Positions 1 through 42,416 of a DNA stretch of 42,416 nucleotides are shown here, piece after piece. The notes beneath the pieces were generated by a model. The model saw only the letters and a program-made list of their open reading frames with translations. It ran no database searches and was not told the origin of the DNA. Where the stretch lies: contig PESC01000028.1 of the NCBI GenBank assembly GCA_002929135.1, positions 1-42,416 of the forward strand, given 5' to 3'. A program made the translations under genes and the position numbers. The stretch is from Methylomonas sp. (GTDB taxonomy: Bacteria > Pseudomonadota > Gammaproteobacteria > Methylococcales > Methylomonadaceae). Every line of letters begins with the position of its first letter. Within the stretch, counting starts at the first letter, position 1.

Positions 1-485
1 GCTGATTTGCCGGTTTTAGCTACTTTGCCAGTTTTAGCTACTTTGCCAGTTTTGGACGCTTTATGGGCTTTTTTGCTGTTTTTCTTACTAGCCTTGGTCT
101 TGGTGGCCACTTTGCCCGAGTTTTTTTTGTTGCCTGATGGGGTTGCGAAATGGCTGGCAGGCGGTTTTACCGATGTGTCGGCGGCATTTTCAGAGTCGGG
201 CAGGAAGGATGGTGTGGTTTTTACGGCGGTTTTATCGTCTTCGATCTGTTCGACATCAGTGACTACTTGGTCGCAATCCGGCAAGCGTTCGCCGTCCGGC
301 GGGCAGATCACGCGATAAATGATTTTGCGCTCGGCGTTTTCTTCGGCCATTTCGCTGTCGGGCACGGCCACTTCGGTGTCGTCGGACAGCTGGAGCAGCA
401 CGTCGGCATGGGCCGGTGACAGACTGAGCAGGGCAAACAGGATGGCCGCCGTCGGCAGCAGGGCTGGAATGCAACGATGACTCAT
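1..485 (-). CDS. Exported protein with lysine-rich repeat tail (3' end outside window)
   Basis: This open frame starts at an ATG (485-483) that overlaps the mazG stop in an ATGA arrangement and runs off the left edge without a stop, so its C-terminus is missing. Residues 1 to about 28 form a signal peptide (hydrophobic ILFALLSLSPAHA, then ADVLL). The middle is acidic and has two cysteines in an IYRVICPPDGERLPDCDQ stretch. From about residue 115 it becomes rich in Lys, Ala, Ser and Thr, with near-perfect repeats of KTGKVA near the edge, reminiscent of histone-H1-like or AlgP-like tails. I do not recognise the family. Because it is exported, the basic tail could bind cell-wall polymers or nucleic acid outside the cytoplasm, but that is only a guess. 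It is last in the gcvH-dgkA-pfkB-mazG run. Confidence 0.75.
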   Translation of the reverse strand, partial: MSHRCIPALLPTAAILFALLSLSPAHADVLLQLSDDTEVAVPDSEMAEENAERKIIYRVICPPDGERLPDCDQVVTDVEQIEDDKTAVKTTPSFLPDSENAADTSVKPPASHFATPSGNKKNSGKVATKTKASKKNSKKAHKASKTGKVAKTGKVAKTGKS

Positions 486-1291
486 GATGCGGTTTTTTGC
501 AGGTTTTTGGCTTCGTTCCACAGCGCATCGAGTTCATTCAACTCGCAGTCACGCAGGCCTCGTCCGCTGGCGGCAACCCGTTTTTCGATGTGATGGAAGC
601 GACGGCTGAATTTTTTTGTGGCGTCTTTCAGGGCGATTTCAGGGTTGACCTTGAGGTGGCGGGCCAGATTGACTGCCACCAGCAGCAAGTCGCCAACTTC
701 TTCATGAACATGAGCCTGGTTGCCGGATTGCCAGGCGTCGTGCACTTCATGCAGCTCTTCCCGCACCTTGTCGAATACGGGATCGACATCCGGCCAGTCG
801 AAGCCGTGGCTGGCGGCAAGATTCTGGATTTTTTCGCATTGCAGCAAAGCGGGCAGGCTGATGGCAACACCGTCGAGCACACTGGCCGTTGCCGCATCGT
901 GGCCTTTTTTCAGGCGTTTTTCCTCGAATTTTGCTGCATCCCAGGCGGCTTGCCGCTGCTCGTCGGTATCGAAGCGGGCGTCGGCGAAGATGTGGGGATG
1001 GCGGCGGATCAGTTTGTCGGCTATGGCGCTGGCAACCGATTCGAAATCGAACAGGCCGCGCTCTTCGGCAATGCGGGAATGGAACACCACTTGCAACAGC
1101 AGGTCGCCGAGTTCGCCGCGCAGGTCGTCGAAGTCGTTGCGTTCGATGGCATCGGCAACTTCATAGGCTTCTTCGAGGGTGTAGGGTATCAGGCTGTGAA
1201 AATCCTGCCTGAGATCCCAGGCGCAACCCGTTGCCGGGTCGCGCAATCGATTCATCAGTGTCAGTAATGTCTGGGTGTTGCTCAGGTTCAA
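482..1291 (-). CDS. mazG: Nucleoside triphosphate pyrophosphohydrolase MazG
   Basis: MazG hydrolyses nucleoside triphosphates to monophosphate and pyrophosphate, acting as a house-cleaning enzyme and, in E. coli, modulating ppGpp. The protein (269 aa) has the typical tandem layout. The N-terminal domain has LRDPATGCAWDLRQ and PYTLEEAYEVADAI followed by RGELGDLLLQVVFH; the C-terminal domain has KVREELHEVHDAW and EEVGDLLLVAVNLARH. The acidic EExxE...ExxD metal ligands are visible in both. I chose the TTG at 1291 because it gives MNLSNTQTLLTLMNRLRDP, which matches the usual family N-terminus, and because it overlaps the preceding stop by 4 nt. The alternative ATG at 1255 would remove the first helix. 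The gene is coupled to the upstream kinase and the downstream exported protein. Confidence 0.93.
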   Translation of the reverse strand: MNLSNTQTLLTLMNRLRDPATGCAWDLRQDFHSLIPYTLEEAYEVADAIERNDFDDLRGELGDLLLQVVFHSRIAEERGLFDFESVASAIADKLIRRHPHIFADARFDTDEQRQAAWDAAKFEEKRLKKGHDAATASVLDGVAISLPALLQCEKIQNLAASHGFDWPDVDPVFDKVREELHEVHDAWQSGNQAHVHEEVGDLLLVAVNLARHLKVNPEIALKDATKKFSRRFHHIEKRVAASGRGLRDCELNELDALWNEAKNLQKTAS

Positions 1292-2220
1292 AATGTCGAT
1301 CCGAAGGTGTCGAGGTAGCGTTGCTTGAACTCGGCCATGGAGAATGTGTGGTTTTGTGTGCCGTGATGTTCGATCTTGATGGCACCCAGCAGCGAGGCGA
1401 TACGACCTGTGACCTGCCAGTCGTAATCGTTTATCAGGCCGTACAACAACCCTGCGCGATAGGCATCGCCACAACCGGTTGGGTCGGCGATAGCCTTGAC
1501 CGGTGCGGGCGGAATGTCGATACATTCGCCTTGCGTGTAGATTCTGGAACCCTGGGCACCCAGAGTGATGACGAGTACATCGACCTTGTCGGCGATCTGT
1601 TCCAGTGTCAGGCCGGTGCGCTGTTGCATCAGTTCGGCCTCGTAATCGTTGAGAGTGGCGTAATTGGCCAATTCAAGAAATTGCAGCAATTCGGCACCGT
1701 CGAACATGGGCATGCCCTGGCCGGGGTCGAAGATGAACGGAATACCCAGCTCGGCGAGCTGTTCGGCATGTTGCTGCATGCCCTGCTTGCCGTCGGGCGA
1801 GACGATGCCAATGCAGATGTCGGATGCCAGCGGCACGTCGTTGAGATGGGAAAAACTCATCGCACCGGGGTGAAAGGCGGTGATCTGGTTGTCGTCTTCG
1901 TCGGTAGTGATGTAGGCCTGGCCGGTGTAGTGATCGTCCATAACCTTGATGTAGCGCGTGTTGATACCGCACTTGCTCAGCCATTGGGCATAGGGTTCAA
2001 AATCGTGGCCTACCGTTGCCATGATGAGCGGCTCTTCCTGCAACAGCTTGAGATTGTAAGCGATGTTACCGGCGCAACCCCCGTATTCGCGGCGCATGGC
2101 GGGCACCAGAAAGGACACATTCAGCATGTGTACCTTGTCGGCCAGGATGTGATGTTTGAATTTGTCGTGAAACACCATGATGGTGTCGTAGGCCATGGAG
2201 CCACAGATCAAGGCAGTCAT
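1288..2220 (-). CDS. PfkB-family carbohydrate/nucleoside kinase
   Basis: A 310-aa ribokinase-fold kinase that should phosphorylate a sugar or nucleoside with ATP in the cytoplasm. Visible signatures are the glycine-rich GGCAGNIAYNL at about residue 46 and the C-terminal PfkB signature DPTGCGDAYRAGLLYGL at about residue 248, holding the catalytic Asp and anion hole (GCGD replaces the common GAGD). Sequence style is closest to the adenosine-kinase-like members, but substrate cannot be read reliably from sequence. Its stop overlaps the proposed mazG TTG start by 4 nt, and 34 nt separate it from dgkA upstream, so it lies in the same operon. Confidence 0.88.
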   Translation of the reverse strand: MTALICGSMAYDTIMVFHDKFKHHILADKVHMLNVSFLVPAMRREYGGCAGNIAYNLKLLQEEPLIMATVGHDFEPYAQWLSKCGINTRYIKVMDDHYTGQAYITTDEDDNQITAFHPGAMSFSHLNDVPLASDICIGIVSPDGKQGMQQHAEQLAELGIPFIFDPGQGMPMFDGAELLQFLELANYATLNDYEAELMQQRTGLTLEQIADKVDVLVITLGAQGSRIYTQGECIDIPPAPVKAIADPTGCGDAYRAGLLYGLINDYDWQVTGRIASLLGAIKIEHHGTQNHTFSMAEFKQRYLDTFGSTF

Positions 2221-2254
2221 TGGATTCCTTACAAAGTGATGTCGTTTTACGGGC

Positions 2255-2614
2255 TTACAGTAAAATCAGCGCCCAGGTTGCCGCCGCCCAGGCCAGCGAC
2301 AGCATGACCGCTGCCGAGCCGATGTCTTTGGCGCGTCCGGACAATTCGTGATGTTCGAAGCCGACCCGGTCGACCACGGCCTCGACCGCAGAATTGAGCA
2401 ATTCTACCAGCAGCACCAGTACCACGCTGCCTATCAACAGGACTTTTTCGATGCTGGTTTGCCCCAGCCACAAGGCCAGCGGCGTACTGACGACGAACAA
2501 TGCCACTTCCTGACGGAAGGCTTCCTCGTGTTGCCAGGTGGCTTTGAAACCGGCTGCCGAAAAAAAGCAGGCGTTGATTAGCCGTTTGATTCCTTTCGCG
2601 TTTTGATTGGCCAT
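2255..2614 (-). CDS. dgkA: Diacylglycerol kinase (prokaryotic DgkA type)
   Basis: A small integral inner-membrane kinase (119 aa) that phosphorylates diacylglycerol to phosphatidic acid, recycling lipid released during periplasmic glucan or envelope synthesis. The family signature is clear: an N-terminal amphipathic part (KRLINACFFSAAGFKATWQHEEAFRQE), then three hydrophobic segments, with the conserved catalytic region VELLNSAVEAVVDRVG followed by HELSGRAKDIGSAAV. Length is normal for the family. It begins 8 nt after the gcvH stop, so it is translated from the same message. Confidence 0.95.
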   Translation of the reverse strand: MANQNAKGIKRLINACFFSAAGFKATWQHEEAFRQEVALFVVSTPLALWLGQTSIEKVLLIGSVVLVLLVELLNSAVEAVVDRVGFEHHELSGRAKDIGSAAVMLSLAWAAATWALILL

Positions 2615-2622
2615 GGTATTCG

Positions 2623-3006
2623 TTATGCCTCGATCATTCGGGTGTAGCCGTCGGCGTCCATCAGTTGCGCCAGTTCGGTGGTGTCGTCGGCCTTGATGGC
2701 GAACAGCCAGGCGTTGAAAGCATCGTCATTGACGTTTTCCAGCGCATCCCGCACAGCGTCATTGACGGCGACGATGGTGCCGGATACCGGTGCATGCAGA
2801 TCGGAAGCGGTTTTGACCGATTCGATCACCGCAAGCTGTTCTTTGGCGACAACCCGGCGACCGACATCCGGCAGGCCGATAAAAACGATGTCGCCCAGCT
2901 CGGATTGAGCGAAATCGGTGATGCCGACATAAACGACATCATCGGCCTTGAGCGCCGCCCATTCGTGGGTTTCGGCGTATTTCAGTTCGTTGGGCATGGA
3001 GTTCAT
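2623..3006 (-). CDS. gcvH: Glycine cleavage system H protein
   Basis: GcvH is the lipoyl-carrying shuttle of the glycine cleavage complex, moving the aminomethyl group between the P, T and L proteins. The 127-aa protein has the diagnostic lipoylation context VIESVKTASDL with Lys65 as attachment site, preceded by THEW and GDIVFIGLPDVG. It stands apart from gcvT and gcvP, which are not in the window. Besides the ATG at 3006 there is an in-frame ATG three codons later (MPNELKYAETHEW) that matches typical starts equally well; neither has a convincing Shine-Dalgarno sequence. No glycine riboswitch is visible upstream. It is first in an apparent operon with dgkA, the PfkB kinase and mazG. Confidence 0.95.
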   Translation of the reverse strand: MNSMPNELKYAETHEWAALKADDVVYVGITDFAQSELGDIVFIGLPDVGRRVVAKEQLAVIESVKTASDLHAPVSGTIVAVNDAVRDALENVNDDAFNAWLFAIKADDTTELAQLMDADGYTRMIEA

Positions 3007-3162
3007 AATGGACAGCTAACTGTTTGCAAGGGATGGCAGAAGGGTTGAAGAGAACGCATCACCCCGGCTGATGCGGAACGCTTTGGTGTCAGGATGCCGA
3101 TTGGCAGCAATGTTCAAGGCGATACCGCGCGAAAGAATAACCGGCTCATTTTTTTACACAAC

Positions 3163-3188
3163 AAAAAAAATGCATCACAGCGGATGCA
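3163..3188 (-). terminator. Rho-independent terminator of the glycosyltransferase gene
   Basis: On the minus strand a 6-bp stem (TGCATC, 3188-3183, pairing with GATGCA, 3176-3171) is followed immediately by eight T residues (3170-3163). It lies about 140 nt beyond the stop of the minus-strand glycosyltransferase gene, so it would end that transcript before gcvH. Confidence 0.6.
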
Positions 3189-3206
3189 CTTGCGTCATGG
3201 CGTTTG

Positions 3207-3284
3207 GGACAAGTGAGGAATTCACTGTCCCCAGGAGGCTGTCCGGTAATAGAAAACATATTGCGGAAAAACCCATTCGGACAG
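3207..3284. repeat. Pair of inverted repeats, possible mobile-element remnant
   Basis: Two neighbouring palindromes occur here. The first is GGGACAAGTGA/TCACTGTCCC with one unpaired base and a 5-nt loop (3207-3231). The second is CTGTCCG (3239-3245) and CGGACAG (3278-3284) enclosing 32 nt. No reading frame for a transposase is present. They could be a decayed insertion-sequence end or REP-type repeat. The call rests only on the inverted symmetry. Confidence 0.35.
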
Positions 3285-3328
3285 ACTTTTAGTCCAACAT
3301 CAACCTAGCAGGGGCAACGAGTGCCGGC

Positions 3329-4375
3329 TTATTCCTGCCTGACCTGCAACACGTTCACCGTTTCCCAAATCCGCTCGACGAAGTCGCGGTCGATGTCGGG
3401 CTGGCCGTCCACCAACCATTGCACCAGCTCCTTGGCGACATTAGGGTAGGTGACGCGCACGGCGTGCGGGTCATGCAGCCAATCCTCGATCACCGCCGGA
3501 TCAATATCGAACATCGAACGGCCATAACCCAGTTGTTCCAGCGCGGCCGCATTGGAAATCTGCTCCATTTGCGCATGCAGAGGCTTGACCAGAATTTTCT
3601 TGCCCAGCTGCAAGGCTTCGCTGGCCAATTCAAAACCCGCGTTGCTGATGATGCCGGCACAATCGTACAAGTCGCGTTGAAAACCGTCGCGCGATAACGG
3701 CTTGCAAACGATGTGCGGATACTTCGATGCCACCACATTCGGGCTGTAGACGTGAAACTCGAAGCTCTCGAACGGACACAGGTGGCGAATCACCGTTTCG
3801 GTATTTTCAAACGGCAGATAGACCATGATCTTGCGATGGTCGATCACCTCGGGATAGGGAGGGGTTTCGATGATGGGCGGCAGGATGGGCTGGCCGAAAT
3901 GATGCCAGTGCAAGCCGACGCCACGATTGGCCGGGGCAAACCATTTCATGACCTGATCGGCCAGAGGATCGGAGCCTTTGCGTGGAATGTCGTGCTTGAA
4001 TGCGTATTGATGGCCTATGCCGATGACAGGCTTGTTCTGCCGACGCGCCGCCCAGGCCGTAACCGGTTCGAAATCGGTAATCACCAGATCGAAACCGCTG
4101 AGGTCAATCTCGCGCACATCCAGCATGAATCGCAGCGGCCCGGCTTTCATTGCCGTGCCCAGATAAGACACCTGGCCGTTTCGGGTATCGAAGGTCAAGC
4201 CCTGGCAAAGTCGATAGCCGTTAAAGATGTCCATATCGAAATACTGTTCGGCCGGGCGACCGGAAAACAGAAACTGGACCTCGAAGCCTGCCGCATACAG
4301 CTCTTTCGCCATGACACGGGCGCGGGTGATGTGGCCATTGCCGGTGCCCTGGACACCGTAGAAAATTTTTTTCAT
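3329..4375 (-). CDS. MurG-like glycosyltransferase of the MJ1255/VC2487 family
   Basis: A 348-aa GT-B-fold protein resembling UDP-sugar transferases. The N-terminus MKKIFYGVQGTGNGHITRARVMAKEL carries the Gly-rich donor/acceptor loop seen in MurG-type enzymes, including the GHxxR element. The C-terminal half has GIISNAGFELASEALQLGKKILVKPL, the NAGF...E nucleotide-sugar motif of this superfamily, with Gln and Pro contacts nearby (PLHAQMEQISNA). It has no signal peptide or transmembrane segment and is probably cytoplasmic or peripheral at the inner membrane. Its sugar substrate is unknown. It is transcribed alone, divergently from nrdR, and a terminator follows at 3163-3188. Confidence 0.8.
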   Translation of the reverse strand: MKKIFYGVQGTGNGHITRARVMAKELYAAGFEVQFLFSGRPAEQYFDMDIFNGYRLCQGLTFDTRNGQVSYLGTAMKAGPLRFMLDVREIDLSGFDLVITDFEPVTAWAARRQNKPVIGIGHQYAFKHDIPRKGSDPLADQVMKWFAPANRGVGLHWHHFGQPILPPIIETPPYPEVIDHRKIMVYLPFENTETVIRHLCPFESFEFHVYSPNVVASKYPHIVCKPLSRDGFQRDLYDCAGIISNAGFELASEALQLGKKILVKPLHAQMEQISNAAALEQLGYGRSMFDIDPAVIEDWLHDPHAVRVTYPNVAKELVQWLVDGQPDIDRDFVERIWETVNVLQVRQE

Positions 4376-4660
4376 GACGATTAATTTGCCGGTAGTCTAT
4401 TTCGCGCGGCAGTATCGAAAGCCAACGTGACAGCGTCATGACAAACGGATGACGGTTATGTGACTGATGGTTAATCCCCCATCAATTTCGCCTGCAAGCC
4501 GCCAAGGCCAGACCCGGAGACTGTTGATTGCACATCCAATACGCCGAGCGGTCATAACAGAAACCAACACAAGCCAATACACAAGCGTCGTGCAGCCGAC
4601 TGGGCTTCTGTAATAAAATGTCGCCCTTTGACGAAACGTCAGGCATACCCCCCATTCGAT

Positions 4661-5113
4661 ATGCGTTGTCCTTTCTGCTCTGCCCAAGATACCCGGGTAC
4701 TCGATACCCGGCTGGCCGATGACGGCGATCAGGTCAAGCGGCGGCGTGAGTGTCTGTCGTGCAAGGAGCGCTTCACCACATTCGAAATCGTCGAACTGGC
4801 CTTGCCGCGCATCATCAAGCGCAACGGCGCTCGGGTAGCCTTCGATGAAAGCAAATTGCGTTCTGGTATGCAGCGGGCACTGGAAAAACGCCCGGTTGAG
4901 GTCGATGCCGTCGAAGCCGCGATCAATCGCATCAAGAAAACCCTGGCTGGCAAAGGTGAACGCGAAGTTCATGCCCATGAGGTGGGCGAGATGGTCATGA
5001 AGGAGCTCAGCGCCCTCGATCATGTGGCTTACGTGCGCTTCGCATCGGTGTATCGCAGCTTCGAGGATGTCAGCGAATTCACCGCGATGATCGAAAACCT
5101 GCCAAAAAAATGA
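4661..5113 (+). CDS. nrdR: Transcriptional repressor NrdR
   Basis: NrdR is a zinc-ribbon/ATP-cone repressor of ribonucleotide reductase genes that senses ATP/dATP. The zinc ribbon is intact: [17 protein letters not shown] and [15 protein letters not shown] give four Cys ligands. An ATP-cone ([26 protein letters not shown]) follows at about residues 47-135. I chose the ATG at 4661 because every NrdR begins with M+CPxC; a longer frame opening at 4628 would add 11 unsupported residues. The length of 150 aa is typical. The stop overlaps the ribD start (ATGATGA), an arrangement common in gammaproteobacteria, where nrdR leads the riboflavin operon. Confidence 0.97.
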
Positions 5114-6228
5114 TGATCGATCACGACAGCGTCTTCATGGCGCGCGCCCTGCAACTGGCCCGCCAGGGGCTTTACACCACAGCCCCCAATCCGCGCGTCG
5201 GTTGTGTGCTGGTCAAGGATGGCGACACCATCGCTGAAGGCTGGCACCGCTGGGCCGGGCAGGCGCATGCTGAAATCGACGCCCTGTCCCGGCTTGATCG
5301 TATCGAGGATGCACGCGGCGCAACGGTTTATGTCACGCTGGAACCGTGCAGTCATCAGGGTCGTACCGCCCCGTGTTGCGATGCCTTGATTGCCGCCGGG
5401 GTGACGCGAGTTGTCGTCGCCATGCAAGACCCCAATCCACTGGTGGTCGGCAAGGGTTTGAAGCGTTTGCAGGCAGCCGGTATCGAAGTGGTGTGCGGCG
5501 TGTTGGAAGCAGAATCCCGCCGCCTCAATCGCGGCTTCATCAGCCGCATGGTCAGGCATAAACCTTTCGTGTGCAGCAAGCTGGCGATGAGTCTGGATGG
5601 CCGCACCGCATTGGCTTCGGGTGAAAGCCGCTGGATCACCTCGCCGCAAGCGCGCACCGACGTACAGCAGGGCAGGGCGGAGAGCGACGCCATTCTGACC
5701 GGCATAGACACCGTGTTGGCCGACGATCCGTCGTTGAATGTCCGCATCGAATCCGAGGTCAAACAGCCTGTTCGCATCGTGCTGGATTCGAATCTGCGTA
5801 TGCCGCCCCAAGCCAGAATGCTGACCTTACCCGGCGAAACCTGGGTAGTGACCGCTTGCTATGATAAAACGCAATGGCAACCCCTGCTCGATGCAGGCTG
5901 TCATATCGAATACATCGAACCGCATCAGGGCCGGGTCGACTTGGCCAAGGTTATGCGTTTACTGGCCGACCGGCAAATCAACAATGTCTGGGTCGAAGCC
6001 GGTGCCCGCCTCAATGGTGCCTTGCTGGCTGCCGATCAGGTCGATGAATGGCGGATTTACCTCGCGCCGTGCGTGCTGGGCGATCAGGCTCTGGGCGCGT
6101 TCGCGTTACCGGCGTTGCAATCGATGGCGCAGTGCAAGCGCCTGCGATTCACCGATGTCAGGCACCTTGGCCCGGATTTGCGTTTGACCTTGACCATGGC
6201 CGAGTCCGGCAGCGATGCGAGCGGGTGA
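5110..6228 (+). CDS. ribD: Bifunctional riboflavin deaminase/reductase RibD
   Basis: RibD performs the second and third steps of riboflavin synthesis: deamination of the pyrimidine ring, then NADPH-dependent reduction of the ribosyl side chain. In this 372-aa protein the N-terminal deaminase shows HAE (His53, Glu55) and [11 protein letters not shown] (zinc ligands Cys80 and Cys89). The reductase domain begins around residue 150 ([49 protein letters not shown]). Both domains look complete. The start overlaps the nrdR stop, and a second ATG directly follows at 5113. Confidence 0.97.
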
Positions 6229-6238
6229 AACAATCATC

Positions 6239-6625
6239 ATGAAAGCCACCCTGAATCGGCTGACGGGTTCCCACGATCTTTGTGGGAACCCGTACCGAAC
6301 GAGCACGCAACCCGAGGCTTCGAGTCCGATTTGCCTTCCCGCGCGGAAGCGTGGCAACGAGAACAAAATCACACGCCATGCGCTGATGGCTTTAGCCCTT
6401 GTCACCACCGGCGCGATAGCCGAAGACCAGCGTCCGCCGCGTTGCATCCGTATCGATGGCGAAAAATGGCTGGAATACGGCGAAGTCGATATTTACGACA
6501 AACACGATGGCATGGTGCACAGCAAGACGGTTTACCGCCGACATGACGACTGCAAAACCAACACAAAACCCGAGGTCGATGCGCCGCCGGAACATCCGCA
6601 ATCGTCCGAATCAGCGCCGCGCTGA
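6239..6625 (+). CDS. Small secreted protein of unknown function with REP-disrupted leader
   Basis: A 128-aa frame between ribD and ribE. Its mature part (EDQRPPRCIRIDGEKWLEYGEVDIYDKHDG...) has two cysteines and a charged, disordered tail; I know no family. A signal-peptide core, ITRHALMALALVTTGAIA, lies unusually deep at residues 44-61. The preceding codons (about 9-41) are translated from a REP-like palindrome (6263-6362). I infer the element inserted in frame between the original start and the leader core. Starts at 6239, or at ATG 6386, which leaves a leader without basic residues, are both possible. Whether the product is still exported is uncertain. It lies inside the riboflavin operon, 24 nt before ribE. 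Confidence 0.55.
   Translation: MKATLNRLTGSHDLCGNPYRTSTQPEASSPICLPARKRGNENKITRHALMALALVTTGAIAEDQRPPRCIRIDGEKWLEYGEVDIYDKHDGMVHSKTVYRRHDDCKTNTKPEVDAPPEHPQSSESAPR
6263..6362. repeat. REP-like palindromic element
   Basis: ACGGGTTCCCAC (6263-6274) pairs perfectly with GTGGGAACCCGT (6282-6293) around a 7-nt loop. A second, degraded hairpin follows (TTCCCGCGCGGAAGCGTGGCAACGA region, about 6337-6361). GTTCCCACGC...GCGTGGGAAC-type pairs are a common repetitive extragenic family. Unusually, this copy lies inside a reading frame. Confidence 0.6.
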
Positions 6626-6649
6626 CCCACCCATCCTCCTGGAGTATCC

Positions 6650-7312
6650 ATGTTTACAGGCATCATTCTGGCTGTCGGCACCATTTCCGCCGTTCAGTCC
6701 CAAGGCGGCGACTGCCGGTTGACAATACAAACCGGCAAGCTGGCGCTGAACGACTGCGCACTGGGCGACAGCATTGCGGTGAACGGCGTGTGCCTGACTG
6801 CCGTCGAGTTGAGCAACCACCATTTCTGCGCCGATGTCTCCAACGAAACCCTGTCCCGAACCACGCTGAAGCAAGCGCGACCCGGAACGCCGGTGAATCT
6901 GGAATTGGCCTTGACACCGGCCAGCCGCTTAGGTGGGCACATCGTCAGCGGCCATGTCGACGGCCTGGGCCAGGTGGTCGACAAAAAGCCCGATGGCCGC
7001 TCCGTGCGCTTCACATTCAAGGCGCCGGAACATCTGGCCAAGTACATCGCCGAGAAAGGCTCGATCTGCATCGATGGCATCAGCCTGACCGTCAACCAGG
7101 TCGATGGGGTGTTTTTCGGCGTCAACATCGTGCCGCATACCTTGCGCGAAACCACACTGGGCGCGACCGACGCCGGTGCGTCCGTCAATCTGGAAGTGGA
7201 TTTGCTCGCCCGTTACATCGAGCGCCTGATGCTGGGTAACAAAGCTGCCTGCACCGCCAGCGGCGGCATTACCGAAGCCTTGCTCAAACAGTCCGGATTT
7301 CTGCATGAATAG
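6650..7312 (+). CDS. ribE: Riboflavin synthase, alpha subunit
   Basis: RibE (ribC in some species) dismutates two 6,7-dimethyl-8-ribityllumazine molecules to riboflavin. The 220-aa protein shows the diagnostic MFTGI start and two homologous lumazine-binding barrels. The first carries VNGVCLTAVELSNHHFCADVSNETLSRTTL; GGHIVSGHVDG opens the second, which contains IDGISLTVNQV and VNIVPHTLRETTL. An AGGAG-type Shine-Dalgarno sequence (CTGGAGTATCC) precedes the ATG. The stop overlaps the ribBA start by 8 nt. Confidence 0.97.
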   Translation: MFTGIILAVGTISAVQSQGGDCRLTIQTGKLALNDCALGDSIAVNGVCLTAVELSNHHFCADVSNETLSRTTLKQARPGTPVNLELALTPASRLGGHIVSGHVDGLGQVVDKKPDGRSVRFTFKAPEHLAKYIAEKGSICIDGISLTVNQVDGVFFGVNIVPHTLRETTLGATDAGASVNLEVDLLARYIERLMLGNKAACTASGGITEALLKQSGFLHE

Positions 7313-8417
7313 TATCGAAGACATCATCGACGACCTGCGCCAGGGCAAAATGGTCATCATCATGGACGATGAAGACCGCGAGAATGAGGGCGACCTGGTG
7401 ATGGCCGCCGCATTCACCCGGCCCGAAGACGTCAATTTCATGGCTAAGTATGGCCGTGGCCTGATTTGCCTGACGCTGACCCGTGAGCGTTGCCAGCAAT
7501 TGCGTTTGCCGCTGATGGTCAGCGACAACCGGACGCCGTACACCACCAATTTCACGGTATCGATCGAAGCCGCCGAAGGCGTGACCACCGGCATTTCGGC
7601 CGCCGATCGTGCATTGACCATACAAAAAGCCGTCGCAGCCAATGCCCAGCCCGACGATCTGGTACAACCCGGCCACATTTTCCCGCTGATGGCGCAAGCC
7701 GGTGGCGTACTGCACCGAGCCGGACATACCGAAGCCGGTTGCGATCTGGCCCGGCTGGCGGGCGTGGAACCTGCGGCGGTGATCGTCGAAATTCTCAACG
7801 ATGACGGCACGATGGCCCGTCGCGCTGACCTGGAAGACTTCGCGGCCCGTCATCATCTGAAAATAGGCACCATCGCCGATCTGATTCACTACCGCATCCG
7901 CCATGAAAACACCCTGGAACGCATCAGTGAATGCCATTATCCGACCGAATTCGGCGATTTCCGCCTGTATGCCTATCAGGACAGAAACGACGACAACGTC
8001 CACCTGGCACTGGTCATGGGAGATGTCGCCGGTGACGAGCCGGTGCTGGTGCGCGTCCATGCCCGCAACTGGCTGGATGACGTGCTGTTCTCCAGACGCA
8101 GCGATTGCTCGCTGCCGGTACGCGATGCCATGAAACGCATTGCCGAGGCCGGACGCGGCGTGCTGGTGCTGATTCGCCAGAAAGATAACAACAAGTCGCT
8201 AGTCGAACTAATCCATGGCTATCAAATGATCGACCATGGTGTCAGACACATCGGCGACACCAGCGCCGATGCCGATTGGCGAACCACTGGCACCGGTTCT
8301 CGCATCCTGGCCGATCTGGGCGTTCATCGCTTGAAGGTGATGGGGGCGCAGAAAAAATATGTCGGTTTGTCGGGTTTCGAGCTGGAAGTGGTCGATTATG
8401 TCGATGCACCGGTCTGA
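7305..8417 (+). CDS. ribBA: 3,4-dihydroxy-2-butanone-4-phosphate synthase with degenerate GTP cyclohydrolase II domain
   Basis: Residues 1-200 form a complete RibB domain (IIMDDEDRENEGDLVMAA, TPYTTNFTVSIEAAEGVTTGISAADRA, HTEAGCDLARLAG) that makes the four-carbon riboflavin precursor from ribulose 5-phosphate. Residues 205-370 align with GTP cyclohydrolase II, but the zinc motif VHSEC...RCDC reads VHARN...RSDC: two of the three zinc cysteines are replaced (Asn255, Ser266; only Cys268 remains). The GTP-handling segment RQEGRGIGL is RQKDNNKSL. I therefore infer the second domain is catalytically dead, a situation known in RibBX-type proteins, and that an active RibA is encoded elsewhere. Confidence 0.93.
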   Translation: MNSIEDIIDDLRQGKMVIIMDDEDRENEGDLVMAAAFTRPEDVNFMAKYGRGLICLTLTRERCQQLRLPLMVSDNRTPYTTNFTVSIEAAEGVTTGISAADRALTIQKAVAANAQPDDLVQPGHIFPLMAQAGGVLHRAGHTEAGCDLARLAGVEPAAVIVEILNDDGTMARRADLEDFAARHHLKIGTIADLIHYRIRHENTLERISECHYPTEFGDFRLYAYQDRNDDNVHLALVMGDVAGDEPVLVRVHARNWLDDVLFSRRSDCSLPVRDAMKRIAEAGRGVLVLIRQKDNNKSLVELIHGYQMIDHGVRHIGDTSADADWRTTGTGSRILADLGVHRLKVMGAQKKYVGLSGFELEVVDYVDAPV

Positions 8418-8453
8418 CCGCTCGGACTGCCGACACCTGAATTCCGTCCGTTT

Positions 8454-8554
8454 AGGCTTCGGTCATAAATAACATCCCTGTCTATCGCCCTCACCCCAAC
8501 CCTCTCCCGAAGGGAGAGGGAGCAGAATGTGGATGTTATTTATGGCCGAATCCT
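8454..8554. repeat. MITE-like palindromic repeat, copy 1 (best preserved)
   Basis: The ends are inverted repeats of 24 nt with two mismatches: the left end contains TCGGTCATAAATAACATCC (8459-8477) and the right end is its complement at 8531-8554. The core has a perfect 9-bp hairpin, CCCTCTCCC-GAA-GGGAGAGGG (8500-8520). There is no T-tract, so it is not a typical terminator. Related copies lie at 15510-15626, 27944-28039 and perhaps about 21613-21692. It fills the ribBA-ribH gap. Confidence 0.8.
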
Positions 8555-8586
8555 TATTTTTGTTTCAATCCACAAAGGTAATTGCA

Positions 8587-9063
8587 ATGACCGCAGTCAA
8601 AACCATCGAAGGCCATTTTGCCGCGCAAGGCGGCAAATTCTGCATCGTATCGTCGCGTTTCAACAGTTTCATCGTCGAACAACTGGAAGGTGGCGCCATC
8701 GATACACTGGTGCGTCACGGCGCCGATAAAAACCACATCACCCTGGTCAAGGCACCCGGTGCCTTCGAGCTGCCCATGGTGGTGCAGCGCATCGCGGCCA
8801 GCAAAAGCTACGACGCCATCATTGCGCTGGGCGCTGTGATTCGCGGCGGCACCCCGCATTTCGAGTACGTCGCCGGTGAATGCGTCAAAGGCATTGCCCA
8901 TGTCGCCTTGCAGTACGACGTGCCGGTCAGCTTTGGCGTGTTGACGGTCGATACCCTGGAACAAGCCATCGAACGCGCTGGCACCAAGGCTGGCAACAAA
9001 GGCGCCGAAGCGGCATTGTCGGCCATCGAAATGTACAGTCTGTTCAATAACCTGGGCCGTTGA
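8587..9063 (+). CDS. ribH: 6,7-dimethyl-8-ribityllumazine synthase
   Basis: RibH condenses the pyrimidine intermediate with the RibB product to form the lumazine precursor, as an oligomeric capsid-like enzyme. The 158-aa protein contains [29 protein letters not shown] and [15 protein letters not shown], with the catalytic His in the last. I place the start at the ATG at 8587. A longer frame (8527) would be translated from the end of the upstream palindromic repeat and is not credible. The stop overlaps nusB (TGATGA). Confidence 0.96.
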
Positions 9064-9512
9064 TGAGTCAAGCAAAAACCAACGCCCGCCGCTGTGCGGT
9101 GCAGGCGCTCTATCAGTGGCAAATGTCGGGCGACAGTCTGAGCCGCATCGAAATTTATTTTCTGGAAGAAGACCATCTGAAAGGTGCGCAGAAAAGCTAT
9201 TTCAGCGAGATTTTTCATGGTGTTCCCGGGCAACTCGATGTCATCGACACCGCTTTAGCCGAGTTCACCGACCGGCCCATGGACAAAATCGACCCGGTGG
9301 AACGCGCCATTCTGCGAGTGGGCGCCTATGAACTGATCTACCGCCTGGAGACGCCTTACCGCGTCATCATCAACGAGGCGGTCAATCTGGCAAAGGCCTT
9401 CGGCGCCGAAGGTAGCCATAAATACGTCAATGGCATACTCGACAAAGTGGCGCAAAAACAACGTGCAGTGGAAATCGCGGCAAAAGCCAAATCAAAGGGA
9501 GAAAACGAGTAA
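9063..9512 (+). CDS. nusB: Transcription antitermination protein NusB
   Basis: NusB binds boxA RNA with NusE/S10 to keep RNA polymerase processive in rRNA operons. The 149-aa all-helical protein shows ARRCAVQALYQWQMSG at the N-terminus and VERAILRVGAYELIYR...PYRVIINEAVNLAKAFG..HKYVNGILDKVA in the C-terminal half, the standard family motifs. It overlaps the ribH stop and its own stop overlaps the thiL start (TAATG), so translation is coupled along the operon. Confidence 0.96.
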   Translation: MSQAKTNARRCAVQALYQWQMSGDSLSRIEIYFLEEDHLKGAQKSYFSEIFHGVPGQLDVIDTALAEFTDRPMDKIDPVERAILRVGAYELIYRLETPYRVIINEAVNLAKAFGAEGSHKYVNGILDKVAQKQRAVEIAAKAKSKGENE

Positions 9513-10450
9513 TGGCACTGGCAGAGTTCGATCTGATTCGACGCTATTTCGCGGCTCAGACACCGCAACATCCGTTCAACCGTCTGGGCATAGGTGACGA
9601 CTGTGCGCTGATCGATGTACCGGCGGACAGCGAACTCGTCGTATCGATCGACACCATGGTCGAGAACGTGCATTTTTTCGCCGATGTCGATCCCGAAGCC
9701 CTGGGCCACAAGCTGCTGGCCGTCAATCTCAGCGATCTGGCCGCCATGGGCGCCGAGCCGTTTGCCGTCATGCTGGCACTGACCTTGCCACGGGTCGATG
9801 AAGCCTGGCTGGCCGCCTTTGCCCGAGGCTTTCTCAGCCTGGCGAAACAGTATCGGGTCGACTTGATCGGCGGCGACACCACGGCTGGCCCATTGACATT
9901 GACGGCCCAGGTCATGGGCATCGTACCCAAAGGCAAGGCCATGAAACGCAGTGCAGCGCGTGTCGGCGATTTGATCTATGTATCCGGGCCTTTGGGCGGT
10001 GCCGGATTGGGGTTAAAGATCAAACAGGGTGCATACGCCTGTGACAACGCCGTCGTTGCCATCGACAGCCTGGAACGGCCCAGACCGCGCGTCGAACTGG
10101 GCCTGGCAATCCGCGACATCGCCCACGCCTGCATCGATATTTCCGATGGCCTCGCTGCCGATCTCGGTCACATCCTGACCTCCAGCCAGGTCGGCGCCTG
10201 CCTGGACTGGGATGGCCTGCCACTACCCCACGCGGTGCGCCAGTACGTCAGGCAGACCGGCGACTGGCAGATGCCGATCACCACGGGCGACGACTACGAA
10301 CTGTGTTTTACGGTGCCGCCGGGTGTCATGCTGAAAATTCCGGTTGGCTGTCAATGCATCGGCGCCATTGAAGCCGAACCCGGCCTGCGCATTCGTCGCG
10401 AAGGTCAGTTATTCAAACTGGAGACACGCGGTTTTGAGCATTTTGCTTAA
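9512..10450 (+). CDS. thiL: Thiamine-monophosphate kinase
   Basis: ThiL phosphorylates thiamine monophosphate to the active cofactor thiamine diphosphate. The 312-aa PurM/AIR-synthase-fold protein has LGIGDDCALIDV, VVSIDTMVENVHFF, NLSDLAAMGAEPFAVMLAL, DLIGGDTTAGPL and a second-half ACIDISDGLAADLGHI motif, so nucleotide and metal sites look intact. The start overlaps the nusB stop, and its last codons overlap the proposed start of pgpA. Confidence 0.95.
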   Translation: MALAEFDLIRRYFAAQTPQHPFNRLGIGDDCALIDVPADSELVVSIDTMVENVHFFADVDPEALGHKLLAVNLSDLAAMGAEPFAVMLALTLPRVDEAWLAAFARGFLSLAKQYRVDLIGGDTTAGPLTLTAQVMGIVPKGKAMKRSAARVGDLIYVSGPLGGAGLGLKIKQGAYACDNAVVAIDSLERPRPRVELGLAIRDIAHACIDISDGLAADLGHILTSSQVGACLDWDGLPLPHAVRQYVRQTGDWQMPITTGDDYELCFTVPPGVMLKIPVGCQCIGAIEAEPGLRIRREGQLFKLETRGFEHFA

Positions 10451-10931
10451 GAAACATTACGGCAACAGCCGCCTGACGGCAGGGCAAATCCTGCGCGACC
10501 CGGTGTTGTTTCTTGCCTTCGGCTTCGGCAGCGGCCTGCTACGGAAAATGCCGGGAACCTTCGGCACGCTGGCAGCCGTACCGCTTTATGCGGCCTTGAT
10601 TCAATTCGGCGACGCGACATACCTCGTGGTGACTTTGTTGGGCATGGGATTCGGCATTGCGATTTGCGACCGGGCAGCGGAAAAACTGCAAGAGCATGAC
10701 TATGGCGGCATCGTCTGGGATGAAATTGTCGGCTTCCTGATTACGATGATAGGCCTGCCTTTCAGTTGGCAGACATTACTGGGCGGCTTTGCCTTGTTCC
10801 GCCTGTTCGACATTGTGAAACCTTGGCCGATCGGCTGGCTGGATCGTCATGTCCATGGCGGAATGGGCATCATGCTGGATGACATCGTCGCAGGTGTGCT
10901 GGCTGCTATTACGTTGAGGTTGATTGTTTAA
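10434..10931 (+). CDS. pgpA: Phosphatidylglycerophosphatase A
   Basis: PgpA removes phosphate from phosphatidylglycerophosphate in the inner membrane to make phosphatidylglycerol. Motifs are FGSGLLRKMPGTFGTLAAVPLY and CDRAAEKLQEHDYGGIVWDEIVGFLIT, followed by FALFRLFDIVKPWPIGWLD; three to four hydrophobic segments fit a membrane enzyme. No ATG lies at a sensible position. The TTG at 10434 has a GGAG 10 nt upstream and gives 165 aa, a normal length; TTG 10443 is an alternative. The frame extending upstream to 10344 is buried in thiL and unlikely. It ends the riboflavin/nusB/thiL operon and converges on tolC. Confidence 0.92.
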   Translation: MSILLKKHYGNSRLTAGQILRDPVLFLAFGFGSGLLRKMPGTFGTLAAVPLYAALIQFGDATYLVVTLLGMGFGIAICDRAAEKLQEHDYGGIVWDEIVGFLITMIGLPFSWQTLLGGFALFRLFDIVKPWPIGWLDRHVHGGMGIMLDDIVAGVLAAITLRLIV

Positions 10932-11054
10932 CCCCGCATTTAAGTGATATCGCAACTCAATAAAGCCGGTTACCGGATTTCTGCCGCAGTGATAGCTCAA
11001 TTGAAAAATGGACGGTGATGAAGGTTTCTCGTTTCCAGGCTTTGCGGTATCCCG

Positions 11055-12374
11055 TCAGTTTTGCAAATACTCGTTGACCTGTTGAATATCGACTTCGCTC
11101 AAACTGCCCGAGGCTTCCTTGAGCCGAACGCCGTTGATCAGGTAATCGTAGCGGCTGCGGGCGTATTCGCTTTTGGCTCTGTACAAATTGCGCTGGACTT
11201 CCAGCAGATTAACCATGGTGCGGGTACCGGCTTCGAAACCAGCTTCGGCGGCAGCTAAGGCTTTTTCTGCCGAGCGGGTGTTGGCTTCCAGCGCGTTGAT
11301 GCGATTGATGCTGGTGATGATGGCGCGATAACTGTCCTTGACCGTGCGATCGACATTGCGCCTGACCTTGACCAAATCCTCTTTGGCCGCCGCGTACTGA
11401 AATTCGGCCTGCCGGGTTCTTGAAACAGTGCCACCGCCTTCGAAAATCGGCAGGTTGACCTGCAAGCCAAACGACTGGTTGTCACCTCGGAAACCGAACT
11501 CGTTACCATTGTCCATCTGGCGATACTGCGCTACCAAATCCAGCGTTGGCAGGTGTCGGGCCTGTTGTAGATCGATGTTTTTACGGATCAGTTCGGTCTG
11601 ATTGATTTGCGCAACGATGGTGAAGTTGTTGCTTTCAGCGGTGTTGACCCAGGCCGAAATGTCTTCGGGCATGGGCATCATCAGCGGAATTTCGTTACGC
11701 AGCCGTTTCAGCTCTGCGGCGTGGTCGCCCACGATTTCGCGCAACACCTCCTTGCTGCTGTCGACCCGGTTTTCGCTTTCTATGACGTTGGCATAGGCAT
11801 TGTCGAATGCCGCCTGCGCCTCGTAGACATCGGTAATGGCCACCAGGCCGACCTCGAAGCGTTGTTTGGCCTGTTCGAGCTGTTTTTCGATGGCTCTGTG
11901 TTCGGCTTTTTTGAACGACACATCGTCTTCTGCCGCCAGGATATTGAAATACGCCTGCACCGTGCGGGTTATCAGGCTTTGTTGCTGGGCCTGGAATTGT
12001 GCTTCGGCCTGGGCAATCTGGTTATCGGAGCGGTCGAGTTGTATCCAGTGCGCCCAGTTGAATACGGGCTGCACCAGATTGATGCTCAATGCGCTGTCCC
12101 AGTAGTGCTGAATCGGCTGGAGACCGAATATGGTGAAGCCTTCGCGGATATTTTCCAGGCGGTTGCGGTTACTGGAGGCGCTGAAATCCAGCTTGGGCAG
12201 CATTTGCGCAATGCTTTGCGAGCGCACTTCCGACACCGCTGATTGATTGATGTCGCTGCTTTTGTAGGTTGGATCGTTATCCAGCGCCAGACGATAGATT
12301 TGCAACAAATCCTCGGCGTAAGCAGGCGTCAGTGCCATAGCCGCTAGCAGCAGCGTCGCCATCGGTTTTATCAT
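11055..12374 (-). CDS. tolC: TolC-family outer membrane efflux protein
   Basis: TolC forms a trimeric outer-membrane channel and periplasmic tunnel for type I secretion and multidrug efflux. The 439-aa protein has a signal peptide (MIKPMATLLLAAMALTPAYA, mature ED...) and two repeated OEP halves with long coiled-coil helices: AEDLLQIYRLALDNDPTY, QRFEVGLVAITDVYEAQAAFDNA and the equivalent second-half AGFEAGTRTMVNLLEVQRNLYRAKSEYARSRYDYLI. I chose the ATG at 12374, directly before the leader; an upstream ATG at 12413 would add 13 residues before it. It stands alone, divergent from galU. No adaptor or pump gene is adjacent. Confidence 0.92.
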   Translation of the reverse strand: MIKPMATLLLAAMALTPAYAEDLLQIYRLALDNDPTYKSSDINQSAVSEVRSQSIAQMLPKLDFSASSNRNRLENIREGFTIFGLQPIQHYWDSALSINLVQPVFNWAHWIQLDRSDNQIAQAEAQFQAQQQSLITRTVQAYFNILAAEDDVSFKKAEHRAIEKQLEQAKQRFEVGLVAITDVYEAQAAFDNAYANVIESENRVDSSKEVLREIVGDHAAELKRLRNEIPLMMPMPEDISAWVNTAESNNFTIVAQINQTELIRKNIDLQQARHLPTLDLVAQYRQMDNGNEFGFRGDNQSFGLQVNLPIFEGGGTVSRTRQAEFQYAAAKEDLVKVRRNVDRTVKDSYRAIITSINRINALEANTRSAEKALAAAEAGFEAGTRTMVNLLEVQRNLYRAKSEYARSRYDYLINGVRLKEASGSLSEVDIQQVNEYLQN

Positions 12375-12522
12375 GGTGATGTCTCGTGGGGAGAAGATAA
12401 GCATAGAAACCATTATCGCCTAAAATACAGACACTTCGGCTGCTTCATTTAAGCACCGTGTAAGGTTAGGCAACGAAGCTCGATTCGTCAAAATTCCAAG
12501 ACAACAACCTAAAAGAGGCTTT

Positions 12523-13404
12523 ATGACGCAAAAAGTAACGAAAGCGGTTTTCCCGGTCGCCGGTTTAGGCACACGATCGTTGCCGGCCACCAAGGCGGTT
12601 GCCAAGGAAATGCTGCCGGTGGTGGATAAACCCCTGATTCAATACGCCGTGGAAGAGGCTGTCGCCGCCGGTATCGACACCATGATCTTCGTCACCGGGC
12701 GCAACAAAAATTCGATTCCCGATCATTTCGACAAATCCTATGAGTTGGAAAAAGAGCTGGAAAAAAGCGGCAAGACCGAATTGCTGAAAATGCTGCGCGA
12801 ATTATTGCCAGCGCATGTGTCATGCGTTTTCGTGCGTCAGGCCGAAGCCCTGGGGCTGGGCCATGCCGTGCATTGCGCCAAACCCGTCGTCGGCAACGAA
12901 CCCTTTGCGGTGATTTTGCCCGATGACCTCATCGAAGACGGCCAGCGTGGCTGCATGAAACAGATGGTCGAACTATTCGATAAACAGCAAAGCAGTGTGC
13001 TGGGTGTCGAGCGGGTCGATCCGTCTGAAACTCACAAATACGGCATCGTCGAACATACCGCCGTGGCGCCGCGCGTGGGTCGCTTGCAATCCATCGTCGA
13101 AAAACCCAAGCCTGAGGTGGCGCCTTCCAACATCGCGGTCGTCGGGCGCTACATCCTGACCCCCGCCATTTTCGAAAAAATCGAAAATACCGGACGCGGT
13201 GCCGGTGGCGAAATTCAACTGACCGACGCCATTGCCGCACTGATGCAGGACGAAACCGTGCTGTCGTATGAATTCGAAGGCAAACGCTACGATTGCGGCT
13301 CGAAGTTCGGCTTCCTGCTGGCCAATGTCGAATACGGTTTGCTGCATCCTGAAATCAAGGCGGAATTTGCCGCTTACCTGCAACAGCGCGTCGTAAACAT
13401 CTGA
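12523..13404 (+). CDS. galU: UTP-glucose-1-phosphate uridylyltransferase
   Basis: GalU makes UDP-glucose, the donor for envelope polysaccharides and trehalose or osmolyte synthesis. The 293-aa protein begins with the nucleotide-binding signature [39 protein letters not shown]. It also has the typical [32 protein letters not shown] segment and a late [20 protein letters not shown]. An AAAAGAGG Shine-Dalgarno element precedes the ATG. A large palindrome follows the gene. Confidence 0.96.
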
Positions 13405-13414
13405 CCGTTTTTAC

Positions 13415-13470
13415 GATGCCGGGTCGTTTCGAAGCCGCATCGCTTCGAAACGACCCGAAAGCCCGGCATC
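13415..13470. repeat. Large nested palindrome downstream of galU
   Basis: A perfect 15-bp stem (GGGTCGTTTCGAAGC, 13421-13435, with GCTTCGAAACGACCC, 13442-13456) around a 6-nt loop is nested inside a second pairing of GATGCC (13415-13420) with GGCATC (13465-13470). There is no T-run on either strand, so it is not a classic rho-independent terminator. It may still stabilise the 3' end of the galU transcript or be a REP-like element. Confidence 0.65.
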
Positions 13471-13545
13471 CCATAAAAAAGAAATTTTCCCATGACGGTC
13501 GCCCGGCTTCGTCCCGATAATGGCCGGTTTTTCCCCGGTGCCCGC

Positions 13546-14865
13546 ATGAGCCTGCGTTATCAAATCCTTTATCGCATTCTGCTGTCGTTCACCGTTATTC
13601 TGATATTGGGCGGCGCAATGGCCATCTGGCATGCCCGCCATTCTGTCGCCAAGGAAGTCGATGCCTCGATTCATCTGGCCCTCCAGATCATTTCCTTAGG
13701 TATCGCCGAGGTGCCCAATGTCCAGCAGATCGACGATCTTTCCCGCTTCAAGGCCTTGCGTCAAACCCGGCATCTGAATATCGAAGTCGTCAAGGCCAAT
13801 GGCGAACGCCTGCATTTCGTCGGTGAAGATACGCCCATCGACCCACAAACCCTGCCACCTGCCTGGTTCACCCGACTGGTAAAAAGCGACTACCCGAAAG
13901 TCGAACGCCGTATCGAAACCCAGGACGGCGAATCGGTAACCCTGGTCATCAGCGCACAGCCCATGGATGAAATCACCGAAGTGTGGGAAGAAAGTGTCGC
14001 CTTTTTCGCTTCGATTTCATTGTTGACCTTACTGACCTTTCTGTTCGTCAACCTGGTATTCAATAAGTCATTGCAATCCATAGAGCGCATCGTAACCACC
14101 CTGCGCATCGTCGAAACCGGCGACTACAGCCAGCAATTGCCGCCCTTCCAAACCACCGAATTCGACGACATTGCCAATGCAATCAATCACATGACTGCCG
14201 AGCTGGAAAGAACGCGCCTGGAAAATCGGGCGCTCACCCAAAATTCGCTGGTGATACAGGAAGACGAGCGACAAAGACTGTCGCAGGAACTCCACGACGA
14301 ATTCGGCCAGTCGCTGACCGCCATCAAAGTCATGGCAGTAACCGCAGGCCACAAGCAGCCCGACAATCAAAAAATCACCCAGGCCATTGCCGAAATTTGC
14401 GATCACCTGATGAGCGTCGTCCGCTCCATGATGCAGCAACTGCACCCCCTGGTGCTGACCGAACTGGGCCTGAAAGCCACGCTGGAAGACACGGTCAATC
14501 GCTGGTCCGAGCGCAACCCCGAACTCGAATTGCGCATTGCTTGCAGCGATGAGGTCGACATGCTCGATAAAACCATCGTGATCCAGGTGTTCCGCGTCAT
14601 TCAGGAATGCCTCACCAATGTCGTCCGCCATGCAGGGGCCAAACAGGTCGACATCGCCGTATCATTATCCGGCGATAACCCGGCCCGCTTGATGCTGAGG
14701 GTGCGCGACGATGGCCGGGGCTGCGACTTGTCGACCGTTACTCAAGGCTTTGGATTACGCGGCATGAAAGAGCGCATCAAATCGCTGGACGGCAACGTCA
14801 GCATTCAATCCAGCCCGGGAGCGGGCATGAGCATAGAAGCATGGGTTCCGGTTTTTTATGAATAA
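13546..14865 (+). CDS. Membrane sensor histidine kinase, NarX/UhpB-like (HisKA_3)
   Basis: A 439-aa inner-membrane sensor. Two transmembrane segments (about residues 8-28 and 150-172) flank a periplasmic sensing region of about 120 aa. A HAMP linker, a short coiled coil and a HisKA_3 dimerisation domain follow, with the phospho-acceptor H-box ERQRLSQELHDEFGQSL (His250). The HATPase_c domain includes QECLTNVVRHA and RDDGRGCDLSTVTQGFGLRGMKERI. The ligand is unknown. A start 18 codons upstream (13492) is possible; I prefer 13546 because it begins directly before the first membrane helix. It overlaps the response regulator gene by 8 nt, so the two form one signalling pair. Confidence 0.9.
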   Translation: MSLRYQILYRILLSFTVILILGGAMAIWHARHSVAKEVDASIHLALQIISLGIAEVPNVQQIDDLSRFKALRQTRHLNIEVVKANGERLHFVGEDTPIDPQTLPPAWFTRLVKSDYPKVERRIETQDGESVTLVISAQPMDEITEVWEESVAFFASISLLTLLTFLFVNLVFNKSLQSIERIVTTLRIVETGDYSQQLPPFQTTEFDDIANAINHMTAELERTRLENRALTQNSLVIQEDERQRLSQELHDEFGQSLTAIKVMAVTAGHKQPDNQKITQAIAEICDHLMSVVRSMMQQLHPLVLTELGLKATLEDTVNRWSERNPELELRIACSDEVDMLDKTIVIQVFRVIQECLTNVVRHAGAKQVDIAVSLSGDNPARLMLRVRDDGRGCDLSTVTQGFGLRGMKERIKSLDGNVSIQSSPGAGMSIEAWVPVFYE

Positions 14866-15499
14866 AATCAGCATCATATTGGTTGATGATCACCTGGTGG
14901 TACGCGCCGGTTTCAAAATGCTGTTATCGGCTGGCGACAGGATAGACGTCATCGCCGAAGCCTCGCGCGGCGAACAGGCCATTCAGCTTTACCAGGAACA
15001 GCAACCCGACATCGTGGTGATGGATTTATCCATGCCCGGCATCGGCGGCCTGGAAACCATCCGACGGATTTTGCAGCGCGACGACAAGGCGCGGATTCTG
15101 GTATTCAGCGTGCATCACGAACAGGTGTACGTCAGCCGCGCCCTGGACGCCGGTGCCCGAGGCTACATCACCAAGAACAGTGCGCCGGAAATTCTGGTGG
15201 AGGCCATCGAGTCCATCATGCGGGGCGATGTTTATGTCGAACAGGCACTGAAAAAACACGCCGAAGAAACCCAGGCGCCGCACGACTGCCAGGACATCAT
15301 CAGCGGTTTTTCAGCGCGGGAATTCGATGTGTTCGTGCTGCTGGCCAGTGGTCTGACCGTGCATAAAATTGCCGATCAACTCTGCCTGGGCCAAAAGACC
15401 GTGGCCAATTACGCCACGCAGATCAAGAAAAAACTCCAGGTCGACACCGTGACCGAACTGGCGCACATTGCGGTGAACCTGGGTGTACTGCAACGGTGA
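14858..15499 (+). CDS. NarL/UvrY-type response regulator
   Basis: A 213-aa DNA-binding response regulator. The receiver domain shows the acidic pair Asp10-Asp11, phospho-acceptor Asp56 (VVMDLSMPG) and the conserved Lys in GYITKNSAPE. The C-terminal LuxR-type HTH reads FSAREFDVFVLLASGLTVHKIADQLCLGQKTVANYATQIKKKL. It is the partner of the adjacent sensor kinase. UvrY/GacA-like members often control carbon storage small RNAs, but the resemblance here is to the whole NarL class, so targets remain unknown. Confidence 0.92.
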   Translation: MNKISIILVDDHLVVRAGFKMLLSAGDRIDVIAEASRGEQAIQLYQEQQPDIVVMDLSMPGIGGLETIRRILQRDDKARILVFSVHHEQVYVSRALDAGARGYITKNSAPEILVEAIESIMRGDVYVEQALKKHAEETQAPHDCQDIISGFSAREFDVFVLLASGLTVHKIADQLCLGQKTVANYATQIKKKLQVDTVTELAHIAVNLGVLQR

Positions 15500-15509
15500 G
15501 CGTGGTTTC

Positions 15510-15626
15510 CGGAATCAGTCACCGCATGCACGGCCCTGTCTATCGCCCTCACCCCAGCCGGAGGGGAGAGCGAAGCGAGGGGGGCGAAGCCGAGGATAAT
15601 GTGGAGGTTATTTACGACCGAATCCT
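15510..15626. repeat. MITE-like palindromic repeat, copy 2
   Basis: The right end (GGTTATTTACGACCGAATCC, 15606-15625) matches the right inverted repeat of the copy at 8454. The core shares CCCTGTCTATCGCCCTCACCCCA with that copy, then carries an extra GC-rich stretch. The left end is strongly decayed, with only GGAATCAGTCA at 15511-15521 resembling it. It fills the gap between the response regulator and the DUF2721 gene. Confidence 0.6.
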
Positions 15627-15644
15627 AAACATATTATCGGCAGC

Positions 15645-16072
15645 TCAGGGTTTGTCTCGGCGCATTTGAATGCTGCCGGTTGCCAGCGCAATTTCCCGTA
15701 AAAAACACAGCAGCCCCAGCACCAGAGCCAGCATGGCCACGACGAATGCAAGTGCAACGGCATCCGCTATATCCACCCGCACCTCGACCCCGATGAACAA
15801 CAGTGCAATCGACAGGCAGACACAGAGTGCCGACAGCCAATGGCGCGGCGTATCCATAGCGCACGCAGCCATAGCGTATACATTTCGCGCGCCTGATTGC
15901 TGCCTTGCTGACATTCGCCCTGTTCGCCGAGTTTGCGGAAACGGTCGATCGCCCGGCCAAGGCGGTTGGTCAGCACACTGAGAATGGAGCCTATGCCGGT
16001 CAGCAGAAACACCGGAGCTACAGCTTGTTGAATGGCGTGAGCCACGGTTGGAATGTCGTTCAAGTTGTCCAT
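15645..16072 (-). pseudogene. DUF2721-family membrane protein, frameshifted
   Basis: The N-terminal half in one frame starts at the ATG at 16072 (MDNLNDIPTVAHAIQQAV, then VFLLTGIGSILSVLTNRLGRAIDRFRKL, to RALWIRRAI). The C-terminal half continues in another frame (WLSALCVCLSIALLFIGVEV, then ALAFVVAMLALVLGLLCFLREIALATGSIQMRR, stop at 15645). Together they reconstitute a normal small three-helix DUF2721 protein, so one base appears lost near 15837-15846, at the ATTGG of RRAI|W. The rest is intact and uneroded, which suggests either a very recent mutation or a sequencing error. Function of the family is unknown. Confidence 0.7.
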
Positions 16073-16207
16073 GGTCGTCCGCTGGAAAATGGTTAAACAA
16101 TGATGGCTGGCACGGCAGCCATGACCGGTATCGGCGACGGGGCATTGTGTGCTTGCGGCCTGCTGGGTCGGCCTGTATCGTTGCCGCAAAAACTCACATT
16201 ACATCCC

Positions 16208-18934
16208 ATGTCCGATTCCAACTTGCTGGTTTTGATCGATGGCTCGTCCTTTCTGTTTCGCGCCTACCATGCCGTACCACCGCTGACCAACGCCCAGGGC
16301 CAGCCCACCCATGCCGTGTATGGCGTGTCCAACATGCTGCGAAAATTGCTCAACGACTACGCCACGGCGTATTTTGCCGTGATCTTCGACGCACCGGGCA
16401 AGACCTTTCGGCATGACTTGTATGAGCAATACAAGGCACACCGCCCGCCGATGCCCGATGATCTGCGTGTGCAGATCGAACCCTTGCACGATCTGATTCG
16501 CGCCCTGGGCTTACCGTTGATCGTCGAAGCCGGTGTCGAAGCCGACGATGTGATGGGCAGTCTGGCGCAAAACGCCGCACGCCAGGGTTTCAAGGTCATC
16601 ATCTCGACCAGCGACAAGGATATGGCGCAACTGGTCAGCGAGCAAATCACCCTGGAAAATTCGATGACCGGTTCGCGCATGGACATTGCGGGCGTCGAGG
16701 AAAAATTCGGCGTCAGGCCCGAGCAGATCATCGATTACCTGGCATTGATGGGCGATGCCGTCGACAACATTCCCGGCGTGGCCAAGGTTGGCCCCAAAAC
16801 CGCCGCCAAATGGTTGCAGACATACGGCACACTGGACAATCTGATCGCCCATGCCGACGACATCAAAGGCAAGGTTGGCGACAACCTGCGCGATGCCCTG
16901 GATCAACTGCCGTTGTCGCGGCAACTGACGACCATTCAATGCGATGTGGCGCTGCATTACAGCCTGGACGATCTCAAGCGCAAGGCACCGGACATTGCCG
17001 CGCTGAAAACCCACTTGAGCGCACTGGGTTTCAATAGTTGGCTGAAAACCTTGAACGGTGAGGCGACGACATCGACGACAACCCCGGCAACCGCGCCAGA
17101 ACCCGCCAGGCCCGCAGCACCAACCACGCGCGATTATCAAACCGTTCTGTCGCAAGCCGATTTTGACCATTGGCTGGACAAACTGCAACGCGCCGAGCTG
17201 TTCGCTTTCGATAGCGAAACCACCAGCCTGGATGCCAGCCAGGCCGAGATCGTCGGCGTGTCATTTGCGGTAGAAGCCGGGCAGGCAGCGTATGTGCCGC
17301 TGGCCCACACCGGGCCGGATGCCCCAGCACAACTGGCCCGCGATCGTGTACTGGCCGCACTGAAGCCATTGCTGGAAGACGCGGGCAAAGCCAAATTAGG
17401 CCAGAATCTGAAGTACGACGCCCACGTTCTGCACAACCACGACATAGATTTACAAGGCATACGTCACGACACCATGCTGCAATCCTATGTGCTGAACAGC
17501 ACGGCCACCAAACACAACATGGACGATCTGGCCAAGCATTATCTTGGTGTCGAAACCATTCATTACGAAGACGTTTGTGGCAAAGGCGCCAAGCAAATTG
17601 GTTTTGCCGATGTCAGCATCGAACAGGCCAGCGAATACGCCGCCGAGGATGCCGACATCAGCTTGCGTCTGCATCAAACCCTGTCGGCGCAGTTGCAACA
17701 ACATCCGCGTCTGTGGCAGCTTTACACCGACATCGAAATGCCACTGGTCGAAGTGCTGACCCGCATCGAACGCAACGGTGTGCTGATCGACAGCGACATG
17801 CTGGCCGAGCAAAGCCAGGTGCTGACCGATCGCATGATAGCGCTGGAAATGCAGGCGCACGATGTGGCCGGTTCGACCTTCAATCTGGGTTCACCCAAGC
17901 AGATACAAGAGATTCTTTATGACCGCCTGCATTTGCCGGTTTTGAAGAAAACGCCGAAAGGCCAGCCATCGACCGACGAATCGGTATTACAGGAGCTGGC
18001 AGTCGATTACCCGCTGCCTCGGCTGATTCTGCAACACCGGGGCTTGAGCAAGCTGAAATCGACCTATACCGACAAGTTGCCGCAGCAGATCAATCGCAAG
18101 ACCGGCCGGGTGCATACCTCCTACCACCAGGCAGTAGCGGCAACCGGGCGTTTGTCGTCATCCGATCCCAATTTGCAGAACATCCCGATCCGCAGCGAGG
18201 AAGGGCGCAAGATACGCCAGGCCTTCATCGCGCCACCGGGTTACAGCCTCGTTGCCGCCGACTATTCGCAAATCGAGCTGCGCATCATGGCGCACCTGTC
18301 GGGCGACGACGGCTTGCTGGCGGCCTTCTCGCAAGGCGAAGACATCCATCGCGCCACCGCTGCCGAGGTATTCGGCATCGCGGTCGATCAAGTCACCAAC
18401 GACTTACGCCGCTCAGCCAAGGCCATCAACTTCGGTCTAATCTACGGCATGTCGGCTTTTGGCTTGGCGCAGCAGCTCGGGCTGCCGCGCAATCAGGCGC
18501 AGGCCTACATCGACCTGTACTTCAGCCGCTACCCCGGCGTGAAACGCTACATGGACGACATCCGGGCACAAGCCAAAACCCTGGGCTATGTCGAGACGTT
18601 GTTCGGCAGACGCTTGTATCTGCCCGACATCAACGCCCGCAATCAGGCACAACGCCAGTATGCCGAACGCACCGCCATCAACGCGCCAATGCAGGGCAGC
18701 GCCGCCGACATCATCAAACGGGCGATGATAGCCTGCGATGGCTGGATACGCGAAAGCGGCACCGACATCAAACTCATCATGCAAGTGCATGACGAGCTGG
18801 TGTTCGAAGTGGCCGATTCGGTTGTCGATGATTGTATAGGCCATATTCGTCACTTGATGACCCATGCCGCGACGCTGAACGTGCCCTTGCTTGTCGATGT
18901 TGGCCGGGGCACCAATTGGGACGAAGCGCATTGA
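16208..18934 (+). CDS. polA: DNA polymerase I
   Basis: A full-length 908-aa Pol I for Okazaki-fragment processing and repair. Residues 1-290 are the 5'-3' flap nuclease (LLVLIDGSSFLFRAYHA; EADDVMGSLA; STSDKDMAQLV; GVAKVGPKTAAKWL). Residues of about 335-520 are the 3'-5' proofreading domain with FAFDSETTSLD and the YAAEDADI motif, so exonuclease residues are kept. The polymerase domain has motif A AADYSQIELRIMAHLSGD, motif B RRSAKAINFGLIYGMSAFGL and motif C MQVHDELVFEV. The ATG at 16208 gives the standard N-terminus; the frame's upstream extension to 16100 is unsupported. Confidence 0.97.
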   Translation: MSDSNLLVLIDGSSFLFRAYHAVPPLTNAQGQPTHAVYGVSNMLRKLLNDYATAYFAVIFDAPGKTFRHDLYEQYKAHRPPMPDDLRVQIEPLHDLIRALGLPLIVEAGVEADDVMGSLAQNAARQGFKVIISTSDKDMAQLVSEQITLENSMTGSRMDIAGVEEKFGVRPEQIIDYLALMGDAVDNIPGVAKVGPKTAAKWLQTYGTLDNLIAHADDIKGKVGDNLRDALDQLPLSRQLTTIQCDVALHYSLDDLKRKAPDIAALKTHLSALGFNSWLKTLNGEATTSTTTPATAPEPARPAAPTTRDYQTVLSQADFDHWLDKLQRAELFAFDSETTSLDASQAEIVGVSFAVEAGQAAYVPLAHTGPDAPAQLARDRVLAALKPLLEDAGKAKLGQNLKYDAHVLHNHDIDLQGIRHDTMLQSYVLNSTATKHNMDDLAKHYLGVETIHYEDVCGKGAKQIGFADVSIEQASEYAAEDADISLRLHQTLSAQLQQHPRLWQLYTDIEMPLVEVLTRIERNGVLIDSDMLAEQSQVLTDRMIALEMQAHDVAGSTFNLGSPKQIQEILYDRLHLPVLKKTPKGQPSTDESVLQELAVDYPLPRLILQHRGLSKLKSTYTDKLPQQINRKTGRVHTSYHQAVAATGRLSSSDPNLQNIPIRSEEGRKIRQAFIAPPGYSLVAADYSQIELRIMAHLSGDDGLLAAFSQGEDIHRATAAEVFGIAVDQVTNDLRRSAKAINFGLIYGMSAFGLAQQLGLPRNQAQAYIDLYFSRYPGVKRYMDDIRAQAKTLGYVETLFGRRLYLPDINARNQAQRQYAERTAINAPMQGSAADIIKRAMIACDGWIRESGTDIKLIMQVHDELVFEVADSVVDDCIGHIRHLMTHAATLNVPLLVDVGRGTNWDEAH

Positions 18935-19003
18935 CAATTAGATGCCGTATTCCCGGCTGATGCGTCTTCGATCGTCATATCAAACATTTTCGTCCAAAGA
19001 GCC

Positions 19004-19393
19004 ATGTACTATGCCATCCAGGTCAATACCAGCCCTTACGCATCGAAAGGCGGGCTGAGCGCCTACCGTTTCGCCGAGGCCGCGCTGTCCAAAAGCCACG
19101 ATGTCATCCAGGTATTTTTTTATCAGGAAGGCATCTACCATGCCTTGCGCTATGCTTTACCGCCGGATGATGAACTTAACCTGACCCGGGCCTGGAGCGA
19201 ATTGGCCTACAAACGGGGCGTTGATCTGGCGGTGTGTATTTCGGCGGCGCAGCGTCGCGGCTTGCTGGGTGTCGATGAAGCAAGGCGCCAGGGCGTCACC
19301 GACCCCATGCTGGCCGACGGCTTTCGCGTCGTCGGTCTGGGGCAGTGGCTGGATGCCACGCAGAAGGCCGACCGCTTTATGGTTTTTGTCTGA
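19004..19393 (+). CDS. tusD: Sulfur relay protein TusD/DsrE family
   Basis: A 129-aa DsrE-fold protein. TusD accepts persulfide sulfur and passes it toward tRNA 2-thiouridine synthesis; the homologous DsrE serves sulfur-oxidation pathways. The fold's N-terminal strand (YYAIQVNTSPYASKGGLSAYRFAEAAL) and the active-site Cys78 (VDLAVCISAAQRRG) are present. A tusC/dsrF gene follows after 9 nt. TusB/DsrH and TusE/DsrC are absent nearby, so I cannot decide between the thiouridylation and dissimilatory roles. Confidence 0.88.
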   Translation: MYYAIQVNTSPYASKGGLSAYRFAEAALSKSHDVIQVFFYQEGIYHALRYALPPDDELNLTRAWSELAYKRGVDLAVCISAAQRRGLLGVDEARRQGVTDPMLADGFRVVGLGQWLDATQKADRFMVFV

Positions 19394-19402
19394 GGTGGGA
19401 CG

Positions 19403-19765
19403 ATGAAGCGTTATCTGTTCGTTTTGCGTCAGCCACCCCATCAGAGTGCGCGCGTGCAAGAGGTGCTCGATCAGATTCTGACGACGGGTGCCTTCGATTG
19501 CCCCGTGACGCTGTTGTTTCTCGATGACGGCGTCTTGCAGCTCGTCGGCAGACAAACGGTCGATAATAGGGCACTGAAAGATACGGCGGCCACGCTCGGG
19601 GCCTTGGGCATTTACGGTGTCGAACAGCTTTACGTGGAACGGGAGTCGCTGGCGAAACTAGGCTTGGCCATGGACGATTTGGAATCGTCTTTGGTATTGC
19701 AATCTATTCCCCGTGCGGCTGTCGGCGAGCTGATGCGTGGTTTTGATATCGTGATTGCGGATTAG
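19403..19765 (+). CDS. tusC: Sulfur relay protein TusC/DsrF family
   Basis: A 120-aa DsrE-fold subunit that, in E. coli, joins TusB and TusD in a TusBCD heterohexamer. Typical segments are YLFVLRQPPHQSARVQEVLDQILTTGAFDCPVTLLFLDDGVLQLV and the C-terminal GFDIVIAD. It directly follows tusD. The expected tusB does not follow: the next 126 nt to the DUF475 gene contain no reading frame of suitable size. Confidence 0.86.
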   Translation: MKRYLFVLRQPPHQSARVQEVLDQILTTGAFDCPVTLLFLDDGVLQLVGRQTVDNRALKDTAATLGALGIYGVEQLYVERESLAKLGLAMDDLESSLVLQSIPRAAVGELMRGFDIVIAD

Positions 19766-19904
19766 GCTTTGGCCAAAACAACGCCTCGTTGGCGATGAGG
19801 TACATTGAACCAAACACGAATATAATTTTGATTCTTCAGTTTGGGCAGTTCACAACCTGAACATTCTGCCTTGACGAAATTGATAACTGCTTTTAGGAAT
19901 GCTT

Positions 19905-20924
19905 ATGCGTCATTTTCAACTATCACTCTATTTCACACTTATCTGTCTGATTGCAGCCTTTTTATTTGGGGGAGTCCAAGCGGCGATTTTGGCTCTCATT
20001 TTAGGAATACTTGAGGTCAGCTTGTCGTTCGACAACGCTATCGTCAATGCCTCCGTGTTGAAAAAAATGTCACCATTATGGCAACAACGGTTTTTAACCT
20101 GGGGTATTGTCATCGCAGTGTTTGGTATGCGCCTGGTGTTTCCGGTGCTGATCGTCGCTTTTGCCGCTGAGATCAGCCTTATGCAAGTCATTGAAATGGC
20201 ATTGACCGATTCTGACCGATATGCACAGCATTTACATGATGCACACCCGTTCATAGCGGCGTTCGGCGGCACCTTTTTGTTGTTGGTGGCATTTTCCTTT
20301 TTGTTCGACGAAGCCAGGGACATTTACTGGCTTGGCCGAATCGAGCAAAAAATTCAAAAGCTCGGCAAAATTGATGCCATTGCGACGACCTTGGCGCTAT
20401 TGTTATTGTTAATAACTTATCGGGTCGTGCCAACTCTTCATCAACAAGATGTTCTGATCGGCGGTATTTCAGGCATATTTCTCTATGGATTGGTGAGTAG
20501 TCTGGACAGCTTTTTCGAATCCGAGGCTGACGACCAGGAATCCACCGCCGACTTAATCAAAAAAGGCGGAGCAATATCCTTCATTTATCTCGAAATACTG
20601 GATGCCTCCTTCTCGTTCGATGGCGTCATCGGCGCATTCGCGATTACCCGCAACATTGTGATTATCATGCTGGGTCTGGGTATTGGTGCAATGTTTGTCC
20701 GGTCGTTGACTGTTTATCTGGTTAATCGGGGTACGCTGGACGAATACGTATTTCTTGAACATGGTGCGCATTATGCGATCGGCATTTTAGCCGTCATCAT
20801 GCTCGTATCCATCCACACACACATCCCCGAAGTCTTTACTGGATTGATTGGCGCTGTGCTGATCGTTTTGTCGGTGTTTTCATCGATTCGGCATAAAAAT
20901 GCCATATCAACCTCTCCGCATTAA
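19905..20924 (+). CDS. DUF475/TerC-like integral membrane protein
   Basis: A 339-aa protein with about nine hydrophobic segments. It is related to the TerC/YjbE superfamily of metal or ion-linked membrane proteins found with tellurium-resistance genes. Conserved acidic motifs inside membrane helices are visible twice: LEVSLSFDNAIVNASVL near residue 40 and LEILDASFSFDGVIGAFAIT near residue 235, the paired (S)FDxxI signature. I chose the ATG at 19905, six nt after AGGA; the ATG at 19899 abuts that Shine-Dalgarno site. It opens the ter cluster, and its TerD/TerB neighbours support a role in a membrane-associated stress complex. Transport substrate is unknown. Confidence 0.85.
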   Translation: MRHFQLSLYFTLICLIAAFLFGGVQAAILALILGILEVSLSFDNAIVNASVLKKMSPLWQQRFLTWGIVIAVFGMRLVFPVLIVAFAAEISLMQVIEMALTDSDRYAQHLHDAHPFIAAFGGTFLLLVAFSFLFDEARDIYWLGRIEQKIQKLGKIDAIATTLALLLLLITYRVVPTLHQQDVLIGGISGIFLYGLVSSLDSFFESEADDQESTADLIKKGGAISFIYLEILDASFSFDGVIGAFAITRNIVIIMLGLGIGAMFVRSLTVYLVNRGTLDEYVFLEHGAHYAIGILAVIMLVSIHTHIPEVFTGLIGAVLIVLSVFSSIRHKNAISTSPH

Positions 20925-20984
20925 CGTCCAGTAATAACCAAAACTCGGCCCGACTGTTCAGTCATGGTAGGGGCAATTTTCAAT

Positions 20985-21012
20985 CTTTAATCCAATAACC
21001 TTTAATCCAATA
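20985..21012. repeat. 13-bp direct repeat in front of the first terD gene
   Basis: CTTTAATCCAATA occurs at 20985-20997 and again at 21000-21012, ending about 10 nt before the ATG of the TerD-family gene. It could be a tandem duplication that places the ribosome-binding region, or a regulator site. No known consensus is matched. Confidence 0.4.
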
Positions 21013-21021
21013 GGTGCAACC

Positions 21022-21597
21022 ATGGCAGTATCACTTTCCAAAGGCGGCAACGTCAATTTAACTAAAGAGACTCCCGGTCTGGACAAAATAATCGTCGGTT
21101 TGGGTTGGGACGCGCGCGTCACCGACGGGGCGGCATTCGACCTGGACGCCAGTTGTTTTCTGCTCAAAACCAATGGCAAGGTACGCACTGATAGCGACTT
21201 CTGTTTTTACAATAACAAAAGCGTCGGTGATAACTCTGTGGTTCATCAAGGTGATAATTTGTCCGGCGAAGGCGACGGTGATGATGAATGCATCAAGGTA
21301 GGGCTAAGCAAGGTTCCAGCCGATATCGATAAAGTCGTTTTTAGCGTGACAATTCATGACGCCGACCAGCGTCGTCAAAATTTCGGACAGGTATCCAGGG
21401 CCTATATCCGCATCGTCAATGAAGATAACGGTAGTGAAATCGCACGCTACGATCTCAGTGAAGATGCCTCGATCGAAACAGCCATGATTTTCGGTGAAAT
21501 TTATCGTAACGGCGCTGACTGGAAATTCAAGGCAGTAGGACAGGGTTTTGCCGGTGGACTTGGCCCACTAGCGGCATCATTTGGCGTTAATGTTTGA
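21022..21597 (+). CDS. TerD-family calcium-binding stress protein (first copy)
   Basis: A 191-aa cytoplasmic protein with one TerD domain. Signatures are [57 protein letters not shown] and [18 protein letters not shown]. The Asp-rich GD(N)..GDGDDE segment forms the Ca2+ site in characterised TerD proteins. It most resembles TerD/TerE. These proteins are thought to scaffold at the membrane with TerC and TerB. The TerD copy at 21768 is a clear paralogue. Confidence 0.9.
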
Positions 21598-21612
21598 TCA
21601 AAACACGCATTC

Positions 21613-21692
21613 TCCCCTCTAACCCTGCGGGGATGAGCGGAATATAAAATATGTAGGGACATTATTTGTAGTCGAATCTCTATTTTTCATGA
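21613..21692. repeat. Possible degenerate MITE-like repeat, copy 3
   Basis: The right part (GGACATTATTTGTAGTCGAATC, about 21657-21690) resembles the right end of the copies at 8454 and 27944, and the preceding CTCCCCTCTAACCCTGCGGGGATGAG recalls their core. No left end is recognisable. It lies in the 170-nt gap between the two terD genes and may be a chance or decayed copy. Confidence 0.3.
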
Positions 21693-21767
21693 TAGCGATA
21701 CAGATTCAAACTGGGCAATCCCCGAATCTTTATCGCTTTTTCATTATTCATCGTTAAGGAAATAATT

Positions 21768-22322
21768 ATGGGTATTTCGCTCGAAAAAGGTCAAAAAATT
21801 TCATTGGACAAAACCGCAAGCACTCCGCTCGCCAAAGTCATCATGGGGCTGGGATGGGATGCGGCCAAAAGTGGTGGCACAATTGATTTGGATGCTTCCT
21901 GTATGACGTTTGGCGAAGATAATAAAGTGCTGGATACGATCTGGTTCCGGCAACTGAAAAGCAAGGACGGCAGCATTGCGCATACTGGCGACAACCTCAC
22001 TGGCGACGGTGATGGCGACGATGAACAAATCGTGGTCGATTTATCGAGCGTGCCAGCTAATGTCAAGTCTTTGGTGTTTACCGTCAGCTCATACACCGGC
22101 CAGAGTTTCGATGCTGTTGCCAACGCCTATTGCAGAATAATGAACGCCAATAATCAAAGCGAAATTGCTCGCTATAGTCTGAGTACCCAAGGGTCGCATA
22201 CCGCTCAAGTCATGGCCAAAGTGTATCGGCACAATGGTGAATGGAAAATGCATGCCATTGGCGAGCCAGCACAAGGTAGAACGATAGAACAATTGATATC
22301 GGCAATCTTGGCTTATCTGTAA
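21768..22322 (+). CDS. TerD-family calcium-binding stress protein (second copy)
   Basis: A 184-aa TerD-domain protein: ISLEKGQKISLDKTASTPLAKVIMGLGWDAAK, IDLDASCMTF, HTGDNLTGDGDGDDEQI, and IMNANNQSEIARYSLST. The acidic Ca2+-site loop is intact. It differs from the copy at 21022 over much of its length and looks closer to TerZ/TerX-type members, so it is an old duplication. It has its own AAGGAAA Shine-Dalgarno site and sits 20 nt before the five-gene biosynthetic block. Confidence 0.9.
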   Translation: MGISLEKGQKISLDKTASTPLAKVIMGLGWDAAKSGGTIDLDASCMTFGEDNKVLDTIWFRQLKSKDGSIAHTGDNLTGDGDGDDEQIVVDLSSVPANVKSLVFTVSSYTGQSFDAVANAYCRIMNANNQSEIARYSLSTQGSHTAQVMAKVYRHNGEWKMHAIGEPAQGRTIEQLISAILAYL

Positions 22323-22342
22323 ATATCCACTGATCTAATTAC

Positions 22343-23368
22343 ATGCGCATTTGGTTTAACCAGACCTTCTCCTCTATTCATGCCGTTCTGCGCAATATCC
22401 GCCAAGCGGATGCGGATCACGATGTAACGCTATTGTTTTCTCATTCGAATCCGCATGCGCCCGGCATGATGATTGGCGATGAAACATTCATCGAACCTTC
22501 AGGCCTGGAGGGTGACAGCTATCTGGAATGGGCGTTGGCGTTTTGCCGAGACCATGGTGTGGACTGGTTCTGGCCAGGAAAAGCCGCCGTTTTGATGGCA
22601 GAGAACCGGTCACGTTTTTTAGCCTTGGGCACCGATTTGGTCCTGGTGGCAGAACCTGATGCATTGAGATTGCTGAACGATAAGTCAGCCTTTTATGAAG
22701 CGCTGAGTCCTGCTGTCGCGATTTCTCCAGAAACCGTCACTGTCAATACTCTTGCCGAATTCGATCAGGCCTTTGCTCTGCTACGCAAAAAATACTCCCG
22801 TGTATGCGTCAAGCCCGCCGTGTCGGTTTATGGCTTGGGGTTCAAAGTGATCGATGAAGATCATGGCAGTATCACGCATCTTCTGCGAGGTGTGCAGTAT
22901 CAGATACCCTTGCAGGAACTACGTTCCAGCATGCAGGACATAGCACGTTTTGATTCCTTGTTGGTCATGGAATATCTGCCGGGGCCAGAATGGAGTGTGG
23001 ATTGTGTCGCCAGGCACGGCGATCTCTGGTTTGCCGTGCAACGTAAAAAACCGCAAAAAGCGGGTTACCCTCAGACTATCGACGACAACCCGGCTATTAC
23101 GTCCATGGTCGAGCGGCTGACCGCCCGTTACCGCTTGAACGGCTTGTTCAATATCCAGTTCAAACAAGGCGTCGATGGCCCATGCCTTCTGGAAATCAAT
23201 GCCCGCCCCTCCGGCGGTGTTGGCATGGCCTGTCAATCCGGCATCAATCTGGCCAGCATGGCCATACAAACCCTGACGCAACACAAGCCCCCCCTTACCA
23301 ATGAGCAACAGATTTACGGACGCCTGATTTCCGAAATCAATACACCCGTGACATTGAATCCGCTATGA
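22343..23368 (+). CDS. ATP-grasp ligase of the Ter-associated biosynthetic operon
   Basis: A 341-aa ATP-grasp enzyme expected to join a carboxylate to an amine or other nucleophile using ATP. The ATP-grasp core spans about residues 110-310: RVCVKPAVSVYGLGFKV (ATP-binding lysine), LVMEYLPGPEWSVDCVA, and the metal-binding end LLEINARPSGGVG. The N-terminal region (MRIWFNQTFSSIHAVLRNIRQAD) is a Rossmann-like pre-ATP-grasp part. It overlaps the next gene by 4 nt. ATP-grasp proteins of this type travel with TerD operons; the substrate is not known to me. Confidence 0.85.
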   Translation: MRIWFNQTFSSIHAVLRNIRQADADHDVTLLFSHSNPHAPGMMIGDETFIEPSGLEGDSYLEWALAFCRDHGVDWFWPGKAAVLMAENRSRFLALGTDLVLVAEPDALRLLNDKSAFYEALSPAVAISPETVTVNTLAEFDQAFALLRKKYSRVCVKPAVSVYGLGFKVIDEDHGSITHLLRGVQYQIPLQELRSSMQDIARFDSLLVMEYLPGPEWSVDCVARHGDLWFAVQRKKPQKAGYPQTIDDNPAITSMVERLTARYRLNGLFNIQFKQGVDGPCLLEINARPSGGVGMACQSGINLASMAIQTLTQHKPPLTNEQQIYGRLISEINTPVTLNPL

Positions 23369-24591
23369 ACGAATTTAAAACCTGGGCCGTATCATTACTC
23401 GACGGTGAATTAAAAATCACTGTCAAAAAAAGCCGCATTCCTTTGCGGCGCCTGCTCGGTTTCGCCTCGCGCCAGAACAGTAAACGCTCTTTCCTGTTTG
23501 TCAGCAAAATCCTCGGCAAGCATTATCCGGTTCGCCCGCGCCTAATGGCCTGGTCTTATCGGTCTCTGGCCCGACGTATTTTGCAACGGCAAAACATCGG
23601 CCAATCCTCTCTTTGGATCGGCATGGCCGAAACTGCAACCGGACTCGGCTATGGCGTCTATGAGTCGGCTCGCGCATCAGGCCTGGGCCAGTCCTTGTTC
23701 CTACAAACGACTCGCTATCAACTGTCTGGCTGCCAGCGCCTGGAATTTATCGAAGCGCACAGCCATGCCACTGATTTCTTTCTGTATTGGCCGGAAGACC
23801 CACTGGATCGCGAGCTATTTCTCACCGCTCAGCATCTGGTGTTGATCGACGATGAAATCAGCACCGGTTCGACGTTTTTACGGCTGATCGACCAATACCG
23901 CAAAATCAACCCACAGCTTAAAACGGTTGTCGTGGCCAGCTTGGTCAATTTCGCTTCCGAGGCCGACAAATGTGGATTTGAACGGTCAGCCACCATCCCG
24001 GTACGCTGGGTTTCCTTACTGGAAGGACAATGGCAATTTCAACCCGCAGCGGCTGACAGAATGCCAGCTAGGGACGATTCCATACGGGTGATTGGCGACG
24101 ACACCTGTAAAAAGGCTATTTTGTCCTGGCCCGGTCGCCTGGGTATCTCGCACCCTATTACACTTGACCCAGCCAATGTTGCTGCGTTGTTGGCGTTTTT
24201 GCCGCCTGTGCCAACCGATCACAGACCGCTACTGATACTCGGTACCGGTGAATGCAACCCGCCGGCTTATTTGCTGGGGCGGCAGCTCGAACGGTCGGGA
24301 CTGCCGGTAATCGTACAGGCAACCACCCGCTCACCTATACATTTGGGCGCTGATATCGCGTCCAAAATACGTTTCACCGATAATTACCAGGACGGGATTG
24401 ATAATTTCTTATACAACATCGATCCTGCCGCGTTTCGCTTGATTGTTTTCTGTCATGAAACCCCACTGCTTGACGAAGCAGACGACGTAGCGCTGAGTTT
24501 TATCGGGCTTATCAAACAATTCAACGGCGTAAGCGCCTGGTTTTCCTTACATAAAAATCGTTATGCAGAGTTTAGTTTTCACAGACCTTGA
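23365..24591 (+). CDS. Phosphoribosyltransferase with TRSP domain (Ter operon)
   Basis: A 408-aa protein. The N-terminal two-thirds is a type I phosphoribosyltransferase: WIGMAETATGLGYGVYESA and the PRPP-binding loop LVLIDDEISTGSTFLRLI. The C-terminal part contains ATTRSPI at about residue 321, the motif that names the TRSP domain, in a Rossmann-like context (LLILGTGECNPPAYLLGRQLERSG). Family knowledge links it to salvage or synthesis of a nucleoside-like metabolite together with the adjacent enzymes. It overlaps both neighbours (4 nt upstream, 29 nt downstream), so stoichiometric expression is likely. Confidence 0.85.
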   Translation: MNEFKTWAVSLLDGELKITVKKSRIPLRRLLGFASRQNSKRSFLFVSKILGKHYPVRPRLMAWSYRSLARRILQRQNIGQSSLWIGMAETATGLGYGVYESARASGLGQSLFLQTTRYQLSGCQRLEFIEAHSHATDFFLYWPEDPLDRELFLTAQHLVLIDDEISTGSTFLRLIDQYRKINPQLKTVVVASLVNFASEADKCGFERSATIPVRWVSLLEGQWQFQPAAADRMPARDDSIRVIGDDTCKKAILSWPGRLGISHPITLDPANVAALLAFLPPVPTDHRPLLILGTGECNPPAYLLGRQLERSGLPVIVQATTRSPIHLGADIASKIRFTDNYQDGIDNFLYNIDPAAFRLIVFCHETPLLDEADDVALSFIGLIKQFNGVSAWFSLHKNRYAEFSFHRP

Positions 24592-25309
24592 CGATACCTT
24601 GTTTCAAACCTTGAGAAAATGTGGCGATCATGCTTTGGCCGACCTGGATCCTAGGGCTTACCTCAAGGATGGTTCGATCATTTCTTACGCTACGTCCAAG
24701 CAAAACTGGCTGTGGCAATGGATAAATCACCAAAGCCATGTCATCCCGGTAACGGCGCGGAGTTTTGACGCACTTACTCGTGTCGATCTTCCTTTTCAGG
24801 CGGAAGCCATACTCAACCATGGTGCTGTCATACTCGATAAAAATCGGCAGATCAACCTGGAGTGGCATGATTACATGACCAATCTTCTTCCACCCTATGC
24901 CGAAGCGCTTGCCGACCTATGGCATGCCATTCTTGCCCATACGCATCAAGACAGCGCACTCAAACCCAGACTGATCGAGGATTTTGGTATCGATTGGTAC
25001 GGCGTCATCAAGCACGCCGACGGCGACGAAGCGGCTCTCGACAACCTTAGACAAAGCGTTGTCATGACCCACGACACAGTGACCAGCGGTCTGTTGTACT
25101 GCCACTTCAACGGCAATAATCTGGCCGTGCTTCCTAAAATCATTGGCAAGGCGTACGCCGTGAATTATTTGATTGAATATTACGGTAAGCACTTCGATCA
25201 GTTTACGACCATAGGAATAGGCGATAGCGAGACCGATTTGCCTTTCATGTCTTTGTGTGATTATGCGATGGTTCCCAAAAACACTCAGTTAAGAGCCATG
25301 TTCGCGTGA
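24563..25309 (+). CDS. HAD-superfamily phosphatase (Ter operon)
   Basis: A 248-aa HAD hydrolase of the Cof/sucrose-phosphatase-like class. Motif I is FTDLDDTLF (nucleophile Asp8 and acid/base Asp10), motif II PVTARSFDAL, motif III a Lys in LAVLPKIIGKAYAV, and motif IV GIGDSETDLPFM. A cap domain lies between motifs II and III. In this operon it probably removes phosphate from the sugar-phosphate or nucleotide intermediate; the exact substrate is unknown. It overlaps the upstream PRTase gene by 29 nt and the downstream gene by 4 nt. Confidence 0.87.
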   Translation: MQSLVFTDLDDTLFQTLRKCGDHALADLDPRAYLKDGSIISYATSKQNWLWQWINHQSHVIPVTARSFDALTRVDLPFQAEAILNHGAVILDKNRQINLEWHDYMTNLLPPYAEALADLWHAILAHTHQDSALKPRLIEDFGIDWYGVIKHADGDEAALDNLRQSVVMTHDTVTSGLLYCHFNGNNLAVLPKIIGKAYAVNYLIEYYGKHFDQFTTIGIGDSETDLPFMSLCDYAMVPKNTQLRAMFA

Positions 25310-26400
25310 AACCCAATCCGTATTTTTCAGGAAGTTATCCGCCGGGCGATGTCCGTTTTTTACTCAAACCGATACGGGTTGAATCCACCCCGGTGGCAGT
25401 CAAGGAAGCCTTGATTCAAAGCGGACAAAAACACTATTCCGAACTGTTGACCCACGAACGCCCGCCCAGCCAACCATACGTGGACTTGTTTCTGACAGCA
25501 CTAAAAGACAACCAGGCACTGATGGCCAAGCATGTACTGATATTGGCACACAAAATACGGGAACGGCGACCTTCCGGTATTACCCTGATTTCTCTCGCCA
25601 GGGCGGGGACCCCGATAGGTGTGCTGTTAAAAAGAATATTCGCGCAAATTTTTGGTTTGGCTGTGGAGCATTATTCGATCTCCATCATTCGGGATATTGG
25701 CATCGATGAAAACGCCTTACATCATATACTGCAACACCACTCCTCTGAGTCACTGGTATTCGTCGATGGCTGGACCGGAAAAGGTGTCATTGCCGGGCAA
25801 TTGGCGAAGAGTCTTCATGATTTTGGCGAGAAGCATGGCATATCCATCCCGCCGGAACTCTATGTGCTGTCCGATTTATCCGGAGCCGCTTTCGTCTCGT
25901 CCTCGCAAGAAGACTATCTGATTCCTTCCAGCATCCTGAATGCAACAGTTTCCGGATTGGTCAGCCGCTCTGTCATCGACAAAAATCAATTGTCAGCGAC
26001 GGACTTTCATGGCTGTCACTTTTATCAGGACTATCTGGACTGCGATTTATCCAATGCGTTTATCGATGCTGTTCTGGCCAATATCCACGAACAATCGGCA
26101 TCTGCTGTTGATAATCGGGATGACGGCGAAGAAAAATGGCTTTTGCAAGAAAAATCCAGGACTTTTTTAGCCTGGGTAGCTGAAATGTATGGAGCCAAAA
26201 ATAGTAATTTGATCAAACCCGGTATTGGCGAAGCGACGCGCGTTTTGTTGAGACGAGAAGCCAATTTGCTGTTGATACAGGACATGCAGCATGAATCCGT
26301 GAAACATCTGCTGTATCTGGCCACCGAAAAAAATATCGAAATCAAACACCATCCTCAATTGCCTTATCGCGCCACTGCTTTGATAAAGGAGATTTCATGA
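25306..26400 (+). CDS. StiP-like PRTase-PELOTA protein (Ter operon)
   Basis: A 364-aa protein starting with GTG in a GTGA overlap. The large N-terminal part is a divergent phosphoribosyltransferase-like domain: ITLISLARAGTPIGVLLKR and the loop VFVDGWTGKGVIAGQLAKSL. The last 65 residues (NLIKPGIGEATRVLLRREANLLLIQD, then HLLYLATEKNIEIKHHPQLPYRATALIKE) form an L7Ae-like PELOTA RNA-binding domain. Databases often label this family 'cysteine protease StiP'; I see a PRTase-like fold rather than an evident protease dyad. RNA binding linked to a PRTase suggests base exchange or recognition of a structured RNA, which is inference. Confidence 0.83.
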   Translation: MKPNPYFSGSYPPGDVRFLLKPIRVESTPVAVKEALIQSGQKHYSELLTHERPPSQPYVDLFLTALKDNQALMAKHVLILAHKIRERRPSGITLISLARAGTPIGVLLKRIFAQIFGLAVEHYSISIIRDIGIDENALHHILQHHSSESLVFVDGWTGKGVIAGQLAKSLHDFGEKHGISIPPELYVLSDLSGAAFVSSSQEDYLIPSSILNATVSGLVSRSVIDKNQLSATDFHGCHFYQDYLDCDLSNAFIDAVLANIHEQSASAVDNRDDGEEKWLLQEKSRTFLAWVAEMYGAKNSNLIKPGIGEATRVLLRREANLLLIQDMQHESVKHLLYLATEKNIEIKHHPQLPYRATALIKEIS

Positions 26401-27419
26401 GCACCACAACACGGACCTCAGAAGTTTTTTCGAGTGTTCAAACCGGTTGGCAATTAGGCGCTCCGCTGTACGTGCCTGCCTTGCATCCCGATTTGTTGAA
26501 GATAGCGAATGCCGAAAAAATCCCGCTCATCAAGTCCATGATTATTTGCACGGAAGATGCGGTTGCGGAAAAAGATTTAGTGCAATCCATAGCCAACCTG
26601 AAGCACTTTCTACCGCTCATTCAACGTATCGAGAGCCGGTACCGCTTCATTCGGGTTCGAAATCCCGAGACACTCAAACGCATTTTGGATTTGCCAGGCA
26701 TCGAGAATATCGACGGCTTCGTATTGCCAAAATTCGATTTGAGCAACTCAGATGCCTACCATCGTATTTTGATTCACACCCGCTTCCGCATCATGCCGAC
26801 CCTGGAAACGATCGATGTGTTCAACCCCTCCGCCATGCGGGATCTGGCCTTGACGTTGGCTTCAAGCGATCTGAAACACAACATCGTGTTGCTACGCATC
26901 GGCGGTAACGATTTGCTGAACTTAATAAGTATGCGTCGCCCGCGCGGTGTCAGCCTCTACGAAACGCCGCTTGCCCATGTGATTGCCCAGCTTGTCACCA
27001 CATTCAAACCGTTGGGCTTTCCACTTTCTGCCCCGGTTTATGAATACCTGGACGACACCGAAACCCTGGATCGGGAGATACGCTCCGACTTGGCGTATGG
27101 ACTGATCGGCAAAACCGCGATACATCCCACTCAAATCCCGATGATTCAACGGCATTACCGTGTTGCGCAAATGGAGTATGAGCAAGCGCTGGATATTCTG
27201 AATACAGACAGCCCTGCGGTGTTCAAACGACATCAAGCCATGTGCGAAATTTCGACTCATATCAACTGGGCCAGACAAATCGTTGCCCGTTATGACTATT
27301 TTGGCCTGGATGACTCGGATCGGTGTCAAACCGAGAAATCGGCTCAACATTCAAGCTTTGAGCGCAGTTTGTTGAAAAATGCCGATAGTTTTAGCATCTT
27401 CGCGCCGTATGCCAATTAA
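26397..27419 (+). CDS. HpcH/HpaI aldolase/citrate-lyase-like enzyme (Ter operon)
   Basis: A 340-aa TIM-barrel protein of the CitE/HpcH superfamily, which cleaves or forms carbon-carbon bonds in oxo-acids or acyl-CoA esters using Mg2+. Visible features are LYVPALHPDLLKIANAEKIPLIKSMIICTEDAV, IDGFVLPKFDLSN, a barrel-core IMPTLETIDVFNP with the metal-binding Glu, and the signature GLIGKTAIHPTQIPMIQRHY typical of CitE relatives. It ends the block of five translationally overlapping genes. Its presence indicates that the pathway uses a small oxo-acid or malyl-type building block; identity unknown. Confidence 0.85.
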   Translation: MSTTTRTSEVFSSVQTGWQLGAPLYVPALHPDLLKIANAEKIPLIKSMIICTEDAVAEKDLVQSIANLKHFLPLIQRIESRYRFIRVRNPETLKRILDLPGIENIDGFVLPKFDLSNSDAYHRILIHTRFRIMPTLETIDVFNPSAMRDLALTLASSDLKHNIVLLRIGGNDLLNLISMRRPRGVSLYETPLAHVIAQLVTTFKPLGFPLSAPVYEYLDDTETLDREIRSDLAYGLIGKTAIHPTQIPMIQRHYRVAQMEYEQALDILNTDSPAVFKRHQAMCEISTHINWARQIVARYDYFGLDDSDRCQTEKSAQHSSFERSLLKNADSFSIFAPYAN

Positions 27420-27476
27420 AGCGTCCTTTCATCCGTTGTGTTTCTATCGTCCTAATACTAAATACAGGAAATATTT

Positions 27477-27932
27477 ATGAGCTTTGAATCCTTTTTAAAC
27501 ACTCTCAAAACGAAAACATCCGAACTCAAAACCGAAGCCTTGAAGTTCAAAAACAAGGATTTTTTGAATGCAACCATGGCCGGTTCGGCTTTGATTGCAA
27601 TGGCCGATGGTCTTATTTCCCCCGAAGAAAAGCAAAAGATGATCAAATTCATCGAGCACCATGACGCCTTGTCCGTTTTCACGACTACGGACGTCATTAC
27701 CGCCTTCCAAACCCATGTCAATCAATTGCAATTCGACAAGGACGTCGGCGAAGCCAAGGCCTTTGAAGCATTGAAAAAAATAGCCAGCAACGTGCCTGCT
27801 GCCCGGCTTACCCTGCGTATGGTGATATCGATTGCGGCTTCGGATGGCGATTTCGATACGCATGAAAAGAAAATGGCATTACGCATCGCCAAGGAACTTG
27901 CTCTTGACCCGGCTGAGTTTGAGCTGACTTGA
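27477..27932 (+). CDS. terB: TerB-family tellurite-resistance protein
   Basis: A 151-aa all-helical TerB-domain protein. Two acidic metal-binding motifs are clear: ALIAMADGLISPEEKQKM at about residues 38-53 and IAASDGDFDTHEKKMALRIAKEL near the C-terminus, the internal repeat of helical hairpins seen in TerB. TerB is a cytoplasmic acidic protein proposed to bridge TerC-type membrane proteins and TerD. It lies 57 nt after the lyase gene. TerA and a von Willebrand-domain TerF/TerY gene are not present, so this is a reduced ter set. Confidence 0.9.
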   Translation: MSFESFLNTLKTKTSELKTEALKFKNKDFLNATMAGSALIAMADGLISPEEKQKMIKFIEHHDALSVFTTTDVITAFQTHVNQLQFDKDVGEAKAFEALKKIASNVPAARLTLRMVISIAASDGDFDTHEKKMALRIAKELALDPAEFELT

Positions 27933-27943
27933 TTTTCCCAATA

Positions 27944-28039
27944 AGGATTTGGCCACAAATAACATCCGTATTATTCACCCTCTTCCTCCGGGAGAGGATC
28001 GGGATGAGAGTTTATAAAAGTTATTTGTGAACGAATTCT
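27944..28039. repeat. MITE-like palindromic repeat, copy 4
   Basis: The left end (GGATTTGGCCACAAATAACATCC, 27945-27967) is nearly the same as in the copy at 8454. The right end (GTTATTTGTGAACGAATTCT, 28020-28039) is its degenerate complement. The core contains CACCCTCTTCCTCCGGGAGAGGATCGGGATGAG, a variant of the CCCTCTCCC hairpin. It starts 12 nt after the terB stop and marks the right edge of the ter cluster. Confidence 0.7.
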
Positions 28040-28182
28040 GGTAGGTTGTCCGAGAATAGCGCTATCGAAATTTTTAGCCCAGCATCTGGCTGAAGGCGCC
28101 CATTCAGGTGTGTGGCTAATATAAAACATTGAAATTAAAATGAACCATTGGAAAACGGCTTAAATTTGAGAGGATGGGGTTA

Positions 28183-28764
28183 ATGACAGACGAATTTGAA
28201 GAAAGAAGGCGGTTCTTTCGAGTCAATGACTCGGTCAACCTGGCGCACAAAGTTGTGGATGATGCAATTTTGAGTGCTTCCAGCCACGTTTCCAACGATG
28301 TGTTGAGCAATTGTTCGCTATCGACGGCGCTGGAAATTCTCGACCAGGAATCGCAGACACTGGCATTGCGCATCGAGCGGCGAGACCCCGAGCTGATTGC
28401 CTACCTTCGTATCATCGAAGCCAAAATCAATCTGATTAGTCGGGCGGTGATGCCGGATAAGGCGCTTTCGCAACGCGAAAAACAGGATGTCAGCCTGAGT
28501 GCATCCGGCATCGGTTTCAGCAACGACCAGACCCTGCCGGTGGGCGCATTGCTGGAATTACGCTTGCTGCTGAGTTCCATGCTGGCCATCATCGTGGTGC
28601 ATGCGCGCGTCGTCGACAGCAAAAAACGCTCAACCGACGATGACCAGCCCGTCTACCAAATTTCAGCCGAATTCGTCAATTTGTCGGATGACGATCAAGA
28701 GCTGCTCATCAAGCACATCGTCAAACGCGAGTTGCACCAATTGCGCGAGAAAGGTAAGGGTTGA
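28183..28764 (+). CDS. PilZ-domain-like protein
   Basis: A 193-aa cytoplasmic protein. It begins TDEFEERRRFFRVNDSVNL, the RxxxR-type lead of PilZ cyclic-di-GMP receptors, then has a helical insertion (about residues 40-95) before LSASGIGFSNDQTLPVGALLELRLLL, the D/NxSxxG-like PilZ core. The canonical motif is altered (SLSASGIGF), and c-di-GMP binding is uncertain. I chose the ATG at 28183, nine nt after GAGAGG; the ATG at 28174 abuts that site. It precedes birA by 18 nt and may be co-transcribed. Confidence 0.78.
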   Translation: MTDEFEERRRFFRVNDSVNLAHKVVDDAILSASSHVSNDVLSNCSLSTALEILDQESQTLALRIERRDPELIAYLRIIEAKINLISRAVMPDKALSQREKQDVSLSASGIGFSNDQTLPVGALLELRLLLSSMLAIIVVHARVVDSKKRSTDDDQPVYQISAEFVNLSDDDQELLIKHIVKRELHQLREKGKG

Positions 28765-28782
28765 AGCGGCAACGAATCAGCC

Positions 28783-29772
28783 ATGGCGCAGCAAGTTCAT
28801 AAGCCGTTGATTTCGCTTATTTCTGACGGAAAGTTTCATTCCGGGACGGAGCTGGCTGCTGGCCTGGGGCTGAGCCGGAGCGCGGTGTGGAAACATCTGC
28901 AAGGCTTGACCGCTCTAGGGCTTGATGTCAAAGCCGTGCCCGGTAAAGGCTATCGTCTTGGCCGTCCGCTGCATCTGTTGTCGAAAACCGAAATTCTGGC
29001 AAACCTCGCGCCACCGTCTGCATCCCGGCTGGCCGTGCTCGACATTCACGACACCATTGCCTCTACCAACGCTCACTTGATGGAACGCGGATTGCAGAGC
29101 GCAGCATCGGGTCATATCTGTCTGGCCGAATATCAAAGCGCTGGTCGGGGGCGACGTGGCCGACGCTGGATTTCGCCTTTTGGCCACAATGTCTACCTGT
29201 CCTTGCTATGGCGCTATCCGGATGGCCCGGCGTCCATCGCCGGTTTGAGTCTGGCTGTCGGCGTTGCCGTGATCCGGGCGCTGAACGCACTTGGCATTCA
29301 CGACGTGATGCTGAAATGGCCCAACGACATCTACTGGCAGCAGCACAAGCTGGGCGGCGTGTTGATCGATGTGTCCGGCGAAACCGGCGGCCCGTGTTTC
29401 GCCGTGATTGGCCTGGGCTTGAACGTCTACATGCCGCAGCAGTCGGCAAAAGCCATCGATCAACCCTGGGTCGATCTCGAAACCATCGTCGGCGCATTGC
29501 CGCCCACATTTCGTAATCGCTTGCTTGCAGCCATCATCGATGCGCTGTTGCCGGTGGTTGCCGATTTCGATGCGGCGAATTTGCAGGATTACTTGCCGGA
29601 ATGGCGCCAACTCGATGCACTGAAAGGCAAACCGGTAATACTGATGGCCGGTAACCAGCCGTTCGAAGGTATTGCCACAGGCATAGACGACGTCGGCATG
29701 TTGCTGATGACGCTGGCTGACGGCACCCTCAGGCCGTTTGCTTCAGGCGACGTGACGTTCCAGCGGCCATGA
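28783..29772 (+). CDS. birA: Biotin ligase/biotin operon repressor BirA
   Basis: The bifunctional form (329 aa). An N-terminal winged helix (HSGTELAAGLGLSRSAVWKHLQGLTALGLDVKAVPGKGYRL) can repress biotin genes, and the catalytic domain attaches biotin to carrier proteins such as AccB. Biotin/AMP-binding residues are seen in YQSAGRGRRGRRWISPFG and LKWPNDIYWQQHKLGGVLIDVSGE. The C-terminal SH3-like domain ends in DGTLRPFASGDVTF. It overlaps coaX by 4 nt in the common birA-coaX pairing. Confidence 0.96.
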   Translation: MAQQVHKPLISLISDGKFHSGTELAAGLGLSRSAVWKHLQGLTALGLDVKAVPGKGYRLGRPLHLLSKTEILANLAPPSASRLAVLDIHDTIASTNAHLMERGLQSAASGHICLAEYQSAGRGRRGRRWISPFGHNVYLSLLWRYPDGPASIAGLSLAVGVAVIRALNALGIHDVMLKWPNDIYWQQHKLGGVLIDVSGETGGPCFAVIGLGLNVYMPQQSAKAIDQPWVDLETIVGALPPTFRNRLLAAIIDALLPVVADFDAANLQDYLPEWRQLDALKGKPVILMAGNQPFEGIATGIDDVGMLLMTLADGTLRPFASGDVTFQRP

Positions 29773-30515
29773 ATGTTCTGGTCGATGTTGGCAACAGTCG
29801 GCTGAAATGGTGTAGCGACATCGCAACAGGCCTGACTGGCACGGTTGCACTGGATTACCGCGAGCACAATGCCTGCGATGCGCTGACGAAGGCCTGGTCG
29901 GCCATGGCCAGGCCGGATTGCGTCGGTATTGCCAGCGTCAGCACACCTGAAATACGCGCATGGCTCATCAATGTCGTCCATCAGGTATGGCCAGAGGTAC
30001 CCATCCGCCTGGCCGAAACCCCGCGAGAGGCCTGCGGCGTCATCAACGGCTATTCCCACCCGCAAACCCTGGGGGTCGATCGCTGGCTGGCGATGTTGGC
30101 CGCCTTTGATGCTTATCCGGCACCGTTGTGTGTGGTGGACTGCGGCACAGCGATGACCGTCGACATGATCGATGCCGAGGGTTTTCATCAAGGCGGCCTG
30201 ATTGCGCCAGGGTTGAACGCGATGCAAACCGCGTTATCGGTGAGCACGGCGCAGCTCAATGATGCTGGTGCCGCGATGCAAGCCGGTACACACCTGGCAC
30301 GGAATACCGCAGCCGGTATTGCCAACGGTGCGATGATGGCGGCGGTTGGCTTCATCGAGGCGTTACACGCCAGACTGGACGCACGGTGCAGCCTGATTAT
30401 GACCGGTGGCGATGCCGTAGTCATCGCTGCAAACCTGAAAATTGCAGCCATCATCGACCCGCAACTGGTGATGAAAGGCCTTGCCATGCTGTGCCGTGGC
30501 GGTAAAGCACCATGA
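29769..30515 (+). CDS. coaX: Type III pantothenate kinase
   Basis: CoaX catalyses the first step of coenzyme A synthesis, phosphorylating pantothenate; unlike CoaA it is not inhibited by CoA. The 248-aa ASKHA-fold protein shows LVDVGNSRLKW (phosphate 1), QTLGVDRWLAMLAA, VVDCGTAMTVDMID with catalytic Asp, GGLIAPGLNAMQ and IMTGGDAVVIA (adenosine). It overlaps birA and the next gene by 4 nt each. Confidence 0.95.
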   Translation: MNVLVDVGNSRLKWCSDIATGLTGTVALDYREHNACDALTKAWSAMARPDCVGIASVSTPEIRAWLINVVHQVWPEVPIRLAETPREACGVINGYSHPQTLGVDRWLAMLAAFDAYPAPLCVVDCGTAMTVDMIDAEGFHQGGLIAPGLNAMQTALSVSTAQLNDAGAAMQAGTHLARNTAAGIANGAMMAAVGFIEALHARLDARCSLIMTGGDAVVIAANLKIAAIIDPQLVMKGLAMLCRGGKAP

Positions 30516-31282
30516 AAAACCTGTTCTATTTCTTGTGTGCGCTCAATATCGGCTATTTGTCATGGCAATTCCATGTCGGCCAGTTCGACCCGTTAGCTCG
30601 GCAACAACACCGTCAGACGCCGCTTCCCGGCTTGTTGTTGCTAGCGGAATACCGCGCGGCGCAACGCGGTGTTTATGTCCAGCGTGTCGTTGAATCCATG
30701 ATGACCGACTGGCAGTCGAGCAATCTGGAAACCACGTTGACCCGGCTGCGGATGGCTGAAAATGACGACTGGCTGTCAAAGGCAACCCGCTCGACAAAAC
30801 CGCCGGAGCTGAGCAATCCAGGCCCGGCGGCGTTATTGGCCAGTGAGCATTCGTGTTTCGTGGCCGGGCCATTCCCCGATGAACGCGCGATGACAATCTG
30901 GCTGAAGCACAACGCCTTGCGCGGCCTGAGCACAACGCAACGGCAAACGACTTCGATCAGGGATTATCAGGTTTACTATCCGCCTGCCAGCTCGCCCGAA
31001 CAAACCAGGCAGGATAAAGCCATGCTGGCAGCCCAGGGCTTTGATGGGGTCTGGATGGTGACTTCGGGAGACAACAAGGGCGGATTGTCGCTAGGTGTGT
31101 TTTCCAGCGCACAACGGGCGATGAGCTTCAAAAATCAGTTGATGGCGCAAGGCATTCAGGCGGCCATGCAACCAAGAACCGAAACCACGACCCAGTTTTT
31201 CGCCACCGTCATGTTCGATCAACGCCAGCAGCGACCACTGGAGCAAAGCGGTGTTGGCCTAGTGTCTTGCGACAAGCGCTGA
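30512..31282 (+). CDS. SPOR-like protein downstream of coaX
   Basis: A 256-aa protein with an N-terminal hydrophobic anchor (LFYFLCALNIGYLSW), a variable linker with a CFVAGPFPDERAMTIWLKHN repeat-like half, and a C-terminal SPOR-type stretch (GGLSLGVFSSAQRAMSFKNQLMAQGI, the GlySerPhe-like turn plus helix). SPOR domains bind denuded peptidoglycan at division sites. Gammaproteobacteria often carry such a gene directly after birA-coaX. Domain assignment rests on this context and a weak motif. Confidence 0.7.
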   Translation: MKNLFYFLCALNIGYLSWQFHVGQFDPLARQQHRQTPLPGLLLLAEYRAAQRGVYVQRVVESMMTDWQSSNLETTLTRLRMAENDDWLSKATRSTKPPELSNPGPAALLASEHSCFVAGPFPDERAMTIWLKHNALRGLSTTQRQTTSIRDYQVYYPPASSPEQTRQDKAMLAAQGFDGVWMVTSGDNKGGLSLGVFSSAQRAMSFKNQLMAQGIQAAMQPRTETTTQFFATVMFDQRQQRPLEQSGVGLVSCDKR

Positions 31283-31296
31283 CGCTGCCAAGCCTG

Positions 31297-31836
31297 CTAT
31301 CGCGAACGCCGGTCTATTTCCGCTTCCAGCGCCTTGTGGCGCACATCGATATAGTTGCGCCCCACCCATTGCCAGAACATGGCGGCGCCTTCAGCGTCAC
31401 GCGAAATCAGTTCGACGGCAATTGCGCCGATGTGGCTGATGTCGGTGATTCGGGCTTCGACCTCGACTTGTTTTCTCGATTTGACGACACGCGGGTCGGC
31501 GTCGAATGTCAGTATCACCGTTTCGCCGGTTCTAAACACGATGTCATCTTTCAGCCCGCCAAAAAACTTCAGGCGATAGTCGGTCACCGACTGAAACGGC
31601 ACGACGAATTCATGATGCCAGCGGAACGGCGGGCAGTTGATGGGACCACTGTCCTTGGGAAAATGTATGGTGTAACCCTCATCGACCGGCGCAATGACCG
31701 AACCCTTCGAATAGATTTGTCGGCAATTGGTCAACACGATGTCGCCCGGTGCAAACAGGGATAGTGCGGCGGCGTGAACCTCGACGCCGGGTAATGTCAG
31801 CAGAACAACCAATAGGCCGTTGACCAGTCTCCTCAT
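31297..31836 (-). CDS. Secreted protein of unknown function
   Basis: A 179-aa protein with a clean signal peptide (MRRLVNGLLVVLLTLPGVEVHA, mature AALSLF). The ATG at 31836 has GAGGTG at a good distance, so it is preferred over an upstream ATG at 31869. The mature part is beta-rich and carries two cysteines (LTNCRQIYSKG, PINCPPFRWHHE), possibly disulfide-linked, then a region like a small sandwich domain (DDIVFRTGETVILTFDADPRVV). I do not recognise the family. It converges on the SPOR gene and lies downstream of the CarH/LitR-type regulator in the same direction. Confidence 0.75.
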   Translation of the reverse strand: MRRLVNGLLVVLLTLPGVEVHAAALSLFAPGDIVLTNCRQIYSKGSVIAPVDEGYTIHFPKDSGPINCPPFRWHHEFVVPFQSVTDYRLKFFGGLKDDIVFRTGETVILTFDADPRVVKSRKQVEVEARITDISHIGAIAVELISRDAEGAAMFWQWVGRNYIDVRHKALEAEIDRRSR

Positions 31837-31966
31837 CGCGCACCTCGTTATCGTTATTGTCGTCGGCACGGGGTAGGTTTATGCCGGTAAACAGCATGAA
31901 ACACCCTGCGGCGTGAGTCTGGAACGACTGGGAAGCCTTGTCAAGAATGATGATGCGCCTGCGGCA

Positions 31967-32872
31967 TCAGCCATCTTGAGCCAGAAGCACCTGGCATTGG
32001 GCATGGAAATGATCGATGTCCTCCAAAACCTTAATTTGCGGCGCAGCATCGGGATGGCTGTCCAGCCAATGCCGCGCACCATGACCACCCAGCCAGATTC
32101 GGCTTTCGTTGGTTTGCATGAATTGCCGCATCACCTCCAGCTCGGCCAGAGTTTCCTGTTCGGGGGGGATCGTCAGCACACCCAGCACCATCACATCGGG
32201 CTGCAAATGCCTGACAGCATCGAGTATGTCTTTCATCGGCAGATTGACCCCCAGGTAGTAACAGGTCATTTGTAGCGACGCGGCAATCAGGCTGCATAGC
32301 AATATACCGAATTCGTGCGGCTCGCCCGATGGTGTTGCCAGCAGAATCGATTTCTGATGCCTGGACGGGTGATGCAGATTATTCACCATCGCCATGACCA
32401 AACGTTTGACGCAGCTGGAAAACAGATGCTCCTGAGCGATGTTGAGCTTGTCGTCATGCCAGAGTTGACCCACTTTTTGCAAGGCGGGCAACAAAACATT
32501 TCTAACGTAGTCCAATGGCTCGTGCGCAATCAGTGCGCGTTTCAGCAACTGCTCGCAACGCTCGATTCTGTAGTGTTTGAGTGCATCCACAATCTCTTCG
32601 AAAATCGCACTGTCCGGCCTTCGCGGATCATTCGCACCTTGTTGCTGAATATGTCTGAGGTCATCGCAGTTCAACCCGGCAATTTTGCTGATGGCATGAC
32701 CTTCGCGAGTGAGGGAGGCCAGGAGTTTCAATTTTTCGAGATCGTTGTGCGAATACGAGCGGCGACCGCTGTCGGAGCGAACCGGCGATATGCAATCGTA
32801 GCGCCGCTCCCATGCGCGCAAGGTCTCGGGCGTTAACCCTGTCAGCGAGGTGATGGCCTTGATGGAGTACAT
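31967..32872 (-). CDS. litR: B12-dependent MerR regulator, CarH/LitR photoreceptor class
   Basis: A 301-aa three-part regulator. Residues 1-72 are a MerR-type winged helix (YSIKAITSLTGLTPETLRAWERRY, GRRSYSHNDLEKLKLL). Residues of about 88-165 are the four-helix cap with the light-sensor motif LWHDDKLNIAQEHLF: Trp138, His139, Glu148, His149. Residues of about 175-301 are the cobalamin-binding Rossmann domain with GEPHEFG (axial His186), YLGVNLP and GGHGA. In CarH these residues hold adenosylcobalamin in the dark and form the bis-His state in light, releasing DNA. I chose the ATG at 32872; the frame extends to 32935 but has no better start. It is divergent from the sigma factor gene. The name litR/carH is by class, not orthology. 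Confidence 0.88.
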   Translation of the reverse strand: MYSIKAITSLTGLTPETLRAWERRYDCISPVRSDSGRRSYSHNDLEKLKLLASLTREGHAISKIAGLNCDDLRHIQQQGANDPRRPDSAIFEEIVDALKHYRIERCEQLLKRALIAHEPLDYVRNVLLPALQKVGQLWHDDKLNIAQEHLFSSCVKRLVMAMVNNLHHPSRHQKSILLATPSGEPHEFGILLCSLIAASLQMTCYYLGVNLPMKDILDAVRHLQPDVMVLGVLTIPPEQETLAELEVMRQFMQTNESRIWLGGHGARHWLDSHPDAAPQIKVLEDIDHFHAQCQVLLAQDG

Positions 32873-32882
32873 ATAAAAGTTT

Positions 32883-32915
32883 TGTACAAGAAAATAATTG
32901 ACAAAAATTATACAT
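32883..32915. promoter_or_regulatory. Candidate operator region between litR and the sigma gene
   Basis: The short divergent region contains the palindrome TTGTACAA (32882-32889) and two ACA-bearing half-sites 11 nt apart (TTGACA, 32898-32903; TATACA, 32909-32914). CarH-type operators are described as 11-nt direct repeats overlapping a -35 box, so self-regulation and control of the sigma gene are plausible. The spacing of the first site to the others (15 nt) does not fit, hence low confidence. Confidence 0.35.
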
Positions 32916-32926
32916 TTCCCTAATGT
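32898..32926 (+). promoter_or_regulatory. Predicted sigma-70-type promoter of the sigma factor gene
   Basis: A perfect -35 TTGACA (32898-32903) and a -10 TAATGT (32921-32926) are separated by 17 nt and lie 34 nt before the ATG at 32961. The -35 box overlaps the putative regulator half-sites, which is where a CarH-like repressor would act. Confidence 0.5.
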
Positions 32927-32960
32927 AAATGCCAACTCACTTCAACACAGGACTACAGAC

Positions 32961-34214
32961 ATGTCAGACCTAACCGAACTCGCAAGCCATGATGTAGCGT
33001 CTACCCTTGAATCAGAACCTGTGATTCTGGCCTCTCAAGTTGAATATAACCGATTGAACTTGCTGGCATTGTTATTAAATCTACCCGACGTTTCCGCCCG
33101 AATTGCATCCGAACTGCACGCCATTCTGCAACACGGCGCCGACGCTTCTGAAATCATTCTCATCAAAAATGCCGAACCTTACCGGGCACAGTTGCAGCAA
33201 TTTTTGACGCTTTATGCCGGGCATTCAACTCATCAGACGCAGGCATCACATACTGGCATGCGGGAAAACCCTGTACAAGCACGCAATCCTGTACAACTTC
33301 ATGCCACCGCTTCTGCCGAATCTGATGTGAGCGCGGCCCTCATCGCAATACTGGAAAAACTGCATTTCCTGCCGGTCTATCTGCTGACTACCAGCGATGC
33401 GCTGCTGAAAAGCCCAGACAGACTGACAGGCGTGGATGCCCAATCGTTGCACGCCATAAAACAACACCGAAACAAACTGAATCGTCTGCGCCAGGACATG
33501 ATTTCAAGCAACACCGGGCTGGTGGCCTTCGTTGCCCACAAGTACAAAACCGTGACGCTGAGCTTCGAAGATTTGATGCAGGAAGGCATGGTGGGCCTGA
33601 TAAAAGCCGTCGATCGTTTCGATCCCGACCGGGGTATCTGCTTTTCCACCTACGCGATTTACTGGATACGCCAGGCCATTTCGCGCTTGATCGTCAAACA
33701 GGATAAAGCAGTGCCATTACCGGTAGCCCTGGCCGAAAAAGCCTCTGCGGTATTCGAGGCCATGCGGCTGTGTTATCTGGAAAAGGAACGCTGGCCGACG
33801 TTGGATGAGCTGAAAGCCTGCTGCGAACTTACCGAACAGGAAATCAAGACCATCAGCAGTTACTACCAGGCCACCCACAGCCTCGACAGCCGCACAGATG
33901 ACGAGGAAGACGACATCGACGAACTGGCCAACATGCAGCAACGGCAATTTGCTTTGCCGCTGGAGCAGCTCATAGACCGTGATCTAGTCGATTACGTCGA
34001 CAAGGCCGTGGCAACGCTACCAGAGAAACAGGCGGCCATACTCACCATGCGCTTTGGTTTGAAAAACAACGCGGAAATGACCTTGCAAGCCGTTGCCGAC
34101 CATCTGCACGTCACCCGCGAACGGGTCAGGCAAATACAGAACGATGCGTTGACAAAACTCAAACAGCAGTTTGGCTTTGACCTTATGATATTTTTGGAAC
34201 CAAACGATACCTGA
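32961..34214 (+). CDS. Alternative sigma-70 family RNA polymerase sigma factor
   Basis: A 417-aa sigma factor with regions 2, 3 and 4. Region 2 (about 179-249) includes DLMQEGMVGLIKAVDRFDPDRGICFSTYAIYWIRQAISRLI (core binding and -10 recognition). Region 3 spans about 256-320, with an acidic DDEEDDIDE patch. Region 4 (about 347-400) ends LPEKQAAILTMRFGL...TLQAVADHLHVTRERVRQIQNDALTKLK. Residues 1-175 match no region 1.1 that I recognise and contain a NPVQARNPVQ repeat. The start at 32961 has AGGA at a good distance; an upstream frame extension reaches 32898. It is RpoD/RpoS-like in style but is probably a special-purpose sigma, divergent from a light-sensing repressor and upstream of hflK-hflC-ftsH. 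Confidence 0.88.
   Translation: MSDLTELASHDVASTLESEPVILASQVEYNRLNLLALLLNLPDVSARIASELHAILQHGADASEIILIKNAEPYRAQLQQFLTLYAGHSTHQTQASHTGMRENPVQARNPVQLHATASAESDVSAALIAILEKLHFLPVYLLTTSDALLKSPDRLTGVDAQSLHAIKQHRNKLNRLRQDMISSNTGLVAFVAHKYKTVTLSFEDLMQEGMVGLIKAVDRFDPDRGICFSTYAIYWIRQAISRLIVKQDKAVPLPVALAEKASAVFEAMRLCYLEKERWPTLDELKACCELTEQEIKTISSYYQATHSLDSRTDDEEDDIDELANMQQRQFALPLEQLIDRDLVDYVDKAVATLPEKQAAILTMRFGLKNNAEMTLQAVADHLHVTRERVRQIQNDALTKLKQQFGFDLMIFLEPNDT
33272..33295. promoter_or_regulatory. TGTACA-N12-TGTACA site inside the sigma coding sequence
   Basis: Two TGTACA boxes are separated by exactly 12 nt. From memory, the light-responsive LitR homologue PplR1 of Pseudomonas putida binds T(G/A)TACA-N12-TGTA(C/T)A, which this matches fully. 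However, the two boxes also fall in a coded repeat (NPVQ-AR-NPVQ), so the match may be a by-product of a short duplication. The position inside a gene is unusual for an operator. Confidence 0.3.
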
Positions 34215-34309
34215 CCCAATCAGCAGTCACAGCTTTAGGCAATACCGCAAAAACATCAATAACAATAAGGCTTTACAGATCGAGCCAAACCATAACAAGA
34301 GGAGTCATC

Positions 34310-35470
34310 ATGTCATCAGAAAAACCCGATGCCAGCAAACAAACGCCACCGCCGGACTGGAAACTGGAGTTCGAAAAGCAGTGGAAAAGCCTTGTAGATA
34401 AAACACTGGCTTTTTATGGCCAGAACAAGAACCTGTTTTCCTTGCCGAAAATAGCGGCCGCACTGGCTGGCACATTTGCCCTTGTCTGGCTTGCCAGCGG
34501 CATTTATATCGTCGGTGAAGGCAACAGAGGGGTCGTGACCCGCTTCGGCGCTTATGCCGACACCACTAAACCCGGCCCACATTGGCACCTGCCCGCGCCG
34601 ATCGAGCGGGTCAGCATCGTCAATGTCGAACAACAACGCTTCATTGAAGTGGGTTACGCCGACGCCTCGCGCATCAACAAAGCCGCCGTCAACAATCAGG
34701 AATCGCTGATGCTGACCCGCGACGAAAACATCATTTCGGTACGGCTTGCCGTGCAATACCAGATCAACAATGCCCGCGACTACCTGTTCAACATTAAGAA
34801 CGGTGAACAAACCCTCAAACAACTGACGGAAAGCGTGTTGCGCGGCGTGATTGGCCGCAACGACATGGACTTCGTACTGACCGAAGGACGCAGCCAGATC
34901 GTGGCCGAAATCAAAAGCGAAATCCAGCACACCATGGACGATTACAAGGCCGGTATCAGCGTTGCCAGCGTCAACCTGCAAGATGCCCAGCCGCCCGAGG
35001 AAGTGCAAGGTGCTTTTGAAGATGCCATTCGTGCCCGTGAAGACAAGCAGCGTCTGATTAACGAAGCCGAAGCCTACGTCAATGAAATCATCCCGAAAGC
35101 CCGGGGCGCGGCATCGAGAATCAATCAGGAAGCCGAAGCCTATGCGGCTGAAAAAGTCGCAAAAGCCAAGGGCGAGACCGAGCGCTTCGATCAACTGCTG
35201 GTGGAATACGAGAAAAACCCGGCCATCACCCGTAAGCGTTTGTTTATCGAAACCAAAGAAAAGTTGCTGGGTTCGGTCAACAAAATTCTGGTGAATACCG
35301 ACCAAGCACCGGCTTTGTACATGCCCTTCCAGCCATCACCGGTGCCGCACGGGCCAACCGCCTCGCCGATGTCCGAACCTTCACTCAGCAGCGAGCCACA
35401 AACGGTTGACAAAACCGCTGCTCGCAAAGCTGCCAGCACTGACTTACGCCCAAGCAGGAGCAGACCATGA
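34310..35470 (+). CDS. hflK: HflK-like SPFH/prohibitin-family membrane protein
   Basis: A 386-aa type II membrane protein that, with HflC, forms a large cage around the FtsH protease. One transmembrane helix (IAAALAGTFALVWLASGIYIV, about residues 46-66) is followed by a periplasmic SPFH/band-7 domain (GEGNRGVVTRFGAYADTTKPGPHWHLPAPIERVSIVNVE) and a long coiled coil (RAREDKQRLINEAEAYVNEIIPKARGAASRINQEAEAYA). Unlike common HflK it lacks the Gly/Asn-rich N-terminal tail, having a charged 40-aa segment instead, and has an extra Pro/Ser-rich C-terminus. It overlaps hflC by 4 nt. Confidence 0.88.
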   Translation: MSSEKPDASKQTPPPDWKLEFEKQWKSLVDKTLAFYGQNKNLFSLPKIAAALAGTFALVWLASGIYIVGEGNRGVVTRFGAYADTTKPGPHWHLPAPIERVSIVNVEQQRFIEVGYADASRINKAAVNNQESLMLTRDENIISVRLAVQYQINNARDYLFNIKNGEQTLKQLTESVLRGVIGRNDMDFVLTEGRSQIVAEIKSEIQHTMDDYKAGISVASVNLQDAQPPEEVQGAFEDAIRAREDKQRLINEAEAYVNEIIPKARGAASRINQEAEAYAAEKVAKAKGETERFDQLLVEYEKNPAITRKRLFIETKEKLLGSVNKILVNTDQAPALYMPFQPSPVPHGPTASPMSEPSLSSEPQTVDKTAARKAASTDLRPSRSRP

Positions 35471-36327
35471 CACGCACACTACTGATACCAGCGGTCAGTC
35501 TGACTGCTTTGGCACTGGCCAGTCTGTCGGTTTTTCATGTCAATGAAAACGAGAAGGCCATACTGTTTCGCCTGGGAGAAATGGTTCGTTCCGACCTCGA
35601 ACCCGGGCTGCATTTCAAGACCCCCATCATCAATAATGTCAGCACGTTTGATGCGCGCGTGTTGACCTTGGATGCTAAATCCGAGCGTTTTCTTACCTCT
35701 GAAAAGAAAAACGTGATCGTCGACTCGTTCGTCAAGTGGCGAATCGGTGATGTGGGTCTTTTTTACACCACGGTCGGTGGCGACGAATTTCAGGCCAACC
35801 TGCGCCTCGACCAAATCATGAAAGACGCCATGCGCAGCGAATTTGGCGTTCGCACCATCAAGCAACTGATCTCGGAAGATCGCAGCGAACTGCGTGACAA
35901 CTTGCTGGAAAAACTGTCGCCCCTGGCGGGCAGGTTTGGCATCGAGCTGATCGACATTCGCATCAAACGCATCGACTTGCCGCCGGAAGTCAGCAGCTCG
36001 GTATTCCAGCGCATGCGCGCCGAACGCGAACGGGTGGCTCGCGAATTCCGTTCACAGGGTGCCGAAAGTGCCGAGCAAATCAGCGCCGAAGCCGACAAAC
36101 AGCGTCAGGTGATTCTGGCCAATGCGCGGCGCGAAGCTGAAAACATCCGAGGTCGCGGCGATGCTGAATCCGCCGAAATCTATGCCAGAAGCTTCGGCAG
36201 GAATCCTGAGTTTTACGCTTTTCATCGCAGCTTGCAGGCCTATCTGGCGTCTTTCGACAAAACCCAGGACACGCTGGTGCTGAAGCCAGATAGCGACTTC
36301 TTCAAATACTTCTCCAGCGAAAAATAA
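35467..36327 (+). CDS. hflC: HflC-like SPFH/prohibitin-family membrane protein
   Basis: The partner of HflK, 286 aa, with one N-terminal transmembrane helix ([21 protein letters not shown]), an SPFH domain ([68 protein letters not shown]) and the family-typical [40 protein letters not shown] coiled-coil start, then [29 protein letters not shown]. It begins in the ATGA overlap with hflK and ends 16 nt before ftsH, so a co-regulated HflKC-FtsH complex is implied. Confidence 0.93.
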
Positions 36328-36343
36328 CCCAAGGGGAATACTC

Positions 36344-38257
36344 ATGAAAAAGTTCTTCATTGTTGCAGTGATACTGCTGGCCCTAGGCTTGATACTGTCG
36401 TCGATATTCGGCCGGGCAGTACCGGAATACGATCCGCACAACGAAATATCCTATTCCGATTTCATCGAAGACGTGCGTAACGGCGTGGTGACAGAAGTCG
36501 TGGTGGAAGGCAATTATGTCGATGGCAAGCGTAACAACGGCACCCGCTTTTCCACCTACAACCCCAACGACATGCGCATGATCGACGAATTGCTGGAATA
36601 CGGCGTCAAGATCAAGGTCGTCAAGCCGCAGCCGCCCTCGACCTTCATGCAGATACTCATCAGTTGGGCGCCCACCCTGCTGCTGATTGCCGTACTGGTC
36701 TACTTCATGCGCAAACAGGCCAGCGCCATGGGGGGGCGCGACGGCCAAATGGGGTTTGGCAAAAGCCGCGCCAAATTGATGGAAGAAGATCAGGTCAAGA
36801 TACGCTTCAAAGATGTGGCCGGCTGCGAGGAAGCCAAGCAGGATGTGGTCGAGATGGTCGATTTCCTGCGCGATCCCGGCAAATACGAAGCCCTGGGCGG
36901 GAAAATACCGCGCGGCGTATTGATGGTCGGCCCGCCGGGTACGGGTAAAACCTTGCTGGCAAAAGCCATCGCAGGCGAAGCCGCAGTACCCTTCTTCTCG
37001 ATTTCGGGTTCGGATTTCGTCGAAATGTTCGTCGGAGTCGGCGCATCTCGGGTGCGCGACATGTTCGAACAGGCAAAAAAACGGGCACCCTGCATCATCT
37101 TCATCGACGAAATTGACGCAGTGGGCCGTCAGCGCGGCGGCCCCGGTGTCGGCGGCGGCAACGAAGAACGCGAACAAACCCTGAATCAGTTACTGGTCGA
37201 AATGGACGGCTTCAGCGGCAGCGAAGGCATCATCGTCATCGCCGCCACCAACCGCGCCGACATCCTCGACAAAGCCTTGCTGCGTCCTGGCCGCTTCGAT
37301 CGCCAGGTTCAGGTGGGTCTGCCCGACATCAAAGGTCGCGAGCAAATCCTCAAGGTTCATGGCGACCGTGTACCGCTGGCCGATGACGTCAACCTCAATG
37401 ATCTGGCCCGGGGCACCCCCGGATTCTCCGGCGCCGAACTGGCCAACCTCATCAACGAAGGCGCGTTGTTCGCGGCACGCAACAATCAACGCGAAGTGAC
37501 GATGAACGACCTCGACAAGGCCCGCGACAAAATGATTATGGGTGCCGAAAAGCGCACCATGGTCATGAGCAAGGAAGACCTGCTAATGACGGCCTACCAC
37601 GAAGCCGGTCATGCCATCGTTGGTCGCCAGGTACCCGAACACGATCCTGTCTACAAAGTCAGCATCATGCCGCGTGGCGGCGCATTAGGCATCACCATGT
37701 TCCTGCCCGAACGCGACCAGTACAGCGCCAGCAAAGACAAGCTGGAAAGCCAGATCGCCAGCCTGTTCGGTGGCCGTGTCGCGGAAGAAATAATTTACGG
37801 CAAGAACAAGGTCACCACTGGTGCCTCCAACGACATCATGCGCGCCACCCAGTTGGCCCGCAACATGGTCACCAAATGGGGATTGTCGGAACGCCTGGGA
37901 CCTATGGATTACGGCGACAGCGAAGGCGGTTACATGGGGCCACAGGCCAAGCCGATGTCGGAACAGATGTCCCAGATTATCGACGAGGAAATACGCACCG
38001 TCATCGACAGCAACTACAACCGCGCCAAAACCATATTGCTGGAAAACCTCGACATCCTGCACAACATGGCCCATGCCTTGCTCGATTGGGAAACCATAGA
38101 CAAATACCAGATCGATGAGCTGATGCAGGGCAAGACCATCGCCCCGCCCGAACCTCAAGCCGATGTAACGGTGCAATCCAAAGCCGATGCAATAGCCATT
38201 GAATTGAACGACACCGAGCCAGCGCCTGAACCTCAACGTCCCCTGGTAACGTCTTAA
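36344..38257 (+). CDS. ftsH: ATP-dependent zinc metalloprotease FtsH
   Basis: A 637-aa membrane AAA+ protease that extracts and degrades damaged membrane proteins and selected regulators such as sigma-32. Two transmembrane helices (about residues 5-25 and 100-122) bracket a small periplasmic domain. The AAA module has Walker [14 protein letters not shown], Walker [12 protein letters not shown], and the second region of homology [18 protein letters not shown]. The protease domain has the zinc motif HEAGH (about residue 423) and the third ligand region. All catalytic parts are intact. The more usual gammaproteobacterial ftsH neighbour set (rlmE, folP, glmM) is absent, so this may be a second ftsH dedicated to this locus. 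Confidence 0.95.
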
Positions 38258-38271
38258 AAGTCCTCCTCTAT

Positions 38272-38310
38272 GTGCCCTCCCAATGCTGTACTCAGGGAGG
38301 GTACTTTTTT
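38272..38310 (+). terminator. Strong rho-independent terminator after ftsH
   Basis: GTGCCCTCCC (38272-38281) pairs with GGGAGGGTAC (38295-38304; one G-U pair), loop 13 nt, followed by six T (38305-38310). It separates the hflK-hflC-ftsH transcript from the right-hand operon. Confidence 0.8.
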
Positions 38311-38398
38311 GAATGCACCGCCCGTCGATTTTCGACCTTATCGAAGAATATAGAAACTGGCATTTAAAACGCGAATACCATTGCCTTGAGGTGAGCGA

Positions 38399-38827
38399 AT
38401 GAAAGCACCCGCGATAGCCACATCCTCTCTGAAACTTCTGCAATGGGCATTGCAAGTCAACTTCAATGCCTCAGTTATTTTCATGCTTGTTGCCAGCGCC
38501 ATGTCTATTGCAGGTAGCGAGTTATTCTTTGAAGACAGCAGCGACCTTTACGGACCATTGGCAAACAATATGCGGTTTGTGTTGTTTTATTTATGCCTGA
38601 CTCAACTAGCTGTTTATGGTTTTTATGTCATCAGTGCCAATCATGGCGCGGCACTAGGACTGGGCGTGTTTTTCTTGTTGCTGACGATTTCGCTGGAGTT
38701 TTACGCAACCATCAATCAAATCGATATTGACCAAAACTATCAAAAATTATTGGTTTATTCCGGCTTGTCTCATACGTTATATGGCGGCCTGTGTAGTTGC
38801 CGCTCGCTCCATTCCAGCTCCAACTAG
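38399..38827 (+). CDS. Small integral membrane protein of unknown function
   Basis: A 142-aa protein with about four hydrophobic segments (VNFNASVIFMLVASAMSIAG; MRFVLFYLCLTQLAVYGFYVI; AALGLGVFFLLLTISLEFY; a weaker SHTLYGGL region). It lacks a cleavable signal. A GAGGTG Shine-Dalgarno site stands 5 nt before the ATG. The base composition is clearly AT-richer than the genes to the left. I do not recognise the family. It opens the right-hand group and is followed by 115 nt before the SRPBCC gene, so it could have a separate promoter. Confidence 0.7.
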   Translation: MKAPAIATSSLKLLQWALQVNFNASVIFMLVASAMSIAGSELFFEDSSDLYGPLANNMRFVLFYLCLTQLAVYGFYVISANHGAALGLGVFFLLLTISLEFYATINQIDIDQNYQKLLVYSGLSHTLYGGLCSCRSLHSSSN

Positions 38828-38941
38828 GGAAGACCTGCCAATAAATAGTTCATTCATGCCTGTAATGACGTTTGTCTTGGCATGAACACAAATGACAGTA
38901 ATTTTTTAAGTAATTGCAGCAAAACACGGGAGATGAATTTC

Positions 38942-39421
38942 ATGCAAATTAAACTGCCGATAGACAATAACAAGCCGGTTTCTGGCGAGGCAACGATTGA
39001 AATCGTTCAACCAGTTAATGAGGTTTTCTGGTTCGTTGGCGATCAATTCTTTATCAATTACCCGAAATGGGCTGTTGAAGTCAATCAATTCGAACCACTG
39101 GATGGCAATAGCGTTTTCATCGGCGCACGAGCCAAGCAGGTTCGCGATGATAACGGTTCAAATGTAGAATCCATATTCGAAATAACCGAGTTTCTGTCAG
39201 AAGAAATACTTATATTCAAAGGCATCACAGCGCCTTATAAACACAGTTACCTGTTCGAGGTTTTCGAGCAGAAAAGCCCCACAAAGCTGACTTTTCGGTT
39301 CGAACTACTCGAACTCGAAGTATTTATGCGCCCTTTCGCAAAATTGATCCGCTCTGCAATTGAAGAAGGCGCTGAAAATACGGTTGAAAACATCAAAAGT
39401 CTAATTGAAACGCCTGATTGA
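38942..39421 (+). CDS. SRPBCC-family (START-like) protein
   Basis: A 159-aa cytoplasmic protein with a helix-grip fold suited to binding a hydrophobic ligand such as a lipid, carotenoid or polyketide. It begins MQIKLPIDNNKPVSGEATIEIVQPVNEVFWFVGDQFFINYPKW, typical of polyketide-cyclase/dehydrase-like START domains, with a beta-strand pattern IFEITEFLSEEILIFKG...HSYLFEVFE and a long C-terminal helix. I chose the ATG at 38942, nine nt after GGGAG; two upstream in-frame ATGs (38882, 38933) are less suitable. Ligand unknown. It is 29 nt before the LOV gene. Confidence 0.75.
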   Translation: MQIKLPIDNNKPVSGEATIEIVQPVNEVFWFVGDQFFINYPKWAVEVNQFEPLDGNSVFIGARAKQVRDDNGSNVESIFEITEFLSEEILIFKGITAPYKHSYLFEVFEQKSPTKLTFRFELLELEVFMRPFAKLIRSAIEEGAENTVENIKSLIETPD

Positions 39422-39450
39422 AAAGTGGCCAAAAATTTTGGAGTTTAATT

Positions 39451-39906
39451 ATGGCATTTATCGTAAAAAAAGATTCTGGTGTCATTCCGCAAGTACTGTC
39501 CGCTATACTTGATGAATGCGTCAACGGTGTCACCCTGGCAGACCCCGATCTGGATGATTGCCCGATCATTTATGCCAATAAATCATTCGAGAAACTGACA
39601 GGTTATGGCCAAAACGACGTTATCGGTCGAAATTGCCGATTTTTACAGGGCGCGGATCGAGAACAACCGGCACGTTATCAACTCGCCGAGGCCATAAAAA
39701 ATCATGTACCAGCCGAGGTGATACTACGTAATTATAAAAAAGATGGCACTTTGTTTCATAACCATTTGAAAGTTACACCATTATTCGATCACAAACAGCA
39801 AGTTATCTATTATCTTGGCATTCAGTACGATGTAACCCTTCAGGTGAATTCAGCTAAGGAAATTGAATTGCTTACGGGTATCATCGATTCAATGTCGAAA
39901 GTTTGA
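39451..39906 (+). CDS. Short LOV-domain blue-light receptor
   Basis: A 151-aa single-domain flavin photoreceptor. The LOV signature GRNCRFLQG carries photoactive Cys62, with the usual Arg and Gln contacts (RFLQG). NYKKDGTLFHNHLKVTPL supplies the Asn flavin contacts, and YYLGIQYDVT has the conserved Gln. About 20 residues precede and about 25 follow the core, enough for dimerising helices but no output domain, like the short LOV proteins of Pseudomonas. The ATG at 39451 has GGAG 7 nt before it. A partner protein must carry the signal; it sits between the SRPBCC and desaturase-like genes. Confidence 0.93.
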   Translation: MAFIVKKDSGVIPQVLSAILDECVNGVTLADPDLDDCPIIYANKSFEKLTGYGQNDVIGRNCRFLQGADREQPARYQLAEAIKNHVPAEVILRNYKKDGTLFHNHLKVTPLFDHKQQVIYYLGIQYDVTLQVNSAKEIELLTGIIDSMSKV

Positions 39907-39932
39907 TTTTCGAATTACCGAGGAGAGTTGTC

Positions 39933-40766
39933 ATGAGCGGCGCAGCCATTAACAAATCGAGCCAAGACGAACTTTTATTTAATGAAGTTTTTTTTGCTTT
40001 GGCCATCGTGGCATTTGTTTTATTGCTGATGATGGAAAAACTTAAACCTTACAGAACCTTCCCAAAAAAAGTTTATAAGGAATCCATCGTAACTAACACC
40101 ACGGCTTTTCTAATAAACAATGTCATTCTGACAATTATAAGAGCATCATCACTATTTCTGGTAGCACAGCAGTTTGCTTCCTTTGGATTGCTGGGCAAAC
40201 TGGATAATGGCCCAGTGAAGTGGATTCTGGCATTTGCCTTTTTTGATTTGGCTATTTATATCTGGCATGTTGCCAGTCATAAATATGAGTTTCTCTGGCG
40301 ATTTCACAAAATACACCACAGCGACAAAAGCTTCAATGTCTCGACCGGTTTTCGATTTCATATTTTCGACTTATTGCTCGAAATTGTATACAAATGCATT
40401 TTTGTCGTCGTCATCGGTGTCGATGCCTACTTGGTTTTGTCGATAGAAATTATTGAACTGTTTTTTATATTTTTTCATCATGCCAATCTGCGTGTACCAC
40501 ATGAAGATGTGATATCCCAATACATCATTACGCCATCACTGCACAGGACACATCATTCAACGCTCAGGCTGGAGCATGACAGCAATTACGGCATAGTTCT
40601 AGCCGTTTGGGATCGTTTATTCGGCACACGTAAAGAACTTGTTCCAAAGCATATAGGGCTTAATTTGATAGAAGCCGAAAACTTTGTTCAATTATTTTCG
40701 CTGGCATTTATAACAGAGCGAAAAATAAAAAATATCCTAAGCTGGATTCCCAAAGGCAAAAAATAA
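39933..40766 (+). CDS. Fatty acid hydroxylase/sterol desaturase superfamily protein
   Basis: A 277-aa membrane di-iron enzyme. Four or five hydrophobic helices alternate with His clusters: HVASH (HxxxH), FHKIHH (HxxHH), FFHHAN and HRTHH, the eight-His set of the superfamily. Such enzymes hydroxylate or desaturate lipids, sterols or carotenoids using O2. The ATG at 39933 follows GAGGAGAG; the LOV stop lies 27 nt upstream. Substrate is not apparent. Light-linked lipid or carotenoid modification would fit its neighbours but is inference. Confidence 0.85.
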   Translation: MSGAAINKSSQDELLFNEVFFALAIVAFVLLLMMEKLKPYRTFPKKVYKESIVTNTTAFLINNVILTIIRASSLFLVAQQFASFGLLGKLDNGPVKWILAFAFFDLAIYIWHVASHKYEFLWRFHKIHHSDKSFNVSTGFRFHIFDLLLEIVYKCIFVVVIGVDAYLVLSIEIIELFFIFFHHANLRVPHEDVISQYIITPSLHRTHHSTLRLEHDSNYGIVLAVWDRLFGTRKELVPKHIGLNLIEAENFVQLFSLAFITERKIKNILSWIPKGKK

Positions 40767-40792
40767 ACAGGCTATTTCATGGAGGGATGACA

Positions 40793-41755
40793 ATGATTAT
40801 AAAAATCGACAAAACCATTCCGTCGAGCGAGATTACCGATCCTGAATTATTTCGCAACCGAAGAGCATTGCTCAAAGCCGGGATGGTATCGGCCTTGCTT
40901 TCCCCAACAGCACTGTTGGCAGATACATCGACATCGCCAAACTCATCTGATTGGTCACATCTCGATGTAGCCGACAACTCCTTGAATCGGGGTAATGCAA
41001 CGCCTGTTCAGGTGGTTAAAAATTACACCAACTACTATGAGTTTGCCTTCGACAAGCAAGGCGCTACTCATGCTGCTCAGGCATTAAATACTGACCATTG
41101 GTCGGTTGAAATTGTCGGAGAAGTTGAAAAACCGTGTTCGATAACGTTAGAGGATTTACTCGCCAAACAGACATTAAAGGATTATGTCTATCGCTTCCGC
41201 TGCGTCGAAGCATGGTCCATGGTCGTCCCTTGGGTGGGATTCCCGATGAAAGCCTTGATGGACAGAGTAAAACCCTTGTCGACCGCCCGCTATGTGGTGT
41301 TTACCTCAGCCAATCAGCCCGAGGCGATGCCTAATGTCCGTAAAAATCTGATGCTGGCCTGGCCCTACACCGAAGGTTTGAGAATCGACGAAGCCGCCCA
41401 CCCTTTGACCTTGCTGGCCGTCGGCATGTACGGTGAAGTGTTACCCAAACAGAATGGTGCACCGTTACGATTGGTTGTGCCCTGGAAATACGGCTTCAAA
41501 AGTATCAAAGCCATCGTCAAAATCGAATTCGCTCGTAATGCCCCGTTGACCACCTGGAGCCGCTTTGCACCCGATGAGTACGGCTTTTATGCCAACGTCA
41601 ACCCGAACGTTCCGCATCCACGCTGGAGTCAGTACAGCGAACGGCCTTTAAGTGGCGGTTTCTTCTCGGCACGGCGCAAAACCGAGCTGTTCAACGGCTA
41701 TGCCGATCAGGTTGCCAGTTTGTATGATGGCATGGATTTAAGGCGGTTGTTCTGA
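40793..41755 (+). CDS. msrP: Protein-methionine-sulfoxide reductase catalytic subunit MsrP
   Basis: MsrP is the periplasmic molybdenum-cofactor subunit that repairs methionine sulfoxide in proteins. The 320-aa protein has a twin-arginine-like leader (NRRALLKAGMVSALLSPTALLAD) with a shortened hydrophobic part. In the body, YVYRFRCVEAWSMVVPWVGFPMKALM holds the Mo-ligating Cys, and RLVVPWKYGFKSIKAIVKIEF and WSRFAPDEYGFYANVNP are typical. The ATG at 40793 stands 6 nt after GGAGGG, better than the ATG at 40787 that abuts it. The stop overlaps msrQ by 1 nt. Confidence 0.94.
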   Translation: MIIKIDKTIPSSEITDPELFRNRRALLKAGMVSALLSPTALLADTSTSPNSSDWSHLDVADNSLNRGNATPVQVVKNYTNYYEFAFDKQGATHAAQALNTDHWSVEIVGEVEKPCSITLEDLLAKQTLKDYVYRFRCVEAWSMVVPWVGFPMKALMDRVKPLSTARYVVFTSANQPEAMPNVRKNLMLAWPYTEGLRIDEAAHPLTLLAVGMYGEVLPKQNGAPLRLVVPWKYGFKSIKAIVKIEFARNAPLTTWSRFAPDEYGFYANVNPNVPHPRWSQYSERPLSGGFFSARRKTELFNGYADQVASLYDGMDLRRLF

Positions 41756-42390
41756 TGTGGGCGCGGATACATACCATTTGGACAGTCAGCATTCTTGCCT
41801 GCCTAGCGCCTTTGGCCTTATTGGTTTGGGATATTCTCGCCGATAATTTGGACGGAAACACGGTGCAAGCTTTCCATATCCGATCGGGCGATTGGACGTT
41901 GCGTTTTTTATGGCTGACACTGGCGATAACGCCGTTGCAGACCCTCACCCAATGGCGCGGTATGGCAGAGTACCGACAGATGCTTGGACTATTCGCGTTG
42001 CTTTACGCGACCCTTCATTTGGTTGGCTACTTGTTTTTCGATCATGCCGGACAATGGAAAACCATCGTGATCGACATCGCCCAAAGTCCTTACCTGTGGT
42101 TTGGCTTGCTTGCCTATCTGATTATTTTGCTGCTGGGTTTGACGTCGCCTAAAAGCGCCAAAAAGAAGATGGGCAAATCGTGGAAGAAATTACATCGTCT
42201 CATCTATCTGGCGGCAGCGATGTCAATGCTGCATTACTTCTGGCAATTGAAAACCAATTTGGCTGAACCTTTGTTTTATTTGGCCATTATCATCGTGTTA
42301 TTCGCTTTCCGGGTCGTTATGTGGTTTAGAGCACAGAAAGCCTCTTTGAACATAAACACGTTGCAACTGAAGAAACAAACAAGCGAATAA
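41755..42390 (+). CDS. msrQ: Heme-binding membrane subunit MsrQ
   Basis: MsrQ is the inner-membrane b-type cytochrome that feeds respiratory-chain electrons to MsrP. The 211-aa protein has about six transmembrane helices and His residues in positions suitable for heme (LYATLHLVGYLFFDH; KLHRLIYLAAAMSMLHYFW). It begins at the TGATG overlap with msrP. It ends 26 nt before the window edge, so whether further genes follow is unknown. Confidence 0.93.
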   Translation: MWARIHTIWTVSILACLAPLALLVWDILADNLDGNTVQAFHIRSGDWTLRFLWLTLAITPLQTLTQWRGMAEYRQMLGLFALLYATLHLVGYLFFDHAGQWKTIVIDIAQSPYLWFGLLAYLIILLLGLTSPKSAKKKMGKSWKKLHRLIYLAAAMSMLHYFWQLKTNLAEPLFYLAIIIVLFAFRVVMWFRAQKASLNINTLQLKKQTSE

Positions 42391-42416
42391 AAAGAGAGCC
42401 GACCCCAAAAAATTGA

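Follow-up and report, generated by a model that had tools for sequence, protein, structure and literature searches.

A predicted light-response locus of gammaproteobacterial methanotrophs that joins a B12-type LitR to a second HflKC-FtsH set

A gammaproteobacterial methanotroph near Methylomonas carries a gene for a LitR/CarH-type B12 regulator that is divergent from a sigma-70 gene, which is followed by hflK-hflC-ftsH, a small membrane-protein gene, SRPBCC-LOV-hydroxylase genes, and msrPQ. In our judgment, this is quite likely a light-response locus of gammaproteobacterial methanotrophs, in which light would free LitR and induce an operon of sigma, hflK2, hflC2, and ftsH2. New here are the second, LitR-linked HflKC-FtsH set, the family-wide block, the CarH-type sites in the litR/sigma spacer, the genes that join the locus in relatives, and a 3' element after ftsH2.

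Gene content and conservation of the locus

The window, i.e., the whole stretch of DNA that was analyzed, is one entire contig of 42.4 kb, which ends 26 bp past msrQ, so that the gene block is cut there. Every gene named in a preliminary description of this DNA was recovered at its position and strand by Pfam and NCBIfam profiles. Absent from that description were the orf142 gene (38399-38827), the second-copy status of hflK, hflC, and ftsH, and the contig end after msrQ. The features are as follows:

31967-32872, minus strand: LitR/CarH-type regulator, 301 aa, predicted AdoB12 repressor (MerR_1 and B12-binding_2 profiles, alignment to CarH-type chains)
32883-32926, strand not assigned: predicted LitR operator over divergent promoters (motif pattern, promoter scan)
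32961-34214, plus strand: sigma-70 family factor (PF04542, PF04545, TIGR02937)
34310-35470, plus strand: HflK2, second copy (TIGR01933, 314.6 bits versus a cut-off of 159.4)
35467-36327, plus strand: HflC2, second copy (TIGR01932, 285.3 bits versus 134.4)
36344-38257, plus strand: FtsH2, second copy, LitR-linked clade (TIGR01241, 824.5 bits versus 600; tree)
38261-38310, plus strand: conserved 3' element after ftsH2 (sequence conservation, hairpin, covariation)
38399-38827, plus strand: orf142, four-helix protein, probably membrane-spanning (conservation, structure model)
38882-39421, plus strand: SRPBCC protein, probable start 38942 (Polyketide_cyc2 Pfam match just under cut-off)
39418-39906, plus strand: short LOV protein (NCRFLQ motif)
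39903-40766, plus strand: fatty-acid-hydroxylase superfamily enzyme (PF04116)
40787-41755, plus strand: MsrP-like molybdopterin enzyme (PF00174)
41755-42390, plus strand: MsrQ heme subunit (NF003831, 158.5 bits versus 130)

In 44 fetched loci of relatives with a close LitR, sigma is present in 43, FtsH2 in all 44 (one apparently truncated), and orf142 in 41, while 8 lack a recognizable hflK2 and 4 a recognizable hflC2; because contig ends truncate several of the loci, the absence counts are upper bounds, and because the 45 loci (window included) are related, the counts are not independent. No strand exception was seen for sigma, HflK2, HflC2, FtsH2, or orf142 across the 44 loci. Gene order is also kept in 41 loci of named genomes, a sample overlapping the 44; strains with the locus include Methylomonas koyamae, Methylomonas sp. 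LW13, and Methylotuvimicrobium buryatense 5G. The arrangement is beyond chance, and the block is family-wide. Co-occurrence across relatives, the lack of which the preliminary description had named among the findings that would refute its proposal, is strong. Genes for a photolyase (18 of 44 litR loci), a DUF1731 epimerase, a lipocalin, a DUF1722 protein, and sometimes a BLUF protein (5 of 44) join the locus in relatives, with the photolyase at most about 12 kb from litR in six of nine hand-picked photolyase-bearing genomes. This anatomy fits the light response proposed at the outset.

The hflK, hflC, and ftsH genes form a second set linked to LitR. The genome has its housekeeping copies at other places, namely, an hflX-linked HflK on contig C4 (56% identity to HflK2), followed by another hflC, and an rlmE-linked FtsH on contig C20 (65% identity to FtsH2; rlmE identified by eye), which rules out the locus genes as the housekeeping copy. 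In the tree, LitR-linked FtsH proteins fall inside one supported clade. FtsH2-type copies (at least 74% identity) were found in 10 of the 11 genomes that have this LitR versus 1 of the 17 that do not, in a hand-picked set; the eleventh LitR-bearing genome has an apparently truncated copy, and some FtsH2-type copies are located away from LitR.

Among the literature matches listed, titles and the beginnings of abstracts describe no such locus. For LitR combined with FtsH, one paper was listed (PMC11014904), and for CarH combined with FtsH and cobalamin, PMC7694542.

The LOV module and orf142

The short LOV protein (162 aa) has a single LOV domain, no effector, and the NCRFLQ motif with the photoactive Cys, bearing out its earlier assignment as a photosensor; its best PDB match is chain 7a6p, and it misses the NCBIfam YtvA cut-off (149.2 versus 250 bits). 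The SRPBCC protein scores 26.1 bits against Polyketide_cyc2, just under the cut-off of 27.4, and has no PDB sequence relative at an E value of ≤1; several relatives align only from about residue 21, pointing to position 38942 as the probable start. The hydroxylase exceeds the PF04116 cut-off (89.3 versus 31 bits) but not the NCBIfam cut-off for the ornithine-lipid hydroxylase OlsE (89.1 versus 475 bits).

These three genes are kept together in all 11 fetched loci away from the litR block (L053 and L241 to L250), eight of which come from hand-picked genomes without that block; MsrPQ is present in six of the 11, and one of the other five is cut by a contig end. Because the unit also exists in those eight genomes, it is, with or without MsrPQ, a separable module, and its membership of the LitR circuit is putative. 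The locus may consist of two independent neighbors, (i) a LitR-sigma-HflKC-FtsH2-orf142 circuit and (ii) an SRPBCC-LOV-hydroxylase(-MsrPQ) unit where LOV would act, independently of LitR and sigma, on partners of its own. Favored by the distribution above and by the presence of the unit in only 16 of the 44 litR loci (some of them cut by contig ends), this reading has, in our view, somewhat less than an even chance. Against it, the LOV unit of L053 has genes for a different LitR, BLUF, and photolyase in its vicinity, and an illuminated short LOV of Pseudomonas mendocina directly inhibits a class II LitR, according to the available text of PMC9758184.

The orf142 protein matches no Pfam, NCBIfam, or PHROGs family. 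Its structure model has four helices (pLDDT, 87.4) and no PDB fold match at an E value of ≤0.001; it probably spans the membrane. Only two matches were found among 369 class-wide genomes, both within the host's family.

Regulator, spacer, and proposed circuit

LitR exceeds the Pfam cut-offs for MerR_1 and B12-binding_2; its B12-binding domain (PF02310) is under the cut-off (24.8 versus 32.1 bits), and the alignment to CarH-type chains 3whp and 5c8d spans this region as well. In that alignment, the window LitR has equivalents of CarH W131, H132, E141, H142, and H177, which we take to be the sensor positions. The W..EH and HExG residues are kept in all 45 LitR proteins (window plus relatives), and the His132 equivalent is present in 42, including that of the window, and missing in 3. 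The NCBIfam TransRegCarH equivalog cut-off is missed (120.8 versus 400 bits). Judged by sequence, LitR is of the class I-like B12 type, with predicted AdoB12 binding and light-dependent release; a class II LitR, as in Pseudomonas, which lacks a second B12 domain, is ruled out by the second B12 region and the axial His. An adenosyltransferase gene was found in the window's own genome.

In the 88-bp litR/sigma spacer, CarH-type 11-bp half-sites overlie a sigma-70 promoter: TGTACA (32883-32888) is followed by the −35 element TTGACA (32898-32903), TATACA 11 bp past it (32909-32914), and a −10 candidate, TAATGT (32921-32926), too weak to be listed by our promoter scan. A litR promoter-like site on the opposite strand, TTGGCA/TATAAT (32935-32907), overlaps the predicted operator. 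The number of promoter-like sites in this region is what chance would give (14 versus 10.3 expected; standard deviation, 3.6). For CarH, the published site consists of tandem 11-bp repeats of nAnnTnnACAn (PMC8156234, in part). Of the 45 spacers, 37 hold TnnACA pairs with 11-bp spacing, 31 hold TGTnnA pairs, and 29 hold both; among 17,625 control windows, the corresponding numbers are 13, 3, and 0. Six spacers have neither pair, and that of the window has the TnnACA pair only. A composite of half-sites plus promoter was found once in each of 11 of 12 hand-picked genomes and never in the reversed control, a search that also requires the promoter. Searched by itself in 13 hand-picked genomes, the 18-bp upstream part matched 6 times away from litR versus 10 times in the reversed control, with no such match in the window's own genome. 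The Pseudomonas spacing T(G/A)TACA-N12-TGTA(C/T)A was rejected as the window operator: its sole exact match is at 33272, within the sigma gene, and matches with up to two mismatches are at a chance-level number in the window. With these half-sites and the retained photosensory residues, the earlier view of LitR as a CarH/LitR-type light sensor is supported.

The sigma factor exceeds the cut-offs of PF04542 and PF04545 (regions 2 and 4); among the best 25 of 55 NCBIfam matches, it passes only that of superfamily-level TIGR02937, and it shares 26 to 36% identity with four other sigma factors of the same genome. Of 35 loci measured, 22 have a sigma-hflK gap of about 38 to 53 nt; in the window the gap is 95 nt and holds no plus-strand promoter-like site by a weak scan, one that fails to list even the sigma promoter. 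Because of the short gap and the lack of such a site there, hflKC-ftsH2 is most simply cotranscribed with sigma and probably directly under LitR rather than sigma activated, which revises the proposal that sigma switches on the hflK operon. By-eye comparison revealed no shared promoter motif among candidate sigma targets.

FtsH/HflKC and MsrPQ serve in general stress, and two sigma-FtsH pairs (L237 and L291) have no LitR in the fetched stretch, as would suit an envelope-stress operon (heat, oxidants, copper) under sigma with LitR as a minor input; we consider this unlikely, given that the conserved regulatory DNA fits CarH sites and that FtsH2-type copies track LitR in the hand-picked set. That LitR senses AdoB12 status, with B12 scarcity turning the operon on and light being incidental, is very unlikely: the same residues bind B12, and operator binding by CarH proteins is poor without AdoCbl (PMC8156234, accessible part), but the conserved photosensor residues W/EH and the nearby LOV, BLUF, and photolyase genes of relatives point to light.

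In the light-response circuit that we favor, AdoB12-bound LitR would sit in the dark on the half-sites covering the sigma −35 element and upstream DNA and overlapping the litR promoter. Blue-green light would break the Co-C bond and LitR would leave the DNA, whereupon RNA polymerase would transcribe a single sigma-hflK2-hflC2-ftsH2 operon, ending mainly at the conserved terminator and yielding a second HflKC-FtsH membrane protease and a signal-relaying sigma factor. Because 11 of the 12 genomes searched have a single composite site, sigma is proposed to relay the signal, perhaps to orf142, to the SRPBCC-LOV-hydroxylase-MsrPQ unit, and to the epimerase-photolyase-lipocalin-DUF1722 cluster. Methanotrophs with the block probably rebuild membranes upon light exposure, because a B12 light sensor faces sigma and a second protease and, in relatives, further light sensors and photolyase are nearby. 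The protease may clear photodamaged membrane proteins; an involvement of singlet oxygen is something we only infer.

The 3' element comprises UCCUCCUCUAU (38261-38271), a 10-bp hairpin (38272-38304), and a U-run (38305-38310); in hand-picked genomes the hairpin covaries, and the sequence is anti-Shine-Dalgarno-like. No Rfam family reaches the gathering threshold in the window, and two subthreshold matches at the element lie on the opposite strand. CcsR small RNAs (sRNAs) of Rhodobacter carry a CCUCCUCCC motif. CcsR1-4 are 3'-untranslated-region (3'UTR)-derived RNAs that act in the photooxidative response (PMC8307010, in part), as a putative RNA from the methanotroph element might; that element is single and locus specific and is described here by sequence, hairpin, and covariation. 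A fuller scheme, which we regard as doubtful, has the circuit swap in a light-dedicated HflKC-FtsH (perhaps for the methane-oxidizing internal membranes) alongside a relay sigma and an anti-Shine-Dalgarno-like small RNA from the 3'UTR, which would adjust translation within the same regulon.

Light is reported to inhibit lake methane oxidation, and gammaproteobacterial methanotrophs are not known as phototrophs. If our reading is true, aerobic methanotrophs have a concrete, genetically tractable light-sensing circuit, the bacterial side of light-inhibited lake methane oxidation becomes testable, and a B12 photoreceptor controls membrane protein quality control, an FtsH role familiar from thylakoids.

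Comparison with known systems

LitS of Streptomyces is an extracytoplasmic function (ECF) sigma, whereas the methanotroph sigma is a larger sigma-70 factor. In both systems a sigma-factor gene under a B12-type LitR relays the light signal (predicted here), but LitR of Streptomyces is reported to promote litS transcription in light, and the system as described in the accessible part of PMC12705666 has no protease. Class I CarH/LitR circuits of Thermus, Bacillus megaterium, and Myxococcus share the MerR-B12 regulator, sensor residues, and 11-bp half-sites over a promoter (PMC8156234, in part); they target carotenoid genes, whereas the methanotroph neighbor target is a sigma and membrane protease operon, with half-site pairs in both orientations. 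The Pseudomonas PmlR/PplR clusters likewise place a LitR near a short LOV and include a light-induced photolyase and short-chain dehydrogenase cluster, but their class II LitR lacks the second B12 domain, and no sigma or HflKC-FtsH gene is described in the text available from PMC9758184. Pseudomonas aeruginosa clone C also has a second FtsH besides the core copy; its ftsH2 lies on a horizontally acquired island, with no light regulator mentioned in the accessible parts of PMC6629908 and PMC10850787. As in cyanobacterial and chloroplast FtsH complexes, where additional copies are tied to light damage (PMC11287208, in part), the methanotroph has an extra FtsH, but here FtsH2 adjoins a B12 photoreceptor gene and is accompanied by HflKC.

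Locus content and conservation

The window is the complete contig C27 (42,416 bp) of a 63-contig, 2.57-Mb genome. Family searches bore out the gene list of the preliminary description, which had proposed a light/singlet-oxygen response locus comprising litR divergent from a sigma factor gene, hflK-hflC-ftsH, an SRPBCC-LOV-hydroxylase unit, and msrPQ. Because hflK, hflC, and ftsH turned out to be second, LitR-linked copies, they are called hflK2, hflC2, and ftsH2 here. That description lacked orf142 and was silent on the contig end, which lies 26 bp past msrQ. The litR and sigma starts most likely fall at 32872 and 32961, respectively, giving an 88-bp spacer.

31967-32872, - strand: litR, encoding a CarH-type MerR-B12 regulator
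32961, + strand: most likely start of the sigma-70 gene
38261-38310: element after ftsH2, UCCUCCUCUAU motif plus 10-bp hairpin with a U-run
38399-38827, + strand: orf142, gene for a small, probably membrane-spanning protein

Elsewhere on the contig, riboflavin genes (ribD, ribE, ribBA, ribH; 5110-9063) and a tellurium-type cluster of lower GC content (21022-27419: two TerD-like proteins, then ATP-grasp, phosphoribosyltransferase, and HAD-like genes) were recognized by eye.

A LitR search of 201 family genomes gave matches in 113 (E<=1e-20). Close LitR sequences (44% identity or more) occupy 45 places, including the window, and the other 69 places show 32% or less; the fetched loci comprise all 44 other close-LitR places and 16 of the distant group. 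The LitR alignment also recovered named relatives: Methylomonas, Methylobacter, Methylotuvimicrobium, Methyloprofundus, and further gammaproteobacterial methanotrophs.

Proteins encoded at the 44 close-LitR loci, several of which are cut by contig ends
Sigma: 43
FtsH2: 44
HflC2: 40
HflK2: 36
orf142: 41
SRPBCC, LOV, hydroxylase: 16 each
MsrP, MsrQ: 14 each
DUF1731 epimerase: 29
Photolyase: 18
Lipocalin: 20
2-Thiouracil-desulfurase/DUF1722 protein: 15
BLUF: 5

From sigma to orf142, these loci show no strand exceptions. A collection of named genomes, which shares strains with the family collection, had LitR relatives in 163 stretches, of which the best 80 were kept. Forty-one of these (L069-L109) are of the window's locus type; 40 encode sigma and 37 encode FtsH2, the remaining four stopping short of ftsH2. 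At E<=1e-6, the other 39 (LitR identity 40% or less), some of them short, matched none of the remaining window genes. In a class-wide set of 369 genomes, orf142 had matches in two, that of the window and one more of the same family. The locus is real and conserved.

Second copies of hflK, hflC, and ftsH and the element after ftsH2

The same genome carries hflX-hflK-hflC on contig C4 (HflK 56% identical to that of the window) and rlmE-ftsH on contig C20 (FtsH 65% identical), which, with neighbors named by eye, are the usual housekeeping settings. A tree of 68 FtsH sequences (midpoint rooted for drawing only; L052 on a long branch) places all 34 rows labeled LitR-linked within one 48-row set (support 100/99) and the remaining 20 rows apart from it. 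As labeled, the LitR-linked group needs 10 changes because this set includes 14 unlabeled rows; judged from coordinates, nine of these (L187-L191, L193-L195, and L215) are LitR-linked copies fetched twice, and five (L236-L240) are copies located away from LitR. Among 28 hand-picked genomes, FtsH2-type copies (74% identity or more) were present in 10 of the 11 with close LitR, the eleventh (G110) having an apparently truncated copy, and in one (G016) of the 17 without it. In genome G195, a second sigma-hflK-hflC-ftsH copy without LitR (L237, 360-12199) is flanked by two opposed 417-aa ORFs that begin alike and, as judged by eye, perhaps encode transposases; it is possibly a composite mobile element.

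Sigma-FtsH pairs of another clade occur in L064 (14922-19465) and L291 (7388-10777), the latter with no LitR in the fetched stretch. Because the L064 pair adjoins a distant, other-clade LitR, the LitR-sigma-FtsH link may predate the window's locus type. Genome G177 (same genus, without LitR) has a sigma homolog (61%) after surE-pcm-like genes, named by eye (L290, 6410-9329); surE-pcm is a usual setting of rpoS.

Of 35 measured loci, 22 have a sigma-hflK2 gap of about 38-53 nt and 13 have one of 95-270 nt; in the window, this gap measures 95 nt. The hflK2 and hflC2 genes overlap. A scan that misses the sigma promoter too listed no promoter-like site on the + strand of the window's sigma-hflK2 gap. 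From this layout, we infer that sigma through ftsH2 are cotranscribed. The hairpin of the element after ftsH2 has an MFE of -19.3 kcal/mol (z -3.1). Across 20 distinct sequences, chosen out of 31 containing UCCUCCUCUAU, the stem retains 90.5% paired cells and has 25 cells changed on both sides, values that none of 500 shuffles reach; two further measures lie within shuffle range (126 and 294 of 500). Seven of the 45 loci lack an intact motif; L018 is not one of them. The element pattern occurs once, and nowhere else, in 11 of 13 genomes searched; in the two misses (G107 and G010), the motif is present at the locus with different spacing. Since orf142 starts a few dozen bases past it in many loci, the element may act as a small RNA of the 3'UTR, as a leaky terminator, or as an attenuator. 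UCCUCCUCUAU shows complementarity to AGAGGAG, the ribosome site ahead of hflK2, although sites of this kind are common.

Predicted operator and promoters

According to passages of PMC8156234, CarH sites are tandem 11-bp nAnnTnnACAn repeats. Within an 87-bp litR/sigma stretch, a pair of TnnACA cores exactly 11 bp apart was found in 37 of 45 loci, window included; of the seven printed loci showing this pair, six have the TTGACA -35 element as the first core. Upstream, 31 of 45 loci, but not the window, have TGTnnA cores 11 bp apart, a pair absent from the 16 distant-LitR loci. Both kinds occur in 29 of 45 spacers, at least one in 39, and neither in 6. By comparison, 17,625 windows drawn at random from these loci gave 13 TnnACA pairs, 3 TGTnnA pairs, and none with both, and 2,205 low-GC windows gave 3, 0, and 0. 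Thirty-nine of the 45 loci contain TTGACA-17-TA, the other six reading by eye as 18-bp spacing. On the opposite strand, a promoter-like site for litR (TTGGCA-17-TATAAT, 11/12 matches) overlaps the predicted operator region, which suggests litR autorepression; across the whole region, promoter-like sites are at chance number.

A composite 35-bp pattern (<=3 mismatches) gave a single match, at litR, in 11 of 12 genomes, and its reversed control gave none in the 12. Across 13 genomes, the 18-bp upstream part alone (<=2 mismatches) had 16 matches, of which 10 lie at litR and 6 do not, with none in the window's own genome; its reversed control had 10. These searches suggest that LitR probably has one main target, so that passing the signal on more widely would depend on the sigma factor. 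An exact TGTACA-N12-TGTACA inside the sigma gene (33272-33295), matching the Pseudomonas LitR site spacing, is probably due to chance.

Photosensory genes and comparison with known circuits

Across both B12 regions, LitR can be aligned to two CarH-type chains, 3whp and 5c8d, presumably from Thermus; in the printed 3whp alignment, W-H...E-H and the axial H are in register. W..EH and HExG are present in all 45 LitR sequences and WH in 42. A CobA/BtuR-family adenosyltransferase is encoded in the genome, and the host could therefore adenosylate corrinoid, made or imported. The best PDB matches of the LOV protein include 7a6p, 7r5n, 5luv, and 3sw1, which we take to be Pseudomonas short LOVs. Of the 16 LOV sequences extracted, 15 contain NCRFLQ, a count that leaves out three loci with LOV matches (L021-L023); the exception, L027, is an unrelated PAS match (21% identity).

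At 11 places outside the litR locus (L053 and L241-L250), 8 of them in genomes without a LitR-FtsH2 locus, the SRPBCC, LOV, and hydroxylase genes always stay together, which shows that the unit travels alone; MsrPQ accompanies it in 6 of the 11, with L249 truncated by the end of its contig. Downstream of the locus, relatives encode the epimerase, a 169-aa protein, photolyase, lipocalin, and the 2-thiouracil-desulfurase/DUF1722 protein; the L024 copies have Pfam support, the 169-aa protein excepted, and homologs of all five are grouped on contig C14 (L264) of the window's genome. Of nine photolyase-bearing genomes, six have the gene within about 12 kb of litR (10 searched; the tenth, G177, has none). 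The L053 LOV unit adjoins a BLUF-PsiE protein, photolyase, a DUF1722-type protein, and an other-clade LitR. This BLUF-PsiE fusion (13896-14768) represents a third light-sensor type, with homologs in five LitR-FtsH2 loci (L012, L037, L038, L050, and L051).

The anatomy of the locus points to a light response, as a variant of known LitR circuits. Passages of the respective papers describe a LitR-to-sigma relay in Streptomyces (PMC12705666), a short LOV acting on class II LitR in P. mendocina, where the light-induced cluster also includes phrB and a short-chain dehydrogenase (PMC9758184), and extra FtsH complexes serving light damage in cyanobacteria (PMC11287208). No description of a joined LitR and HflKC-FtsH system was found among the matches listed from open-licence PMC papers.
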